Below are positions 1 through 64,000 of a DNA stretch of 64,000 nt, piece after piece. Each line of letters begins with the position of its first letter. Position 1 is the first letter of the stretch. Made by a program: the position numbers and the translations under genes. The stretch spans positions 62,001-126,000 of the forward strand of contig JAEINS010000012.1 in the NCBI GenBank assembly GCA_016342755.1, read 5' to 3'. Below the pieces are notes generated by a model. The model was not told the DNA's origin, did no database searches, and worked only from the letters and a program-made list of their open reading frames with translations. This DNA comes from Melioribacteraceae bacterium. Its GTDB lineage: Bacteria; Bacteroidota; Ignavibacteria; Ignavibacteriales; Melioribacteraceae.

Positions 1-207
1 GATGATTTTTCTGCTGATGATTTAGCAACCGCGCAAAAATATAGAGATTTTTACCATGAGCAAAGAGATCAGTTTGCGGTCTGGATTGCTCTTACATACA
101 TTCTAAATCTTGTAGATGCTTATGTTGATGCTCACATGTTTGATTTTGATGTTACGCCTGATCCATATACTTCAGCGCCAATGCTAAATTTAAGAGTGAA
201 ATTTTAA
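1..207 (+). CDS. DUF5683 family membrane protein (C-terminal part)
   Basis: The reading frame is open from the first base and stops with TAA at 205-207, so only the last 68 codons of a gene that begins outside the window are present. The piece contains the phrase NLVDAYVDAHMFDFDV, which I recognise as the conserved end of the DUF5683 family: a hydrophobic segment followed by the DAYVDAHL-type motif. Family members are uncharacterised membrane proteins common in Bacteroidota and relatives. The next gene starts 3 bases after the stop, so the two are probably co-transcribed. Function unknown. Confidence 0.75.
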   Translation, partial: DDFSADDLATAQKYRDFYHEQRDQFAVWIALTYILNLVDAYVDAHMFDFDVTPDPYTSAPMLNLRVKF

Positions 208-210
208 TAT

Positions 211-915
211 ATGAAAAATATAATTGAGTGTTCCAACTGTAAATCTGAAAACCCTATTTATTCCAGCACATGCAATAATTGCAAACATTATTTAAGAGAC
301 CGTGTTTACAATATAGATTTATGGAATACCTTCTGGATGCTGATGGAATCCCCGGTTTCTGCATTTAAAAAGATAATTTTTTCTGAACACAAAAATTTTG
401 TATCACTTTTATTATTTTTCATCAGTTTAAAAGTTGCTATAAATGCTGTTATAGTTAGAAATGCATTATTTAATAACATCATTTTAGATTCTATTCCAAT
501 AAACATTGCTGCCGGAATGGTTCTTTTTATAGTTCTGTTTATTTTGCTAGTTTATGGTATTACAGGATTAAATAATCTTTTAGGATATGCTAATAGATTT
601 AAGGATAATCTGGCTTTATATACATATGCAAACTCAATATTTGTTTTCGGACTAATTTTATTAACAACCCTTAAATATGCGTTATTTGGGATTTATGCTT
701 TTACATTTGAGCCTTCGCCGTTTGAGCTTAAAACTATGGCAGCCTGGGTTATAACTGCTCTCGAAGGTTTGTTTTTTATTCTTGCGGTAATAAAATCAAT
801 TCAGGCAACTTTTGCGCAGACAACCAATACAATTTATTCCACAATTACTGGAATTGTTTTTGTCTTATTATTAGTTGGGATAGTAACCTTTCTTCCTGTC
901 TTAATTATTGGTTAA
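211..915 (+). CDS. Zinc-ribbon / Yip1-like membrane protein
   Basis: A 234-residue protein. The N-terminus has two CxxC knuckles (C7, C10, C21, C24), a short zinc ribbon of the kind that begins many bacterial membrane proteins. From about residue 60 on it has roughly five to six hydrophobic segments with the character of the Yip1 family. It starts 3 bases after the DUF5683 gene. Its 3' end overlaps the convergent phosphatase gene by 11 bases. No catalytic motif is visible. The fold assignment is by general resemblance only, and the role is unknown. Confidence 0.65.
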   Translation: MKNIIECSNCKSENPIYSSTCNNCKHYLRDRVYNIDLWNTFWMLMESPVSAFKKIIFSEHKNFVSLLLFFISLKVAINAVIVRNALFNNIILDSIPINIAAGMVLFIVLFILLVYGITGLNNLLGYANRFKDNLALYTYANSIFVFGLILLTTLKYALFGIYAFTFEPSPFELKTMAAWVITALEGLFFILAVIKSIQATFAQTTNTIYSTITGIVFVLLLVGIVTFLPVLIIG

Positions 916-1831
916 CATCATTAAGATAAGCTATAATTGCTCCGTATCTAATCCCTTTAGATGAAACATGTATTTCATCTATATTAAGAATATCAAATAG
1001 ATTGTAAAGAATAATACTTCCTGCTAAAATCACATCATTTCTGCCTTTAACAACTTCACCATAATCTTCTAATATTTGTCTGCCCGATTTGTTACTCATT
1101 TCAGAAATTATAAATTCTAAATCATGTTTCGATAAAACCGAGTCCTCAACTTTTTCTTCAACATAATCTTTAAGGTTTTGTTTTATGCATGATAGTGTAG
1201 TGGGAGTTCCGGCAACCGCTATTGTGAATAAGTTTTTATCAAATTTATTATTAATCTCATTAAAAGTTCCCTGAACTTCCTTATGTAATTCAGAAATTTC
1301 ACTCTTAATTGGCGGATCATTCTGAACAACCTTGTCAGTGAGCTTAACAGCTCCAATGTTAAAACTTTTAGAGTATTTAATACCATTGTTATCACCTACA
1401 ACAATTTCAGTACTGGCACCGCCTATATCAATTACAATTTTATCATTTGGCAAATCGAGATAAGAAGAAGTGGCTCCTAAAAAAGAATACTCAGCTTCTG
1501 TATTACCGTCAATTACATTTATATTAATTTCAAACTTTTCTTTAACAACTTTTATTATTGAATCTGAATTTTTAGCGTTTCTCATTGCGGCTGTTGCGTT
1601 AACAAGAATTTTATCACACTTTTCTTTCAAAATTATTTGTTTGTATTCATTCAGTACTTCAAAAAATTCTTCTAATTTTTCTTCACTTATCTCACCGCTT
1701 TTATCAAGTCCCTTTGCTAAACGCGGCATTCTATAATAATTATTTATTGAGGATACAGCTTTTTTCTTATCAATTACCGCAATTAGCATTAAAACTGTGT
1801 TTGATCCTATATCAATTGAAGCTATTTTCAT
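905..1831 (-). CDS. Ppx/GppA family exopolyphosphatase
   Basis: Member of the Ppx/GppA phosphatase family (ASKHA fold), which hydrolyses polyphosphate or pppGpp. The N-terminal SIDIGSNTVLMLIA matches the phosphate-1 motif, DIGGASTEIVVG matches phosphate-2, and AVAGTPTTLSCI lies in the later nucleotide-binding region. The frame is open 9 codons further upstream, but I chose the ATG at 1831: it puts the first beta strand (MKIASIDIG) at the N-terminus as usual in the family, and AAGGAAATC precedes it. At about 308 residues it is the short form, without the C-terminal HD domain of long enzymes. Polyphosphatase and pppGpp activities cannot be told apart from sequence alone. Confidence 0.85.
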   Translation of the reverse strand: MKIASIDIGSNTVLMLIAVIDKKKAVSSINNYYRMPRLAKGLDKSGEISEEKLEEFFEVLNEYKQIILKEKCDKILVNATAAMRNAKNSDSIIKVVKEKFEININVIDGNTEAEYSFLGATSSYLDLPNDKIVIDIGGASTEIVVGDNNGIKYSKSFNIGAVKLTDKVVQNDPPIKSEISELHKEVQGTFNEINNKFDKNLFTIAVAGTPTTLSCIKQNLKDYVEEKVEDSVLSKHDLEFIISEMSNKSGRQILEDYGEVVKGRNDVILAGSIILYNLFDILNIDEIHVSSKGIRYGAIIAYLNDVNQ

Positions 1832-1931
1832 GATTTCCTTAAATAATTTTGCCAACATAATTCTAATAACAAGTATATTTTACGTCATTTTTGTTATTTT
1901 TACAAATTAAGTTTTACAAATATTAAGACAC

Positions 1932-2195
1932 ATGAAAATTAAAGAAAAAGAATTTGAGAATATTTTAGCTGACCTAAAGGCTCTTGCTGAAGAAATGGGA
2001 ATTAAGGTTAGATACGAACTTGGTGATTTCAAAGGCGGCTATTGTCTCCTGAAATCGAGCAGAGTTGTAGTTTTAAATAAAAGATCTAATTTGCAGCGAA
2101 AAGTTATAACATTATCAACAGCTCTAAAAGAACTGGGTGTTGATGAAATTTATATGCCGCCGAAAATAAGAGAAATAATTGATGAGATGGGGTAA
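1932..2195 (+). CDS. Conserved small protein of unknown function upstream of aroQ
   Basis: An 87-residue, soluble, charged protein. It has a helical start (KIKEKEFENILADLKALAEEMG), then short strand-like segments (KVRYELGDFKGGYCLLKSSRVVVLNK) and a C-terminal part with VDEIYMPPKIREII. I recall similar small ORFs in related bacteria but no assigned function. It lies directly before aroQ: its stop ends at 2195 and the aroQ ATG is at 2199, so translation is probably coupled. No signal peptide or membrane segment is visible. The regular codon use and tight spacing support a real gene. Confidence 0.65.
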   Translation: MKIKEKEFENILADLKALAEEMGIKVRYELGDFKGGYCLLKSSRVVVLNKRSNLQRKVITLSTALKELGVDEIYMPPKIREIIDEMG

Positions 2196-2198
2196 TTG

Positions 2199-2630
2199 AT
2201 GAAAATTTTAGTTTTGAACGGACCAAATCTTAATTTATTAGGAAAACGGGATAAAACCCAGTATGGAGTTTTAACTTTAGACGATATAGAAAAAATACTG
2301 AAAGATGAGTTCAAAGAGGAATATTTTGAGTTTTTCCAGAGTAACCATGAAGGTGAACTAATTGATAAACTTCATAGTGCCGCGGATTATTTTGACGGAG
2401 TTCTTATTAATCCCGGCGGTTATTCTCACACATCGGTTGCAATTAGAGACGCACTTGAATTATGTAAGATTCCAAAGGTTGAAGTACATTTATCTAATAT
2501 TTCCACCCGTGAAGATTTTAGGCATAGAACTATAACTGCTGCCAGGTGTAATGGTTATGTCTCCGGCTTTAAAGAACTAAGTTATACTTCAGGCACTTAT
2601 TTATTAAAGAAACTACACTACAACAGATAA
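2199..2630 (+). CDS. aroQ: 3-Dehydroquinate dehydratase, type II
   Basis: Catalyses the third step of the shikimate pathway, dehydration of 3-dehydroquinate to 3-dehydroshikimate, in the cytoplasm. All hallmarks of the type II family are visible: NGPNLNLLGKRD at the N-terminus, the Tyr of QYGVLTL in the mobile lid, QSNHEGELID, INPGGYSHTSVAIRDAL, and VEVHLSNISTREDFRHRT, which holds the catalytic His. The length of 143 residues is normal for the dodecameric enzyme. A TTG at 2196 directly precedes the ATG at 2199; the ATG is preferred. It is paired with the small gene upstream. Confidence 0.95.
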   Translation: MKILVLNGPNLNLLGKRDKTQYGVLTLDDIEKILKDEFKEEYFEFFQSNHEGELIDKLHSAADYFDGVLINPGGYSHTSVAIRDALELCKIPKVEVHLSNISTREDFRHRTITAARCNGYVSGFKELSYTSGTYLLKKLHYNR

Positions 2631-2777
2631 TCCTTTTCTTTTAAACTGATGGTTTTATCCATAGTAATTAAACAAGTTATGAATATTTATTAAACTAAAT
2701 TATGAATTATTCGCTTTAATCTTGCTATTTTTAATTCTATTATTTATTTTTTTTAGCAAAATAAAAATGATTGGCAG

Positions 2778-3194
2778 ATGAAAGATTTTGGTTTAAAGAA
2801 ATTATATTATTCTATAAGCGAGGTAAGTAAACTTACAGACCTCGAACAGTATATCCTCAGATATTGGGAGACGGAATTTGACCAGCTAAAACCTTCAAAA
2901 AACAGAGCTGGAAACAGAATTTATACTAACAAAGATATTAAGCTTATCCTTCAGATTAAAAAACTTCTTAGAGATGAAAAATACACAATTGAAGGTGCCA
3001 AAAAAATTCTTCTGGAACCAGAATTAATGAGAGCAACTACTCAGAAACCTGCTCCTGTTATTAAAGAAAATACTAAAGAAGTTGTTGACGAAATTGTCGT
3101 AGACAATTCTCTTTTTGAAGAAAATGGGAGAGATGTAAAAAAAGATCTGACTCAGTTAAAAGAGTTTCTTATCGACTTGAAATCAAAATTATAA
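2778..3194 (+). CDS. MerR family transcriptional regulator
   Basis: A 138-residue DNA-binding protein. Residues about 9-80 form the winged helix of the MerR family: YSISEVSKLTDLEQYILRYW is the first helix-turn-helix with the RYWE phrase, followed by the wing NRIYTNKDIKLILQIKKLL. The Bacteroidota-type single-HTH MerR proteins of this size lack a sensing domain. Here the tail is a charged segment ending in a predicted helix (LTQLKEFLIDLKSKL), which may form a dimer coil. No metal-binding cysteines are seen, so it is not a classic metal sensor. It is followed 5 bases later by tRNA-Pro. Targets are unknown. Confidence 0.85.
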   Translation: MKDFGLKKLYYSISEVSKLTDLEQYILRYWETEFDQLKPSKNRAGNRIYTNKDIKLILQIKKLLRDEKYTIEGAKKILLEPELMRATTQKPAPVIKENTKEVVDEIVVDNSLFEENGRDVKKDLTQLKEFLIDLKSKL

Positions 3195-3199
3195 ATAAT

Positions 3200-3274
3200 C
3201 GGAGAGTGGCGCAGTCCGGTTAGCGCGCTCGTCTGGGGGGCGAGAGGTCGCGGGTTCAAATCCCGCCTTTCCGA
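3200..3274 (+). tRNA. tRNA-Pro (anticodon GGG)
   Basis: A 75-base cloverleaf. The acceptor stem CGGAGAG pairs with CTTTCCG (one G-T), the D stem is GCGC/GCGC, and the anticodon stem CTCGT/GCGAG carries the loop CTGGGGG with anticodon GGG. The T stem GCGGG/CCCGC carries the loop TTCAAAT, and the discriminator base is A. There is no variable-arm extension. The 3' CCA is not encoded, since CAAA follows. It stands alone, just after the MerR gene. Confidence 0.95.
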
Positions 3275-3291
3275 CAAAATAAACACACTAT

Positions 3292-3325
3292 TTCTTTATC
3301 AATGGATTATTCCATTAGTAAAGAA
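3292..3325 (+). terminator. Hairpin downstream of tRNA-Pro
   Basis: TTCTTTA (3292-3298) pairs with TAAAGAA (3319-3325). Inside it, AATGGA pairs with TCCATT around a 4-base loop, with a 2-base internal mismatch between the two stems. It begins 17 bases after the tRNA and probably ends its transcript, although no strong T run follows. Confidence 0.45.
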
Positions 3326-3357
3326 TAAAACCCCAAAAACAATTCTCAATTATTAAG

Positions 3358-3385
3358 GAATTCTAATTGATATGCGTTAGAATTC
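3358..3385. promoter_or_regulatory. Inverted repeat upstream of purF
   Basis: GAATTCTAA (3358-3366) and TTAGAATTC (3377-3385) are perfect 9-base arms around a 10-base spacer, 58 bases before the purF start codon. The position suits an operator or a 5' leader hairpin. No purine riboswitch core was recognised in the 169-base gap. Function is inferred from position only. Confidence 0.35.
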
Positions 3386-3443
3386 AACATATATTTATAC
3401 TTGCATTTTTTTAGATAAAGTTATTAAAATTAGGAACGAATAA

Positions 3444-4916
3444 GTGAATATTGATAAACCTAAATGTTATTGTGGTGTTTTTGGAATAATTGGCTCTGAA
3501 GGTCCGGCTGTAAAGGCATATTACGGATTACATTCGCTTCAGCATCGTGGACAGGAAGCAGCGGGAATTGCAACTTTACACGAATCTGAAAATGGTAAAA
3601 AATCTTTTAGTATACACAAAGACAATGGACTTGTAAACGAAGTTTTTAAAGATAAAGATGTTTTTAAGAGTCTAAAAGGTTTTGCCGCAATTGGACACAA
3701 CAGATATTCTACAACCGGCGGTTCATCTATAAAAAATATTCAGCCTTATATAGTAAACTATAAATCGGGGCATTTAGCTCTTGCTCATAACGGAAATCTT
3801 ACAAATGCTAAAGAATTAAGAAAAGAACTTGTTAACGAAGGAGCAATTTTTCAAACAACAAGTGATACTGAAGTAATTCTTCATCTGATTGCCAGAAGTA
3901 AGTTCGAAGATCAGGTTGATCAGGTTAAAGATGCTTTAAGTCAGATTAAAGGTGCTTACAGTATTACAATTCTTACCGACGATAAATTGATTGGCGCAAG
4001 AGACCCTTACGGTTTTAAGCCGCTTTGTGTTGGAGAAACCAAAGATAACGGGTTTATCATTTCATCAGAAACATGTGCTTTGGATATTAACTTTTCAACC
4101 TATATTAGAGATGTTGAGCCGGGCGAAATTTTAGTTATCGATAGAGAAACTAAGAGTCCTGAAAATTTTATATCACATAGAATTCATGAAGAAAGAAGAA
4201 CTCATAAACATTGTATTTTTGAATATATATATTTTAGCCGTCCTGACAGTCAGATTTTTGGTCAGAATGTGGACAAGATGCGTAGAAAACTTGGTAAAGT
4301 ACTAGCTCAAAAACATCCCGTTGTTGATAAAGACGGTGAAAAAGTTATTGTATTTAGTGTTCCAGATAGTTCAAACACATGCGCAATTGGTTATCAGGAT
4401 CATTTGGTAAAACAAGGTATAAACTCAAAATTAGAAATTGGATTAATTAGAAGTCACTATGTAGGCAGAACATTTATTCTTCCCGGACAAGAAAAAAGGG
4501 AAGTGGGTGTACGAGTAAAATTTAATCCGGTAAAAGGTGTTATAGAAGGAAGAACAATTGTTTTGGTTGATGATTCTATTGTTAGAGGAACAACTATGAA
4601 GCAGTTGGTTAAATTGATTAAAGAAGCAAATCCTAAAGAAATTCATTTAAGAATATCTTCCGGTCCTATTTTACATCCATGTTATTACGGAATGGATTTT
4701 CCCTCTAAAGATGAACTAATCGCAAATAAGTTTAATCAGGATATAGAAAAAATACGTGAATATCTTGAGGTTGACAGTTTAGAATATATGTCGGTTGATG
4801 AAATGTTAGAAGCAATGGTTAATCAGGATCCTGAGCATTTTTGTACTGCATGTTTTTCGGGTAAATATCCTACTAAAGTAAATACCGCAATTACAAAAGA
4901 AGAATACGAAGACTGA
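3444..4916 (+). CDS. purF: Amidophosphoribosyltransferase
   Basis: First committed enzyme of de novo purine synthesis: PRPP plus glutamine gives 5-phosphoribosylamine. It has an N-terminal Ntn glutaminase domain whose nucleophile would be Cys10 (in CGVFGI) after removal of a nine-residue propeptide. Further motifs are SLQHRGQEAAGIA, GHNRYSTTG and HNGNLTN. The C-terminal phosphoribosyltransferase domain has VLVDDSIVRGTT. Cysteines in HKHCIFEYIYF, LHPCYYGMDF and HFCTACFSG match the Fe-S ligand positions of the Bacillus-type enzyme. The start is GTG at 3444, preceded by AGGAACG. pgsA follows after 3 bases, so purF heads a purF-pgsA-ftsY unit. Confidence 0.95.
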   Translation: MNIDKPKCYCGVFGIIGSEGPAVKAYYGLHSLQHRGQEAAGIATLHESENGKKSFSIHKDNGLVNEVFKDKDVFKSLKGFAAIGHNRYSTTGGSSIKNIQPYIVNYKSGHLALAHNGNLTNAKELRKELVNEGAIFQTTSDTEVILHLIARSKFEDQVDQVKDALSQIKGAYSITILTDDKLIGARDPYGFKPLCVGETKDNGFIISSETCALDINFSTYIRDVEPGEILVIDRETKSPENFISHRIHEERRTHKHCIFEYIYFSRPDSQIFGQNVDKMRRKLGKVLAQKHPVVDKDGEKVIVFSVPDSSNTCAIGYQDHLVKQGINSKLEIGLIRSHYVGRTFILPGQEKREVGVRVKFNPVKGVIEGRTIVLVDDSIVRGTTMKQLVKLIKEANPKEIHLRISSGPILHPCYYGMDFPSKDELIANKFNQDIEKIREYLEVDSLEYMSVDEMLEAMVNQDPEHFCTACFSGKYPTKVNTAITKEEYED

Positions 4917-4919
4917 TAA

Positions 4920-5495
4920 ATGAAAATTGACCTGAAAGAACTCAGAACAAAATCGAATATTCTAAGTTTAGTTAGATTTTTTCTATTTGCACCATTTTTC
5001 CTGATGGTCTTAGAAATTCCTGATGACGATAACTTTAGATATTACACTTTGGGACTTATCTTTTTTGCGTACATCACCGATGTTCTGGATGGTTTTCTTG
5101 CGCGCAGATTTAACGAAATAACTGAAATGGGCAAAATAATTGATCCGTTAGCAGATAAAATTTGTGTTATTGCTGTAGTTATAGGACTTTATAAAATTGA
5201 AGCAATCCCGGAATATTACCTTGCAGTAATAATTTTACGCGATTTAGTAATCTTTCTTGGAGGAATTTACGTATCAAAGAAAATTGGAAAAGTACTTCCT
5301 TCTAATCTTTTAGGAAAAATGACAATCGTCTCAATCGGATTTTTTATAATGGGAACCCTGTTAAATGCGCAATCAATTACATGGCTCTACAGTATGCTTT
5401 TATATATTAGCCTCTTTTTTAGCTTTGCTTCAGTAGTTGGTTACGGAATTAGAGGTTACGAATCTATTAAATGGAAACAAAATGAAACTGTTTAA
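4920..5495 (+). CDS. pgsA: CDP-diacylglycerol-glycerol-3-phosphate 3-phosphatidyltransferase
   Basis: Integral membrane enzyme of the CDP-alcohol phosphatidyltransferase family that makes phosphatidylglycerol phosphate, the first step to PG and cardiolipin. The signature D-G-x2-A-R-x8-G-x3-D-x3-D is present as DGFLARRFNEITEMGKIIDP followed by LADK. The rest of the 191 residues forms about five to six membrane segments. Assignment as PgsA rather than another CDP-alcohol transferase rests on length and overall pattern and is likely, not certain. The 3' end overlaps the ftsY start by 14 bases, which implies translational coupling. Confidence 0.85.
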   Translation: MKIDLKELRTKSNILSLVRFFLFAPFFLMVLEIPDDDNFRYYTLGLIFFAYITDVLDGFLARRFNEITEMGKIIDPLADKICVIAVVIGLYKIEAIPEYYLAVIILRDLVIFLGGIYVSKKIGKVLPSNLLGKMTIVSIGFFIMGTLLNAQSITWLYSMLLYISLFFSFASVVGYGIRGYESIKWKQNETV

Positions 5496-6420
5496 AAATG
5501 TAAATTTTGATAAATTAAAATCGGGTCTTAATAAAACCCGTGACAAACTTGTAAATAGAATTACCGAAACTCTTAGCGGTAAAGCTCAGATTGATGATGC
5601 CACACTTGAGGAAATTGAAGAAATTTTAATTACAAGTGATCTTGGCTACGATACTGCTATTGATATTATTGAAAAAACCAGAGTTACACTTAAAAGTGAT
5701 AAAGACAGATCGGATTTGAATGTTTTAGCGACAATCAAAAAAGAATTAGAATTAATTCTTGAATCCTACGCAGTTGAACAGACAGAATTTGAATTGGTAG
5801 AAAAATATAATCCGTTTGTAATTTTGATAGTGGGTGTAAACGGAGCAGGCAAAACAACTACAATTGGTAAACTTGCCAGAAATTATAAAAATGCCGGACT
5901 TAAAGTAATTATTGGCTCAGCCGATACCTTTAGAGCCGCCGCAAATGAGCAATTGGAAATCTGGGCAAATAGAGCTGGAGTAGAAATAGTTCAGAGTGTA
6001 ACAGGAAATGATCCTTCTTCGGTAGCGTTCGATACAATTACTCTTGCTAAAGAAAAAGGTGCCGATATTGTTATAATTGATACAGCGGGCAGACTTCATA
6101 CAAAAAACAATTTAATGAACGAACTGTCTAAAATAAAACGTGTTATTGCTAAAGTTGTTGATTATGCTCCCAATGAAACTTTTCTTGTTGTTGACGGAAA
6201 TACCGGTCAGAATGCTCTTACACAGGCAAAAGAATTTGGCAAGTTTACAGATATTACCGGTCTTATTGTTACAAAATTAGACGGAACCGCTAAAGGCGGT
6301 ATTTTATTTCAGATTTGTGCTGAGAAGAATATTCCTATAAGATACATTGGTGTTGGAGAGGGAATTGATGATCTTCAAACATTTGATCCTAAAAATTATG
6401 TTAAAGCACTTTTTGAGTAG
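5482..6420 (+). CDS. ftsY: Signal recognition particle receptor FtsY
   Basis: SRP receptor GTPase that docks ribosome-SRP complexes at the membrane. It has an N domain (residues 1 to about 95, with LITSDLGYDTA) and a G domain with G1 GVNGAGKTTTIGKLA, the insertion-box phrase DTFRAAANEQL, G3 DTAGRLHTKNNLM and G4 TKLDGTAKGG. It lacks the long acidic N-terminal extension of E. coli FtsY, as in many non-proteobacterial forms. I start it at the ATG at 5482 inside pgsA; the frame is open further up but those codons are not family-like. A hairpin follows the stop. Confidence 0.95.
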   Translation: MKLFKNVNFDKLKSGLNKTRDKLVNRITETLSGKAQIDDATLEEIEEILITSDLGYDTAIDIIEKTRVTLKSDKDRSDLNVLATIKKELELILESYAVEQTEFELVEKYNPFVILIVGVNGAGKTTTIGKLARNYKNAGLKVIIGSADTFRAAANEQLEIWANRAGVEIVQSVTGNDPSSVAFDTITLAKEKGADIVIIDTAGRLHTKNNLMNELSKIKRVIAKVVDYAPNETFLVVDGNTGQNALTQAKEFGKFTDITGLIVTKLDGTAKGGILFQICAEKNIPIRYIGVGEGIDDLQTFDPKNYVKALFE

Positions 6421-6437
6421 ATAGTAGATTCCCATTT

Positions 6438-6462
6438 ATATAACAACTGTAAATTGTTATAT
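6438..6462 (+). terminator. Hairpin after ftsY
   Basis: ATATAACAA (6438-6446) and TTGTTATAT (6454-6462) form a perfect 9-base-pair AT-rich stem with a 7-base loop, 17 bases after the ftsY stop. Only a short T stretch follows. It is a probable end of the purF-pgsA-ftsY transcript. Confidence 0.45.
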
Positions 6463-6500
6463 TTCAACTATTTAATAGAACTTAATTAAATTGGTGTTTT

Positions 6501-7415
6501 TTGAAAGATATTTTATTTATTGTAAACCCAGTTTCCGGTAAAGGTAAAACCGCCAAAATGCTCCCGATTCTTAAAGAGAAAATTAATGAGCATAAAAAGG
6601 AAATTGAAATTATAGTTACTGAGTATCCGCTTCATGCAGTTGAAATTGCCAGAGCTAATTCTCACGATTTTGTATCAATTGTTGCTGTTGGCGGTGACGG
6701 AACTTTAAATGAAGTATTAAACGGAATTGACTTAATTTCCAATGTTAATTTTGGTGTGCTCCCGTCAGGTTCCGGGAATGATTTTGCTCATAATTTTAAG
6801 CTCTCAGACAATTTTTTAACCAATTTTGATCTAATACTTGATTCAAATCATAAGATAACAAAGATTGATATTGGTTCTGTTGGTTATACAACTTCATCCG
6901 ATTCAAGAGTTCATTCAAAGAAATTTATAAATAGTCTGGGAATTGGTTTTGATGCGTTAGTTGCGCATTATAATCAGAATAATAAAACCTTAAAAGGCTT
7001 AGCTTCGTACATTACCGCAATTATTAAGGCGTTAAAAAATTCAAGACCTATTAAATTAACAGTTGATAATAATATAATTAAAAAAGAATATAATGTCTTA
7101 TTTGCATCCGTTGGAAATGGTAAAACAGCCGGAGGCGGACTTTATTTAACTCCGGACGCTGAATTAAATGATGGTTTACTTGATATTACTTATGTTGATG
7201 CGATATCAAAACCAAAACTTCTTAGATCTTTACCTTTGGCTATTATTAATAAAATTAAGAAGCTGGATGTTGTAGAATTTGATACTTTTTTATCTACTGA
7301 AATTGAATTAGAATTCCCGTATTTTGTTCACGTTGACGGTGAAGTTATTGCTGCTAACGTTAAAAGTATTAAAATTGACTGTCTTAAACATGCACTAAAA
7401 ATAATCTCAAACTAG
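6501..7415 (+). CDS. Diacylglycerol/lipid kinase family protein (YegS/DgkB-like)
   Basis: Cytoplasmic lipid kinase of the DAGK catalytic family, which phosphorylates a diacylglycerol-like lipid with ATP. Motifs: IVNPVSGKGK at the N-terminus, VGGDGTLNEVLNG (the GGDGT nucleotide-binding motif), LPSGSGNDFAHNF, and NGKTAGGGLYLTPDAELNDGLLDI in the C-terminal domain. The length of about 304 residues is typical. The start is most likely TTG at 6501 with a weak GGTG before it; no in-frame ATG fits better. Its lipid substrate cannot be read from the sequence. Confidence 0.85.
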   Translation: MKDILFIVNPVSGKGKTAKMLPILKEKINEHKKEIEIIVTEYPLHAVEIARANSHDFVSIVAVGGDGTLNEVLNGIDLISNVNFGVLPSGSGNDFAHNFKLSDNFLTNFDLILDSNHKITKIDIGSVGYTTSSDSRVHSKKFINSLGIGFDALVAHYNQNNKTLKGLASYITAIIKALKNSRPIKLTVDNNIIKKEYNVLFASVGNGKTAGGGLYLTPDAELNDGLLDITYVDAISKPKLLRSLPLAIINKIKKLDVVEFDTFLSTEIELEFPYFVHVDGEVIAANVKSIKIDCLKHALKIISN

Positions 7416-7423
7416 GATTAATT

Positions 7424-7624
7424 ATGTTAATGAAGAAACCGAAACATAAAGTTTTTGATTATGAACCCCGTTATTATGATCCTGCCAAAGATCCAGAATT
7501 AAAGAAGAAAAAAAGATTAACCTTCACTGATAGCAGAAAGACAAAAAAGAAAAAACTGAACACTTATATGCTGCTGGTAATACTTTTACTGATTCTGTAC
7601 TTTTTCTTTCAACTGGGCGGATAA
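7424..7624 (+). CDS. Small basic single-pass membrane protein
   Basis: A 66-residue protein with a basic N-terminal half containing FDYEPRYYDPAKDPELKKKK, a lysine-rich linker, and one C-terminal hydrophobic helix (about residues 47-63). AGGA lies 6 bases before the ATG. I recall small proteins with the same FDYEPRYYDP phrase in related genomes, usually annotated as hypothetical. The predicted topology is N-terminus in the cytoplasm with a tail anchor. It starts 8 bases after the lipid kinase gene and so probably shares its transcript. Function unknown. Confidence 0.7.
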   Translation: MLMKKPKHKVFDYEPRYYDPAKDPELKKKKRLTFTDSRKTKKKKLNTYMLLVILLLILYFFFQLGG

Positions 7625-7733
7625 TATAAAAGTTGGCAATAATGGATAGAAGAGAGGTTTATAGAATATGTTAGTTTACATAATATACATTATATGACAA
7701 ATATAGTGTGTTTTCCAGAATCTGCATTTTAGA

Positions 7734-9119
7734 TTATTTGATGTATTTATTCTTCTTAGGAATGTACCAGACATTCTTTTCTAAATCAACACCGCCGCCA
7801 ATTTCTTCTTGTATAACTCTGTCAATTATAAAAACACCAATTTCTGCCATATTGCTAAAATTATCGATGCCATTATCAAAATTTTGTCTGGTTCTATGAA
7901 TATTAAATTTATTTGAAAACTTTTGCCCAAAAGTTTTTTCAACACCGTCTTTGCCAATAATAAAACCTAATAATCCGCCCCATGTTGCTGTAGGATTATC
8001 TGAATCCCAGCCAGAAAGCACACCAATTTTAATTGTTTCTTTTAGATCTCCTTCGCCGTAAAACAGACTAACTAGGCTTGAAGCAAAATTTATACCGGCA
8101 GCAAAACAGCCGTTGCAATAGAGTTCTTTTGAAGTCATATAATAACCATCTTCTTGATTTACCTGGTATCTTTCATAAATCTCATCACGCGTTTGCTCCC
8201 AGACAAAACCATCTTCATATTTAGATTTCACAAAGTCGTACATTTTTGCTGAATAAGAATTATCCGGCAAAACTTTTCTAGCCTCATCAGCAATCCAAAG
8301 TATGTTATCTTTATCCGGTTTTGTTTCATCAATTGCCGATGCTAAAGAATACATTGTAACATAAAACTCTGAGATCCATGCGGCATTATCTCTGGCTGTT
8401 GTTCTAATAGGAAGATAAGACATTTCCAGGGCTACATCTGGTCTTGCCGGAGCATATAAGCCAAATATCTCTGTGGTAAGCTGTGCATCAATCATTTCAA
8501 AATTTGGGTTGTTTTCAGGACTGCTGGTCTCCGGCGGCAAAATCCCTTTATTCATAAGATCAAAAGCTGTTTGATTAGAAACCCACAGAAAATTTTCTTC
8601 CTCTTTTTTGATGTGTTTCAGCCACCCGGCTTTAATTTGTAAAGGTGTTAAGATACTTGTTTTATTTGTGTATAGCAGATGCTGATAAATGTACTCAATA
8701 TCTGTATCATCATCCGCACCCCAGACACCATTTGTATCTTCAAATACAAAGTCAATTGTTGCCGATAAATCACTGGGGATTCCTTTGCCCCAAATACTTG
8801 GCTTATCAGGTTTACCCCAATCATTTCTTGTGTAAAACTCGCCAGTTTTTATTTCACCAATATTGCCAATTTTATCCATTTCTGTAACTAAGCCAGTCCA
8901 GTTTGCAATACATTGTCCAAGCCAGAAACCCTGCAGTTTGTTTACATAATCAATACGTGAAATAACAAGATCTAACTTATCAGGCGAATAATCTTTATAG
9001 ACAAAACTAGTATCTTGTAATACTTTATCAGAAACTCCGGAAGAATTGCATGATATACAAAAAATACAAATTACACTTACAATAATGCTGCTATTAAAAG
9101 TTAATGTTAGTTTTTTCAT
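7734..9119 (-). CDS. Secreted ADP-ribosylglycohydrolase-fold lipoprotein
   Basis: A 461-residue protein with a signal peptide ending in a lipobox-like CISC, so probably an outer-membrane or periplasmic lipoprotein. The body resembles the ADP-ribosylglycohydrolase (DraG/ARH) family: an acidic pair in WGADDDTDIEYIYQHLL and the late motif SGWDSDNPTATWGGLLG, both in the positions of the metal-binding Asp residues. Classic members remove ADP-ribose from proteins in the cytoplasm, but exported versions occur next to sugar hydrolases, where a glycosidase-like role on an unknown substrate is conceivable. It follows the GH3 gene by 11 bases and is the last gene of the beta-glucan locus. Confidence 0.75.
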   Translation of the reverse strand: MKKLTLTFNSSIIVSVICIFCISCNSSGVSDKVLQDTSFVYKDYSPDKLDLVISRIDYVNKLQGFWLGQCIANWTGLVTEMDKIGNIGEIKTGEFYTRNDWGKPDKPSIWGKGIPSDLSATIDFVFEDTNGVWGADDDTDIEYIYQHLLYTNKTSILTPLQIKAGWLKHIKKEEENFLWVSNQTAFDLMNKGILPPETSSPENNPNFEMIDAQLTTEIFGLYAPARPDVALEMSYLPIRTTARDNAAWISEFYVTMYSLASAIDETKPDKDNILWIADEARKVLPDNSYSAKMYDFVKSKYEDGFVWEQTRDEIYERYQVNQEDGYYMTSKELYCNGCFAAGINFASSLVSLFYGEGDLKETIKIGVLSGWDSDNPTATWGGLLGFIIGKDGVEKTFGQKFSNKFNIHRTRQNFDNGIDNFSNMAEIGVFIIDRVIQEEIGGGVDLEKNVWYIPKKNKYIK

Positions 9120-9130
9120 AACTGTTTCTG

Positions 9131-11956
9131 TTACTTGATAAATGTTAGTTTTTTAATTTCAATATTATTATTTGCTGAGAGTTTATAAAAATAAACTCCG
9201 CTCGATAAATTTGCGGCATTAAAACTGACAGAATAAATTCCTTTTGGTTTGTATCCATCAACTAATGTAGAAACTTCGTTGCCTAGAACATCGAAAACTT
9301 TTAGCGACACTTCCCCGCTTTCAGCAATTGCATAATTTATTGTAGTTGTAGGGTTAAAAGGATTTGGATAGTTTTGTTCTAATCTAAAATTAGCCGGAAT
9401 AATTTCCGTTTCTTTAACATCTGTAAACATTAAAATAGATTCAATCCAATTTAAATTGAATCCGCCTTTTTCGGAATATAACCGTATTGTTGAATTTCCG
9501 CTTCCCAATTCCAAAAGAGTAGATGTGGTTTGCCAATTTTGCCAATCGCCTGTAAATGGAACCGCTACAGTTTCAACAATTTCGTTATTAATAATTATTC
9601 TAATTCTGGCATCAGAATTTGGCGAAGCGACACGAAAATCAAATTGATACTCTCCGGCAGTTTCAATAAGAACTTCATATTCAAGCCAGTCATTATCATC
9701 AATCCAGCCAACATTAATTCCACCACCTATATCACTAGTATTTTCTGTCTGAACACCTTCCATATTTGTATAATCTTCTGCTTCAATAAGACCCGGAAAA
9801 ACTAATTCAGATCCCCATCCATCATAATTTATAACGTCTTCTGAAGAAATTGCTTCTAATACACCGCCATCATTCGATTCAATATTTCCTTGCAGATAAC
9901 TAAATTCTATTATATCGCTGGAAGATATTTTCTCATTTAATGTTATAAGCAAAACAGTTTCGTTAATTTCTGAAACTTTTATTTCTGAGACCTCAATTAT
10001 ATCGGATGAATTTTTCTTTATATTAAACTTTGCTTCATTTAATGAGCCTGAATTTATAGCTTTGTTAAAAGAGATCTCTATTTTATCTGAGCTTTCAGTT
10101 AACATTGCAGAAAGATAAACCAATTGTGAACCTGCCAGCGAATTTTCAAAAGAATCAATTCCAAATCCATAAGAAAATAATGGATCATAATTATTATCTC
10201 CATAGTTAATGGGGATTTGCTGCATGTTTTTTGGCCAGGTATGTGGCAATTTTCCGGTTGGGGCATAATCTCCAAATAATACTTCGGCAATTCCGTCACC
10301 CTCAGTGCCAGGCAGCCAGGCGGATAATAAAACATCAGAATTGTGAAGTACCGGATTGATTATCATAGGTCGGCCAGAAATTAATATAGTAATAACCGGA
10401 ATCCCTAATTGTTGCATTTTTCTCACCATACGAACCTGGGTTTTAGGTAATGATAAATCATTCTTATCACCGCCACCTTCCGCGTATGGTTGTTCACCAA
10501 CAACTACAATTACATAATCAGCATCGGCTGCATCAAAGTTTCCTTCAGCATTATATATCACTTCAGAATTTGGAGCAGCTTGTTTTATCCCGTCAAGAAT
10601 TGTTGTGCCGGGTGTTATATTTCCAGGAGAACCGCCCCACTGAATTGTCCAGCCGCCGCACTGCAGACCAATATCATTTGCATGATTCCCGGCAACTAAT
10701 ATTTTTTTAGCCGATTTATTTAACGGTAAAATGTCATCTTTCTTTTGAAGAAGAACTACCGATTCCCTTACACATTGTTTTGCAACTGCTCTATGTTCCG
10801 CAGATCCTATTTTATCTAAATAACTTCTATCAGAATATGGGTTTTCAAACAGACCTAATTCAAATTTCACTTTTAAAATTCTTTTTACCGCGTCATTAAT
10901 TCTTTCTTGTGAAACTTTCCCTTGATTTACAAGTGATATAAGCCCGTTATAAAATCCGGCATAGTTATTAGGAACCATAACCATATCTATTCCGGCATTT
11001 ATAGATATTTCAATATCTGAAATATAATCTCCGGGAATTTGATCAATTGCTGCCCAGTCAGAAACTATAAATCCATCAAATCCTAATTCATCTTTTAATA
11101 AATCTGTAAGCAGATATTTAATGCCGTGAAGTTTTTGACCGTTCCAGCTATTGTAAGATGCCATAATAGTTTTAACATCATATTTAATAGCCTCTATATA
11201 CCCGGGTAAATGTATTGCTCTTAATTCTTCTTCACTTATCTGAGTATTACCCTGATCATTGCCGCCAAGTGTACCTCCGTCACCAATAAAATGTTTTGCG
11301 CACGCAACTATACTTGTCGGGGTATTTAAACTGTCGTTTTGCAACCCAAGTACAGCCGGACCTGCAAACATTTCTGATAATTCCGCCGTTTCACCAAAAC
11401 TTTCATAAGTTCTTCCCCATCTTTCGTCTCTTGCAACGGCAATACAAGGAGCAAAAGTCCAGTCTATTCCGGTAGCCGCAATTTCAACGGCGGTAATTCT
11501 TGAGGCTTCTTTTATAAGATCAGGATTCCGGGTTGCGCCAAGTCCAATATTATGAGGAAATATTGTTGATCCAACTACATTGCTGTGTCCGTGAACAGCA
11601 TCAATTCCGTAGATAATTGGGATCTTTAATCTCGATTGCAACGACTTAAGCTGGAAAGTATCATATAGATTAGCCCATGCTTCCGGGGAATTGTTCTCTG
11701 GATCGGAACCGCCGCCGCTTAAGATTGAGCCAATATTATAACTTAGCATATCATCCAAATTATTTACCGCCGCATGATCAGCCTGTGTCATCTGCCCGAC
11801 TTTTTCTTCAAGAGTCATTCTGCCTAATAAATCCGCAACTCTATTTTCAATCGAACTAGTTGAATCCAAGTAAATTGGAGTTTGCGCATATATGTTATTT
11901 ATAAATAAGAGATAGATTACAAATAATTTGCAACTGTTTCTTAAAACTATTTTCAT
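9131..11956 (-). CDS. GH3 beta-glucosidase with CBM6-like module and T9SS sorting domain
   Basis: Secreted exo-acting beta-glucosidase. After a signal peptide (cleaved near YAQ), the two GH3 domains span about residues 40-590. The nucleophile is Asp300 in GFIVSDWAAID, and KHFIGDGG and the GRPM/LPGTEG motifs of the second domain are present. Next come an immunoglobulin-like stretch, a CBM6-type module (about 715-840, with IEAEDYTNMEGV and NDWLEYEV) and a T9SS C-terminal domain containing YPNPFNPTTTINYA. I start it at the ATG at 11956, because the upstream open codons precede the signal peptide. CBM6 modules often bind beta-1,3-glucan. The T9SS domain is shared almost identically with the next gene upstream. 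Confidence 0.93.
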   Translation of the reverse strand: MKIVLRNSCKLFVIYLLFINNIYAQTPIYLDSTSSIENRVADLLGRMTLEEKVGQMTQADHAAVNNLDDMLSYNIGSILSGGGSDPENNSPEAWANLYDTFQLKSLQSRLKIPIIYGIDAVHGHSNVVGSTIFPHNIGLGATRNPDLIKEASRITAVEIAATGIDWTFAPCIAVARDERWGRTYESFGETAELSEMFAGPAVLGLQNDSLNTPTSIVACAKHFIGDGGTLGGNDQGNTQISEEELRAIHLPGYIEAIKYDVKTIMASYNSWNGQKLHGIKYLLTDLLKDELGFDGFIVSDWAAIDQIPGDYISDIEISINAGIDMVMVPNNYAGFYNGLISLVNQGKVSQERINDAVKRILKVKFELGLFENPYSDRSYLDKIGSAEHRAVAKQCVRESVVLLQKKDDILPLNKSAKKILVAGNHANDIGLQCGGWTIQWGGSPGNITPGTTILDGIKQAAPNSEVIYNAEGNFDAADADYVIVVVGEQPYAEGGGDKNDLSLPKTQVRMVRKMQQLGIPVITILISGRPMIINPVLHNSDVLLSAWLPGTEGDGIAEVLFGDYAPTGKLPHTWPKNMQQIPINYGDNNYDPLFSYGFGIDSFENSLAGSQLVYLSAMLTESSDKIEISFNKAINSGSLNEAKFNIKKNSSDIIEVSEIKVSEINETVLLITLNEKISSSDIIEFSYLQGNIESNDGGVLEAISSEDVINYDGWGSELVFPGLIEAEDYTNMEGVQTENTSDIGGGINVGWIDDNDWLEYEVLIETAGEYQFDFRVASPNSDARIRIIINNEIVETVAVPFTGDWQNWQTTSTLLELGSGNSTIRLYSEKGGFNLNWIESILMFTDVKETEIIPANFRLEQNYPNPFNPTTTINYAIAESGEVSLKVFDVLGNEVSTLVDGYKPKGIYSVSFNAANLSSGVYFYKLSANNNIEIKKLTFIK
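9197..9378 (-). repeat. 182-base exact direct repeat, copy 1 (T9SS domain)
   Basis: Identical base for base to 12059-12240. It encodes most of the T9SS sorting domain of the GH3 enzyme. The flanking sequences diverge at once on one side and after one mismatch on the other. Confidence 0.95.
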
Positions 11957-11992
11957 AATATCCATTCTACAGTAATCCACTTTTCTATGGCA

Positions 11993-13999
11993 TTATTTTA
12001 ATAAAATCATTGTCTTTGTATTTCTAAATTCACGAGTGCTAATTGTATAGTAATAAATTCCGCTCGATAAATTTGCGGCATTAAAACTGACAGAATAAAT
12101 TCCTTTTGGTTTGTATCCATCAACTAATGTAGAAACTTCGTTGCCTAGAACATCGAAAACTTTTAGCGACACTTCCCCGCTTTCAGCAATTGCATAATTT
12201 ATTGTAGTTGTAGGGTTAAAAGGATTTGGATAGTTTTGTTGCAGCTCAAATGAAACTGGCAATTCTGTATTATTTTCAATACCAACAATTGAATTAAAAA
12301 TAAGTTCAAACTTATCTATGTTAAAAGGACTTACATCACCTATTTCCATACGAAGAATCTGCTCACCTTCAGCAAGTTCAATTTGTCCGTAAATTGACAC
12401 AGTATTTTGCCAATCGTTTGTAGAAACAACATCGAGAACGGTAGAATAGGTAAATCCGACTCTAAATCGCAATTTCCCGCCGCCATTTAATGAAGCAGTT
12501 TCAACTTTAATATCATATAGTCCTGCTTTAGCCACATCTATAGAATATTCAAGCCATTCCCCTTTTTCTACATAAGAAATTTGATATCCGCCGTCATCCC
12601 TGTCTTCTATATCAACACTTTCTGCCGGTCTATATTTACCGGGAATATTTTGAGCACCTGTATCATGAAATGTTAAACCTTCGCCGCCAATATCAAATTC
12701 TTCTGCTTCAATAATTCCGGGAACTTCAAACGGCAATAACAAATACGGACTGCGGAATGTAGATTCCAGAAAAATTTTAACAGGATATGAATATTTATCT
12801 TCACCATTATCCATAACAGAAATAACTCTGTAATAAAAATGCCCGGGAGTTACACTTGAATCACTAAAACTTTCGGAAGCCGCATCAAGCTCAGCCAATT
12901 TTTGGAAACTGCTTTCTCCAATTTTTCGTTCAATAATAATCTTATTGTTTTCTGCTGTTCTGTTTTTCCATGATAAAGAAACTACAGAATCACCGTTTGC
13001 GCTAATATTTAAGTATGAAGGGCTATCAGTATAAGTATGCATTAAAATGTCTTTTACTTCGTGCCATGTTCTTGTAGCACGTTCATAAATTCCAAATTGA
13101 CCACCATCATCCCAAGCCTGGAAAACCACATTATTTTTAAGAGCTTCTTCTACATAAGTAAAATAATGAAGCATACGGGAATTATAATCAGCTTTATGAA
13201 CCGCGCCAAATTCACCTATAATAACCGGAATATCGTTTTCTGTTGACCAGCGGGCCGCGCTTGAAAAACTATTTGCAACCTGTGCCCGCTGCATTGTTGA
13301 ACCCCAGGTTCCTTCTCCCAATCCTCCAAAATCCCAAGGATCATAAGAATGATAATATCCCATTAAATAATCATCTTCTAATATGGCGGCACTTTTTAAC
13401 TGAGCAAGTCCGGCCCATTCATGTCCGGAGAAACAAACTATTCTTGTAGGATTAGTTTTTCTTATAATTGGAAGTACTCTTGCATTTAGATCATCAACTT
13501 CTGCCAGAGTTAATCCATGCGGCTCATTAATTATTTCAAAGATTAGTTTATCAGATTTATCTTTAAATCTTACGGATATCTGACTCCAGATAGAATCAAA
13601 CCTGGTCTGGTTTTCAGCGGAATAATTTGTTTTAATCCATTCTTCATGATGAGCATTTATTATAATAAATAAATCGCGCGATAAACCCCATTCAACAACC
13701 TGTTCAACTCTATTCATCCACGATTCTTCAACTTTATAAGGTGCACTTTTTGAAGTGTGTTCATCCCATCTTACAGGAACCCGAACAGTTCTAAATCCAG
13801 CAGTTTTATAATCATCAAAGTAATGTTCTTCAGCATTTGGATTATTCCAATCTCCTTCTAACGGTGGTTCTAATGTGTTTCCTAAATTAATCCCACGCTG
13901 CATCTGTTCAACTGCTTCCCAAGGAGTAAGCTGAGAAAAAGCAGAAACTTGCAGCAAAAGGATAATGATAAAAATTAATATAATTCGAAATGATTTCAT
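11993..13999 (-). CDS. GH5 endoglucanase-like enzyme with CBM and T9SS sorting domain
   Basis: Secreted glycoside hydrolase family 5. After the signal peptide, the catalytic domain (about 25-325) opens with MQRGINLGNTLEPP. It carries the acid/base Glu159 in FEIINEPHG and the nucleophile Glu263 in VIIGEFGAVHK, as well as the conserved His pair NAHHEEW. A fibronectin-like linker (about 330-410), a CBM6/35-like module (about 425-570, with IEAEEFDIGGEG and GEWLEYSIDV) and a T9SS C-terminal domain follow. GH5 members of this type cleave beta-1,4- or mixed-linkage glucans; the locus suggests a beta-glucan substrate. It starts at the ATG at 13999 (MKSFRI) rather than at an ATG five codons earlier. 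Confidence 0.92.
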   Translation of the reverse strand: MKSFRIILIFIIILLLQVSAFSQLTPWEAVEQMQRGINLGNTLEPPLEGDWNNPNAEEHYFDDYKTAGFRTVRVPVRWDEHTSKSAPYKVEESWMNRVEQVVEWGLSRDLFIIINAHHEEWIKTNYSAENQTRFDSIWSQISVRFKDKSDKLIFEIINEPHGLTLAEVDDLNARVLPIIRKTNPTRIVCFSGHEWAGLAQLKSAAILEDDYLMGYYHSYDPWDFGGLGEGTWGSTMQRAQVANSFSSAARWSTENDIPVIIGEFGAVHKADYNSRMLHYFTYVEEALKNNVVFQAWDDGGQFGIYERATRTWHEVKDILMHTYTDSPSYLNISANGDSVVSLSWKNRTAENNKIIIERKIGESSFQKLAELDAASESFSDSSVTPGHFYYRVISVMDNGEDKYSYPVKIFLESTFRSPYLLLPFEVPGIIEAEEFDIGGEGLTFHDTGAQNIPGKYRPAESVDIEDRDDGGYQISYVEKGEWLEYSIDVAKAGLYDIKVETASLNGGGKLRFRVGFTYSTVLDVVSTNDWQNTVSIYGQIELAEGEQILRMEIGDVSPFNIDKFELIFNSIVGIENNTELPVSFELQQNYPNPFNPTTTINYAIAESGEVSLKVFDVLGNEVSTLVDGYKPKGIYSVSFNAANLSSGIYYYTISTREFRNTKTMILLK
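12059..12240 (-). repeat. 182-base exact direct repeat, copy 2 (T9SS domain)
   Basis: Identical to 9197-9378. It encodes the T9SS sorting domain of the GH5 enzyme. Two synonymous-rich coding copies with no differences over 182 bases indicate recent duplication or gene conversion. Confidence 0.95.
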
Positions 14000-14021
14000 G
14001 ATTTTATTTTCCAATTTTTAG

Positions 14022-14054
14022 GCTAAATCAGACCAACACATGATCCGATTTAGC
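14022..14054 (-). terminator. Terminator-like hairpin after the GH17 gene
   Basis: As RNA from the - strand, 13 consecutive pairs form (including two G-U) around a 7-base loop: GCTAAATCGGATC with GGTCTGATTTAGC. It lies 13 bases after the GH17 stop and before the GH5 start, so it could end or weaken transcription between the two genes. Confidence 0.55.
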
Positions 14055-14067
14055 TTCTTTTTTATAA

Positions 14068-15144
14068 TTACTTTTTTATTAGATCAGGATAAAGTTTCTG
14101 CATTACTTTTTTTGGAGTTCTATCTACGTTAAAAATACCCCAATGTTTTTCTGCTCCATCAGGATTAGCTGTTTCACCTTTCCATGGCTCATCAAATGCT
14201 TCAAAGAAAAAAGTAGTAATATTCATTCTTTCAGCCCAATTATATATTTTATTGTAATATATTTCTTGTTTTTCTTCACTTGCTCTTTCACCAAACTCTG
14301 CAGCAACAGTTGCCCATCCTAATTCAGTTATAACAATTTTCTTATTAGGAATATTTCTTTTAACCATCATTGTATTTTCAATTGAATATTCTAATGCGTT
14401 TGTTATATCTTGTCCTTCCCACAATGGGTAAACATGCACAGCTAAAAAATCCACTACTTCAGCTAATTTTGCTCCTTTATTTGCCCACCAGTGAGAATTT
14501 TCAGCAACAGAGACTGGTTGTTTAATCGAATTTTGAACTCTCTTAACGTATGTAATTGCTGTATCTAATTCACACATGTGATCATTCCATTCAACTAACA
14601 TTTCGTTTCCAACATTTACAGCAACAATAATATCAGGATACTTGTTAGCTAATTTAATTCCCATCTCAATTTCTTCTAGGTTCGACTTCTTATTAGCAGC
14701 TAGCTTTTCAGCTTTAATTGGTTCAGTTAACCATCCACATCCTTCATGATTACTTATTTCAGCATCCAACCATAATCCTTGCATAACCTTTATATTTAAG
14801 TTATTCTCTTTAATAACTTTTAATACCATTTGAGAATTTTCATCACAATCATATAATCGTATTAATTGAAAATAATCATCTCTTGACAATATTTTTAAGT
14901 CTTCTAAAGTTTCTTCATAAGTTGGATTTGATGCCCCATTTCCTCTATCTGGGTGCTGGCCTTCTCTGAAACCGGAATATGCTACAGCTCTTGTTATACC
15001 TGCCATAAGGTCATCTTTAGTTTGTTGTAAACTATCAGCAACAGTATTTTTAGTTTCATCAGAAATTTCTTTCTTTTCTGTTGCACAGCCAACAACAAGT
15101 GAAATAAATAATAACAGACTTAAATTCTGGATAAGTTTTTTCAT
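14068..15144 (-). CDS. GH17 family beta-1,3-glucanase lipoprotein
   Basis: A 358-residue lipoprotein (lipobox LVVGC, Cys20) with a TIM-barrel of the GH17 type. The likely acid/base is Glu181 in VNVGNEMLVEW and the nucleophile Glu274 in IVITELGWAT; both phrases are diagnostic for GH17. The barrel start AVAYSGFREGQHPD also fits bacterial GH17. Family enzymes act on beta-1,3-glucan as endo-glucanases or transglycosylases. SD-like GAGGA precedes the ATG at 15144. Being a lipoprotein without a T9SS domain, it is probably tethered in the periplasm or at the outer membrane and not released. It lies between two glucan hydrolase genes. Confidence 0.88.
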   Translation of the reverse strand: MKKLIQNLSLLLFISLVVGCATEKKEISDETKNTVADSLQQTKDDLMAGITRAVAYSGFREGQHPDRGNGASNPTYEETLEDLKILSRDDYFQLIRLYDCDENSQMVLKVIKENNLNIKVMQGLWLDAEISNHEGCGWLTEPIKAEKLAANKKSNLEEIEMGIKLANKYPDIIVAVNVGNEMLVEWNDHMCELDTAITYVKRVQNSIKQPVSVAENSHWWANKGAKLAEVVDFLAVHVYPLWEGQDITNALEYSIENTMMVKRNIPNKKIVITELGWATVAAEFGERASEEKQEIYYNKIYNWAERMNITTFFFEAFDEPWKGETANPDGAEKHWGIFNVDRTPKKVMQKLYPDLIKK

Positions 15145-15198
15145 TTTTTCCTCAAAAAAAATATTTTTCTTAATGATTGTATCATAAAATTATATGAA

Positions 15199-17598
15199 TT
15201 AAAATGTTAATAATTTACACTTTTCTACCAATTTATTTACCTGATCAGCAGTTATTTCACCGTTTGAAATGTAAGGGAATTTAATTATCGGGTGATCAAT
15301 AAAAAAATCATGAAATTGTGCATCATCTAAAGTTTTTCCTTCAGGCACAAAACCTTTAATCCATTTCGGCAACAATTCTTTTAAGAATTCGCGTGTTTTC
15401 GCATTTTCCCAGTATTCTCTAAAAAATGTATATTCATCAAATACTAATGGAATTTTCAGATTTGAATTGAGAGTAATTTCTTTAGTAAGTTGTATATCAC
15501 GCGAAGATGATCCGATAGATATTACAAATTTACCACTTTCTGCAATCCACATGTGTCTTTTTGCATCATAAAAAGAAAAATCACGTTTATTAAGTGTAAA
15601 AGATATTTCTTTTTCTTCGCCAGGTTTAAGATTAACTTTAATAAACTTTTTCAATTCTCTTAAAGGTCGTTGTAATCTACATTCTAAATCAGAAACATAT
15701 AACTGTGCAATTTCCTTACCTTTAACATCTCCTATATTTTTAATGTTAAATGAAACTTTAAGGTCATCAGAATCAGTAATTTCTTCAGATGAAACCTTGA
15801 TATCTGAATAATCAAACATTGTATAAGATAAACCGTAGCCAAACGGAAAAAGAGGTTCAATTTTCTTTTCATCATAATATCTATATCCAACAAAGATACG
15901 TTCACCATAAAGTACTTCACCTTCTTCACCCGGAAAATTTAAATAGGCAGGAGTATCTTCCAGTCTAACAGGAAACGTTTCCGCTAATTTCCCTGACGGA
16001 TTTACTTTGCCAAATAATACATCTACGGCACCACCCGCGCCTGCCTGACCTCCAAGCCAGGTTTCGAGAACACCTTTCACATCATTTATCCAAGGCATTG
16101 CTACAGCACTACCATTTGTTAAAACTACTACAGTATTCTTCTGGCTTTTCCCTACTTCACTAATTAGTTTGTTATGCGATGCCGGCATATTAATGTGGGT
16201 TCTATCAATTCCCTCAGATTCGTAATGTAAAGGTAATCCGGCAAAAACAATTGCCATATCAGATTTAGATGCTGCTTCTTTTGCTTCTTCAATCATTGAA
16301 AAATCATTATCGTCTGATAATTTATATCCCTGATAAAAACTTATTTCAAAATCCTCTCCATATTCATCTTTAATAATGTCTAAAGTTTTATCAATAATTG
16401 TAGGTTTAACTTCTGAGCTGCCATTACCCTGGTATCGCGGAGAAATAGCAAATTCACCTATTACAGCAATTTTCTTATACTTTTTATTTGTAATTGGAAG
16501 AACAGAATCATTATTTTTTAATAGTGTTGCAGACTCAGAAGCAACTTTTCGAGCAAATTTGTGATGTTCGTTTATGTTTAATTCAACATTTTCTTTCTCT
16601 AAAGATTTCGCTTTAAATACAACTTTTAATATTTCCTTTACTAATTCATCAAGTTTCAATTCATCTAGCGAACCATTTTTAACCGCTTCAACAATAAGTT
16701 TATCATTAACTTTACTTACTCCGGGCATCTCAATATGCATTCCTGCTTTAATTCCTTCTACTCTGTCTACAACTGCAAACCAATCAGATAGAAGAATTCC
16801 TTCGAAGCCCCATTCTTTTTTAAGTTTTTCGCTTAATAAATATTTTGACTGTGTTCCATACTCCCCTTGTACTCTGTTATAACAAGCCATAACAGTCCAA
16901 GGTTGTGCTTTTTTTACTGCTATTTCAAAAGGTGTTAAGTAAATTTCATTTAATGTTCTTTCATCCACATCAGAGTTCATCCACATTCTTTTAGTCTCAA
17001 CATTATTTGTTGCAAAATGTTTAAGAGAGGTTCCTATTCCCTGACTTTGAACTCCATTTATAAAAGCAGCTCCTATTTCTCCCGATAAAATTGGATCTTC
17101 AGAAAAGTACTCAAAATTTCTTCCCCCTAAAACCGATCTTTTAATATTTACTCCTGGTCCTAAAAGAACATTAACATCTAAAGCCTGGCATTCATTTCCT
17201 AAAGCCTCACCTACTTTTTTAATTAAATCTAGATCCCAGGTAGCAGCAAGTGCTGATGCTGTTGGAAAACAAGTAGCTGGATGTTGATCTCCATAACCAG
17301 CTTTATTTGTAGCAGGAGCACGGCGTAACCCGTGTGGTCCATCAGAAACCCAAATCCAAGGAATATTTAATCTTTCAATTGATTGTGTACTCCAATCATC
17401 TCTTCCTGAACAAAGAGAAGCTTTTTCTTCTAAAGTTAATTCACTAATTATTTTTTCAATCTTCAAATCAATTAACTCCTTATGGCTATCTTGCGCATTA
17501 CTCTGTGTGCCTATAAAAAATATAGTACTGATTAGAATTAATTGTCTAATCAATTTTAATCTATAAGGTTTAATACAAAATGTTTTTATATCAATCAT
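15199..17598 (-). CDS. GH3 beta-glucosidase with fibronectin type III-like domain
   Basis: A 799-residue exported enzyme with a signal peptide ending about SNAQ. GH3 N-terminal barrel: WVSDGPHGLRR, GPGVNIKRSVLGGRNFEYFSEDP, KHFATNNVE, and nucleophile Asp272 in GILLSDWFAVVD. The C-terminal GH3 domain has VLTNGSAVAMPW and GYRYYD, followed by a fibronectin III-like domain (about 610-690) and a helical tail. This is the BglB/DesR-type arrangement usual for periplasmic beta-glucosidases that remove glucose from oligosaccharides. There is no CBM and no T9SS domain, so a periplasmic site is likely. It starts 15 bases after the phosphorylase gene. Confidence 0.92.
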   Translation of the reverse strand: MIDIKTFCIKPYRLKLIRQLILISTIFFIGTQSNAQDSHKELIDLKIEKIISELTLEEKASLCSGRDDWSTQSIERLNIPWIWVSDGPHGLRRAPATNKAGYGDQHPATCFPTASALAATWDLDLIKKVGEALGNECQALDVNVLLGPGVNIKRSVLGGRNFEYFSEDPILSGEIGAAFINGVQSQGIGTSLKHFATNNVETKRMWMNSDVDERTLNEIYLTPFEIAVKKAQPWTVMACYNRVQGEYGTQSKYLLSEKLKKEWGFEGILLSDWFAVVDRVEGIKAGMHIEMPGVSKVNDKLIVEAVKNGSLDELKLDELVKEILKVVFKAKSLEKENVELNINEHHKFARKVASESATLLKNNDSVLPITNKKYKKIAVIGEFAISPRYQGNGSSEVKPTIIDKTLDIIKDEYGEDFEISFYQGYKLSDDNDFSMIEEAKEAASKSDMAIVFAGLPLHYESEGIDRTHINMPASHNKLISEVGKSQKNTVVVLTNGSAVAMPWINDVKGVLETWLGGQAGAGGAVDVLFGKVNPSGKLAETFPVRLEDTPAYLNFPGEEGEVLYGERIFVGYRYYDEKKIEPLFPFGYGLSYTMFDYSDIKVSSEEITDSDDLKVSFNIKNIGDVKGKEIAQLYVSDLECRLQRPLRELKKFIKVNLKPGEEKEISFTLNKRDFSFYDAKRHMWIAESGKFVISIGSSSRDIQLTKEITLNSNLKIPLVFDEYTFFREYWENAKTREFLKELLPKWIKGFVPEGKTLDDAQFHDFFIDHPIIKFPYISNGEITADQVNKLVEKCKLLTF

Positions 17599-17612
17599 AT
17601 AGTTTTTCCAAT

Positions 17613-20600
17613 TTAATTTTCTTGCGAGATATATACTCTAATAATTTCTATTTCATCTTTACGTTCAAATACCGATTTACTTAATATGCTTGTAAGTTTA
17701 AGATCTGAGATTTTTTCTTCACAATTATTATAATTTTCAACAATTATTTTATTCTCATTAGATTTAATATATATGATTGGAGTCTGGCACATAGAAAAAG
17801 CAAGCATTCCTTTCTCTAATCTTAATACTTTTTTTTCTCCTTTAACATTGAAATAAATATAATCTTTCGCTTCATCAAGAAATTCGGTTTCCTCTAACAA
17901 AACCGGGTTAAATTCAATTATTCCATCTTTAACAACAACGCCTAATTCTCCAAATCTAGAAATCAAATCTTCTTTAACCTGACCTGTCATTCCAGGCTGT
18001 TGTACTCCACTATTTCTTGGCGTATGCGAGTAAGCGTCTGTTGGGAAAGCGCCATATTCATCAGGCTTTTTGTGAACACCAATTCCCTCTCTTATATCAT
18101 AATAAAACTTTTTTAACTTTGAAATTTCTTTTTCATCTTCTTTGGATACTCTATAAATAGTATCTTTTACAGCAAGCAATAATTTTGAAACCATGTGCCA
18201 GTAAATACTTCCTAAACCTTCGTATTTATAAAATGTACCCGACCGACCTGTAAATGACTGGTGATCGAAAACAGTTTCATAAAGATCAAGGATTTCTTGT
18301 TTTTCATCACTATTTATGTTTTTTAATACGCTTAAAGTTTCAGTTAAAATAGAAGCATTTCTAAAATTACTATGAAAATGAACATTACCAGCTATATCAC
18401 TAATTACAATTGATGTATCACCTTTTTTCATTAAATTTTTAATAACAACAGATTTTTCTACCAATTTGTTTGGAATAATATTTTTGTTAATAAATTCTGG
18501 TAAATGACGATCCGGGTATAAAATGTAACTATTTTGATTTTCTCTATATAAAGAGCTTTTTCTTAATGATTTCAATAAAGCAAGAGAATTATTGGCATTT
18601 AAATAACCTGAGCTTAAAATAGCAACCTGACCTTCGAGCATTTCATATAGATAACGAATACTCACTTTATCATCTTTAATTTTTATTAAATTATACGAAT
18701 GATATAAATTGTCATTGCGCTTATTTGCTTGTATAGAATGGTCTAAATAACTAATAACAAGTTTGTAAAAATTCACAATTTCATTATTGCCAATTTTAAT
18801 TTTTTCACCAGAAAAACCATCATTATAAATTTTCCATCTATAATCACTTCCAGCATTTCCAAGACCATCCAAAATATTTTTTCTATCAGAATCTGAGAAT
18901 TTGCCAACTAAAAGGTTCTGAAACCCGGTCAATGTAGATTCAATATTTTTAAAAAATTCAGAAACCTCTTTTGAAATCTCAATAGATTGCGTCTCAATAT
19001 TTTGATAAATATTAATTCCAAACTCACAAAATTGTCTTAGATAATATAGTGTAACCATAGAGGTTCCAAAACCAACCAGCGCATTATTTGCATCGTTCCA
19101 TTCAGGACGCTGTGTGTTCATCCAAATTCCGGCTTCAGGAATAAAGTTCGAAATTTTTGTAAGTGATGTAACAAGTAGTTTTTCTGTTAAATTAACCTGA
19201 TAGATTTCATCATTATTACCAAAAATAAACTTTCCATCAGTTCCAAGTTCATCAACTTTATTATAAATCTTTTTTTCCAACTCATAATCAAATGTTACGG
19301 TATCTCTTGGATTTTCTACAATCTCATTATATTTTTTTATTCTATAAGGTACATTTGTGTATGCAAATATATTTTTTGATACTAGTTCTTCAAGTTCACA
19401 CGGATGATATTTTTTTGAAAATTCTAGAAGTTTAAGAAGATAGATAATTTGGTGATCGCCCCAATATCCTATATAAGCCCAGGCATCATCAGGATCCAGA
19501 ACTTCCCAATCAAAGCCGTCACGTAATACACGATACGGATTATAACCATCTGCTGTTGATCCATTCAAAAATCTTGTAATCATATTTTTAATATAGCTTG
19601 GGAATGAATGTGCAAGAGCTTCCCAATTTTGGAATATATCGCGCCAATTTCCTTCGTAGTTTAGAACCTTATCTCCATTATAATCTTTTATATCAATCGA
19701 AAATCTGTTCCAGGGTCTACTCGGATCACCATGTCTACGGCTAAATGTTAATGGTAAATATTCATTAAATAGTTTCTCAAATCTAAGATCATTTAATTTC
19801 TCTATTTCACTTTTTAAATCTATTAGGTTCAGGTCTTCCGGCAGATTAAAAATATAGTCTGAATATTTAGAGGAAATTATTTTGTTGGCTCTGTTAATAA
19901 ACAACTGAAAATCTTTTTTGTTGAATTTATAATTGTCATCAAAAATTCCGCCGCGCATTATGTTAAATAATGTATTTGAGTAATGGCGAAACGAATTTAA
20001 TTCATCACTTGTAATTTGAAAACCATCTGAATTTGCTATCATTGAATTTAATTTCTCAGTTCCAATAGAAATTTCATTTTCAACTAATGATAGAAGATTA
20101 TCATTATCTTTAATGAACAGATCTAATTCCGCCACTGATGATTGGTCTTTATTTAAATCAGAAATTATATTCCATACTTTACTTTGTTTTGAATCGAGAG
20201 TAAATAATGAATTGACAAAATAACTGCCTCTTTCAGCTTTACTTTCAATTTCTGTATTCACAAATTGGTTTTCAATAAAAGATTCTAATTGTTTTGAAGT
20301 AAGTAAAATTGCTGTATCATCAAGACCAGTAAACCATACACTAGTAGCTTTTAAAGATTCATTAGGTTCAGCCCTGTCTGTTGGAATAGAACTTAGCGTG
20401 TATAATCCAAGGTTGCTATCTCTTAGAAGTTCATTCTTTTTATAACCATCTAAAAGAGTACTATATTCAAGTTGGAATGCTTTATCTATACCATAAGGAA
20501 GAATGTTTTGTATACCATCTAAAACATTAATTTTAATATTATTATCATTATCATTATCTAGTGAACTTTTTTTTATAAATCCAAACTTATCACAATTCAT

Positions 20601-21050
20601 CCATGAATAAGAAAATGTTGTTCTTAAATCGTGGTTAATTTCTTGGAATATTACTTTGTTACCAACAATATTTTTATAAATATTTCTTTCAATATTATAT
20701 AAACCTTTTTTGTTTGATGAAAAAGGTTCCCATAAATAAGTTTTTTCATTGATGGTTAAAAAAAGTATAGTTTTACTTCCAGTAATATCCTGCGAATCAT
20801 GAATTCTATCATCAGTGTAATAAGGAAACAGGGAACTATCCGAATTTTGCCTGCCGCAAGTTAAGGCTCCATTACTAGAAAGGAACATCCATAAATCTGA
20901 ATCACTGACAATATTCATTAAAAATGGATCAATAGAATCATAATTAGAAATCTTATAATACTTTTCTTTCTCTATTTCAACAATTTCACCATCTACTCTT
21001 TTATTATTTTTTTTAAGAATAGAATCACCAACATAAATTGTATTTTTCAT
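17613..21050 (-). CDS. Clan GH-Q beta-glucan phosphorylase (GH161/GH149-like)
   Basis: A 1145-residue protein without signal peptide, hence cytoplasmic. Size and pattern resemble the large inverting phosphorylases of clan GH-Q (GH94, GH149, GH161). It has an N-terminal beta-sandwich region (about 1-290), a helical linker, then an (alpha/alpha)6-barrel with RRHGDPSRPWNRFSID, LNYEGNWRDIFQNWEAL, GYWGDHQIIYL and RPEWNDANNALVGFG. Asp653 of the WND phrase aligns with the catalytic acid of GH94. SGVQQPGMTGQ would lie in the phosphate-binding end region. Such enzymes convert beta-1,3-gluco-oligosaccharides plus phosphate to glucose-1-phosphate. GH161 seems closest to me, but I cannot separate it from GH149 without a search. 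It is flanked by GH3 and GH16 genes. Confidence 0.75.
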   Translation of the reverse strand: MKNTIYVGDSILKKNNKRVDGEIVEIEKEKYYKISNYDSIDPFLMNIVSDSDLWMFLSSNGALTCGRQNSDSSLFPYYTDDRIHDSQDITGSKTILFLTINEKTYLWEPFSSNKKGLYNIERNIYKNIVGNKVIFQEINHDLRTTFSYSWMNCDKFGFIKKSSLDNDNDNNIKINVLDGIQNILPYGIDKAFQLEYSTLLDGYKKNELLRDSNLGLYTLSSIPTDRAEPNESLKATSVWFTGLDDTAILLTSKQLESFIENQFVNTEIESKAERGSYFVNSLFTLDSKQSKVWNIISDLNKDQSSVAELDLFIKDNDNLLSLVENEISIGTEKLNSMIANSDGFQITSDELNSFRHYSNTLFNIMRGGIFDDNYKFNKKDFQLFINRANKIISSKYSDYIFNLPEDLNLIDLKSEIEKLNDLRFEKLFNEYLPLTFSRRHGDPSRPWNRFSIDIKDYNGDKVLNYEGNWRDIFQNWEALAHSFPSYIKNMITRFLNGSTADGYNPYRVLRDGFDWEVLDPDDAWAYIGYWGDHQIIYLLKLLEFSKKYHPCELEELVSKNIFAYTNVPYRIKKYNEIVENPRDTVTFDYELEKKIYNKVDELGTDGKFIFGNNDEIYQVNLTEKLLVTSLTKISNFIPEAGIWMNTQRPEWNDANNALVGFGTSMVTLYYLRQFCEFGINIYQNIETQSIEISKEVSEFFKNIESTLTGFQNLLVGKFSDSDRKNILDGLGNAGSDYRWKIYNDGFSGEKIKIGNNEIVNFYKLVISYLDHSIQANKRNDNLYHSYNLIKIKDDKVSIRYLYEMLEGQVAILSSGYLNANNSLALLKSLRKSSLYRENQNSYILYPDRHLPEFINKNIIPNKLVEKSVVIKNLMKKGDTSIVISDIAGNVHFHSNFRNASILTETLSVLKNINSDEKQEILDLYETVFDHQSFTGRSGTFYKYEGLGSIYWHMVSKLLLAVKDTIYRVSKEDEKEISKLKKFYYDIREGIGVHKKPDEYGAFPTDAYSHTPRNSGVQQPGMTGQVKEDLISRFGELGVVVKDGIIEFNPVLLEETEFLDEAKDYIYFNVKGEKKVLRLEKGMLAFSMCQTPIIYIKSNENKIIVENYNNCEEKISDLKLTSILSKSVFERKDEIEIIRVYISQEN

Positions 21051-21101
21051 AAATATTATATCCTTAATTACCTGATAAAACTCTGGTTATGTTTTTCAAA
21101 T

Positions 21102-21140
21102 TTATAGGCTTATAGTTAGATGCTAACTATAAGCCTATAA
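21102..21140 (-). terminator. Strong 18-bp hairpin after the GH16 gene
   Basis: TTATAGGCTTATAGTTAG (21102-21119) is the exact reverse complement of CTAACTATAAGCCTATAA (21123-21140), with a 3-base loop. It follows the GH16 stop by 21 bases and precedes the phosphorylase gene, so it may end or attenuate the transcript, or protect the upstream mRNA. A real T run is lacking. Confidence 0.6.
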
Positions 21141-21161
21141 TAAGTATTAGAGTTAAATATT

Positions 21162-21956
21162 TTATTTTTGATAAACTCGTACATAATCAATAATAAATTC
21201 TTGCGGAAATGTTGTGTTTTTGTCAGGATAACCAGGCCAATTACCGCCAACAGCAAGATTTAAGATCATGTGAAATCTTTGATCAAAAGGTGCCGGGAAT
21301 TCATGTCCTTCTGTACTCCATTCCGTTTTTGTAGAAAAAAGCTTTCCATCTATAAGCCATTCAATTTTGCCTTCTTCCCAAATTAAAGTAAATACATGAA
21401 AATCATCATTAAAACCGCCGTTTGCAATTGTAAAATTATTCCCACTATTTTTATTATTTGGCCATTTTTCAAAATGAAGAGTTCCGTAAACTTTATTGGT
21501 TTCGTGACCTAAATATTCCATAATATCAATTTCACCGCTGGCAGCCCATGTTCCATAAACATTATCAGTCGGCATCATCCAAAATGCCGGCCAAATTCCT
21601 TTTCCTGAAGGCATTTTTGCTCTCATTTCAAATTTGCCGTATTTCCAATCCCCTTTATTCAAAGTCCTTATTCTAGAGGAGGTATATTTAAAAGTATCCA
21701 AAACTTCTTCTTTTGCTATTATTTTTAAGTGCCCATCAGTAATTACGGCATTATCAGCTATGTAATATTGCCATTCATTATTTCCCCAGCCATTATGTCC
21801 ATTACCAATCTGAATTTCCCATTTTGATAAATCCAATACTTCATCATTAAACTCATCAGACCAAACAAGTTTGTAATTCTGGGCAAACAAATTGTTACTT
21901 AAATTAAATACTCCAATCAGAAATAAAATATTTATAAATGTTGTTTTCTTGATCAT
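21162..21956 (-). CDS. GH16 endo-beta-1,3-glucanase (laminarinase)
   Basis: Exported single-domain GH16 enzyme. After a signal peptide (to about LFAQ), the jelly-roll begins with YKLVWSDEFN. The catalytic signature E-x-D-x-x-E is Glu142, Asp144 and Glu147 in SGEIDIMEYLG, and FHMILNLAVGGNWPG and IDYVRVYQK are typical for laminarinases of this family. It cleaves internal beta-1,3 bonds of laminarin-like glucans. I place the start at the ATG at 21956 (MIKKTTF); an ATG eight codons earlier is possible, and neither has a clear SD sequence. It lies 41 bases downstream of the GPH transporter start region in the same direction. Confidence 0.92.
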   Translation of the reverse strand: MIKKTTFINILFLIGVFNLSNNLFAQNYKLVWSDEFNDEVLDLSKWEIQIGNGHNGWGNNEWQYYIADNAVITDGHLKIIAKEEVLDTFKYTSSRIRTLNKGDWKYGKFEMRAKMPSGKGIWPAFWMMPTDNVYGTWAASGEIDIMEYLGHETNKVYGTLHFEKWPNNKNSGNNFTIANGGFNDDFHVFTLIWEEGKIEWLIDGKLFSTKTEWSTEGHEFPAPFDQRFHMILNLAVGGNWPGYPDKNTTFPQEFIIDYVRVYQK

Positions 21957-22020
21957 TTTGACACTTAATAATTTTATCATATCTATTACTCAATCAGTCC
22001 TAGTAAAAAGTAAATTTAAC

Positions 22021-23379
22021 TTAGTCTTGTTCTTCATCTCTTTTTTCTGAAAGTTCTTTTTGAACTTTTGCCATAAACGGTTCGGTTAAATTATAGAAAA
22101 ACAATAAGCCAACAGATAAAATCATTAATACACCAGGTATTATACTCAACATCAGTTTAATTCCTAAAATAGAATCTTCTGACTGCTCAACATTTGGAAC
22201 ATAGTTAAATAGAGCTAAAAGCCAACCGGTAAGTGCACCACCAATACCCCATCCGAATTTTTGTCCGAAAGTGGCAGCTGAAAATACAATTCCTGTTGCT
22301 CTTCTACCAAATTTCCATTCGGCGTAATCTGCAGTATCGGCATACATTGCCCATAAAATTGGAACACCAGGACCATTAAAAAATCCAACTAATGCTGAAA
22401 TTGCATATGCAATTAAATAATCATCAGAGCCAGGGAAAAATAATGCTAAAACCGCCAATCCTGATAAAGCATTACTTGCTATGTATGTATTTCTTTTTCC
22501 GAATTTTTTAGTCAGGGGTTTAGATAAAGGGATTCCAATAATGAGGCCAATTGTCCCAAGCACTGCAAACATAGAAAAGAGATCTTCGTCTCCTACGTAA
22601 TATTTGAAATAATATAGTCCCACTGCAATTCGTAATGAAAGAAAAATAAATGTTATTAGACCCATTAAGAAAAGAATTATCCAAGGTTTATTATGCAATA
22701 AATCTTTAAGATCTTCTTTTAAAGGGGTATTCTGGGTTTTTGAGGGTACAATTCTTTCTTTAGTAGTATAAAATGTTATGTAAAACATTCCAATTGCAAT
22801 TGAGGCAAATAGAGCCATAGTTAATTGATAACCTAATGCTTTGTCTCCAGCACCAAAAAAAGCAATCAATGGAAGCGTTGCCGCTTGAACCATAAGAGCA
22901 GCACTTTGTCCAAGAACAAAACGGTATGAATTTAAACTTGTTCTTTCAATTGAGTCTGATGTCATAACACCTGATAAAGCGCCGTATGGTATGTTATTGG
23001 CAGTATAAATCATCATCATCAAAATGTAAGTTACATATGCATAAATTATTTTTCCGCTTTCAGTAAAATCTGGCGTAGTAAACATTAAAACTGCCATAAT
23101 ACCAAAGGGAATTGCTGTCCATTTAATCCAGGGTCTAAATCTACCATGTTTAGATTTTGTTCTATCAGCCAACGCTCCCATCAATGGATCATTTATTCCA
23201 TCCCAGATTCTTGACAAAAAGAAAAGAGTTCCAACAGCAGCAACAGGAATACCAAAAATATCGGTATAGTAAAACATCAGGAATATCATTACCGTCTGGA
23301 AAACAATATTGGCAGCAAAATCACCCATGCCATATCCTAGTTTTTCTTTAACCGATAATTTTTCGTTAATTTGGTTCAT
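22021..23379 (-). CDS. GPH family sugar:cation symporter (MFS)
   Basis: A 452-residue inner-membrane transporter with 12 hydrophobic segments. The start KEKLGYGMGDFAANIVFQ, the loop SRIWDGINDPLMGALADRT with KSKHGRFRPW, and the mid-protein GAVLG-like region match the glycoside-pentoside-hexuronide (GPH) family of cation symporters, which import glycosides. In this locus it would bring glucose or beta-gluco-oligosaccharides into the cytoplasm, where the phosphorylase can use them. GGAG precedes the ATG. It lies between GH16 and GH30 genes. The exact substrate is inferred. Confidence 0.9.
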   Translation of the reverse strand: MNQINEKLSVKEKLGYGMGDFAANIVFQTVMIFLMFYYTDIFGIPVAAVGTLFFLSRIWDGINDPLMGALADRTKSKHGRFRPWIKWTAIPFGIMAVLMFTTPDFTESGKIIYAYVTYILMMMIYTANNIPYGALSGVMTSDSIERTSLNSYRFVLGQSAALMVQAATLPLIAFFGAGDKALGYQLTMALFASIAIGMFYITFYTTKERIVPSKTQNTPLKEDLKDLLHNKPWIILFLMGLITFIFLSLRIAVGLYYFKYYVGDEDLFSMFAVLGTIGLIIGIPLSKPLTKKFGKRNTYIASNALSGLAVLALFFPGSDDYLIAYAISALVGFFNGPGVPILWAMYADTADYAEWKFGRRATGIVFSAATFGQKFGWGIGGALTGWLLALFNYVPNVEQSEDSILGIKLMLSIIPGVLMILSVGLLFFYNLTEPFMAKVQKELSEKRDEEQD

Positions 23380-23441
23380 AAAATCTCCGATATTATTTCA
23401 ATAATTAATTATAAATTTATTCTATTTCTTTTTATCAATTT

Positions 23442-24905
23442 TTAGTAAACTATTGATTGTATTGCACGTGGTTCAATTTCTAATTCTACTGCATCAAGAT
23501 TTATATATAATTTATAACTAATTTTTTCCCCAGTTTCATTCATGACAACTGTAACCATTTTACCATCTTCATTTAGAAATGATGTGCTTAATAGTGCACT
23601 TCTACTGCTTGCAGTGCTAACTCTTTTTGCATTTGGTCTTATAAATTTTGAAAAATGACCAATGTAGTAATAAGACGGAGTATATATTATATCACCAGTT
23701 TTAGTATCAGCATGAACAGGTGCAAAGCAGAAGTTACCTACATGGTTTGGCCCACCATTTTCATCTAGTAGAATATTCCAATCGGTCCAACCGACCGTAC
23801 CATAATTAAAATCATTTATCATCGATCTGCCGTAACGTTCTCCGTTTTTCCATGTCTGATATCCGTTTTCTCTAAAACTTTCGGCACATCCTTCAGTAAA
23901 AAGCAGTTTTTTATCCGGATATGATTCATTTACATTCCCGATATTCTTATACATTTCAGTACCGCCTGACCATGATTCGTACCAATGGAATCCGGTTCCC
24001 CACGCATATTTTGCAGCTTCCGGATCATCAAAAATAACACTGGCTCTGCGTGATATAAGATCTCTGTTATGATCCCATACAACAATATTCTTATTACTGT
24101 ATCCTGCTTTAGCCATAACCGGACCTAAATGATTTTTTAAGAAATCGCGCTCTTCTTCGGCAGAGTAAATACATGATTCCCAGGTTTGAGTAGCCATAGG
24201 TTCATTCTGAATTGTTATTCCCCAAATAGGCATTCCTTCTTTTTCATATTCTTTTATGAATTTAGTATAATAAAGTGCCCAAGACTCATAATAATCCGGT
24301 AATAATTTGCCGCCTTTTAACATATGATTATTGCTTTTCATAAATGCTGGCGGACTCCATGGACTTGCATAAAGAGGTAATTTACCTCCCGCAGCTGTAA
24401 TAGCTTTTTTGATAAGAGGAATACGAAATTCTTTATCGTGACTAATATCAAAAGTTTTCAATTCTTTATCTTCATCCGATACATATGTATAACTGCCGGA
24501 ACTAAAATCACAGCTATGAATAGAAGTTCTGGCAAGAGTATATCCAATTCCGTCTTCTTTATCATAATAAGCTTTTAATAATTCTTCTTGTTTTTCTTTT
24601 GTAAGTTTGGCAAAAACCTCTGCCGATGCATCTGTAATTGCGCCGCCAATTCCAAAAAATGTCTGGAATGTTTTGTTGGGATTTACAAATACACAAGTCT
24701 CGGTTTCAACTGGCTGTTTTGAATTCTGGAATGATATTTTACTATCAGACTCGCTCAATTTTAAGTCAGTATCTTTAGCAGTAGAATAAACAGTTACAGA
24801 TTTCCCTTCAGTTGTAAATTGATTTTTAACCACTTTGGTTTGCTCTTTGGCATTACATCCAACCAATACCAAAAGCAAAGTGACAAGTAAAGCTTTGTAT
24901 TTCAT
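23442..24905 (-). CDS. GH30 glucanase lipoprotein
   Basis: A 487-residue lipoprotein (lipobox ending at Cys17) of glycoside hydrolase family 30. The acid/base is Glu235 in TIQNEPMATQTWESC and the nucleophile Glu338 in LLFTEGCAE. GIGGAITDASAEVF at the start of the barrel and the C-terminal beta-sandwich (about 410-487) complete the fold. The pattern fits subfamilies that include glucosylceramidases and beta-1,6-glucanases. Next to beta-1,3-glucanases the likely role is removal of beta-1,6 branches of laminarin, which is inference. SD GGAG lies 7 bases before the ATG. Upstream are a terminator hairpin and an inverted repeat. Confidence 0.9.
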   Translation of the reverse strand: MKYKALLVTLLLVLVGCNAKEQTKVVKNQFTTEGKSVTVYSTAKDTDLKLSESDSKISFQNSKQPVETETCVFVNPNKTFQTFFGIGGAITDASAEVFAKLTKEKQEELLKAYYDKEDGIGYTLARTSIHSCDFSSGSYTYVSDEDKELKTFDISHDKEFRIPLIKKAITAAGGKLPLYASPWSPPAFMKSNNHMLKGGKLLPDYYESWALYYTKFIKEYEKEGMPIWGITIQNEPMATQTWESCIYSAEEERDFLKNHLGPVMAKAGYSNKNIVVWDHNRDLISRRASVIFDDPEAAKYAWGTGFHWYESWSGGTEMYKNIGNVNESYPDKKLLFTEGCAESFRENGYQTWKNGERYGRSMINDFNYGTVGWTDWNILLDENGGPNHVGNFCFAPVHADTKTGDIIYTPSYYYIGHFSKFIRPNAKRVSTASSRSALLSTSFLNEDGKMVTVVMNETGEKISYKLYINLDAVELEIEPRAIQSIVY

Positions 24906-24930
24906 AATTGTCTCCGAAAAAATATTTTAT

Positions 24931-24966
24931 AAAAAAGCCCGATATAATTCTAAGTATCGAGCTTTT
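24931..24966 (-). terminator. Rho-independent terminator after the GH3 gene
   Basis: Read on the - strand, AAAAGCTCGATA pairs with TATCGGGCTTTT (one mismatch) around a 10-base loop and is followed by a run of six T. It lies about 45 bases after the GH3 stop (25011) and before the GH30 gene. Confidence 0.7.
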
Positions 24967-24975
24967 AACTTTATA

Positions 24976-24995
24976 TTGATAATCACTATTATCAA
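24976..24995. promoter_or_regulatory. Perfect inverted repeat TGATAAT-N4-ATTATCA upstream of the GH30 gene
   Basis: TTGATAAT (24976-24983) and ATTATCAA (24988-24995) are exact inverted copies around CACT. The site is 71 bases before the GH30 start and 16 bases after the GH3 stop. The same half-sites occur at 43433-43449 with a 3-base spacer. It may be an operator; a second hairpin of the terminator next to it is the alternative. Confidence 0.4.
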
Positions 24996-25010
24996 AAGAC
25001 CATTTATAAG

Positions 25011-27254
25011 TTATTTTATAATTTCAAACTCAGATTCTAATAAATCTGCTGAATTAGAACCAATCCAGATTTTAAATTTCCCCGGTTCGGTAACACTTTC
25101 CATTTCAGCATCATGTATAGATAATTCATCTGTGTGAATACTAAATTTTACTGTCTTTGTTTCATCTGTTTTCAAATGAATTCTTTGAAATCCTTTTAGT
25201 AATTTTACAGGCTGAACTGCACTTGCGGATAAATCCCTTATATATAACTGAACAATTTCATCCGCATTGTAATTACCAAGGTTTTTCAATAAACATTCAA
25301 CCTCAATTATTTCACCAAGTTTATATTTCTCTTTAAATATTTTAATTGCTGAATAATCAAACTTGGTGTACGATAATCCGTATCCAAAGGGATATGCCGG
25401 ACTTATATCAACATCTAAATAAAATGAGGCAAAACCTTTAGGATTTAACGGTGTGCCTAGCGGAACACTTCTATCAACCGATTCTGCAGGTCTGCCGGTA
25501 TTATGATGAGCGTAATAAATAGGAATTTGTCCAACTGATCTTGGAAATGTTATTGGCAGTTTGCCCGAAGGTGTTTCAACTCCGGTTAAAATATCAGCTA
25601 TAGCGGGACCACCCATTGTTCCAGGATGCCATGCATATAAAATAGCGTCAACTTCCGATTCGATTTTTTCAAATGTTAATGGTCGGCCTGCCATAATAAT
25701 TGTTATTATTGGTTTTCCCGTAGCCGCTAATTTGCTAACTAGTTCTTCCTGGGCACCTGGCAGATTAAGAAACGCTCTGCAATGAGATTCACCGGAAAGA
25801 AACGCGTCTTCGCCAATAAACAAAAGTACAACATCAGATTTATTAGCGGCCGAAATTGCATCCGCAAATCCGTCTTCGTCAGAATCAACAGTCGATTTTA
25901 AACCTTTTGCAAAAATCACTTCTTTATCATTTCCAAACTTTTCTTTTAAAGCAGTTAACGGAGTTATACCGTCTTTGCCAAATCCTTCAAAAACCCAGCA
26001 TCCATTTTGTTCAAGAGCATTATCAGCTAAAGGACCAATTACAGCAATTTTTTTAAAATCATCAGAAAGCGGCAAGATTTCATTTTTGTTTTTTAATAAC
26101 ACAATACTCTGTCCGGCTAACTTTTCTGCAACTTTAAGATGTTCTTCCTGCCGGGCAACTTTTGAATCAGGAATAGCTGTATAAGGATTTTCAAACAGAC
26201 CAAGTTTATATTTAAGTCTTAATATATTTTTAACAGCGTTATCAATAAGCGCGGCATCAATCTTTTTTTCATTAATTAATGTTTCTAAATGGTCAATATA
26301 ACTTGTTGAAGCCATTTCCATATCGATGTTTGCTTCTATCGATTTGAAGGCAACTTCTTTTTCATCTTCGCAAAAACCGTGCATAATCATTTGGGTCATC
26401 GAAGCCCAATCGCTAACAACTAAGCCGTTAAATCCCCATTCATCTCTTAAAATAGTTTTAAGAGTAAATTTATTTCCGCTTGCCGGAATTCCATTTATAT
26501 CATTAAAAGCACTCATCATAGAAGCCACATCAACATCAACAGCTTCCTTAAACGGTTTTAGATGTATTTCTCTTAATTGTCTTTCGGGAATAAATGTTGT
26601 GTTATAGTCTTTACCGGCTTCTGAAGCGCCATAACCTACAAAATGTTTTGCGCAAGCTGCCATACTTGTAGGATCAGTAAGATCTTTACCCTGAAATCCT
26701 TTAATCATTGCGGCACCAAGCTTGCTTGTTAGATATGGATCTTCACCGCATGATTCCGCAACTCTTCCCCACCGTGGATCTCTCGATATATCTATCATTG
26801 GCGCGAATGTCCATTTAATTCCGGTTGCGGTTGCTTCTACGGCGGCAACTCTTGCAGCTTTTTCAATTAACTCTGCATTCCAGCTTGCAGCCTGTCCTAA
26901 TGGTATTGGAAAAATTGTTTCCTGCCCGTGAATAACATCCCGCGCAAAAATTAAAGGTATACCCAGGCGGGTTTCTTCTACAGCAATTTTTTGTAATTCG
27001 TATGTGCTTTTAGCATCAGAGGCATTTAGGAATGATCCTACTTTGCCATTTTTAATAGTTTCTCGTAAGTCTTCAACAGAACCCCAAAATGATATTTGCT
27101 GCATCTGACCAATTTTTTCCTGCAAGGTCATTTTGGATAATAATGTGTCAACTTTATTTTCAATCTCTTCTTTGCCTAAAGTGTCGGCAAAAACAATATT
27201 AGCAATTAATATAAATATTATAAAAAATTTTAATCTCAGTAAAATGTTGTACAT
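25011..27254 (-). CDS. GH3 beta-glucosidase
   Basis: A 747-residue exported GH3 enzyme with the same layout as periplasmic BglX: signal peptide (to about VFAD), barrel with SMAACAKHFVGYGA and nucleophile Asp282 in GLVVSDWASM, alpha/beta sandwich with LNLPGAQEELV and GRPLTFEKI, and a C-terminal fibronectin III-like domain. It would split short beta-gluco-oligosaccharides to glucose. The frame is open for 46 more codons, but that stretch overlaps the GH16 gene. The ATG at 27254 has AGGGGAAGT directly before it and begins a proper signal peptide, so I chose it. It follows the second GH16 gene by 34 bases. Confidence 0.93.
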   Translation of the reverse strand: MYNILLRLKFFIIFILIANIVFADTLGKEEIENKVDTLLSKMTLQEKIGQMQQISFWGSVEDLRETIKNGKVGSFLNASDAKSTYELQKIAVEETRLGIPLIFARDVIHGQETIFPIPLGQAASWNAELIEKAARVAAVEATATGIKWTFAPMIDISRDPRWGRVAESCGEDPYLTSKLGAAMIKGFQGKDLTDPTSMAACAKHFVGYGASEAGKDYNTTFIPERQLREIHLKPFKEAVDVDVASMMSAFNDINGIPASGNKFTLKTILRDEWGFNGLVVSDWASMTQMIMHGFCEDEKEVAFKSIEANIDMEMASTSYIDHLETLINEKKIDAALIDNAVKNILRLKYKLGLFENPYTAIPDSKVARQEEHLKVAEKLAGQSIVLLKNKNEILPLSDDFKKIAVIGPLADNALEQNGCWVFEGFGKDGITPLTALKEKFGNDKEVIFAKGLKSTVDSDEDGFADAISAANKSDVVLLFIGEDAFLSGESHCRAFLNLPGAQEELVSKLAATGKPIITIIMAGRPLTFEKIESEVDAILYAWHPGTMGGPAIADILTGVETPSGKLPITFPRSVGQIPIYYAHHNTGRPAESVDRSVPLGTPLNPKGFASFYLDVDISPAYPFGYGLSYTKFDYSAIKIFKEKYKLGEIIEVECLLKNLGNYNADEIVQLYIRDLSASAVQPVKLLKGFQRIHLKTDETKTVKFSIHTDELSIHDAEMESVTEPGKFKIWIGSNSADLLESEFEIIK

Positions 27255-27288
27255 ACTTCCCCTATAATAATCATCCTTTAATTCTTGT

Positions 27289-28122
27289 TTAATCATTCGC
27301 CTTATAAACACGAACATAATCAACTTCCATAGTCTGAGGGAAAATATATCCGTCAACACCTTGCAAACCGCCCCAATTACCGCCGACTGCAACGTTTAAT
27401 ATAATGTGAAAATCTTTATCGAATGGCCAGACTTCCCAGCCTGTTCCTTCATTAATAAACCTAAAATATGGCTTATCATCAATTAAACCCCTAATTTCAT
27501 TTTCATTCCATTCAATTATATAGTTATGAAATTCCTCTGAACAATCAGTAACTATTGTAGTTCCAGTTTTTTGAGTACCGTTTGAGTGTACATAGTTATT
27601 GCAATGAATTGAAGCATGAATTTTTCCTTGATCATATCCCACATGTTCCATTATATCAATTTCTCCGTTATCCGGCCAGCCTCCGTTTCCATAAGACCAA
27701 ACTGTAGGAAGCATCCAAATAGCAGGCCAGGTTCCTTTGCCGCTGGGTAATTTTGCTCTAATTTCAAACCGGCCGTAAGTCCAGTCTCCTTTACCTTTAG
27801 TAACCAGCCTTGCTGATGTATAAAAATTATTCTCATAATTTTCAACTTCGGCAGTAATTACAAGTTTTCCATCCTTTACAACTGAATTTTTTTCCCTATC
27901 AGTATAATATTGAAGTTCATTATTTCCCCATCCATGTCCGCCAATATCATAACCCCATTTTTTTGGATCTGGATTTCCTTCATAATCAAATTCATCTGCC
28001 CAGACTAGTTTCCATTTTGAAGTATCTTTATCATCGGGTGTAACCGGATTATCCTTATCTTCGGAACAAGAAACCGCGCTTATATATATGAAGATAAAAA
28101 ATAGTATTATTAATTTTTTCAT
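27289..28122 (-). CDS. GH16 endo-beta-1,3-glucanase lipoprotein
   Basis: A second GH16 laminarinase-type enzyme, 277 residues, made as a lipoprotein (ISAVSC, Cys19). The catalytic triad Glu154, Asp156 and Glu159 lies in NGEIDIMEHVGY. KLVWADEFDYEG opens the jelly-roll, and IILNVAVGGNWGG and MEVDYVRVYK close it. It differs from the GH16 at 21162 by membrane anchoring, which suggests division of labour between periplasmic/surface-bound and soluble forms. The start is the ATG at 28122, one codon inside the longest open frame, which begins with TTG. It follows the PorV-like gene (- strand order) after a hairpin. Confidence 0.92.
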   Translation of the reverse strand: MKKLIILFFIFIYISAVSCSEDKDNPVTPDDKDTSKWKLVWADEFDYEGNPDPKKWGYDIGGHGWGNNELQYYTDREKNSVVKDGKLVITAEVENYENNFYTSARLVTKGKGDWTYGRFEIRAKLPSGKGTWPAIWMLPTVWSYGNGGWPDNGEIDIMEHVGYDQGKIHASIHCNNYVHSNGTQKTGTTIVTDCSEEFHNYIIEWNENEIRGLIDDKPYFRFINEGTGWEVWPFDKDFHIILNVAVGGNWGGLQGVDGYIFPQTMEVDYVRVYKAND

Positions 28123-28148
28123 CAAGTCAGCCTTATTTGGTTTATATA

Positions 28149-28179
28149 TAAATCACAACCCATAATGGATTGTGATTTA
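28149..28179 (-). terminator. Hairpin after the PorV-like gene
   Basis: TAAATCACAA (28149-28158) and TTGTGATTTA (28170-28179) form a 10-base-pair stem with an 11-base loop, which can itself pair CC with GG. It starts 8 bases after the PorV-like stop, so it is a likely terminator or processing site between the uptake trio and the hydrolase genes. Confidence 0.55.
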
Positions 28180-28186
28180 ATAATAT

Positions 28187-29224
28187 TTAGAAATTAAAAC
28201 TTACTGCGAATTTTTGTATAGAACCTAAACGATTAAAATACGTGTATGAATAATCGAGACTAACATTAACATTTCTCAAGAATTTTTGTTTAAGTCCCGC
28301 ACCAACAGAAAATGTTTCTTCAGCATAATCAAGAAACATGTTTTTGTAGCCGCCTCTTAATGAAAACACATCTTGAAATACATATTCACATCCGGCATTT
28401 ACACTTTCGTAATCATCACTTGGATGAGAAGCATCAGCCGCAAATAATAATCTATGATCTTCACTATTTATAGCGTCCCATGCAATTCCAAGTTTAAATC
28501 CCATTGGCAAATCCCATTTTTCTGTTTGTAAGTGGGCAGGAATATTATCGTTATTACCAACTGTCTCAATATCCTGATCAACTAAAATCACAGTACTGTT
28601 GCCGGTTAGCTGCATTTTCTGACCAAAGTTAGTGATTGACATACCTAAAGTAATTCCTTTAAACGGAGTATTATAAAGTACACCAAAATCAATTGCCAAA
28701 GCAGTTGAGTTAGTTTTCCAAATACTCTGCGAAATTAGTTTAGGATTTAATCCTACAGAAAAATTATCGCTTATATTCATTGCCCAGCCAATACTAACAG
28801 CAATATCCGAAGCTGTGAACATTTCGCCTGTACCTTCAGGATCTTCAATTGTTGTTACTTTCATATCTCCATAGTTTGAAGAAATAAAACTTACACCAAC
28901 CGCACCCATTCCACCAATATTAAATGAAGTAGACGCCGCATTGTAATCAACATCCGCAAACCACTGAGTGTGTTCGAACATTGCAGTATTCTGCGGTTGA
29001 CGTGCAATACCGGCAACGTTCCAGAATATTGAACTTGGATCATCCGCTACTGCTGTAAAAGCACTTCCCATTGATGTTGCTCTGGCTCCTTGCGGAATTT
29101 TAAGGAACTGAGCAGCTTGCGTACCACGTTTTGATACATTTTCTACATAGTTTTGGTTCTGGGCTTGAACCAAAATAGAAGTCAGTAACATTAGTACGAA
29201 TAAATTTATAAATCTATCTTTCAT
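28187..29224 (-). CDS. PorV/PorQ-like outer-membrane beta-barrel protein
   Basis: A 345-residue protein with signal peptide (cut near VQAQ) and the PorV/PorQ (UPF0164-like) pattern. The N-terminal phrase FLKIPQGARATSMGSAFTAVADDPSSIFWNVAGIA is the hallmark; it is followed by repeated amphipathic strands and a C-terminal strand ending in FAVSFNF. PorV proteins are 14-strand FadL-like barrels that act as shuttles in type IX secretion. Here it closely follows a T9SS-type protein and a TonB receptor, so it probably serves that pair. SD AGGA is present. It is the last gene of the uptake trio. Confidence 0.85.
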   Translation of the reverse strand: MKDRFINLFVLMLLTSILVQAQNQNYVENVSKRGTQAAQFLKIPQGARATSMGSAFTAVADDPSSIFWNVAGIARQPQNTAMFEHTQWFADVDYNAASTSFNIGGMGAVGVSFISSNYGDMKVTTIEDPEGTGEMFTASDIAVSIGWAMNISDNFSVGLNPKLISQSIWKTNSTALAIDFGVLYNTPFKGITLGMSITNFGQKMQLTGNSTVILVDQDIETVGNNDNIPAHLQTEKWDLPMGFKLGIAWDAINSEDHRLLFAADASHPSDDYESVNAGCEYVFQDVFSLRGGYKNMFLDYAEETFSVGAGLKQKFLRNVNVSLDYSYTYFNRLGSIQKFAVSFNF

Positions 29225-29238
29225 TTTTCTGCCATTCC

Positions 29239-32200
29239 TTATTTAATTAACGCAAATTTGCCAATATGTTCACCAATACCAGGAGCATCAACATGATAAA
29301 CATATATTCCATAAGCTACATCCATACCGTCATCAGAAACAAGATTCCAAGATTCAGAACCATCCTCGGCACTAGAACTTCTGTCTATAATTTTTACTAA
29401 CGCACCAGACATTGTGAAAATTCTAATTGTACATTTAGCAGGAAGATGAATAAAATCAATTCTTCGTTCACCGCGGCCATACTGGTTAAGATTTCTCTTT
29501 TCCCAAGACGCGGAAGTTACATATGGATTTGGAACAACACCTATATCATCAAGATCATTTTCAGCTCTGTCTTTATCAACACTTGCAGCTTCTGTATTAA
29601 AGCTGAAATAATCACCGTTATCAAAAGGTTTATTTGTTTTCATTACAAATACATCGCCAGCAACCGGCATTAGAACAGGCTTATTCATTTCTGGAACATA
29701 TCTAAACTCAACACTCCATGTAAATTTAGGATTTCCTTCATCAGTGTACTGAACAAATCTTAAAATATCGTTATAAGATAAATTACCGGAATTATCCTGA
29801 TCTGATAACGCTGTTCCAACTGTATCACCAGTTGTTGTATTTATAACAAGACAATTTAACGGCAGCTTTTTTAATAAATCGTATGAAACTATTTCATCAA
29901 AAAATCTAATTTCATAATCCGCCGCCCATTTTGTATTTCTAGAACCGCCTTTATCATCCGGTCTGACAATCATTGTCATATTGCTTCTGCCAATTGACCA
30001 ATCGGTGTTGGGCATATCAATAGCTAATGAATCATTAATTACAGTCAATACAAGACCGTCAAACGGAGCACTAAATTTATTCGGACCAAAATCAGTTGAA
30101 GCTAATGCACTTATTGTATCAACAGAACCTTCATAACTACGAACCAGAGATAAAGAATTTGTCAGGTAATTATATGGTTCACCAGAAGATTCAAATACAG
30201 CTTCATATTGAGCTCCGTCTTTAACTTCTGCCGGATTTACAATATTAACTCTTAAAGCTCCGGTTCCTTTTCCCTCTGAAACCTGGCTAAGATCGCCAAG
30301 TATGCCTGGAGGTAAATAACCAGCGGCAGGCGCATCTGGAACAACAATAGCACAGTTATAATCAATAAACTGTACATTACCAGAAAAATCTTCATTAATA
30401 ATTTTTGTACATGTAGCCGGAACAATTGCTTTTGCCGAATCACCCATATCATAAGAAACTAACGCGTAATAGTATTTAACTCCATTCTGTACAGTTGTAT
30501 CAACATATGAGTGACGAAGTCCGGTATCATCACCTCTCCAGAAATGGGCACCATTAATACCAGTTATATCCGGGCCAACAATACCATCAATTTTATCAAA
30601 CTGTGCTAAAGGTTTATAGAATTTAGGTTCACCCTTTGCGTCAGTTATTATTTTAATATCATTAAATTCCGGTTCGCGGCTTCTAAGAATTGTGTAACCT
30701 TCAAAATCTTTCTTTGCACCTTGTGTAACATCATTGTTTTCATAACCCATAAACGGGTCTCTGGAATCTTCAGCTACATCATCCCAGAATAAATAAACCT
30801 TGCCATCGGAAGGAACTGCTGTTAAATGAGGCTTCAATGGTGGTTTTGCAAAGTTATAGTTTGCGTCGTAAATATCCTGTACTGTTCTTTTATTGAAAAA
30901 TAAATCTTCTAAGTTAGAACCAAAAAGTAATGCCATAGAAAATCGTTCTCTTTGTCCATGAATTAAAGGAAATGGACCAGACGCAAATACCATACTAATA
31001 TTCGCATTTTGTAATGTAGTATCAAATGACTGATAGTTCATTTTTGCCCACATTGATTCGTCATCTTTTGGCCATCCGCCGCCTGTACCGCCATCACCAA
31101 GTCTATAAATAGATAAACTTGTTAAACCTATCTGATCTGATTCATCAATATCATTTTCATCAAAGTTTGGTTCACCAGCGTTTGGAATTCCGTTCCCTTC
31201 TGTTCCGTCTAAATCGGGACCAACATATTGCGGATCAAAAGGACCAACACCATCAGTACCAACATCACTGTTTAATGGTTCGTTTTCGTCAGCATCCCAT
31301 TTACCGTTTTCGTTTAAATCAGTATAAGTATTCCAGTCACCGTCATTATCAATTCCATCGTCTCTTCTTTCATCAACCATAGGAACGCCGTTAACATCAA
31401 CGTCATTATCATCGTTAATTCCGTTATTACCAATTCCGGGACTTTCTAAATATGCGTACCCATAATAACCGGTTTTCCAATTATCCGGCGGAGCCTTTCC
31501 GTCTTCATCATATCCAAACGCTATATCAAGATCCAGATCAAATGAAGCAAAGTCATCACCGCTATCATTAGTACCACCGACACCAGTATCAGTATAAAAT
31601 CCAAAAACTGCTTTATTGTAATCTATATCCGCCAGATTTACGATATCATAATGCCAGAAAATAATATCTTCCGCTAAAATCTGAGACCACTGAAATCCCC
31701 TTACTTCAACACGTAATCCTAAACCGCCTCTATTTGAATCGGCAGCAACCGGATTATAGTAGTATGGAAATCTTTGGTACTCTTTATCTTTTGAATCATC
31801 CATAACAAAGAATGTTTCGAAATCTGAGTTAATTACGCCTCTACCAAAATATCCGTACCAGTATCCATCCCATGTGTTGTCTATTTTTGGCAAAGCTCTT
31901 GGCCACAAATCCGGCCATGTTGTTGAATCACTACTCATAGCAGGCGATTCTGTTGTTAAAGAAGTATAAAACGGTACAGGTTCAAGACCCCAAATATCTC
32001 CCGTTCTAGGATCAGTATCCATCCACTCGCGATATGATGCTTCTAAAGGATGAACAAGTTGTCCATTGCCCGGAGCTTCTACTTCTGCGGAAATTAAAAC
32101 AGTTACACCGTCTAAATATCCATGGCCAGTACCTTTTGGCCACTCACCAGAAGGAGAGAACGGCCACTGACCTACTTCCCCGTTATTATAAAAGAGTGTT

Positions 32201-32355
32201 CTTACCTGATTACCAGCCATTATTCCTTCTTTTCGGAAAGAAATATCCCCATAAGGATCATCCAAGAATTTTTGAATCTGCTCTGGGGATTCCTGGGCAA
32301 TGATAGTCCCACTCATTATTAGTAAAATTGTTATAAGCAATAATTTGCGATACAT
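29239..32355 (-). CDS. Large T9SS-type surface protein partnered with the TonB receptor
   Basis: A 1038-residue exported protein with signal peptide (to about IIAQ). No enzyme domain is recognised. The N-terminal half is rich in Trp/Tyr/Gly and beta-like. Residues about 309-410 form an acidic Asp/Asn-rich stretch of DxDxDG type (for example DDGIDNDGDWN, DLNENGKWDADEN) like calcium-binding thrombospondin-3 or dockerin-like repeats. Fibronectin-like parts follow, and the last 100 residues form a variant T9SS domain with VVPNPYVTSASW and a final GKFALIK. SD AGGAG precedes the ATG by 6 bases. It is 23 bases after the TonB receptor and 14 before PorV. Role inferred: surface ligand-binding partner of the receptor. 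Confidence 0.7.
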   Translation of the reverse strand: MYRKLLLITILLIMSGTIIAQESPEQIQKFLDDPYGDISFRKEGIMAGNQVRTLFYNNGEVGQWPFSPSGEWPKGTGHGYLDGVTVLISAEVEAPGNGQLVHPLEASYREWMDTDPRTGDIWGLEPVPFYTSLTTESPAMSSDSTTWPDLWPRALPKIDNTWDGYWYGYFGRGVINSDFETFFVMDDSKDKEYQRFPYYYNPVAADSNRGGLGLRVEVRGFQWSQILAEDIIFWHYDIVNLADIDYNKAVFGFYTDTGVGGTNDSGDDFASFDLDLDIAFGYDEDGKAPPDNWKTGYYGYAYLESPGIGNNGINDDNDVDVNGVPMVDERRDDGIDNDGDWNTYTDLNENGKWDADENEPLNSDVGTDGVGPFDPQYVGPDLDGTEGNGIPNAGEPNFDENDIDESDQIGLTSLSIYRLGDGGTGGGWPKDDESMWAKMNYQSFDTTLQNANISMVFASGPFPLIHGQRERFSMALLFGSNLEDLFFNKRTVQDIYDANYNFAKPPLKPHLTAVPSDGKVYLFWDDVAEDSRDPFMGYENNDVTQGAKKDFEGYTILRSREPEFNDIKIITDAKGEPKFYKPLAQFDKIDGIVGPDITGINGAHFWRGDDTGLRHSYVDTTVQNGVKYYYALVSYDMGDSAKAIVPATCTKIINEDFSGNVQFIDYNCAIVVPDAPAAGYLPPGILGDLSQVSEGKGTGALRVNIVNPAEVKDGAQYEAVFESSGEPYNYLTNSLSLVRSYEGSVDTISALASTDFGPNKFSAPFDGLVLTVINDSLAIDMPNTDWSIGRSNMTMIVRPDDKGGSRNTKWAADYEIRFFDEIVSYDLLKKLPLNCLVINTTTGDTVGTALSDQDNSGNLSYNDILRFVQYTDEGNPKFTWSVEFRYVPEMNKPVLMPVAGDVFVMKTNKPFDNGDYFSFNTEAASVDKDRAENDLDDIGVVPNPYVTSASWEKRNLNQYGRGERRIDFIHLPAKCTIRIFTMSGALVKIIDRSSSAEDGSESWNLVSDDGMDVAYGIYVYHVDAPGIGEHIGKFALIK

Positions 32356-32378
32356 TTAAAACTCCTAAACTATAATTA

Positions 32379-35117
32379 CTAGAATCCCACTCTTACGCCA
32401 AGTCTAATTTGTCTTGGACTAGAAAAGCTAGTTGGATTATTTTGATATTGTTCTTTTGTATTGTAGCCAATAACTTCACCGGATTCATCGAGAAATAAAT
32501 TCTGATTTGCACGGCCGGTTGTTGCGTCAACACCAGTTTCGTTTTGAATATCGAGTATGTTATACACTAATAAAAATGCATTTAATCTAACAGGACCAAC
32601 TTCAAACGATTTGTCTAATTTAAGATCAACATTATACCATTCCGGCTTACGACCGCCATTTTCAACACGTAATCCTTTCGAAATTCTTTCGGATACAGTA
32701 TAAGGAGTTCCCGAACCATAATTAGCTATAATGCCTAAGTTCCAATCACCAGGATTACCAAGATTTAACGCGATGTTAACAGTTGATGCCTGATCCCAGT
32801 TTAGAGCAACAACTTTCTTTTCAGATTCAACTGGCGGATCGGATTGATTATCATTATACACAGACATTGGATCGGAAGAGTTACCTTCTGCAACCTGGAA
32901 TGTATAATCAATTTTTAAGCCCCAGAAATCGGAGAATCTTTTGTCGAATGTTAAAATTAAACCTTTAACATTTCCATAATCTTTATTTATAAAACGGGCA
33001 TACTTAAATCCTTCATAAGTATTAAGGATTTCCATACCAAGTAAATTTCTTATATCATTATAATAAACTGTTAAATCCAGTGCTACATTAGGGAATATTA
33101 CTTTCTGAAGACCTAATTCGTACTTAACGGTTTTTTCTGCCTTAAGTTGCGGATTTCCAATCTGTGAACTTAGAGACTGACCTGGCTGAATTATATATTC
33201 ACTATTCTGATATAATCTTTCGAATGCCGGAATCTGGAAAAAATGTCCGTAAGAAAAGTGTAAAGCTCCATCAGCAGATACCGGAAAAGATATTCCTAAT
33301 CTAGGACTAACCTGCAATTCAGCGTCAACATCTTTAGTTAAACCAGCTCCGGGAAAGTTTGGATTAGGATTTAACTGCGATGGATTACGTAAATCATCTG
33401 GAATAAATGTATTTGAATTAAAATAATCAACCCTGATACCAGCATTAATTATCATAATATCATATTCCATTTTATCCTGAATATATGCCGATATTTCATA
33501 AGGTTTTCTTGAATATGAATTGTTATTGCCTGTATGAGGATCGCTATAACCAAGTTCAAAAATTTCTTCATCAGAAGGTTCTAAATCTATAATAGTTCTC
33601 CAATGAGTTGACATTTCGTGAATTCTGGTTTCAACACCAATTCCAATTTTATGTTCTTTTGAAATTTGTGAATTTAAAGACCACTGGGCTATAAATGTTT
33701 TAGTTTTTCTGTTAAAACGATCGCCCTGAGTACCGCCTTGTCTAAAAGTATTAGAACTGATTGTTTGTCCAATTTTTGGATCCATATATCTGGAATCATA
33801 GGGATTTTCATATAAATAGTTTTCATAGCTGTGTTCATTCAATGAAAACTTTAAAGATGTATAAGTACTGTTTGAAGGGAAATAATTTATATGAAAGCTA
33901 TGCACAATGTCAGTATCGTAGTTATTTAAGATTCCGTCTGGTGTCCACGACCAGTAATGATCGTAATATTGATTCCAGTTATCACCCCAGAGTAAACTAT
34001 ATGTAAATTTCCAATCCGGTAATGAATATGCTATTTTAGCGTTAAAAGATTTTCTTTCGCTCTGATTCATAGAAACATATTCAGCCTTTCCATCTTCAAT
34101 CTGCTTAGAAGTCCAATCAATAAGTTCTTCCGGATTATTTGGATTTAAATGTTCAAAATATTCTTCATAAGAAGCTATACCAGTAGGTAACCATCTTTCG
34201 GTATCTGTAGTGTTATAAACTCTTTCTCCATACAGATGTCCGCCATTATCAACGTAACGGCCGGTTGCAAAGAATGTTAAATTCTTTAATATAGGACCAC
34301 TAAGTGAAAATTGAAAATCTTTCACTCCGTCGGTTTGAATACCATCTAAATTTCTAAAAACATCTGATTCACTTGTTAAATATGTTCCAACATACGCTGT
34401 TGCGGATGCATCAAAATTCTGTGAACCTTCCTGAGTTACTATATTAACAATACCGGACATTGCCTGTCCATACTCAGCATTAAAAGTACCACTGATTACT
34501 TCAATTTCTCTAATCGCTGAATTTTCTACTTCAACTGACATGCCGCCGTTATAAGCATCAGTTACTGCAACACCATCAACTAAATAACTTACTTCTCCCG
34601 AACGACCACCTCTAAAGTGACCATCCATAACACCTGCCTGAAGATTTACAATCTGTCCTACACTTTCGACCGGCATCATATTTATTTCATCAGCAGATAC
34701 TGTAGCCGAACTTGATGTTAAATCCATTACAACCTGCGGTCTTTCTGCAACAACCACAACATCTTCACCTAAATCAATAGCTGCTGAAGTAAGTTCAACA
34801 TCTAGTTTAGTTGATAAATCAATTTTTACAACAACCTTAGTAATAGTAACCTTATGATATCCCATAGCACTAACAATACAATTGTATGTACCCGGAGCAA
34901 TATTATTTATAAAATAATATCCGTCTATATCAGCGGCCGCACCTGCATAAGTGCCTTCTATTATTATGTTAGCTCCAATTATAGGCTCACCGGTTTCTTT
35001 ATCAGTAATTGTACCGGCAATTTTACCAGTTGTACCGGCAAAAATAAATGAGCTTAAGAGTGTAAAAATACCAAATACCAGCAATAATTTTTGCTGGTTA
35101 AATAAATTGGATTTCAA
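32379..35117 (-). CDS. TonB-dependent receptor with carboxypeptidase-regulatory-like domain
   Basis: A 912-residue outer-membrane receptor. After the signal peptide (to about IFAG) comes an N-terminal CarboxypepD_reg-like domain (GKIAGTITDKETGEPIIGAN, about 25-110), then the plug (about 125-235, with GGRSGEVSYLVDGVAVTDAY and NAEYGQAMSGIVNIVTQEG) and a 22-strand barrel ending in RQIRLGVRVGF. It resembles SusC-like receptors but has no SusD neighbour. The start is best placed at the TTG at 35117: a perfect GGAGGT stands 7 bases before it, and the open codons above overlap that SD. It is the first gene of the uptake trio. Probable ligand: beta-glucan oligosaccharides. Confidence 0.9.
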   Translation of the reverse strand: MKSNLFNQQKLLLVFGIFTLLSSFIFAGTTGKIAGTITDKETGEPIIGANIIIEGTYAGAAADIDGYYFINNIAPGTYNCIVSAMGYHKVTITKVVVKIDLSTKLDVELTSAAIDLGEDVVVVAERPQVVMDLTSSSATVSADEINMMPVESVGQIVNLQAGVMDGHFRGGRSGEVSYLVDGVAVTDAYNGGMSVEVENSAIREIEVISGTFNAEYGQAMSGIVNIVTQEGSQNFDASATAYVGTYLTSESDVFRNLDGIQTDGVKDFQFSLSGPILKNLTFFATGRYVDNGGHLYGERVYNTTDTERWLPTGIASYEEYFEHLNPNNPEELIDWTSKQIEDGKAEYVSMNQSERKSFNAKIAYSLPDWKFTYSLLWGDNWNQYYDHYWSWTPDGILNNYDTDIVHSFHINYFPSNSTYTSLKFSLNEHSYENYLYENPYDSRYMDPKIGQTISSNTFRQGGTQGDRFNRKTKTFIAQWSLNSQISKEHKIGIGVETRIHEMSTHWRTIIDLEPSDEEIFELGYSDPHTGNNNSYSRKPYEISAYIQDKMEYDIMIINAGIRVDYFNSNTFIPDDLRNPSQLNPNPNFPGAGLTKDVDAELQVSPRLGISFPVSADGALHFSYGHFFQIPAFERLYQNSEYIIQPGQSLSSQIGNPQLKAEKTVKYELGLQKVIFPNVALDLTVYYNDIRNLLGMEILNTYEGFKYARFINKDYGNVKGLILTFDKRFSDFWGLKIDYTFQVAEGNSSDPMSVYNDNQSDPPVESEKKVVALNWDQASTVNIALNLGNPGDWNLGIIANYGSGTPYTVSERISKGLRVENGGRKPEWYNVDLKLDKSFEVGPVRLNAFLLVYNILDIQNETGVDATTGRANQNLFLDESGEVIGYNTKEQYQNNPTSFSSPRQIRLGVRVGF

Positions 35118-35153
35118 TTTGAATACCTCCAATTGTATCTTTTAAAATCAAAA

Positions 35154-35183
35154 GAAAAATAGCAGGGCACATTTGCACCCTGC
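35154..35183 (-). terminator. Terminator between the CBM/T9SS gene and the TonB receptor gene
   Basis: On the - strand GCAGGGTGCA pairs with TGTGCCCTGC (ten pairs, two G-U), followed by TATTTTTC. It sits 11 bases after the stop of the secreted binding protein gene and 37 bases before the receptor start. Little room is left for a separate receptor promoter, so partial read-through is likely. Confidence 0.65.
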
Positions 35184-35193
35184 CTGTTGAAAA

Positions 35194-37665
35194 CTATTTT
35201 ATTAACATCATTTTTCTTGTTTGAACAAAATCATTTGCTTTAATAGAATAGAAATAAATTCCAGTTGAAAGAACTGAAGCATTAAATTTATAAGTGTGAG
35301 TACCAGCACTTAATTCTTCGTTTACTAAATCAGTTACTTTTTCGCCAAGAACATTAAAAATACTTAATGTAACTAAACCTTTAACAGGAATACTAAAGTT
35401 TATGTTTGTGCTTGGATTAAAAGGATTTGGATAATTCTGCTCTAATTCATAAGTAGAGATAACTGTAGAAGTATTTTCGTTAACGTCAGTCATTTTATCG
35501 CCAATCCATGTATAAGACCAACGAGCCGGAGAAACATGAGATTGATCTTCGTTATTAGGAGAATAAGTAATAATTCCGGTTCTAGGTTCGCCATCAGCAT
35601 CATTTACAGAAATATCAAGAGGAATTCTCATTCCCTCTACAGGATGGAATCTATTTCTTGAAGCATCTGCTAAAGAATCTAAAGAGAATTTCGCTTCAAC
35701 TACATAACCGCCTAAAAATCCTTCTTCCCAATAATAATTTGCTGTTCCTTCTTTTGCAACAACTTTACTGCCAACGTTATCTAATATAGCCTGTGCTTTG
35801 TTAAATCTAAAGTGATAATCTGATTCATCACCTGTTTTATATGATCCATGTGCCGCACCATGCCAGTCGTAGAAACCAATAAATAAATCAGGAGCGTCAT
35901 TCATCCAAGAATCGGAAGCAACATCTGGTGATACTTCATCATCTGTAACATCAAAAGCTACATATAAATAATCATCATCAAAAGCTATATAAGTAACTAC
36001 TGAACAATCATCATCACCGTCTACTGCCTGATTAGCGGGATAAAACGCTGTATTTGTAGTAGTACTTACTACTATTGGTGTAACACCAGCCCAATCAGCT
36101 AAATCACCATCAGCAACAAAATTTGACGGAGCACCCATATTAATATAAGGTACACCTTCAGCAGTGTTAGAGATAGCTACATCATTAACCGCAACAGGAC
36201 TTTCATTACCGGCTGCATCAAAACAGATTACCGCATAATAATATTCTAGAACCTGATCTTCTCCCGGAGCACGAAGAACATGATCAACTGCTAATAATTC
36301 ACCGATAAACTTTTGAGTTAAAACTTCAACACCCGCAGCTGTTACATCGGTAATAGGATCTAAACTATAATAAATTGAATATGCTTCATTTACTTCGCCC
36401 GGTACTTTATCCCAGGTTACTGTATTAATATATGTACCCTGTATTGCAGTTACATTTTGCGGAGCTTCAGGATTAATTAAATCGAAGAATGGAGTTCCTG
36501 TCCACCAGTCATCCATATAAACTGTTTTTCCTGATCCATTACCTTCAGTTAATATTTGCAGTACTTTTACTGAATCAAAATTAAAATCAGCAGTTCCATC
36601 AAAATAAGTCATCATTTCAGTTAACGGGAATTCATAAGAATGCCATTCGCCATCAGTAGTTGGATCGAAGTTAGCACCAATTTTTGCGGCACCATCTTCA
36701 AACTGAAGACGTAAAGTTCCAACACCATCTTCGGCTTTCATTTTGAATTTCAAAGTATCAAGATTCCATCTTAAAGATAAATTTGCAGGTGATAGTAAAT
36801 TAAAACCATAGCCTGTCCACGCATCATTTTGAACCCATTTTAACGCATTTGGAGATTCAGGATTATTACCCGCGCCTTCAACTAATTCAGCAGTTCCGCC
36901 CCATTGGAATAATTCCATAGTACTAGGAATAGCCGCACCGTTAAAAAATACTAAAGGATTTTCAGCAGCGCCTTTAAGGGCAATTTTATCAATTAAGATA
37001 GTACCAGTACAAGTATTCCCGTCTCCGCCACCGCCAATAGAGAATTCAAAACAGAAACCTTTAATTTTGTCTTTGTCTAATATATTGTTACCTGCAACAC
37101 CAGACCAGCCAGTTCTGTTAAATGCTTCGCCATTCCATGCTGCATTATCGGGATTCCAGTCTAAAGCAATTTTAAATTCTGTCCACTCATTTGTACTATC
37201 ATCTAATATGTATTCAAAACTATAATAGAATTCACCTTCACCACTATCATAAGTTTTATTACCATCAGGAGCATCACTTACATCATAAAGGTTTACTCTT
37301 AAATGTACTTGACCTGGATCACTTTGTGGTGCAACATTTTTATACCAAAATGATAAAGTATCAAATGCTGACCAATCATATACGGAATTTGAATCAGGAT
37401 GGTAATGTTCAATTTTACCAAATCCACCCCAGCTTTCACTATTTTGAACTGTATAATCAATTTGCATTGATCCAGCGCCGCTTACCGCATCACTTGTAAA
37501 TGATGGTGTACAATTATGTAAAGTTGAATCTGAATTATCTCCAAATACTTTAGCCCAAAAAGATGTATCAAGAGGTTCTTCATCAAAATCCCAAAGAACT
37601 TTTTCCTGAGCAAAAAAACCGCTCACTGTAAAAAGCATTAAAAAAACAATAAGAAAACGTTTCAT
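35194..37665 (-). CDS. T9SS-secreted multi-domain carbohydrate-binding protein
   Basis: An 823-residue secreted protein without a recognisable catalytic domain. After the signal peptide (to about FFAQ) come two jelly-roll, CBM11-like segments (about 20-225 with VLWDFDEEPLDTSFW, and about 230-400), a fibronectin III domain (about 410-500), and a CBM9/DOMON-like domain (about 520-720, beginning DGDLADWAGVTPIV, with DDYLYVAFDVTDDEV). A T9SS C-terminal domain with YPNPFNPSTNINF ends it. AGGAG lies 5 bases before the ATG at 37665, which fixes the start over a longer open frame. It is probably a surface glycan-binding protein that takes the role SusE/F-type proteins have elsewhere. Confidence 0.82.
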   Translation of the reverse strand: MKRFLIVFLMLFTVSGFFAQEKVLWDFDEEPLDTSFWAKVFGDNSDSTLHNCTPSFTSDAVSGAGSMQIDYTVQNSESWGGFGKIEHYHPDSNSVYDWSAFDTLSFWYKNVAPQSDPGQVHLRVNLYDVSDAPDGNKTYDSGEGEFYYSFEYILDDSTNEWTEFKIALDWNPDNAAWNGEAFNRTGWSGVAGNNILDKDKIKGFCFEFSIGGGGDGNTCTGTILIDKIALKGAAENPLVFFNGAAIPSTMELFQWGGTAELVEGAGNNPESPNALKWVQNDAWTGYGFNLLSPANLSLRWNLDTLKFKMKAEDGVGTLRLQFEDGAAKIGANFDPTTDGEWHSYEFPLTEMMTYFDGTADFNFDSVKVLQILTEGNGSGKTVYMDDWWTGTPFFDLINPEAPQNVTAIQGTYINTVTWDKVPGEVNEAYSIYYSLDPITDVTAAGVEVLTQKFIGELLAVDHVLRAPGEDQVLEYYYAVICFDAAGNESPVAVNDVAISNTAEGVPYINMGAPSNFVADGDLADWAGVTPIVVSTTTNTAFYPANQAVDGDDDCSVVTYIAFDDDYLYVAFDVTDDEVSPDVASDSWMNDAPDLFIGFYDWHGAAHGSYKTGDESDYHFRFNKAQAILDNVGSKVVAKEGTANYYWEEGFLGGYVVEAKFSLDSLADASRNRFHPVEGMRIPLDISVNDADGEPRTGIITYSPNNEDQSHVSPARWSYTWIGDKMTDVNENTSTVISTYELEQNYPNPFNPSTNINFSIPVKGLVTLSIFNVLGEKVTDLVNEELSAGTHTYKFNASVLSTGIYFYSIKANDFVQTRKMMLIK

Positions 37666-37693
37666 AATAACTCCTAGTTTGTTGTTAGAATAG

Positions 37694-37709
37694 AATGACA
37701 ATTGTCATT
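37694..37709. promoter_or_regulatory. 16-base perfect palindrome upstream of the T9SS binding protein gene
   Basis: AATGACAATTGTCATT is a perfect palindrome without spacer. It is 29 bases before the start codon of the binding-protein gene and directly after the SSS symporter stop. Compact symmetry and position fit an operator; a weak terminator is the alternative. Confidence 0.4.
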
Positions 37710-37710
37710 A

Positions 37711-39309
37711 TTAAATTAGTATTTCTAAAAGAATCAAAATTAAAACAAATGTTAATGAACCGATTATAGGTGTCTTGTAGTGCGAATACTCCAATCCTAC
37801 ACTTTGCAGACTAAACGTATAATCCTTAATTAGATTACTGACTTTTATATTGTTTGTTAATTTACTAACGGTTACTAAAATGACAGATGAAATTACAAAT
37901 AATACAAATGAAAAATATAGATAGTTAATATTATTGAATTCTATAAAAATGGGTGAAATAAACGAATCAGCGGGAATTATGTAAGGGGCAATTAGTTTTA
38001 TTAAACCAATTAAACCACCAATAAAAAGGGTCCACATAACACCTTTACTGTTAGCGCCTTTCCAAAAAATACCAAATAAAAATATACTTGTAATTGGAGG
38101 ACTTAAGTAAGCCTGGATTTCCTGAAGTGAAAAATAGATTTGTATATCCATTACTTTAACAATAGGAATAATACTAATAGTAATTAGAATTATTATTGTT
38201 GTAGATAATCTGCCAACTAATACAAGTTCATGTTCCGAAGCTTTTTGTTTTATTAGTTTGTAAATATCGTTTGTAAAAAGTGCCGCCGCGCTGTTAAAAG
38301 AACTTGCCAATGATGACATAAGCGCGGAAATAATTCCTACTAAAATTAAACCCTTTATCCCGGAAGGAATAAAAGAACCATTTATTAAATTTGATAATGC
38401 AAAGTTTCCGTTTGATTCAGGATATAAAATGCTGGCAATTAAACCTGGTATAATTATAAAAAATATTGGAAGTGATTTTAAGAATGCTGTTAATAAAGTG
38501 CCCTTTCGCGCTTGTTTAATATTTTTAGCGCTTAATATTCTCTGCATTATATATTGATCTGTGCACCAATACCAAATTCCTATTATTGGCGCTCCTAATA
38601 TAATCCCTAACCAGGGATATTGAGGATCACTTAATGGTTTTGTAATATCTAAATATGAGCCTGGTATTTTTGCGAAGAATTGTTCAATTCCGCCAATTTC
38701 CGATATTCCGAAGAAAGTTAAAAGAAATGCGGCTAATAATAATAAAACTGATTGAACAATTTGTGTATTTACAACTGATCTCATTCCGCCAATAACCGTA
38801 TAAACACCGGTAATTAAAATTATAAGTATTGTAGCATTTAAGACATTTAATTCCAGAACTTCACTAAGAATAAAGCCGCCGGCTAAAATTGTAACAGAGA
38901 TTTTTGTAATGAAGTAAAATACAATGGAAATAACAGCTATAATTGTACGAATTTTATTATTAAAACGCTCACCAAAAAATTGAGGCATTGTTAAAGTTTT
39001 TGTTTTTATTAAAACAGGAGCAATAAACCATCCAAGGAAAATAAGAATAAATACTGCCAGCCATTCAAATTGCCCTACACACAATCCCCTTTCAGAACCG
39101 GCAGCAATTAAACCAACAAAATGTGCAGTAGAAATATTAGTAGCAAAAATTGATAATCCAATAGCAACCCACCCAAGATTTCTTCCGGCTAAAAAATAAT
39201 CTTCGGTTGTATGCTGCTTTGATTTTACAGTATACAAACCAATTACCAGAATTGCGCAAAAGTAGATTACCAACACAATATTATCAAATAAATCTAAGCC
39301 GCTTACCAA
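37711..39309 (-). CDS. SSS family sodium/sugar symporter
   Basis: A 532-residue inner-membrane protein with about 13-14 hydrophobic segments of the sodium:solute symporter (SGLT) family. TTEDYFLAGRNLGWVAIGLS at the first loop, ATNISTAHFVGLIAAG around the sodium site, GGMRSVVNTQIVQSVLL in segment 5 and WYWCTDQYIMQRILSAK are characteristic of its sugar-transporting branch. It probably imports glucose or a short glucoside released by the GH enzymes. The start is TTG at 39309, preceded by AGGA at a proper distance. A weak -24/-12-like site lies at 39337-39352. Confidence 0.9.
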   Translation of the reverse strand: MVSGLDLFDNIVLVIYFCAILVIGLYTVKSKQHTTEDYFLAGRNLGWVAIGLSIFATNISTAHFVGLIAAGSERGLCVGQFEWLAVFILIFLGWFIAPVLIKTKTLTMPQFFGERFNNKIRTIIAVISIVFYFITKISVTILAGGFILSEVLELNVLNATILIILITGVYTVIGGMRSVVNTQIVQSVLLLLAAFLLTFFGISEIGGIEQFFAKIPGSYLDITKPLSDPQYPWLGIILGAPIIGIWYWCTDQYIMQRILSAKNIKQARKGTLLTAFLKSLPIFFIIIPGLIASILYPESNGNFALSNLINGSFIPSGIKGLILVGIISALMSSLASSFNSAAALFTNDIYKLIKQKASEHELVLVGRLSTTIIILITISIIPIVKVMDIQIYFSLQEIQAYLSPPITSIFLFGIFWKGANSKGVMWTLFIGGLIGLIKLIAPYIIPADSFISPIFIEFNNINYLYFSFVLFVISSVILVTVSKLTNNIKVSNLIKDYTFSLQSVGLEYSHYKTPIIGSLTFVLILILLEILI

Positions 39310-39336
39310 ATTACATTCCTGCTTTTTCTTTGTAAA

Positions 39337-39352
39337 AACATAATTCGTACCA
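39337..39352 (-). promoter_or_regulatory. Partial sigma-54-like -24/-12 site upstream of the SSS symporter gene
   Basis: The - strand reads TGGTACGAATTATGTT against the consensus TGGCACG-N4-TTGCW. The GG of the -24 element and the G of the -12 element are at correct spacing, but the C of the -12 GC is T. It is 28 bases before the start codon. Weak by itself; interesting because an activator of sigma-54 is encoded in this locus. Confidence 0.25.
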
Positions 39353-39462
39353 AATAAGAAATGTTGATTTATCTACTATTTAAGGGGGTTTTAGACGGTT
39401 TGTTATCAAAATTATAATGGTAAGAATAATGGGATTATCTTTTTTTTAATCCAAATTGCGCA

Positions 39463-41286
39463 TTATTTTTTCATAGCTTTAAGTTTACTGTAAATTTTAT
39501 CGGCATTAGGATATTTGGGATTTATGGCAATACACTTTTTAATGCAGTTAAATGCCGGTTCCGGTTTTCTTAAGAAAAAATAAGCACTGGAAAGTTTGAA
39601 ATATACTTCTGCGTTGTTTTTATCGTACAGCAAACAATTATTAAAGTTATTAACTGCCATGTTTAACATACCAAGTTTTAGATTTGTATTGCCCAGTAAC
39701 TTATAATTAGAAAAACCCGGGAAGTATTTTACCATTTCTTCTATTTTTGGTAAAGCTAATTTATGTTTATTAACTTTAAGTAATTTATGAATTAAATATT
39801 TATAGGCCGATTCATCGTAAGGTTTATCGGCAATCTGAGTAGACATTTCTTTATAAAAGGAGAAATAATCTTTTTTATTATAGAAATTATCCGCAATAGT
39901 TTTATGAGCTTTCTCCCAGCTGGTATTTTTATTAATTATATCCAGTGCTAAAGATTCAATTTCATTTGCCGGAGATATTTTATGCTTAATCTGATTTGCA
40001 ATTTTTACAAATGGATATGTTGTTAAAAGCCGGTTAACTTTAAATTTAACATAAGCTGAATCTAATCCGGTAAAAGGAATTTCCTCATCTGAATTATTAA
40101 CATTTGTTATATTATCCGATATATAATTCTCTTTTATAATGGTTTCATAAAATATATCGCCCATAAGTTTGTATCCGGCAATATTAGGATGTAAATGATC
40201 GACCATTAAATTATACCCGACAATACCTTCCTTACTGTTTTTAACAAAATTTTGATTTATTGCGGAAGTTGTAACACCATATCTTTTTGAAACCCATAAA
40301 ATAATCTCATTAAATTTTAAGGGACTTCTAAATCGTATAAAATCCAGATCACTGGCTTTGGAAAGATTTTGTTCTGCTTTATCAATATCCCCATTCTCTA
40401 AATCTCTTAATCCATCATAATAATATTTATTAGCGTCAGAAGAATCGCCTTCCTGTATTACTGAAAACGGAATTTGTTTATAATTAAAAACCAGATCTCC
40501 AATAACAGTGTTTATATTTTGGGAACTGCATGTTTTTAAGATAGCGGAAAGATTTTCTTCAAACTGTGTTATTCCCTTTTTGTATTTATCCGATTCAAAC
40601 AGAATTTTACTCTCACCAACCATCTTACTCATAAGAGTCTGAGAACTATTACCGGTGTTAGCATTTGTATTACTGATAAAACCAGAAATTATGTTTTCTA
40701 AAAACTGGACTAATCTGTATTTTTTGGTTTTTAAAATTATAGATTTCAGCCAATTTGGAGAGTCAGTTCCCACAGAAGATCCCGCGCCATAAGCACCATA
40801 GAATTCATTGTGACCCATATATATCAAAATCAAATCGGGTTCATGTGAAATTACATCATCTATAATATCTAAAACAGTAAAAGAATTTATTGCGGAAACA
40901 CCCAGATTTATCACCTCAAATTTTCTAGCCGGATAATTGTGATCCAACTTTCTTTTTAGAAATTTTGGAAATGAGACCGTGGATGGATAAGGCCAGCCTG
41001 CCGTTGTACTGCCGCCAAGAGTAAAAATTCTAAAAGTATTTTTATCCTTTACTGATTTAAATGCGTCTGGAATTACTGAAGGAATTACGTCTGAATTATT
41101 AAAATATTTTTTAGGTAGAATCGGATTAAAAACTAAATACTCATCAGATTCATTATTAAACTGAACAAAGGTTGAATAATCATCGCCATAATCAGACAAT
41201 TGTAATGTAAACTCAGCCAGGATAAAAAATAGTATTGGGAAAAGAGGAAGCGAAATATAAAAATACCACGGATATTTCTTCTTCAT
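39463..41286 (-). CDS. Membrane-anchored SGNH/GDSL hydrolase with TPR repeats
   Basis: About 607 residues. One N-terminal membrane helix (about 8-30) is followed by an SGNH-hydrolase-like domain: block I TLGGSTTAGWPYP with Ser93, block III-like YMGHNEFYGAYG, and the catalytic pair in DHLHPNIAGYKLMGD. The last third has tetratricopeptide-like helices (PKIEEMVKYFPGFSNYKLLG, AVNNFNNCLLYDKNNAEVYF). SGNH members deacylate sugars or lipids; substrate unknown. I prefer the ATG at 41286, which begins the membrane helix; a TTG at 41316 with GGGAATA is the alternative. It sits between a GH5 gene and the SSS symporter gene, suggesting removal of acyl groups from a glycan or a scaffolding role. Confidence 0.75.
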   Translation of the reverse strand: MKKKYPWYFYISLPLFPILFFILAEFTLQLSDYGDDYSTFVQFNNESDEYLVFNPILPKKYFNNSDVIPSVIPDAFKSVKDKNTFRIFTLGGSTTAGWPYPSTVSFPKFLKRKLDHNYPARKFEVINLGVSAINSFTVLDIIDDVISHEPDLILIYMGHNEFYGAYGAGSSVGTDSPNWLKSIILKTKKYRLVQFLENIISGFISNTNANTGNSSQTLMSKMVGESKILFESDKYKKGITQFEENLSAILKTCSSQNINTVIGDLVFNYKQIPFSVIQEGDSSDANKYYYDGLRDLENGDIDKAEQNLSKASDLDFIRFRSPLKFNEIILWVSKRYGVTTSAINQNFVKNSKEGIVGYNLMVDHLHPNIAGYKLMGDIFYETIIKENYISDNITNVNNSDEEIPFTGLDSAYVKFKVNRLLTTYPFVKIANQIKHKISPANEIESLALDIINKNTSWEKAHKTIADNFYNKKDYFSFYKEMSTQIADKPYDESAYKYLIHKLLKVNKHKLALPKIEEMVKYFPGFSNYKLLGNTNLKLGMLNMAVNNFNNCLLYDKNNAEVYFKLSSAYFFLRKPEPAFNCIKKCIAINPKYPNADKIYSKLKAMKK

Positions 41287-41328
41287 TTCCTCTTTTATTT
41301 TATTTTTAGTATTCAATATTCCCGCTAA

Positions 41329-43314
41329 CTATTTTAATAAAATTGTTTTTTTAGTAGCCTGATATCCGGCGTCAGTTTCAAGTCTTATAAAATACATACC
41401 GGAATTAAAACCAGTTGCGTCCCACTTTGTTTCATAATTCCCTTTTACGTGAAATCCATCAACCAGCTTTTCAACAAGTTCGCCAATGGTATTGTATACA
41501 CTAATTTTTACTTGTGAATCTTTTGAAATGGAATATTTAATAGTAGACTGGCTATTAAACGGATTTGGATAAGATTGATGTAAATAATCCTCCATTAATT
41601 CTGATTTAATTTCATCAACAGAAGTAATTAGATCAAAGTTTAAATAATTTACATTAAAGTCTTTTCCAAAAAACTGTATGCTAATTGTATGTTCCCCTTT
41701 AGGAAGCTCAACTTCACCAAGACTTACATCCACCCAGTTTTGCCATCCATTAGCACTTGGTATATCTTTGTAAGTTGTAATGCTTATATCATCAAGTTTA
41801 ATTCTGGCTTTCCCATTATTTGCATAACCCGAAACTCTTAAACTTACAGAATAAGTTCCGGTAACTGAGATATTTACTGTATACTTAAGCCATTCGCTTG
41901 AATTGATCCAGCCAATATTAAAGCCGTTTGTAATCTGATCTGAACATGCTTCAATATCAACGCCGTCATTTCTAAATGACCAGCCGCTATTAGAAACTGA
42001 ACCGCTTATATTTTCATAATCGGCATCGGCATAAGCATATCCTTTTGGACCATAATCATATTCGGTGCAAAAAATTCTTCCGGGAATTTGATGATCGTTA
42101 AAAGGGATTAATGAAACATCATTTATCTGTCTGAACATTGCGTCTATAACACCTTTTTGTTCTATGCAATTTTTAATTTTTAAGTTTTCAGCCTGTTCCA
42201 TTAAAGCCGCATAAGCGTATGCATTCATTGGCTTAGAAACTTCTCCCTTCCAATACTTCAATAAATACTCATATTTGTCAGACTTAATTGCTGATAATGG
42301 TCCTGCTATGGATTCAATCTTTTTATGAGGCCACCAGGCCCAGCCAATATTATTATCTTCCATTAATTTAATACAGTCACGAAACCATGAGTTTGAATTT
42401 TCACCGGATTCACCTAACCAAAGCGGAACGTTTTGCTGAGTTCTAAGCGTTAATAAATAACTTATTGCTCCGTTATCATTTGCATTCCAATATTTATGAA
42501 AACTGTAAACCATATTATCATCCCACGGATTTTCTAATCCGTTAAAAGATGTCGCAAACCAGTTCCCTTCTATAAATACTATATGATTTGTATCTACTTC
42601 GCGAATTGCGTTTGTTATTTTTACAAATAAATCGCGCAACTGTTCGTTATTACTGCCAAGTTCCCATTTAGGCTCATTAATAAGATCGTAACCGCCAATC
42701 CATTTTTTATCAGAATATCTTTCGGCAATAGTTTTCCATAAATCAATAGTTCTTTGTTTGTTGCCTTCGCTTTCCCATAAAGATGAATATCTGCTGTCAT
42801 AATCGCTAATGGGTTCATCACTTTGTCCGCCCGGCGCGGCATGCAGATCCAGGATTAAATATAATTCGTTCTTTTCACACCATTCAAGCAAGTTATCAAT
42901 CTGCTTAAAACCTTCTTCAATATATTCGCCGGGTTTATCTCTGGGAGTAAGTTTATCGTAATGCATAGGTAATCTTATGGAATTAAAACCCCATTCTGAT
43001 ATTTTATCAATATCAGCTTCATCAACATAATTTTTATAATAGGCTGCATAATATTCATCAAATTGCTCTTGTGTAAGCAGATCCAGAATTTTTGATTTTA
43101 TTTCATGTTCAGCATTCGCAAATGAACTTGTCTGAAGCATATATCCTTCCTGAACCAGCCAGCCGCCTAAGCCAATTCCTCTTAATAAAACGTTATTGCC
43201 TGCTTCATCAACAATGTTTATTCCTTCAGTTTTTAAAAATCCTTGAGAATAAGAATTTTTAACAAGAATAAATGAGATTAGAACTACAAATATAAAGCGC
43301 ATCGAAAATTTCAA
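41329..43314 (-). CDS. GH5 exo-beta-1,3-glucanase-like enzyme with CBM6 and T9SS domain
   Basis: A secreted GH5 enzyme of 661 residues. The entry phrase RGIGLGGWLVQEGYML resembles the exo-beta-1,3-glucanase/beta-1,6-glucanase type. The acid/base is Glu214 in YDLINEPKWELG and the nucleophile Glu302 in PLWLGESGENS. A CBM6-like module follows (about 440-560, with WLKYTVNISV and GEHTISIQFFG), then a T9SS domain with SYPNPFNSQSTIKYS. The start is probably the TTG at 43314: AGAGGTG lies 6 bases before it, whereas the ATG four codons inside has no SD and the longest frame reads through the SD itself. It is directly downstream of the sensory operon. Confidence 0.9.
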   Translation of the reverse strand: MKFSMRFIFVVLISFILVKNSYSQGFLKTEGINIVDEAGNNVLLRGIGLGGWLVQEGYMLQTSSFANAEHEIKSKILDLLTQEQFDEYYAAYYKNYVDEADIDKISEWGFNSIRLPMHYDKLTPRDKPGEYIEEGFKQIDNLLEWCEKNELYLILDLHAAPGGQSDEPISDYDSRYSSLWESEGNKQRTIDLWKTIAERYSDKKWIGGYDLINEPKWELGSNNEQLRDLFVKITNAIREVDTNHIVFIEGNWFATSFNGLENPWDDNMVYSFHKYWNANDNGAISYLLTLRTQQNVPLWLGESGENSNSWFRDCIKLMEDNNIGWAWWPHKKIESIAGPLSAIKSDKYEYLLKYWKGEVSKPMNAYAYAALMEQAENLKIKNCIEQKGVIDAMFRQINDVSLIPFNDHQIPGRIFCTEYDYGPKGYAYADADYENISGSVSNSGWSFRNDGVDIEACSDQITNGFNIGWINSSEWLKYTVNISVTGTYSVSLRVSGYANNGKARIKLDDISITTYKDIPSANGWQNWVDVSLGEVELPKGEHTISIQFFGKDFNVNYLNFDLITSVDEIKSELMEDYLHQSYPNPFNSQSTIKYSISKDSQVKISVYNTIGELVEKLVDGFHVKGNYETKWDATGFNSGMYFIRLETDAGYQATKKTILLK

Positions 43315-43344
43315 AAAATCACCTCTATAAAAAATTTCATATAT

Positions 43345-43360
43345 TTCAAATTTTGCACCA
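43345..43360 (-). promoter_or_regulatory. Partial sigma-54-like -24/-12 site upstream of the GH5 gene
   Basis: The - strand reads TGGTGCAAAATTTGAA. GG and TTG are at the correct -24/-12 spacing, with the -12 C replaced by A. The start codon is 31 bases further on. Suggestive only. Confidence 0.25.
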
Positions 43361-43430
43361 AGGGACAAAAAGGATTGAAATAGAACTTAAATGGAATACT
43401 CTTTTAGATACATAAATTGTTTAAATTATA

Positions 43431-43455
43431 AAAATGATAATGTCATTATCATTTT
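43431..43455 (-). terminator. Perfect hairpin / inverted repeat after the response regulator gene
   Basis: AAAATGATAA (43431-43440) and TTATCATTTT (43446-43455) are exact inverted copies with a 5-base centre. On the - strand the right arm ends in TTTTTATAA, which makes a plausible AT-rich terminator 8 bases after the stop. The core TGATAAT-GTC-ATTATCA also matches the half-sites at 24977-24994, so it could instead be an operator for the GH5 gene. Confidence 0.5.
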
Positions 43456-43463
43456 ACTCTCCG

Positions 43464-44918
43464 TTATTTTAGACCTAATTCTTTACAAAGTCTATGATAA
43501 TTTGGAGGTGCAATTCCTAATTTATTAGATGCATCGGCATCAGAAGAAGACTTATCGCGGGCAAACTTAATATATCGGCGTCTAAATTCTCTTTCCACAT
43601 TTTTTAAAGGTTCAATTTCATCTTTCATGGTCAGATCATCAACAGTTGAATCGAGTATGCTTTTCTCAGATCTTCCGAATATGGCGTTTTTAACAGAATC
43701 AGCAGTAATTTTTCCGTCTGAATAAAATAGAAGCCTTTGAACAACATTTTTAAGTTCGCGGACATTACCAGGCCAGTTATATTTTTCAAGAGCGGCATAA
43801 ATGTTCTCATCAACATCCGGCATTGGTTTTCCCATTTCGCTGGTAAAAAGTCTAAAAAAGTGGTTTGTTAATTGTGCAATATCATCTTTACGTTCAGTTA
43901 ACGGTTTAATTGATATCTGAACTACATTTAATCTATAATATAAATCTTCTCTAAATCGTTTAGCTTTAATTTCTTCTTCAAGATTTTTATTTGTCGCGGC
44001 AATTACTCTTACATCAACCTTAATACTTTTGGTTCTACCAATTTTTTCAATTTCGCCTTCCTGCAAAACTCTTAAAAGTTTTACCTGGGCATTTAAAGGA
44101 AGTTCAGAAACTTCGTCTAAAAAGATAGTCCCGTTGTTTGCTAATTCAAAAAGACCTTCTTTTTTATTACCGGCTCCGGTAAAAGCTCCTTTTTCATAAC
44201 CAAAAAGTTCACTTTCAATTAAATCGTTTGGAAGACTGCCGCAATTTATTGGCACAAAGTTTTCAAATTTCCTTTTACTTCTGTAATGAATATTATACGC
44301 TACTAATTCTTTTCCGGTACCGGAAGGACCAAATACTAAGGTGGAAATATCACTCTCCGCTAGTTTTTTAATATCCTGCTGTAATCTTCTCATCGTTTCT
44401 GAAACTGAGACAAGAGTTTTTCTTTTAAGAATTTCTTCAATATTCTTTTTTAGTTTCTGATTTGACTTGCTGCTGTGAAGTTCTAAAAGTCTTTTTTCAT
44501 AGGCATTAAAGATACTCATTATAAAATCAGTAGGCTGATAAATGGATTCTTCAATATCACCGGGATACTTTGTGCAGTACCAAAATGCGCCGGCTTCTAT
44601 AAGTCGGTTGGCAAAATTAAAATCAGATACATTTATAGTTAGTTTTGTTATAACAATAATTTGATAACTCGGATCAACATTTTTTATACTTCGTATTAAA
44701 TCCTCGCCTCTAAGCGCTCCGGCAATTTGGAAATCCATAATAATTACATCATAACCTGTGGTGTCGCTAGTTAATATATCCAAGGCATCTACACCGCTGG
44801 AAACAACATTTTTTATATTAAGCTTATCCGGAAATATTTTTATTGTATTCCTGACTCGGTTTACATCAAAATCTTCATCTTCAATTAGCAGAATATTTAT
44901 TTTATTATCTGTTACCAT
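43464..44918 (-). CDS. Sigma-54-dependent response regulator (NtrC family)
   Basis: A 484-residue activator with three domains. The receiver (about 8-125) has the acidic pair Glu13/Asp14 and phosphoacceptor Asp62 in VIIMDFQ. The AAA+ domain (about 170-400) has Walker A GPSGTGKE, the sigma-54 contact loop GAFTGA (244-249) and Walker B IFLDEV. The C-terminal Fis-type helix-turn-helix ends DASNKLGIAPPNYHRLCKELGL. It should drive open-complex formation at -24/-12 promoters once phosphorylated by the kinase encoded 12 bases upstream. Probable targets are glucan genes around it, which is inference from position. Confidence 0.93.
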   Translation of the reverse strand: MVTDNKINILLIEDEDFDVNRVRNTIKIFPDKLNIKNVVSSGVDALDILTSDTTGYDVIIMDFQIAGALRGEDLIRSIKNVDPSYQIIVITKLTINVSDFNFANRLIEAGAFWYCTKYPGDIEESIYQPTDFIMSIFNAYEKRLLELHSSKSNQKLKKNIEEILKRKTLVSVSETMRRLQQDIKKLAESDISTLVFGPSGTGKELVAYNIHYRSKRKFENFVPINCGSLPNDLIESELFGYEKGAFTGAGNKKEGLFELANNGTIFLDEVSELPLNAQVKLLRVLQEGEIEKIGRTKSIKVDVRVIAATNKNLEEEIKAKRFREDLYYRLNVVQISIKPLTERKDDIAQLTNHFFRLFTSEMGKPMPDVDENIYAALEKYNWPGNVRELKNVVQRLLFYSDGKITADSVKNAIFGRSEKSILDSTVDDLTMKDEIEPLKNVEREFRRRYIKFARDKSSSDADASNKLGIAPPNYHRLCKELGLK

Positions 44919-44930
44919 TTTATGTCCAAT

Positions 44931-46409
44931 TTAATTTTTAATACTAATTTCGAAACAAGCGCCTTTGCCTGCCGTTTTATTATAAGAATCTAATTTCCAT
45001 CCGCATCGTTTTGTAGCCATTTCGTAAGCAATATAACAACCATATCCGCTATTTTCGGAAGTAGTTTTGGAACTAATATTTTGTTCGAAAATTTTCTTAA
45101 TACCGTCATCGTTTAAAGTTAACATTTCATCACTAAATCCATTGCCATTATCACTAATAAACAGATTTGTTATTCCTGTCTCCGGGTTATACCGCGTTTT
45201 AATTGTAACTTCAACAGGTTCAACTCCGGAATGATCTATACAATTTTGTATAAGAGGTTCAATAATTTCCCAAACTACAAATTCATTTATATGTATAAGC
45301 GGAATATTTTCATCATGTTCAACCTTAAATTTAAAAACATCCGTATGCTGCGAAATTCTTAAAAATATATGATTTAAAATAAAATCAATTACATCATTTA
45401 AGTTTGTTCTGAACATCTGATTTCTGATTGTACTTACAGGCGGATCAAATGATTTCATATCATAAATTACTCTTGAAATAAAATTAGAGTATTTTACAAC
45501 TCTGTCTTTTAATTCTAAAAAGTTTTCATAAGTAACATTGCGTAAATCATCTTTTATAAATCCCATAACCTTTTCGGCTTTATGATGAGTATGATATATA
45601 CGCTGCGCAAACTGCGACTCTTTATCAAAATGAATCTGTTCCATTAAATGTTTTTCATTTTCTTCATAAAGTTTTCTTTGAACATCATCCCTTTCTTTAA
45701 CCGTAAACGAAGAAATATAATACATTGCCAATAATCCAAGTAAAATTAATGACGAGTAAATAACAGCAGCTTCATCATAGCTCGAAATTATTTCGTCGGA
45801 TATATTACTGAAATCCGGAGTCTTCTTTAAATAAATTAATCCCAGATATTCGCCGTTGGGAACAAATGGCACAAAAATGTGGAATGTAGTTTCATCAATT
45901 AATATACTGTGTATTTCATCAAATTCATGTATTCCCTTTTCAAGCTGTTTAAAATACTTTACAGCTTCTAAATGTTTAGAAGTATTATCCGAAACTAATT
46001 TATTGTTTTCCTTCAAAAAGTTATAAAGCGATTTCCCATCATCTAAGACAATATTTTTACCGTGCGAATGAACCAGCAGACAAACATCATTTGTGTTTTT
46101 CTGCAAGAGCTGCTGACTAAAAATAATATTGAACGATTTGATAATATTTGTCTTTTTAGATTCGCTTTCTATCTCTTTTACATTAATATTTTCAAGCAGC
46201 ATTTCCAAAGAAGTAGTTACCAGATTTGCCATATTCTCAACAGATTCTCTTTGATACAATTGCTGTGTATTTACAAGGTAATTATGCAAATAATTTTTTT
46301 GAATAAATGATAATGTTAATTGGAAAATTATCATTACAACAAAAATCACAGTCAGATGTTTAAACTCAAATCTGTATCTTTTAATACCTTCGGCTAATTT
46401 GTTTAACAT
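44931..46409 (-). CDS. Membrane sensor histidine kinase
   Basis: A 492-residue kinase with membrane helices at about 19-38 and 215-234 enclosing a periplasmic sensor domain of some 175 residues. A coiled segment then leads to an unusual dimerisation helix: RIYHTHHKAEKVMGF, with candidate phosphoacceptors His273, His275 and His276 instead of the common H-E-x-R-T-P motif. The HATPase domain is complete: N box EPLIQNCIDHSG, G1 ISDNGNGF, G2 SGYGCYIAYEM. It lies between the solute-binding protein gene and the response regulator gene with gaps of 9 and 12 bases, so the three form one operon and presumably one signalling path. Confidence 0.88.
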   Translation of the reverse strand: MLNKLAEGIKRYRFEFKHLTVIFVVMIIFQLTLSFIQKNYLHNYLVNTQQLYQRESVENMANLVTTSLEMLLENINVKEIESESKKTNIIKSFNIIFSQQLLQKNTNDVCLLVHSHGKNIVLDDGKSLYNFLKENNKLVSDNTSKHLEAVKYFKQLEKGIHEFDEIHSILIDETTFHIFVPFVPNGEYLGLIYLKKTPDFSNISDEIISSYDEAAVIYSSLILLGLLAMYYISSFTVKERDDVQRKLYEENEKHLMEQIHFDKESQFAQRIYHTHHKAEKVMGFIKDDLRNVTYENFLELKDRVVKYSNFISRVIYDMKSFDPPVSTIRNQMFRTNLNDVIDFILNHIFLRISQHTDVFKFKVEHDENIPLIHINEFVVWEIIEPLIQNCIDHSGVEPVEVTIKTRYNPETGITNLFISDNGNGFSDEMLTLNDDGIKKIFEQNISSKTTSENSGYGCYIAYEMATKRCGWKLDSYNKTAGKGACFEISIKN

Positions 46410-46418
46410 ATAAAACCT

Positions 46419-47723
46419 TTAATGAATAATCATTTTATTATTTCTTATATATTGGTTCATTTTTTTTAATGCGTGATTGACCGTAATTTCTTTATCAATA
46501 GCCAGCTTTGCAAAATGCGAAACTATATCCGAAATTCTTGTGTAATCTTCCCAAAACGGTCTTAATACACCGTCTTTAAATACGGATTTGTAAAATTTTA
46601 ATTTTTCATTTTCTGAATTATATAATTCTTTTATTACTGGAAGTGAACTTGCGTTATTTAATAAAAAAAGCTGATTTTCCTCTTCCAGCAAAAATTTAAT
46701 AAATTTTAGTGAAGCTGATTTGTTTTTAGAATATTTTGAAACCATAAGATTCCATCCTCCAAAAACGTAAGCCGGTCTTGTTCCTTCAAAATGCGGCAGC
46801 GGAGCGGCAAAATAGTTATCGATGTTTTTTCTGGATTTTTCATGATGAAGAAGATTCTTACGGAATGACGGCCATGTTCTTAGAAAAAAGCCATCGTTTT
46901 CGCTATACATTTTTAAGCACGCGTTTTCTTCAACTGATGTTACAGCACTTGGAGTATATTTATATGAGTTCACAAGATCAACTAATAACTCGAGAGCTTT
47001 TTTTGCTTCATCTCTTTCAAAGTCCAATTTATCTTCATTAAAAAAATCTCTGTTCTGGTTAAGAATTAATTCAAAATAACCGCAAATCAAACCCTCGTAA
47101 CTATCTGCCGGGAAAAAGTAAAATTTATCTTCATCATTTAATTCGCTGCCAAGTTTTATAAAATCTTCCCATGTTATAGAGTTTTTAAGTTTGTACATTA
47201 TTTCATCTGAATTCTCTAAACGTTCAATCATATCTTTTCTATAACAAAGAACACCAATATCAATCTGTAATGGAATCGCCACAAGTTTATTGTCATAATA
47301 ACATGCGTCCATAGCATAATTAATTATTTTTTCTCTTTCTACAGTCGAAAAACTATTACTTAACGGTTCTGCCCATCGCGCAAATCGTCCAGTCCAGATA
47401 TAATCAATGGCAAAAATATCAATTCTGTCACTTTTACTTCTTAAAGCCCGGGTAAATAATTCTTTACGTTCGTTAGTTGTGAAAATATCAAAATCGAAGT
47501 TGATTGGAATAACCTTTATCTGACCTTCGTATTGCTTGTTAAATTTATCAATAACTTTAAATTCATTTTCGCCAAAATAATTGGCATAATATACTTCCGC
47601 GATTTTATCGGATTTAAACTTATAGGAATAGTCAGAAATTATATAGAAAGATAAAATCATTAAGATTACAGCAATAACAGAAATTGAAATAAAATTCTTC
47701 TTTTTGGCAAATAATCTATTCAT
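46419..47723 (-). CDS. Membrane-anchored extracellular solute-binding protein (sensory)
   Basis: A 434-residue protein of the family 1 (sugar-type) ABC solute-binding fold: KVIDKFNKQYEGQIKVIPIN, IFAIDYIWTGRFARWAEPLS, YYDNKLVAIPLQIDIGVLCYRKDM and AYVFGGWNLMVSKYSKN are typical phrases. It has an N-terminal hydrophobic helix (about 12-30) without lipobox or clear cleavage site, so it is probably anchored in the inner membrane facing the periplasm. No ABC permease or ATPase gene is nearby. Followed by a kinase and a regulator gene, it most likely presents a bound sugar to the kinase instead of a transporter. SD GAGGTAAG precedes the ATG. Confidence 0.85.
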   Translation of the reverse strand: MNRLFAKKKNFISISVIAVILMILSFYIISDYSYKFKSDKIAEVYYANYFGENEFKVIDKFNKQYEGQIKVIPINFDFDIFTTNERKELFTRALRSKSDRIDIFAIDYIWTGRFARWAEPLSNSFSTVEREKIINYAMDACYYDNKLVAIPLQIDIGVLCYRKDMIERLENSDEIMYKLKNSITWEDFIKLGSELNDEDKFYFFPADSYEGLICGYFELILNQNRDFFNEDKLDFERDEAKKALELLVDLVNSYKYTPSAVTSVEENACLKMYSENDGFFLRTWPSFRKNLLHHEKSRKNIDNYFAAPLPHFEGTRPAYVFGGWNLMVSKYSKNKSASLKFIKFLLEEENQLFLLNNASSLPVIKELYNSENEKLKFYKSVFKDGVLRPFWEDYTRISDIVSHFAKLAIDKEITVNHALKKMNQYIRNNKMIIH

Positions 47724-47762
47724 CTTACCTCTTCAGTAACGTATTTTAATTTGGTATAATTA

Positions 47763-47777
47763 TTATCATTTTGATAA
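47763..47777. promoter_or_regulatory. Inverted repeat TTATCA-N3-TGATAA in the sensory operon leader
   Basis: TTATCA (47763-47768) and TGATAA (47772-47777) are exact inverted copies around TTT, 40 bases before the solute-binding protein start codon. More ATTATCA copies lie between here and 47810. It may be a regulator site or a leader hairpin. Confidence 0.35.
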
Positions 47778-47814
47778 CCAATATACTCATTTTTTATTAT
47801 TATCAAATATGATT

Positions 47815-47830
47815 AGCAAAATATGAGCCA
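47815..47830 (-). promoter_or_regulatory. Sigma-54 (-24/-12) promoter candidate of the sensory operon
   Basis: The - strand reads TGGCTCATATTTTGCT, against the consensus TGGCACG-N4-TTGCW. Nine of eleven defined positions match, including the invariant GG and GC at the right spacing. A start site about 12 bases on would give a leader of roughly 80 bases before the solute-binding protein gene. Sigma-54 control would allow positive autoregulation by the response regulator. Confidence 0.5.
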
Positions 47831-47914
47831 AAACCTTAACTTTTATTATTGTTTATAACAGAATATATTGGTCTGGATTTTGTTTTTAACTTAATTTTAA
47901 CTTTAGGAACACAA

Positions 47915-49720
47915 ATGAAGAAATCTTTATTAGTAATATTGTTCTCATTATTAGTATCAGTATCATTGCTTGCGCAAAATAATCTTTTAGTTGATTTGGG
48001 ATTTGATAAAATATATTCGGATGAATTTATAGAACGATTTGAAATGAATCCGATTATAAAGGGAAATAAAAATTTAGACAGCCTAAAGAAGGAATTCTTA
48101 TATACTTTAATTGCCGAAAAACTTTGGTCAAAGGAATCTGCTGACAAAGGATTATTAAATAGTGATTATGTGAAATATTCATTAGAAAGTATGGAAAAAC
48201 TGTTTGTTAAAGATGCTTTATATAATTTGGAAATTAATGCTAAAGTCAGGATAACAAGTGAACTGCTTAATGAAGGTATAAATAGAAGCGCGTTAGAATT
48301 AAGGGTGAAATATATTTACGCGAATGATGAGATTGAAATAAAAAACATTTATGACGAAATATTAAAATTCAGTTCTAAAGATTCTATAACTTTTATTGAA
48401 AAGAAATATCTTTCACAAATAGAAAGCATTCCGGTTGTTTTTGGTCAGATGGAAAAACAATACGAGGACTTATTATTTTCAATGAATCCAAAAGAATTTT
48501 CAAAACCACAGCTTACTAAACAAGGCTGGATCATTTTTTATATTGCAAATAAAATTGAAAGAATACTTCCAAAACCATCCGAGTTTGAGGAAATTCATAA
48601 GAATGTTAAAACAATAATTGAAGACAGGCAAATTGCCAAATTGCAATCAGATTTTTATGACAAGTACATAAAGGGAAATGAAGTTAAAGCTGAAATAAAG
48701 CTTTATAAACCGTTATTAAACGAAATTATCAAAATTGCTGCTGAAAAAAAATCATTAGAGAATTTATCGGATTCATCAAATATAATTTTAGATTTTAACC
48801 AAATATTGAAAATAGAAAACTCATTTTCTCCTAGTGAATTAGATGAAATATTTATAAAATTTAATACTAATCCCATTAAACTTAAATCATTTTTAAGGGA
48901 ATTATCTTTTTGGGGATTAGAAGTTCCGTTCCCTTACGATGAAGAGTCTTGTCTAAAATGTCTCAGCTCTTTTACAAGAGAGTTTATTCAGTCAGAAATA
49001 ATTGCGCAAATTGGATATAAAAGGAATTTGCAGCAAACTTCTTCTGTTGGGAAATCACTGAAAATGTGGCATGACAGTTATAGCTCAAAGTATTATATGC
49101 ATAAATTTGTCGATTCAGCAAAAGTATCGGATGAAACTGCAAGAAGATTATTAGCTAACAATAATCCGGAAAATAATTTTACTACTGAATTTGTGGAAAT
49201 TTACAATAAACAATTGAACTCAATTTCATTGGTTCTGGATGAACTTGATAAAGGAATTCAGTTTGAAGCATTGGCAAATAAGTTTAATGAAAGAGATTCT
49301 AAATTTGATAAAAATATTTTCACATCAGATAATAATGAGTATTTACGAATAATAGATAATTTGAAGCCGGGTGAAATTTACGGTCCTATCCCTAATAATG
49401 GCGGATATTCTGTAATTAAGTGTAAAGAAAATACAAGTGAAGCGGAATTAGTTGCAGATGACAGCAGACTTAAGGATTTTAAGCAAAAGGTATTTATGAG
49501 AAATCTTGATAAGCTTTATAATTCTAAAACTCTAAAGTTCGCTGAAGGATATGATATTAAAATAAATTATAGCGGACTGGAAAAAGTTAATGTTTCTAAG
49601 TTAAATGTTTTTGTACACAGGCAAATTGGTTTTGGCGGAAGAATTTCGGCTGTTCCGGTTTTAACACCGTTATATAAATGGTTTAAAGATTATAAAAAAC
49701 AAAAAGAATTAAAATTGTAG
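47915..49720 (+). CDS. SurA/PpiC-like periplasmic peptidyl-prolyl isomerase-type chaperone
   Basis: A 601-residue exported protein (signal peptide to about LLAQ). Two stretches resemble parvulin (PpiC/rotamase) domains in degenerate form: one around IPVVFGQMEKQYEDLLFSMN and KPQLTKQGWIIFYI, the other around GIQFEALANKF, LKPGEIYGPI and GGYSVIKCK. The layout is that of SurA or PrsA-like folding helpers for outer-membrane proteins. Catalytic activity is doubtful, as the typical parvulin residues are poorly kept. I start it at the ATG at 47915 with AGGAACACAA before it, not at the longer open frame. It is transcribed away from the sensory operon across a 191-base shared promoter region. Confidence 0.7.
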   Translation: MKKSLLVILFSLLVSVSLLAQNNLLVDLGFDKIYSDEFIERFEMNPIIKGNKNLDSLKKEFLYTLIAEKLWSKESADKGLLNSDYVKYSLESMEKLFVKDALYNLEINAKVRITSELLNEGINRSALELRVKYIYANDEIEIKNIYDEILKFSSKDSITFIEKKYLSQIESIPVVFGQMEKQYEDLLFSMNPKEFSKPQLTKQGWIIFYIANKIERILPKPSEFEEIHKNVKTIIEDRQIAKLQSDFYDKYIKGNEVKAEIKLYKPLLNEIIKIAAEKKSLENLSDSSNIILDFNQILKIENSFSPSELDEIFIKFNTNPIKLKSFLRELSFWGLEVPFPYDEESCLKCLSSFTREFIQSEIIAQIGYKRNLQQTSSVGKSLKMWHDSYSSKYYMHKFVDSAKVSDETARRLLANNNPENNFTTEFVEIYNKQLNSISLVLDELDKGIQFEALANKFNERDSKFDKNIFTSDNNEYLRIIDNLKPGEIYGPIPNNGGYSVIKCKENTSEAELVADDSRLKDFKQKVFMRNLDKLYNSKTLKFAEGYDIKINYSGLEKVNVSKLNVFVHRQIGFGGRISAVPVLTPLYKWFKDYKKQKELKL

Positions 49721-49787
49721 AATTGATTAAACTTTCTAATAAAAATCCCGAATATAGACTAAGTTTTTAATCTTATTGGAGGTTTTG

Positions 49788-49940
49788 ATGTTATCTTTGC
49801 TATTGGGTATTCTTATTGGCTGGTCAATATTGTTTGTAATTTCGGCTTCTCTATTCAGATATTTTATTAAAGATGATATTAAAACCCGGAATAAATACTT
49901 AACAGAAATGGCTGAACTAAATGCAGATTACTACAATTAG
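49788..49940 (+). CDS. 50-residue single-pass membrane protein
   Basis: A short frame with a near-perfect SD, GGAGGT, 4 bases before the ATG. It encodes a 50-residue protein: one hydrophobic helix (about 2-24, LSLLLGILIGWSILFVISA) followed by a charged tail ending NADYYN. Its stop overlaps the end of the convergent CLC gene by 4 bases. The strong SD, a complete membrane helix with positive-inside flank (RYFIKDDIKTR) and the fit into an otherwise empty gap support a real gene. No family recognised. Confidence 0.6.
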   Translation: MLSLLLGILIGWSILFVISASLFRYFIKDDIKTRNKYLTEMAELNADYYN

Positions 49941-51757
49941 TCCATTCCCAGTTCTACAGTGCTTTGCTGAATAAAAACTTCTTTCTGATATTTACGCAAC
50001 AGATTTGTTCTAGAGACAATTCCTTCTAATTTACCCTCTTTGTTTAAGACTGGTAGAAAATCGAATTCCCCTCCCTCAAAGAGATTAAATGCTTTTTCCG
50101 CTGTATCATCTATATTAACAAATTGAATCTTCTTTGTCATGAAATCTCTGGCAATTAAAAATTGCTGAATATGTTTTGTTTCATCGTCTAAAAGAGTATC
50201 TCTAATATTCTCAAAACTAATTTCCCCAACTATATTATCTTTAATATCCTTAACCAATAACAAGTTATAATGCGATTTTCTAATTACATCTAAAGTTTTT
50301 TTGAATGTAAAGTTATCGAGTATAAAATCATAATCGTCTTCTACTATAGTAGAGATTTCTATTTTCTTTAAGACTGAAGTTTTTCTTCCGTAAATATCAA
50401 TTTCTTTACCGCGTCTTAGGAAATTAAGCGAATAAAGATCCCCTTTTAAAACAACTTTAGAAACGGTTGTCGCAATAATTATTGTTAACATTAATGGTAA
50501 TATTACTTCATAATCATTCGTCATTTCAAAGATCATTATAAGTGCGGTGAGCGATGCGTGTGTAGTACCGGCAACCACTGCCGCCATTCCAACTAAAGCA
50601 TACGATCCCGGCATAATTCCTAATTCGGGGAACATGTAATTAATAATCTGCCCAAACAACCCGCCTAACATAGCACCGGTAAAAATACTTGGCGCAAAAG
50701 TTCCTCCATTTCCGCCTGATCCAATTGTCATTGCAGTTGCAACAGGTTTTAAAAATAATAATGCTAAGAGCATAATAAAAGTTTCGCTATTGCTTAATGC
50801 CAGATTAACTGAATCATAAGAAAACCCATAAACTCCCGGTAAAAATATTCCAATAACTCCAACAACTAAACCGCCAATTGCCGGTTTGAAAATTTTAGAA
50901 ACTTTTATTTTTGTCCAAAATTCTTCTATATAATAAAATACTTTTACAAAATAAATTGCCACTAAACCACTCAGCAATCCTAAAATAACATAAAAAATCA
51001 GTTCGTAATTTGATATCAATTCATAAGAAGGTAAACTAAATGAAGTTTCATTACCTAAATAACTTCTTGATAAAGCAGTCGCAAAAACCGTTGAAATGAT
51101 AATTGGACTAAAAGTTTTTGCCCGAAATGTTCTAAGTAAAATTTCCATTGCAAATAACGCTCCGCCCAGCGGCGCGTTAAAAGCCGCTGCTAAACCAGCA
51201 GCACCGCCACAACCTACAAGTATACGTAATCTATCGGGTGTAAGATGAAATAATCTGCCAAAGGAAGAGGCGATTGATGCGCCTATTTGAACAATAGGTC
51301 CTTCCTTACCGCCGGCTCCTCCGGTTCCTATACTTAGCGCTGAGCCAATTATTTTCTTAACTGCTATAGAACCTTTAATAATTCCGTCTTTCGAGGCTAT
51401 AGCGTCAATAACGTTCGGAATTCCTTCCCCTTCTTCCCCTTTCTCAAAATAGTGGGAAATAAGTCCTACTAATAGTCCGCCTATTGCAGGAATACATATA
51501 AGAATTATTCGTACCTGCCAGTCATCAGATCCAATAAACGTTTCCATGTCAAAAAATGATGTCCCTTTATTAAAGAATAATTCTTCAATAAAGTGAATTG
51601 CTTCATGAAATATTATAGCTCCAATTCCACCTAGAATACCAACAATTCCACCTAGAATAATAAGAGAATTATCTTGAGACAGCTTTATTTTTTCGAGGAA
51701 GTTTTGAAAAGATTTTTTTTTTGATTGATTATTATTAGAAGATTTCAATTTTTTCAT
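49937..51757 (-). CDS. CLC-type chloride channel/transporter with CBS domains
   Basis: A 606-residue membrane protein of the CLC family with a cytoplasmic CBS pair (about 470-600, with DFMTKKIQFVNIDDTAEKAF). The gating phrase GGAGGKEGPIVQIG carries the external Glu (Glu152), and GSGGNGGTFAPSIFTGAMLGG holds the later pore motif. The usual GSGIP filter near residue 110 reads GEGIP, so the serine that binds chloride in E. coli ClC is a glutamate here. Transport mode and ion preference are therefore open. It begins just after the terminator of the ricT operon and faces the 50-residue gene. Confidence 0.9.
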   Translation of the reverse strand: MKKLKSSNNNQSKKKSFQNFLEKIKLSQDNSLIILGGIVGILGGIGAIIFHEAIHFIEELFFNKGTSFFDMETFIGSDDWQVRIILICIPAIGGLLVGLISHYFEKGEEGEGIPNVIDAIASKDGIIKGSIAVKKIIGSALSIGTGGAGGKEGPIVQIGASIASSFGRLFHLTPDRLRILVGCGGAAGLAAAFNAPLGGALFAMEILLRTFRAKTFSPIIISTVFATALSRSYLGNETSFSLPSYELISNYELIFYVILGLLSGLVAIYFVKVFYYIEEFWTKIKVSKIFKPAIGGLVVGVIGIFLPGVYGFSYDSVNLALSNSETFIMLLALLFLKPVATAMTIGSGGNGGTFAPSIFTGAMLGGLFGQIINYMFPELGIMPGSYALVGMAAVVAGTTHASLTALIMIFEMTNDYEVILPLMLTIIIATTVSKVVLKGDLYSLNFLRRGKEIDIYGRKTSVLKKIEISTIVEDDYDFILDNFTFKKTLDVIRKSHYNLLLVKDIKDNIVGEISFENIRDTLLDDETKHIQQFLIARDFMTKKIQFVNIDDTAEKAFNLFEGGEFDFLPVLNKEGKLEGIVSRTNLLRKYQKEVFIQQSTVELGMD

Positions 51758-51771
51758 TACTCATATTAAAA

Positions 51772-51798
51772 TGCAAAAGACCAATATTATTGGTCTTT
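51772..51798 (-). terminator. Terminator after the PSP1/RicT-like gene
   Basis: AAAGACCAAT (51776-51785) and ATTGGTCTTT (51789-51798) form a perfect 10-base-pair stem with a 3-base loop. On the - strand the stem is followed by TTTGCATTTT. It begins 6 bases after the PSP1 gene stop and ends the housekeeping series before the CLC gene. Confidence 0.7.
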
Positions 51799-51804
51799 AT
51801 AAAA

Positions 51805-52698
51805 TTATTTTTCAGTTTTGTTTACTACTTCTATCTTTTCATCTTCGATGACAATGCTATTCTTATTATGTTCAAAAGAAAGGCAACACTTCAATTTTCC
51901 GCAAGGTCCGCTTAATTTAGACAGGTTTGTTGAAAGGTTTTGATCGGATGCAATTTGTGTGGTAATTCTCTGGAAATTAGTTAAAAATGTTGAACAGCAA
52001 AATTCCCGTCCACAAGCACCAACACCGCCAATTCTTTTTGCCTCGTCTCTAACACCAATTTGGCGAAGTTCAATTCTTGTTCTAAAATTTGAGGCAAGTT
52101 CTTTTGCTAATTCTCTAAAATCTACTCTACCGTCCGAAGTATAAAAGAAATATAATTTTTTCCTGTCAAACTGATAATGTAAATCAACTAACTTCATACT
52201 TAAATTATATTTGACTACAGCATTTTCAAATATAGGCTTTGCCTTTTGTTCATCGTGCAGATTCTTATTATACTGCTCAATATCCTTTTCTGTAGCTTTT
52301 CTTAATACCTGGGGTGTTGGGTTTCCATTCCCGCATTTATCCTTCTTAAAAGTAACTAGTTTACCAACTTCAGTAATAGTAGAGACTTCCTGCGAGTTAT
52401 CTTCACCAATAACAATAATTTTATCACCCTTAAGATATTCGGTTGAATCATTTTCATTTATCAAACCGAAGTGAGAGCCTATTAACCCTTTAGAATTGGC
52501 TTCTAAGAATTTGCCCTTTAAGTGCTCACTACTAACTTTGTCTGGCGATATATTGCAACATCCACATCCGTTTTTAAGGGCAAGATCATTATTGTAATTG
52601 TTAATTATTAGTTCTTCAAGACTAGTCCCAGATTCAGACTCATCAGGCTGATCTTCCGTTTCCGATAATTTTAAGTCAGATTCATTTATATTATGCAA
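51805..52698 (-). CDS. PSP1 domain protein (RicT/YaaT-like)
   Basis: A 297-residue cytoplasmic protein of the PSP1 (RicT/YaaT) superfamily. In Bacillus, RicT belongs to an Fe-S Ric complex that affects RNase Y-dependent RNA processing; the role in this phylum is unclear. Visible: the conserved DLHYQFDRKKLYFFYTSDGRVDFR, the RIELRQIGVRDEAKRIGGVG segment, and the cysteine motifs CGREFCCSTF and CGKLKCCLSFE near the C-terminus, which may bind a metal cluster. An N-terminal CGCC is extra. The start is TTG at 52698 with AGGA 7 bases ahead; the nearby ATG is out of frame. It follows the holB-like gene by 11 bases. Confidence 0.85.
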   Translation of the reverse strand: MHNINESDLKLSETEDQPDESESGTSLEELIINNYNNDLALKNGCGCCNISPDKVSSEHLKGKFLEANSKGLIGSHFGLINENDSTEYLKGDKIIVIGEDNSQEVSTITEVGKLVTFKKDKCGNGNPTPQVLRKATEKDIEQYNKNLHDEQKAKPIFENAVVKYNLSMKLVDLHYQFDRKKLYFFYTSDGRVDFRELAKELASNFRTRIELRQIGVRDEAKRIGGVGACGREFCCSTFLTNFQRITTQIASDQNLSTNLSKLSGPCGKLKCCLSFEHNKNSIVIEDEKIEVVNKTEK

Positions 52699-52709
52699 TT
52701 TATTATCCT

Positions 52710-53825
52710 TTATTTTAATCCAATTGAAGCAATTTCAAATATAATATTCATAGTTATAATATTCAAGCTAACGTTTCTATCAATAGTCTGAACTAACCGG
52801 TCGTTTAATTTATATATTTCTTCAATATTTATATTGGCATATTTACTGTTAAACTTTTCAACAATATCTAAAGCATCTTTGAAATAATAATTTTTCTCGT
52901 AATTAATTCTGTTTTTAACAACATCAACTAACCATTTATTTATAAATTGTATTAAAATGGTTACAGATTTTTTAGGATTTGATTTTGACAATTCATTTAT
53001 AATTTGGAAAGCCGTGCTATAATGTCTGGCCAAAGAATATCTTAAAATTTCAATTGTCTTTTCCATGAAATACTCAAAATCATTTTCAAGTAAATCCAAA
53101 GCATTTGTAACAGATCCATCAGAAAAAACAGAAACTTTTTTTGCTAAATCCGATTCAATGTTAAACTTATTTGTTAAAATATTTTCAACTGAATTATCGG
53201 AAAGTGGCTCAAACTTTATTTGCCAGCACCTGGATTGAATTGTTGTTAAAAGTCGTTCTTTAAATGGAGTCATTAAAATAAATATTATCCCGTCCGGAGG
53301 TTCCTCAAGGCTTTTTAACAAAGCGTTCTGGGCTTCATCATTCATTAAGTGCGCATCGGATATAAGTATAAATCTATATGAAGTATCATCATAGTTCAAA
53401 ACAACAAATTTCTTAATATCTCTAATACTGCTAATCTTTATATTATTAGCTTTTTCAATATAAATTTGATAGTAGGGATTCTTTGATTTATTTTCAAATT
53501 CCTTCTTAATACAATCTAATTGGTCTTCACTTAATTTAGCGGTAGCACTATCTTCACTTGTTTCTCCTCTGCCGCGCGGTAAAGGTACAATGTACTTTAT
53601 ATTCGGAATCTCTAGTTTTTCTATCCTCTTAAAAGTAGTCGATAGTTGTTTCCCCTTTAAATTAGAATTGAGAGCCTTTGCAAATTGAATTGCAACAAAA
53701 TGCTTTCCAACTCCATTTTGGCCATCAAACAAAAATGCGTGGGGGATTTTTTTTGATTCTTGAATTTTTTGTAAGGTAGTTATGGCGTTTTTTTGCCCAT
53801 AAACAGTACTATAAAAATCATCCAT
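52710..53825 (-). CDS. holB: DNA polymerase III delta prime subunit-like protein
   Basis: AAA+ clamp-loader subunit. The N-terminal ATPase domain has YGQKNAITTLQKI, Walker A GQNGVGKHF, the sensor region LISDAHLMNDEAQNALLKSLEEPP, and SRCWQIKFEPLS, the SRC motif of the family. The Walker A lacks the usual GKT end (GKH), and the zinc-module cysteines of E. coli delta prime are not seen. C-terminal helices (about 270-370) fit the collar domain. I chose the ATG at 53825 (MDDFYSTVYG); a TTG at 53846 would overlap the upstream gene's stop. It is followed by the ricT-like gene, a common pairing (holB-ricT) also in Firmicutes. Confidence 0.85.
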   Translation of the reverse strand: MDDFYSTVYGQKNAITTLQKIQESKKIPHAFLFDGQNGVGKHFVAIQFAKALNSNLKGKQLSTTFKRIEKLEIPNIKYIVPLPRGRGETSEDSATAKLSEDQLDCIKKEFENKSKNPYYQIYIEKANNIKISSIRDIKKFVVLNYDDTSYRFILISDAHLMNDEAQNALLKSLEEPPDGIIFILMTPFKERLLTTIQSRCWQIKFEPLSDNSVENILTNKFNIESDLAKKVSVFSDGSVTNALDLLENDFEYFMEKTIEILRYSLARHYSTAFQIINELSKSNPKKSVTILIQFINKWLVDVVKNRINYEKNYYFKDALDIVEKFNSKYANINIEEIYKLNDRLVQTIDRNVSLNIITMNIIFEIASIGLK

Positions 53826-53842
53826 TTCTATAATACTAGAAA

Positions 53843-54070
53843 TCAATAATCGTATTCTTCATCATTGTAGAAGTAATCTTCATCATCTGGAACGTCTGGC
53901 CAAATGTCTTCAATTCCTTCAAATAGTTCTTCTGTATCTTCTAATTCAGTAAGATTTTCAATAACTTCAAGAGGTGCGCCAATTCTATCAGCATAGTCAA
54001 TTAGCTCTTCTTTGCTTGCAGGCCAAGGGGCATCGGTGAGAAAAGAAGCTAATTCAACTGTCCAGATCAT
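53843..54070 (-). CDS. DUF2795 domain small acidic protein
   Basis: A 75-residue protein whose first half matches the DUF2795 family: LASFLTDAPWPASKEELIDYADR, then EVIENLTELEDTEELFEGIEDIWPD. The tail is a short Asp/Glu/Tyr-rich stretch. SD AGGAG stands 6 bases before the ATG. DUF2795 proteins are small helical proteins of unknown function. It lies between the M23 peptidase and holB genes and may share their transcript. Confidence 0.85.
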   Translation of the reverse strand: MIWTVELASFLTDAPWPASKEELIDYADRIGAPLEVIENLTELEDTEELFEGIEDIWPDVPDDEDYFYNDEEYDY

Positions 54071-54090
54071 AAAATCTCCTATGAAAAAAA

Positions 54091-55017
54091 TTAATTATTT
54101 TTTGCGAATTCAAATATTTTTACTTTGTCATAAATAAAATTTCTTGGGTTTAATGCAACACCATTATGATGTATCTCGTAATGTAAATGTGGACCTGTTG
54201 ATAAACCAGAGTTTCCACTTTTTGCAATTAAATCGCCACGTTTTACTTTCTGACCTTTTTTAACACTAAACTTAGATAGATGACCATATGTTGACTTATA
54301 ACCAAATCCATGATCAATTTCAATCATTCTGCCCAAAGAACTGCTTTGCTTTACAGATGAAACAGTTCCATCTCCAGGAGCAAAAACCTCACTACCGGTA
54401 TTACAAACAATATCAAGTCCCCAGTGCATTCTTTTGCGTTTTAAAATTGGATGATATCTCATTCCAAATCTGTCACCAAAATAACCTTCAGCAGGTCTTA
54501 GTGCCGGGAGACAATCAAATAATTTATTGTTTTTTTCTAACTTTAATTCTATATCAGTGTAGTTGTCTTTTTCATAAAGAACTTTTCCTCTCAGGTTTTC
54601 AATAACCATATCAAGGGAATCAACAAGCGATTTAAGTTCAAAATTACTTGTAAAATTTACATCTTTGAAGGAACTTCCACCTGTTCCTAACTCTTTTTGA
54701 TCTGCCGAAATAGGTTCCAGATTAACGGCAAGTCTCAAATTATTATTAAAGTCCGATAAACTGTCAATTTGTAAATCCAACAAATTAAACTCACGGATTG
54801 CTCCGCTAAGCTTCTTCTGCAAGAGTCTGTTCTCCGCATGCAGATAGGCTATTTCGTCATCAGGATTAAGATAATGTTTTGACAACATGTAACTTCCTAA
54901 CACAAGAAACGAGAGAAATGCTGAAACAAATACGATCAGAAAAATAAACTTTTTATAAAAGTTTTTAATCTCTACGAACTTCAGCTTATTTTTTGAAAAG
55001 TAGTAAAAGTTTTTCAT
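54091..55017 (-). CDS. M23 family metallopeptidase (murein hydrolase-type)
   Basis: A 308-residue protein with one N-terminal membrane helix (about 25-47), a coiled-coil (about 60-165) and a C-terminal LytM/M23 domain. The zinc-site residues are visible: His and Asp in MHWGLDIV, and HLHYE for the later His pair, with GYKSTYGHLSKF and GNSGLSTGPHLHYE around them. It probably cuts peptide cross-links in peptidoglycan or acts in the envelope as a division/growth factor. The start ATG is at 55017. It is followed by DUF2795 after 20 bases. Confidence 0.9.
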   Translation of the reverse strand: MKNFYYFSKNKLKFVEIKNFYKKFIFLIVFVSAFLSFLVLGSYMLSKHYLNPDDEIAYLHAENRLLQKKLSGAIREFNLLDLQIDSLSDFNNNLRLAVNLEPISADQKELGTGGSSFKDVNFTSNFELKSLVDSLDMVIENLRGKVLYEKDNYTDIELKLEKNNKLFDCLPALRPAEGYFGDRFGMRYHPILKRKRMHWGLDIVCNTGSEVFAPGDGTVSSVKQSSSLGRMIEIDHGFGYKSTYGHLSKFSVKKGQKVKRGDLIAKSGNSGLSTGPHLHYEIHHNGVALNPRNFIYDKVKIFEFAKNN

Positions 55018-55071
55018 AATAATTCGGTTGCGAAAGTACTAAATATCCTCATTTAATTCAAGTTTTATTTT

Positions 55072-56085
55072 TTACTCGAAATCATGTTCAAAATAATTGA
55101 TTGTTCTATTAACATTATCGGTTTTATTTTGAATTCTTTTAAGCAAATTATTCTGGAAAACTTTAGCCGCATCATAACCATAATGTTTTAATAAATAATT
55201 CATTGCAATTACTTCTGCTATCACCGTCAAATTTTTACCAGACACAATTGGAAGTTTAACATAAGGAATTTCTACATCCTGTAAAGTTAATACAGTGTCA
55301 TCTAAACCAGTTCTGGTGTAAGTTGTATCCTTATCCCATATTTCTAATTCAATGATAACCTCGAGCCGTTTCTGGAATCTTATGGCTCTTACACCAAACA
55401 TGCTCTTAACATCAATAATTCCTATTCCTCTAACTTCCATGAAATGTTTAACAAGATCCGTACCAGAACCCATTAATATTCCTTCACCTTTTTTTGTCAG
55501 AATAACAACATCATCAGCTACAAGTCTGTGTCCCCTTTCAACCAGATCCAAAGCCACTTCACTCTTGCCAACTCCTGATTTACCAACAAACAGCATTCCT
55601 ATACCATATACGTCTATAAATGATCCATGTAAAGATAAACTTGGCGCAAATTGATCATCAAGAAAATCACTTATTATATAAGATAGTTTTGTAGTAGAAT
55701 AATCGGAACCAAAAATACATACATTCTTTTTATTCGCAAATTCAATCATTTCCGGGAATGGATTGTTCCCGTCTGAAAGCATAATACATGGAATATCAAA
55801 TTCAAATATCTTTTTAAAAACCTCTATCCTTTTTTCTTCTGATAAATGTTGAAGATACCTGTTTTCTGTATTACCAAAAACCTGAACTCTGTTAAATGTA
55901 AATAAATCAACAAACCCGGCCAAAGCAAGACCGGGTCTGTGTAAATTTTGTTCTGTAATTAAATTATTAAAACCAGATTCATTATTCAAAAGTTTAATAT
56001 TTATTTTTTCTTTTAAGTTACTGTAAAAGAAATCGACTGTAATATTTTTTTTCGTAGATATATTCTTTTCGCTGATGTTTATCAT
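55072..56085 (-). CDS. hprK: HPr kinase/phosphorylase
   Basis: A 337-residue HprK. The N-terminal domain (1 to about 130) is followed by the kinase domain with the P-loop GKSGVGKS (168-175), the preceding SLHGSFIDVYGIG with the conserved His, the acidic HRLVADDVV, and the family signature EVRGIGIIDVKSMFG. In Firmicutes HprK phosphorylates Ser46 of HPr and controls catabolite repression; in Bacteroidota and relatives a full PTS is often missing, so the target is less clear. The ATG overlaps the hpf stop (ATGA), which shows coupling. Confidence 0.93.
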   Translation of the reverse strand: MINISEKNISTKKNITVDFFYSNLKEKINIKLLNNESGFNNLITEQNLHRPGLALAGFVDLFTFNRVQVFGNTENRYLQHLSEEKRIEVFKKIFEFDIPCIMLSDGNNPFPEMIEFANKKNVCIFGSDYSTTKLSYIISDFLDDQFAPSLSLHGSFIDVYGIGMLFVGKSGVGKSEVALDLVERGHRLVADDVVILTKKGEGILMGSGTDLVKHFMEVRGIGIIDVKSMFGVRAIRFQKRLEVIIELEIWDKDTTYTRTGLDDTVLTLQDVEIPYVKLPIVSGKNLTVIAEVIAMNYLLKHYGYDAAKVFQNNLLKRIQNKTDNVNRTINYFEHDFE

Positions 56086-56384
56086 TTAACTCTTGTTAAC
56101 CTCTTCGATTTTATTTTTTTTAGCTGTGATTTTATTTTTTCAACAGCTAATGTAACTGATTTTTCAAACTCTGGACTTTCTTCTGATGCAGAAAAGACTT
56201 TACCCGGAATTGTCAAATTAATTTCAGCAGTTTTTATACTGTCCTTAACATGTGTAAAATGAAGTATAACTTCTGACTCTAGAATTTCATCATTATACTT
56301 CTCTAACGTTTTTAATTCGTTTGTGATAAATTCTTTGAGGGAATCCCGGCATTTAAATTTTCTTGATGTGATTTGCACGTTCAT
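56082..56384 (-). CDS. hpf: Ribosome hibernation promoting factor (short form)
   Basis: A 100-residue protein of the HPF/RaiA (sigma-54 modulation) family. It shows QITSRKFKCRDSLKEFITNELKTLEKY, then ESEVILHFTHVKDSIKTAEINLTIPG, and a final helix with KSQLKKIK. It binds the 30S decoding region in stationary phase. The length corresponds to the short form without the dimerising C-terminal domain. SD AGGAG precedes the ATG. It is coupled by a 4-base overlap to hprK and follows the recombinase gene by 11 bases. Confidence 0.92.
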   Translation of the reverse strand: MNVQITSRKFKCRDSLKEFITNELKTLEKYNDEILESEVILHFTHVKDSIKTAEINLTIPGKVFSASEESPEFEKSVTLAVEKIKSQLKKIKSKRLTRVK

Positions 56385-56395
56385 AATGACTCCTC

Positions 56396-57295
56396 TTATG
56401 ATTTTGGATGAGCTTTTTTATATGATTCTTTTAATCTTTCGATACTAACATGTGTATATATCTGCGTAGTCGAAAGATTTTCGTGTCCTAATATTTCTTT
56501 TACTGCAATTAAATCCGCATTATTATCAAGCATATGTGTTGCAGCGCTGTGTCTTAAAACATGAGGACTTTTCTTTTTAATATCGGTTACTTTTGAAAGG
56601 TATTTCTTGACGGTTCTATATACAAATTCCGGATATAATTGCTTACCGGAAAACGTAGTAATCAAAGGATCATTGAAATTATATATGTTTCTATCTTTTA
56701 AGTAAGCTTTTATCAAAATAATTGATTTCTCGGCTAATGGAACAATTCTTATTTTCGAACCTTTTCCTAAAACTCTAATGGTTTTACTTTCAAAATCAAT
56801 ATCAGCAACTTTTAAACTGCATAGCTCTGAAACCCTTAATGCACATCCATATAATAATTCAAATATAGTATTAACAATATACTTCTTTTCCGATGTGCTC
56901 TCAAATTCTCCTGGTAATTTATAAATTTCCTTTAAAGAATCAAGACTTATTATCTCTGGAAGTTTTCTTTTTATTTTAGGATTATGAATGTTTTTGAAGG
57001 GATTTTTTTCAATTAAACCAATTCTAACAGCAAAATTAAACAAACCCCGTACGGCTGAAAGTTTACGGGAGATTGTAGAAGTTGTAAACTCTTTCTCGTT
57101 TATTGTAATAAGAAAATTACGTACAGATCTCTCTGTAACCTTATTTATTAAATAAATTTCTTTATCATCGCAAAACTCAAGAAACTCGTTTAAGTCTTTT
57201 TGATATGCCTTTTCAGTATTATCTGAAGCTCTTATCACACTACTTAATTCGGCAAAATATGAATCTACTGCAGATTTAAGAGAATTTTCATTCAT
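56396..57295 (-). CDS. Tyrosine recombinase XerC/XerD
   Basis: A 299-residue tyrosine recombinase that resolves chromosome dimers at dif. It has the N-terminal SAM-like core-binding domain (about 5-90) and the catalytic domain with Arg in GCALRVSELCSLK, Lys in VLGKGSKIR, HVLRHSAATHML (HxxR), HENLSTTQIY with the nucleophilic Tyr. The size and lack of phage or transposon neighbours fit a chromosomal Xer. I cannot decide between XerC and XerD from one copy. It stands between topA and hpf, a housekeeping setting. Confidence 0.9.
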   Translation of the reverse strand: MNENSLKSAVDSYFAELSSVIRASDNTEKAYQKDLNEFLEFCDDKEIYLINKVTERSVRNFLITINEKEFTTSTISRKLSAVRGLFNFAVRIGLIEKNPFKNIHNPKIKRKLPEIISLDSLKEIYKLPGEFESTSEKKYIVNTIFELLYGCALRVSELCSLKVADIDFESKTIRVLGKGSKIRIVPLAEKSIILIKAYLKDRNIYNFNDPLITTFSGKQLYPEFVYRTVKKYLSKVTDIKKKSPHVLRHSAATHMLDNNADLIAVKEILGHENLSTTQIYTHVSIERLKESYKKAHPKS

Positions 57296-57322
57296 ACTTT
57301 CAGCTCAAATGTTAATTAAGAT

Positions 57323-59536
57323 TTATTCGGATTCTTCTTCCTCAGAGCCTTCCTCTTTTGGTTTAGTCCAGCTAATATAATCGCAATCGGGATATTTATT
57401 ACAGCCGTAGAAAAATTTACCGCGTTTCGATCTTCTTGTAATAACGTCTCCTTCTTTACATTTAGGACATTTTATACCAAGTGTAATTTGTTTTGTATAG
57501 TCGCAATCGGGATACTTCTCACAACCTATAAATTTACCAAACCGGCTATTTCTAAATATTGTTTTAGAACCGCATTTAGGACAATCTTCTCCGGTATATT
57601 CAGGTTCAGCATCATCTTTGGCTTCACGTAATGATTTAATGTTTTTACAGTCGGGATAATTTGTACAGGCTAAAAACTTTCCAAATCTCCCAATTTTAAT
57701 TTCCATATCAGAATTACATTTATCACACTTAATCTTTTCAATTTTAGATTCAGCTTCTGTAATTGCTTCTAAAAATGGATTATAAAAATCATTTAATACT
57801 TTTATATATTCTATTTCGCCATTCGCAATCTGATCAAGTTCACTTTCCATCTGGGCTGTAAAATTAACATTAAAAATTGAATGGAAATTCTTTATCAAAA
57901 TCTCATTAACTCTTTTGCCAAGCTTAGTAGGAAATAATTTACGTTCAGTCTGATTTACATAATCACGATCCTGAAGAGTACCAATTATTGAAGCATAAGT
58001 ACTTGGTCTACCAATACCATTGCTTTCTAATTCTTTAATTAGAGAACTTTCTGTATACCTTGGAGGCGGTTTTGTAAAGTGCTGGTTCTTTTCAAGATTT
58101 TCTAAAGTTAACTTAGCTTCTTTTTCAAGACCTTTAGGTAATATTGTATTTTCACTTTCTTCTTTATTGCTATTTTCTTCTTTGCTTTCTTCATAAATTT
58201 TCTGGAAACCATCAAACTTTATAACAGTACCGGCTAGTCTGAACAAGAATTCATCAGCCTTTATTAAAACTGTTGTTGTTTCATGAATTGCAACTTCCAT
58301 CTGCGAGGCAATAAATCTGTTCCAGACAATTTCATAAAGTTTAAATTGCTCATCATTTAAGTATTGTTTTACAAACTCCGGAGTATAATTAATTGATGTT
58401 GGACGAATAGCCTCATGCGCATCCTGAATGTTTTTAGATTTTGATTTCTCAAATGTTCTGGGCTTTTCTACCGAATACTCTTCTCCAAACCGCTTAGTAA
58501 TAAATTCTTTAGCATCATTAACAATATCAATATTTAAACGTGTAGAATCAGTTCTCATATATGTAATTAAACCGGTAACGCCTTCTTCACCAAGGTCAAC
58601 ACCTTCATATAAACTCTGTGCTACTCTCATGGTATTTCTAGGGCGCAAACGTAATCTTCTTGAAGCTTCGGCCTGCAAAGTACTTGTAATAAAAGGAGGT
58701 GAAGGATTTCGTTTAATTTCTTTTTTCTTAATATCAGAAATATGGAAGTTATTTTTCCCTTTAATTTTTTCGGCAATTTCCTTTGCGCCTTCTTCACTAT
58801 TAATAGCAAAATTTTTGTTCAGAAATTCTTTCCAATCCGATTCTTCCATTTCTGGTTTTGGCTGAATTTTAAGCGACTTACCGTCAACCTCAACAAGTTT
58901 AGCCTTTAGAATATCACCACTATCAGTTTTGGCTTCAATCCAAATTGACCAATATTCGGTTGCTATAAATTTTTCAATCTCTTCTTCACGTTCGCAAATA
59001 AGCCTTAAGGAAACTGATTGCACTCTTCCCGCCGAAAGACTGTTTCCGGCTTCATCTATAATAGCAGTCCAAAGTATAGGACTAATTTTATAACCAATAA
59101 TCCGGTCCATTACCCTTCGGGCACGCTGAGATGTTACAACATGGTTGTCAATCTCAATCGGATTTTTCATTGCGGCTTTAACCGAGGTTTTTGTAATTTC
59201 ATTAAACAAAACTCTATAAATAGTTGCCTTTGTTTTACCTTCAATTACATCTACAATATCCTGAGCAATAGCTTCACCTTCACGGTCGGGATCGGTCGCG
59301 ATATATATTTTATCCGATTTTTTTGCATCATTTTTAATCTGCTTAATCAGATCGCCTTTTCCCCTGATATTTAATAACTTAGGTTCAAACCCGTTTTCAA
59401 TATCAATACCAAGCTTAGTTTTAGGAAGATTTCTAATATGACCCACAGTTGCTTCAACTTTATAACTTCTTCCCAAGTATTTATTAATAGTCTTTGCTTT
59501 TGATGGTGACTCAACAAGTACCAAATTTTTGCTCAT
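57323..59536 (-). CDS. topA: DNA topoisomerase I
   Basis: A 737-residue type IA topoisomerase that relaxes negative supercoils. The N-terminal TOPRIM domain shows LVLVESPSKAKTINKYLG and ATDPDREGEAIAQDI. The active-site Tyr lies in TGLITYMRTDSTRL. PRYTESSLIKELESNGIGRPSTY is the conserved late motif. Three Cys4 zinc ribbons close the protein (about 595-725: CDKCNSDM/CTNYPDC, CPKCGSKT/CEKYPDC, CPKCKEGD/CNKYPDC), then a short acidic tail. SD AAGGGATG stands before the ATG. It is followed by xer and preceded by smg. Confidence 0.97.
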   Translation of the reverse strand: MSKNLVLVESPSKAKTINKYLGRSYKVEATVGHIRNLPKTKLGIDIENGFEPKLLNIRGKGDLIKQIKNDAKKSDKIYIATDPDREGEAIAQDIVDVIEGKTKATIYRVLFNEITKTSVKAAMKNPIEIDNHVVTSQRARRVMDRIIGYKISPILWTAIIDEAGNSLSAGRVQSVSLRLICEREEEIEKFIATEYWSIWIEAKTDSGDILKAKLVEVDGKSLKIQPKPEMEESDWKEFLNKNFAINSEEGAKEIAEKIKGKNNFHISDIKKKEIKRNPSPPFITSTLQAEASRRLRLRPRNTMRVAQSLYEGVDLGEEGVTGLITYMRTDSTRLNIDIVNDAKEFITKRFGEEYSVEKPRTFEKSKSKNIQDAHEAIRPTSINYTPEFVKQYLNDEQFKLYEIVWNRFIASQMEVAIHETTTVLIKADEFLFRLAGTVIKFDGFQKIYEESKEENSNKEESENTILPKGLEKEAKLTLENLEKNQHFTKPPPRYTESSLIKELESNGIGRPSTYASIIGTLQDRDYVNQTERKLFPTKLGKRVNEILIKNFHSIFNVNFTAQMESELDQIANGEIEYIKVLNDFYNPFLEAITEAESKIEKIKCDKCNSDMEIKIGRFGKFLACTNYPDCKNIKSLREAKDDAEPEYTGEDCPKCGSKTIFRNSRFGKFIGCEKYPDCDYTKQITLGIKCPKCKEGDVITRRSKRGKFFYGCNKYPDCDYISWTKPKEEGSEEEESE

Positions 59537-59546
59537 TTTACATCCC

Positions 59547-59999
59547 TTAATTAATAATATCAGATGAGTATAACAGAACTCTGCTGCCAGGTAAAATTTC
59601 AGAATTAAAATCTACTAATGAAATTAGTATTATAAGATTAATATCCTCTTTTGTAATCGATTCCTCCGGAGCAAGTAATAATTGCTCTAAAACCAATTCA
59701 AAATCAAGCGAATCTAATAATCCTACATTAACTAATTTTAATAAATAATTATAATTCTCGAAGCCCAAAACCTCTTTTTCTTCTTCAGATAATACTCTAA
59801 TATTTCTATTTTTTTCTTTTCTATTATCTTGTGATATTTTTCCGCTCAACACTTTATCGTATACCAAACTAAATGCCACACTTACTGTTTGTTCATCAAA
59901 ATTTTTATTTGATAATAATTCACTTACTTCTTCTACTTGATAATCTTTATTAAGACTATCTAATATCTCTGTCAGTACTTCTACAATTTTATTTGTCAT
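59547..59999 (-). CDS. smg: Smg (DUF494) family protein
   Basis: A 150-residue helical acidic protein matching the Smg/DUF494 family: IVEVLTEILDSLNKDY at the start, NIRVLSEEEKEVLGFENYNYLLKLVNVGLLD in the middle, and ITKEDINLIILISLV near the end. Function unknown. In Proteobacteria smg lies next to topoisomerase-like and dprA genes. Here it is 10 bases before topA, which supports the call. Its start overlaps the ybeY end by 11 bases. Confidence 0.85.
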   Translation of the reverse strand: MTNKIVEVLTEILDSLNKDYQVEEVSELLSNKNFDEQTVSVAFSLVYDKVLSGKISQDNRKEKNRNIRVLSEEEKEVLGFENYNYLLKLVNVGLLDSLDFELVLEQLLLAPEESITKEDINLIILISLVDFNSEILPGSRVLLYSSDIIN

Positions 60000-60444
60000 C
60001 TTTTACAATTTTACTGTTAACATTATCTAAAGTTAGTTTGAGGAATTTATTTTCCTGTTTTTTCATATTTTTTTTATCTTCCTCTTTAACATCATCAAAC
60101 CCTAATAAATGTAATATGCCATGAATCACTAATCTTACTATTTCATCATTAAAAGAACATTTATATTTTTTTGAATTTTCTAATGCTTCATCATAGGAAA
60201 TAAACAACTCACCTTCCAAATTCTCATTTTCTCCAGAATAATTAAAGGTAATTATATCAGTATAATAATGATGATCTAAGAATTCTTTATTTATTCGTAA
60301 AATCTCATCATTACTAATAAAATTAATTTCCAGGGCAAATATAGTAAAATTTAATTCATTTTTTAGGAATGCTACAATTGAGTGGATATTTTTTTTATCA
60401 ATTCTAAATTTATTATCACTTGAAACAATTAAATCCTTAATCAA
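59989..60444 (-). CDS. ybeY: Endoribonuclease YbeY
   Basis: A 151-residue YbeY-type metalloprotein for rRNA maturation and ribosome quality control. Motifs: NFISNDEILRINKEFLDHHYYTDIITF, GELFISYDEALENS, and the metal site HGILHLLGFDDVKEED. The third His of the textbook HGxLHLxGYDH site is Asp here; Bacteroidota YbeY proteins also depart from the consensus at this place. The start is TTG at 60444 with AGAGGAAAG just ahead. It is coupled to smg by overlap. Confidence 0.9.
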   Translation of the reverse strand: MIKDLIVSSDNKFRIDKKNIHSIVAFLKNELNFTIFALEINFISNDEILRINKEFLDHHYYTDIITFNYSGENENLEGELFISYDEALENSKKYKCSFNDEIVRLVIHGILHLLGFDDVKEEDKKNMKKQENKFLKLTLDNVNSKIVKDDK

Positions 60445-60453
60445 ACTTTCCTC

Positions 60454-61002
60454 TTAATTATTTTTAGTATCAAATTCTTTTAAAGATTTTTCCGATTTAA
60501 CAGCAAGTGCCACATAATTATTTGCCGATACAATAAAATGATCTATTTCTTCTTTTGTAAGATCTCTTATAATTTTTGCAGGAACTCCGGCAACAAGTTT
60601 TCCGCTTGGGACTGTAAAACCTTCTTTAACAACAGAACCGGCCGCCACTAAAGAATTTTCTTCAACAACAGCTCTGTCTAAAACTATTGCTCCCATTCCT
60701 ACTAAACAATTGTTTTTTAAGGTACAGCCATGAAGTGTTACATTATGCCCGACTGTTACATTATCTCCAATAATAAGAGGCGCAATACCGCCGGTTACAT
60801 GAAGCATACTGTTATCCTGAATATTGGTATTTCTGCCAATTTTGACAAAATTAACATCACCGCGAATTACTACATTATACCAGATATTAGAACCTTCTTT
60901 AATTTCAACATCGCCAATAATTCTTACTCCATCAGCAGTAAACACAGCTTTATCAATCTGCGGGAATTTACTTTCAAACGGATACAATTTTTTTTCACTC
61001 AT
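60454..61002 (-). CDS. Gamma carbonic anhydrase-like hexapeptide-repeat protein
   Basis: A 182-residue left-handed beta-helix protein of the gamma carbonic anhydrase/YrdA group. Hexapeptide repeats run through about 20-150: VRIIGDVEIKEGSNIWYNVVIRGD, IGRNTNIQDNSMLHVTGG, IIGDNVTVGHNVTLHGC. The metal-binding His residues sit in MLHVTGG and VGHNVTLHG. The C-terminal helix holds VAGVPAKIIRDLTKEEI. Activity as carbonic anhydrase in this subgroup is not assured; acyltransferase-like roles have been proposed. SD AGGTTTTA lies before the ATG. Confidence 0.88.
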   Translation of the reverse strand: MSEKKLYPFESKFPQIDKAVFTADGVRIIGDVEIKEGSNIWYNVVIRGDVNFVKIGRNTNIQDNSMLHVTGGIAPLIIGDNVTVGHNVTLHGCTLKNNCLVGMGAIVLDRAVVEENSLVAAGSVVKEGFTVPSGKLVAGVPAKIIRDLTKEEIDHFIVSANNYVALAVKSEKSLKEFDTKNN

Positions 61003-61008
61003 TAAAAC

Positions 61009-62625
61009 CTATTCTCCAACTTTAACCTTTTCAAAACCGGCAATTTTTTCAGCTTCATTAAATAACTCTATCGATTTCTTAAATACATTATCTTCATTTA
61101 ATAAAATTGTGTACCAGCCTTCATTTTTCCAATAGTCGCGGGCAATATATGCTTTTAACATTGCTTTTATATAATCTTTATCTTTATCAAAATCTTCTTT
61201 AACAAAATCAACATCTTTCGATTCAGCAAATTTAACAAACTTAGCTATAAGTTCTTCGGTGATTAAAAACTCCCTATCGAATTTTTTAATATCATCATTA
61301 TATTTTGCTCTTATATCGATTGAATTTTCATCTAAATAACTTCTTATAAAAGGATAATAAACATTGTTACGTCTTAAATTACCCGAATATTCTGATATTT
61401 TTGCCTGTTTTACATCATAATCCGGATTTATACCGCCACCGCCAAATACCTCTCTGCCAGCATTTGTTTTATAAACGACCTTGCTTGAATCATTAACCGC
61501 ATTATTTTTTGTAGAATCCTTTTTCTCTTCGTCACGATTATGTACAGAAACGTAATAGTCTTTTTTATTTTCATAATCTCTTTGAATAATACGTCCGGAA
61601 GGAGTAAAATACTTGGCAATAGTAATCCTTACCGCAGAATTATCACTCAATATAAAAGGTCTTTGTACTAAACCTTTACCAAATGTTGTTTCCCCGACAA
61701 TTAGTCCTCTATCCCAGTCCTGAACTGCTCCGGCAACAATTTCACTTGCGGAAGCACTTCCCCGGTTAACTAAAACAATTAAAGGGATTTTTTCATACGG
61801 ATATGTTTTCGAAGCAAGTAATTTCTCGTTGAATTCACTTCTTCTGCCTTCCGTATAAACAATTAGTTTATCACCATCAATAAACATATCGGCAATGCTA
61901 TATGCCTGCGATAATAATCCGCCGGGATTATTTCTCAGATCAAGTACAAGTTTTTTTAATCCTTTATTTCTAAGGCTGTTTAATGCTGTAATTAATTCGT
62001 GGCTGGTTTTTTCAGCAAATCTTGAAACACTTATATAACCAACTTCATCATTAAACATTAAATACGAATCAACTGAAAAAATTGGGATTATATCCCGTTC
62101 AATAGCAAAAGGATATTCTTTTTGTACTGATGGACGATAAACTGTAATATTTACAATTGTTCCTTTTTCACCACGAAGATGTTTTCTTACTTCATCATTA
62201 GAAAATCCAATTGCAGATTTTTTCTCAATTTTTACAATTCTGTCTCCGCCCATTATTCCTAATTTTTCGCTGGGTCCGCCGCTAATTGGCGAAACAACTG
62301 TAATAGTATCATTTACAATCTGGAACTCAATCCCAATTCCATCAAAATCGCCTCTAAATTCTTCCTCAGACGACTTTTGTCTTTTAGGCGGAATGTAAAC
62401 TGTATGAGGATCAAGTTCATCTAACATTCCGTTTATAGCGGCTTCAACAAGTTGGTCTGTATCAACTTTATCAACATAATATTTATTAGTGAAGTTTAAT
62501 ACATCGTTGAATTTTTTAATATTCTCACGAAGGTTATCACTAGACATCACTTTTTGAATCTGAATCCCTAGTAAAACTCCGGCAGTTAACATTACAAAAA
62601 TTGTAGATAATTTAAGATGTTTCAT
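61009..62625 (-). CDS. C-terminal processing protease (S41, CtpA-type)
   Basis: A 538-residue periplasmic or membrane-anchored serine protease. One N-terminal hydrophobic helix (about 8-25) is followed by a PDZ domain (about 80-165, GGPSEKLGIMGGDRIVKI) and the S41 catalytic domain with LVLDLRNNPGGLLSQA, the nucleophilic Ser in GSASASEIVAGA and the general base Lys in GETTFGKGLVQ. The C-terminal 130 residues are helical. It trims or degrades envelope proteins from their C-termini. The ATG at 62625 has AGGAATTTT before it, which decides against the TTG five codons upstream. Confidence 0.92.
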   Translation of the reverse strand: MKHLKLSTIFVMLTAGVLLGIQIQKVMSSDNLRENIKKFNDVLNFTNKYYVDKVDTDQLVEAAINGMLDELDPHTVYIPPKRQKSSEEEFRGDFDGIGIEFQIVNDTITVVSPISGGPSEKLGIMGGDRIVKIEKKSAIGFSNDEVRKHLRGEKGTIVNITVYRPSVQKEYPFAIERDIIPIFSVDSYLMFNDEVGYISVSRFAEKTSHELITALNSLRNKGLKKLVLDLRNNPGGLLSQAYSIADMFIDGDKLIVYTEGRRSEFNEKLLASKTYPYEKIPLIVLVNRGSASASEIVAGAVQDWDRGLIVGETTFGKGLVQRPFILSDNSAVRITIAKYFTPSGRIIQRDYENKKDYYVSVHNRDEEKKDSTKNNAVNDSSKVVYKTNAGREVFGGGGINPDYDVKQAKISEYSGNLRRNNVYYPFIRSYLDENSIDIRAKYNDDIKKFDREFLITEELIAKFVKFAESKDVDFVKEDFDKDKDYIKAMLKAYIARDYWKNEGWYTILLNEDNVFKKSIELFNEAEKIAGFEKVKVGE

Positions 62626-62640
62626 AAAATTCCTATGCAA

Positions 62641-64000
62641 TTATATTTTTAGTGTTAAATTGAATCTTGTTACAAACTCATTTTTAGACTCAATTCCACT
62701 GCTATTGTTCCTATAGATTAAATATAAATTAAGAAAATAACTATTAACAGGTTCATACATTAAATGTAAAAAACCTTCTCTATAATATTCTTTTTTGCCG
62801 TCAAGAAAATCAGCTTTATCACTATCATATTTTCTATGACCATCATTTATATTTCCGCCAAAATTATTTACCAGTCTGCCTTCTGAATCGTATTCATTAG
62901 CTCCATGAAGTGTATAATTAAACTGACTAGAAATATTAAATCTTTCATGCGGATAATAACAAATCTTAACTGAAAACAAACTGCTGTTTGGCATTAGCGG
63001 CGTTACAAGACTTACACCCTGTGAAGTTAAGCTATTATTTGACAATCTATGTGTGTACATGTAAGGCTCACTTCTAATATATTGAAACGTAATATCGGCT
63101 GGGAAAATATTGTAAAGATTTGATGATGTAAAACCAAAATTGTAAAGAAGTTTATTGCCGTACCATCCGCTTCCAAATTTGCCAAAATCAATATCATCAA
63201 TAACAAGATTACCAAAAATCTTTAAACCTTTGATTGTCTGATTTTGAACATCTAGAAATAACATTGCGTTGTCTCTATCCTGATTTTGATGTTCCATACT
63301 TTTATAAAACGCAAATGGATTTATATAAGACAAATCAATAGAACGCTGACCATAAACTACCATTTCCCCAATCCCAAATTGCAAATGTCTTGAAAAATTA
63401 AGCCCTAATCTGTGATACCCAAAAAATTTCTCATCAACATAATTCAAACTCCCGGATTCTCCATAATCCCTAAAACTCTGATCGCCTAACAGTTTACCGT
63501 GAAAATATGAGAAGGAAAATATTGAATAATTGATATCGGCTTGAACAAAATCGAATAAAGGAGCTTCTTCGCTCAATATGGTTTTTATATGACCATAACC
63601 AATTGTCTTTTTATCCCGTCCAATTTTCAATTTAAGGTAATCAAAATCAGCAGTTAAATAACCGGTTGTCTGATCAAAAAAATCAGTTGCGGTAATAGTT
63701 TCTCTATCCTGGGTATACTTATAATTATAACTAAGCTCTTTTCGTTCGAAAGTTAACTCTTTGTTTCCACTATAAGTTCCGTTGGTAGCTTCAATATTAA
63801 AACCGATAACACCGTTTATACTTCCCGAAACTTTTGCTCCAAACTTAATAATTGAAGTATTATAACTTTCTTCGGTATTAACATCATATTTACTAATATT
63901 ATCAAACTCAGATATAAAATTTAGAGATAAGATTTTATTATCCTTATTCGAATAGTATAAATATTTTTCTTTCTGATTGAATAAATTATTCAGTTTAATA
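62641..64000 (-). CDS. Wzi-like capsule assembly outer-membrane protein (N-terminus outside window)
   Basis: The frame stays open to the window edge, so at least 453 C-terminal codons are present and the start lies beyond base 64000. The protein is made of alternating amphipathic strands, as expected of an outer-membrane beta-barrel. Phrases such as LKIGRDKKTIGYGH, SYFHGKLLG, YHRLGLNFSRHLQFGIGEMVVYG and SYINPFAFYKSMEHQNQDRDN resemble the capsule assembly protein Wzi family. The final residues RFNLTLKI form a last strand. It ends 15 bases before the ctp start. An exopolysaccharide attachment role is inferred from family resemblance only. Confidence 0.75.
   Translation of the reverse strand, partial: IKLNNLFNQKEKYLYYSNKDNKILSLNFISEFDNISKYDVNTEESYNTSIIKFGAKVSGSINGVIGFNIEATNGTYSGNKELTFERKELSYNYKYTQDRETITATDFFDQTTGYLTADFDYLKLKIGRDKKTIGYGHIKTILSEEAPLFDFVQADINYSIFSFSYFHGKLLGDQSFRDYGESGSLNYVDEKFFGYHRLGLNFSRHLQFGIGEMVVYGQRSIDLSYINPFAFYKSMEHQNQDRDNAMLFLDVQNQTIKGLKIFGNLVIDDIDFGKFGSGWYGNKLLYNFGFTSSNLYNIFPADITFQYIRSEPYMYTHRLSNNSLTSQGVSLVTPLMPNSSLFSVKICYYPHERFNISSQFNYTLHGANEYDSEGRLVNNFGGNINDGHRKYDSDKADFLDGKKEYYREGFLHLMYEPVNSYFLNLYLIYRNNSSGIESKNEFVTRFNLTLKI

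Follow-up and report, generated by a model that had tools for sequence, protein, structure and literature searches.

We describe a set of three genes that appears to encode an outer-membrane module for the uptake of glycans, or more widely of nutrients, which would work without SusD and in which a large surface protein would be kept at a TonB-dependent receptor by a PorV-like barrel of its own. We give this reading a probability of roughly 0.6. The window, that is the whole stretch of DNA analyzed, comprises 64,000 nt of Melioribacteraceae bacterium GCA_016342755.1 (contig JAEINS010000012.1, positions 62,001-126,000 of the forward strand). All three genes lie on its minus strand: the receptor (32379..35117), an exported surface protein of 1038 aa (29239..32355; hereafter the large protein) and a PorV/PorQ-family outer membrane barrel of 345 aa (28187..29224). 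The ORF coordinates confirmed that the genes adjoin as initially annotated, with gaps of 23 bases between receptor and large protein and of 14 bases between large protein and barrel. The receptor ORF was called by the tool as 32379-35132 (917 aa), but the start at 35117, the second TTG, is preferred because it lies seven bases behind GGAGGT.

The trio is found in 13 copies in its own genome, always in identical order, even in the five divergent paralogues among them. Among 80 foreign loci, the best 80 of at least 484 stretches, we counted 85 copies of the large protein, eight of them cut by a contig edge. Within this sample, 76 of the 77 non-edge copies reside in a cluster with receptor and PorV, 72 of them in strict order; together with the 13 own copies this rules out a chance adjacency. 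By record name, the 80 loci come from Ignavibacteria, Calditrichota, Neomarinimicrobiota, Rhodothermaceae, Delongbacteria, Bacteroidetes and other MAGs. The cultured Stygiobacter electus has a trio as well (L085). Forty further regions, hand-picked from the weaker class matches in the lower part of the matches listed, hold 41 copies. Here, a strict trio was recovered for 38 by ORF calls and for 39 after a six-frame check, the remaining two being one reordered trio and one partial relative outside a trio. An extra set of 16 regions contained 10 with trios and six with orphans, the latter being over-represented since these regions were chosen partly for odd-looking matches. The initial annotation had suggested such a search across relatives and had named homologues lying mostly away from TonB receptors as the result that would speak against its proposal; this distribution did not occur among the sampled homologues.

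Several apparent exceptions were ORF-calling artefacts and proved to be full trios in the six-frame search (L099, L131 and L183, and in the later set L209, L213 and L214). True exceptions are L158, an orphan with an ordinary tail; L122 and L140, where one gene of 463-465 residues lies between large protein and PorV; L148, with the order two large proteins, receptor, PorV; L182, with the order receptor, PorV, large protein; and L211, with an extra ORF of 595 residues between receptor and large protein. The alignments comprised 110 trios, seven of the own genome plus 65 and 38 taken from the 80 loci and the 40 regions, respectively, leaving out short-gene copies, edge copies, the five divergent own paralogues and the own copy L069b, whose receptor is split between two stretches.

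The trees of the three genes agree among 12 own trios, again leaving out L069b (r 0.93, 0.84 and 0.89; 0 of 2000 permutations as high). Agreement is weaker when the comparison is restricted to seven close own trios, where r is 0.71 for receptor and large protein (22 of 2000 permutations as high), 0.63 for receptor and PorV (95 of 2000) and 0.36 for large protein and PorV (267 of 2000). Across the 110 trios, PorV is the best match to the tree of the C-terminal domain (CTD) of the large protein in 255 of 300 resamplings, and the receptor to that of residues 30-162 in 234 of 300. This domain-wise signal can stem from gene order, since the strongest link to the tail is the PorV 5' end, which adjoins it, and since one and the same part of the receptor, 690-809, gives the top link to either end of the large protein.

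ORFs, Pfam and an AF2 model show the receptor with a CarbopepD_reg_2 N-terminal extension, a plug and a barrel (PF00593 93.1, CarbopepD_reg_2 65.1 and Plug 28.4 bits). It had been called SusC-like, which is too strong: the SusC/RagA model TIGR04056 scores 57.8 bits, below its cut-off of 368.25, and the AF2 monomer model (pLDDT 86.8) finds its best structural matches in the classical receptors PirA, BtuB and Cir (Z 39.8 to PirA 5fp2 and 38.9 to BtuB 3m8b). PF00593 misses four of the 13 own-trio receptors that were found by BLAST (L065, L066, L071, L075), and the genome count of 31 receptors is therefore a lower bound.

At E ≤ 0.01, neither Pfam nor NCBIfam has a family that matches the large protein of the window. 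Judged by eye, it starts with a Sec signal peptide, a hydrophobic N-terminus ending in ..IIAQ, and a simple pattern search over residues 1-60 of 72 aligned sequences detected no lipobox. According to our reading of domain borders in the predicted monomer model, the signal peptide is followed by a beta-supersandwich (~30-505), beta-sandwich domains and a variant T9SS CTD (~906-1038). An acidic stretch at about 309-410 had been noted initially, and the alignment of 72 sequences bears it out with eight invariant acidic positions (D316, E329, D336, D368, E395, D402, E405 and D407). The insert spans residues ~305-412 (codons 31120..31443, minus strand) and, given its D-x-D-G-type pattern, probably binds calcium. 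The N-terminal half is predicted to adopt a fold known from glucoamylases and GH94 phosphorylases, the beta-supersandwich (dextran dextrinase: Z 21.0, 262 residues, 3.0 Å). By E-value, PorZ 5m11 was the top Foldseek row (1.1e-6), although the structures fit poorly as a whole (TM 0.10 by query), and the best hit of a PDB sequence search was the PorU CTD at E 0.19. We also considered a disguised SusD, but beta-supersandwich enzymes occupy the top structural rows and the 50 rows listed include no SusD, which proves nothing alone. The N-terminal domain of glucoamylase/GH94 proteins is non-catalytic. Since the structural matches of the model span this domain, an active enzyme appears improbable as well.

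Both models bear on the possibility that the large protein is a separate, SusE/F-like surface glycan binder, anchored by the barrel and raising local glycan, while the receptor works alone, as lone TonB receptors do in proteobacterial sugar loci. A fold known from an accessory domain of carbohydrate enzymes, the occurrence of relatives without a nearby receptor and a receptor that models like classical stand-alone receptors would all fit. Yet, there is nearly always one adjoining large protein per receptor, with matching trees, and the neighboring CBM9 protein with its ordinary tail is the better candidate for a free surface glycan binder. We regard this explanation as less likely than the module favored below.

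To judge from its gene content, the window trio sits in a beta-1,3/1,6-glucan locus, encoded on the minus strand and annotated from ORFs, Pfam and NCBIfam. Upstream follow the CBM9 protein (35194..37701), whose T9SS tail is of the ordinary type A and which is likely a surface glycan-binding protein, a sodium:solute symporter (37711..39309) putatively serving sugar uptake at the inner membrane, a GH5+CBM6 protein with type A T9SS tail (41329..43368) and a sigma-54 response regulator (43464..44918), a possible regulator of the locus. On the other side we found a GH16 glucanase (27289..28125), a BglX-like GH3 beta-glucosidase (25011..27392), whose start as listed runs into GH16 and should probably lie further downstream, a GH30 protein (23442..24905; closest NCBIfam model endo-1,6-beta-glucanase BT3312 with 255 bits, below the cut-off of 700), an MFS sugar transporter (22021..23379) and a second GH16 (21162..21980). 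The remainder of the locus (9131..17598) encodes GH3+CBM6 and GH5+CBM6 proteins, each with a type A tail, GH17 and GH3. With GH16 twice, GH3 three times, GH5 twice, GH17, GH30, CBM9, CBM6, SSS and MFS around the trio, this is a polysaccharide utilization locus (PUL) in the broad sense. Orthologous loci have GH16, GH3, CBM9 and SSS among their neighbors (one representative scanned per cluster), and other own copies adjoin alpha-amylase, GH130/PNGase F, GxGYxYP, GHL10 and sugar-type ABC binding-protein genes. At six of the 13 own trios (L068, L069 twice, L073, L074 and L075) none of the one to three neighbors scanned is a sugar gene, and the sugar link at L071 does not reach the family cut-off; hence, "glycan" is not valid for all copies.

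This context also weighs on the idea that the trio is mainly a unit for secretion and anchoring, in which barrel and large protein would build an adhesin or other surface structure while the receptor takes up or senses another ligand and shares the operon for co-regulation. The closest known pairing is indeed that of type B CTD cargo, adhesins included, which is described as held by cognate PorP/SprF barrels (PMC10202324; PMC9143113), and at some own trios the scanned neighbors include no sugar gene. However, the sugar-locus context recurs, and in 76 of 77 foreign copies (best 80 of at least 484 stretches) the receptor adjoins the pair or shares its cluster, which makes such a unit improbable.

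The tail of the large protein (last 139 residues; 29239..29658, minus strand) matches neither the type A CTD (PF18962/TIGR04183) nor the type B CTD PF13585. The variant T9SS C-terminus of the initial annotation is thus well founded: at E ≤ 0.01, PF18962 matches 1 of 110 trio C-termini, in contrast to 9 of 9 relatives outside trios (Fisher 1e-12, with kinship not corrected for). It further matches 39 of 39 neighboring T9SS proteins, which are relatives of a tail-bearing protein rather than a random sample (those above 400 residues in a BLAST cluster that groups 55 upstream proteins, one representative scanned whole). Four of the five divergent own paralogues were scanned (L066, L068, L074, L075) and gave no confident PF18962 match. 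PF13585 matches 22 of the 110 trio tails weakly (best E 1.6e-4), and a profile comparison of variant with type A tails reached 94.3% probability over 53 columns. The orphan L158 aligns with the window protein across residues 4-922, with 60% identity in the best segment, yet carries an ordinary tail. The third gene is PorV-like, as had been annotated: it scores 220.4 bits against the PorV/PorQ family NF033709 (cut-off 90) and matches F. johnsoniae PorV 6h3i at E 2.3e-9. It remains below the PorV equivalog NF033710 (71.5 bits, cut-off 250) and the PorQ model (115.6, cut-off 220). A T9SS translocon is present in the organism (SprA 1036 bits, cut-off 200). On sequence grounds, the odd tail travels with the PorV-like barrel, and since relatives outside trios have the ordinary tail, the barrel looks dedicated to this one cargo, as proposed initially. 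That order and tail class were co-inherited without functional coupling, with an ancestral variant tail that orphans exchanged when they recombined with type A genes, which are abundant, is very improbable, since type A tails occur in all 39 tested same-operon neighbors and the divergent own paralogues keep the order and, where scanned, lack a confident PF18962 match, even if all trio copies are related and the orphan and trio samples are not independent.

In the SusD-free uptake module that we favor, the receptor would be the energised pore and the large protein would leave the cell by type IX secretion. The variant CTD of this protein would be recognized by the PorV-like barrel of the trio rather than by the general PorV, and the protein would stay surface-bound on the trio barrel instead of being cut and LPS-attached or lipid-anchored. 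PorU and PorZ are described to keep their CTDs on PorV and PorQ (PMC10202324), and dedicated shuttling and retention by the trio barrel is inferred by analogy. The N-terminal beta-supersandwich would bind glycan and sit at the outer face of the receptor as lid, dock or canopy; both glycan binding and physical contact with the receptor are putative, and a SusD-like lid function in particular is possible, though less likely than not. Each trio paralogue would serve a different substrate, the window copy presumably beta-1,3/1,6-glucan. Tentatively, the trio could represent a third kind of importer beside lone TonB receptors and receptor-lipoprotein pairs (SusCD, BtuBG), with a T9SS-delivered supersandwich extracellular subunit that a new CTD class would tether permanently to a PorV-like barrel of its own; it might be a main glycan importer of many Ignavibacteria and be spread over several FCB phyla.

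The large protein had been proposed to replace SusD. In line with this, the SusD families PF07980 and PF14322 gave no match at E ≤ 0.01 in the whole own genome, while the control genome of Bacteroides ihuae was positive, and a hidden SusD was rejected on this basis. Given a receptor below the SusC cut-off and a predicted supersandwich fold in the N-terminal half, such a replacement would be one of function, not of descent. Among 118 genomes of the phylum, 48 have the large protein and 62 have SusD, and none of the 20 genomes with at least eight SusD matches is among the 48 (Fisher 9e-6). We give these counts little weight because they go along with phylogeny and because scoring covered only about 18 SusD candidates in each genome. 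A few SusD genes are found alongside the large protein in some related genomes.

Word searches of the open-access literature retrieved no published description of the trio. It resembles SusCD systems (SusC/SusD, RagAB; levan and dextran utilisomes) in the operon pairing of a TonB receptor with one large surface protein, in the CarbopepD_reg_2 extension of the receptor and in the many paralogous copies per genome at different glycan loci, a feature generally known for SusCD and described in PMC6298971. It differs in its receptor, far below the TIGR04056 cut-off, in the lack of a SusD match in the genome and in a partner of ~1000 residues without lipobox, which models as a beta-supersandwich and brings its own PorV-like barrel. 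BtuB-BtuG is described as a TonB receptor carrying a non-SusD surface lid (PMC10404256), but BtuG is a B12-binding surface lipoprotein, of beta-propeller type, whereas the trio protein has no lipobox and would be delivered by T9SS with a barrel. As in type B CTD/PorP-SprF pairs, a T9SS cargo gene lies beside its own barrel, which for those pairs is described to shuttle or anchor the cargo (PMC9143113, PMC12618676); in contrast, the trio barrel is of the PorV/PorQ family, PF13585 misses the window protein and a TonB receptor belongs to the set. PorU-PorV and PorZ-PorQ share a large CTD protein that, as described, keeps its CTD on a PorV/PorQ-family barrel (PMC10202324), but those are parts of the T9SS machine, while the trio is multi-copy, receptor-tied and often located in nutrient loci. 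The atypical SusD-free PUL chu_1276-1280 of Cytophaga hutchinsonii likewise combines a TonB-receptor-like barrel with non-SusD surface binders and a glucanase. Its characterized surface protein CHU_1279 is small (375 aa, two CBM-like domains), and the main text names neither PorV nor T9SS and 'type IX' once (PMC12016534).

For Ignavibacteria, Calditrichota, Neomarinimicrobiota and relatives, the trio offers a simple signature of glycan-uptake loci that PUL finders based on susC-susD pairs would miss. It also predicts which T9SS proteins retain their CTD, and with more than 100 natural cargo-barrel pairs (110 aligned) the choice of CTDs by PorV-family shuttles becomes directly testable. Should the surface subunit dock on the receptor, importers too would be assembled by way of T9SS, in addition to enzymes and adhesins.

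A further true exception is L221, the second match in L182. This protein of 861 residues matches the middle domains only (profile 485-910); neither a receptor nor a PorV-like gene lies next to it, and its end, judged by eye, is an ordinary tail. As a point against the favored module, the beta-supersandwich also occurs in relatives without a receptor in the 14-23 kb covered, and this domain therefore needs no receptor.

The trio in the window is encoded on the minus strand and comprises, in order of transcription, a TonB-dependent receptor (called as an ORF at 32379-35132, with a better start at 35117), an exported protein of 1038 residues (29239-32355) and a barrel of the PorV/PorQ family (28187-29224), with 23 and 14 bases between the genes. 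Two of the proteins, receptor and barrel, were identified with Pfam and NCBIfam models; the large protein matched neither collection at E<=0.01. The receptor carries a CarbopepD_reg_2 extension, a feature common among Bacteroidota receptors. Although the initial annotation described it as SusC-like, it reaches only 57.8 bits against a SusC model cut-off of 368.25, and the closest matches of its structural model (pLDDT 86.8) are PirA, BtuB, Cir and FusA, with a utilisome SusC first occurring at Foldseek rank 39. It should be named a TonB-dependent receptor and not SusC-like.

Around this trio we found genes for two GH16, three GH3, two GH5+CBM6, one GH17 and one GH30 protein, a CBM9 protein with an ordinary (type A) T9SS tail, SSS and MFS transporters and a sigma-54 response regulator. 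The closest model to the GH30 protein is an endo-1,6-beta-glucanase, with a score below the cut-off of that model. The locus is one for beta-1,3/1,6-glucan utilisation, the substrate being predicted from the enzymes. One GH3 ORF (25011-27392, minus strand) overlaps GH16 by about 100 bases as listed, and its real start is probably more internal. The locus also encodes a 1145-residue protein (17613-21050, minus strand) for which Pfam gave no match at E<=0.001, and it is closed by a gene of the ADP-ribosylglycohydrolase family (7734-9119, minus strand), which is odd in a sugar locus.

The trio is a repeated unit. Searching the genome itself (4.73 Mb in 56 contigs) revealed 13 sets ordered receptor, large protein, PorV-like barrel, and one rearranged set. 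Eight of the large proteins in the 13 sets are clearly alike over their full length, while five have diverged and are connected by BLAST mainly via their C-terminal part. Among the 18 PorV-family genes above the NCBIfam cut-off, 13 are in trios and one is in the rearranged set. Elsewhere, two PorV-family genes neighbour each other (L077, a stretch of this genome, 8557-10455) with no receptor or large protein adjoining. We then scanned bacterial genomes with a profile of the eight own copies and analyzed the best 80 of at least 484 stretches. By record title, these belong to Ignavibacteria, Calditrichota, Neomarinimicrobiota, Rhodothermaceae, Delongbacteria, Stahlbacteria, Bacteroidetes and other MAGs. 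They contain 85 large-protein copies, of which contig edges cut eight; 72 of the 77 uncut copies form strict trios (two only by six-frame check), in two an additional gene separates the large protein from the barrel, two share one receptor and barrel cluster, and one is an orphan. A further 40 regions, chosen as class relatives among weaker matches, hold 41 copies, with 38 strict trios by ORF calls, one more by six-frame check, one reordered set and one partial relative with no receptor or barrel beside it. Hence, the outcome that the initial annotation had named as refuting its proposal, with most homologues located apart from receptors, was not observed in these samples. In one foreign locus (L148, 622-10250) two large proteins of unequal length lie upstream of a single receptor and a single PorV-like barrel. 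In another stretch (L215, 4702-16583) a receptor is followed by a large protein and a PorV, and then by a second, shorter large protein with a PorV of its own, so that the cargo-barrel pair is duplicated in tandem behind a single receptor.

For 110 trio copies, we scanned the C-terminal 139 residues individually. Only one matched the type A domain PF18962 at E<=0.01, and 22 weakly matched the type B domain PF13585. PF18962 was matched by all 39 upstream T9SS neighbours at the same loci (those members of one BLAST cluster that exceed 400 residues) and by all nine large-protein relatives outside trios (one each in L158, L206, L208, L216 and L217, two each in L205 and L207). Six-frame searches of 14-23 kb around each of these nine revealed no PorV-like gene; the only receptor match was a 375-residue ORF in L158 (92 bits). 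The L158 orphan aligns with residues 4 to 922 of the window protein, up to 60% identical, and then continues into an ordinary tail; it is the clearest case. Consequently, the variant tail occurs where a PorV-like barrel is encoded alongside, and the ordinary tail where there is none (1/110 versus 9/9 type A tails), a pairing that a dedicated cargo-shuttle pair predicts. There are precedents: PorU remains on PorV and PorZ on PorQ via uncut CTDs, which cognate PorV-like barrels are suggested to protect (PMC10202324), and type B cargo clusters with, and is held by, PorP/SprF barrels (PMC9143113, PMC12618676). A tenth relative, which is partial (L221, 5681-8266; 861 residues), is encoded three genes downstream from a reordered trio; it has only the middle domains in common with the large protein and, by eye, an ordinary T9SS tail.

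Across 12 own trios, distances among the receptors correlated with those among the large proteins at r 0.93; the value was 0.84 for large protein versus barrel and 0.89 for receptor versus barrel, and none of 2000 permutations reached any of these values. Within seven close trios the correlations were 0.71, 0.36 and 0.63, with 22, 267 and 95 of 2000 permutations as high, respectively. For 110 trios, the large protein was compared stretch by stretch with the third partner removed. In 300 resamplings the tail was the stretch that tracked the barrel best 255 times, and residues 30-162 were the stretch that tracked the receptor best 234 times, as would be expected from contacts of the N-terminal half of the large protein with the receptor and of the tail with the barrel. 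Gene order alone could yield the same pattern, and tests by window along the receptor and barrel sequences fail to separate the two effects; contact with the receptor is therefore something we infer. The main rival, in which the large protein binds glycan at the surface without docking on the receptor, appears less likely to us. We favor, with a probability of roughly 0.6, a SusD-free uptake module, in which the surface subunit would leave by the T9SS and be delivered and held by its own PorV-like barrel, its N-terminal half contacting the receptor and its tail the barrel. The T9SS translocon SprA is encoded in this genome.

An AlphaFold2 model of the large protein (alignment of 72; mean pLDDT 88.8, pTM 0.81) resembles, at residues ~30-505, the N-terminal beta-supersandwich of carbohydrate enzymes such as dextran dextrinase, glucoamylase, glucodextranase and GH94, GH116, GH65 and GH149 enzymes (Z up to 21.0; 262 residues, 3.0 A). 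In these enzymes this domain precedes a helical catalytic barrel, instead of which the model continues mostly as strands to the C-terminus. A stretch of about 100 residues in the N-terminal half has eight invariant acidic positions in the same alignment and looks like a putative calcium-binding region. The N-terminus is a plain signal peptide ending AQ, and a simple lipobox pattern occurred in 0 of the 72 sequences; the large protein is therefore not a lipoprotein, unlike SusD. Short relatives of 538-688 residues combine the supersandwich half with a type A tail (L205, 7663-11235; L206, 8248-10029; L207, 8964-13047; L208, 8409-10190; L216, 5895-7511), as tandem pairs in L205 and L207, and neither receptor nor PorV-like gene was found in those stretches. 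They are possibly secreted glycan-binding proteins.

A whole-genome search found neither SusD model, PF07980 or PF14322, in this genome. Among the matches listed, 35 of the 61 class genomes sampled carry the large protein; it occurs in 48 of 118 phylum genomes, including all 13 same-family genomes in that draw. PF07980 was detected in 14 of the 61 (a single match in 11 of these) and in 62 of the 118, where only about 18 SusD candidates were scored per genome. Of the phylum genomes, 20 have at least eight SusD matches and not one of these is among the 48 with the large protein, many of which carry one to seven SusD, so that both systems coexist in places. The inverse trend tracks phylogeny and is no more than suggestive.

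No description of the trio turned up in word searches of the open-access literature. The nearest published systems are the one SusCDE set named for Melioribacter roseus (PMC3534657), Flavobacteriia PULs without a SusD homologue, classed as incomplete (PMC6298971), the atypical cellulose PUL of Cytophaga hutchinsonii (PMC12016534) and BtuB-BtuG (PMC10404256). The trio is relevant to the PUL and T9SS fields alike.

Other own trios adjoin an alpha-amylase and a GH99-like gene (L065), a GxGYxYP hydrolase (L064), a sugar-type ABC solute-binding protein (L067), GH130, PNGase F, CBM9 and ROK genes (L072), GHL10 (L066), or a T9SS protein whose X25/CBM20 matches fall short of the cut-off (L071); the neighbours of six more, with one to three genes scanned each, do not point to sugars. 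In the 80 loci, with each cluster named after the family of one representative, the commonest downstream clusters are GH16 (21 proteins), ABC solute-binding protein (17), GH3 (13) and PPIase (11), and the commonest upstream ones CBM9 with T9SS tail (55), SSS symporter (19) and LacI regulator (8). PPIC-type rotamase matches adjoin several trios (L065, 4001-5443; L067, 4727-6247, and L123, 8022-9632, both weak), and a lipoprotein-like gene of similar length separates the large protein from the barrel in two loci (L122, 6436-7833; L140, 4614-6005). Perhaps these genes encode a periplasmic chaperone for the large protein.
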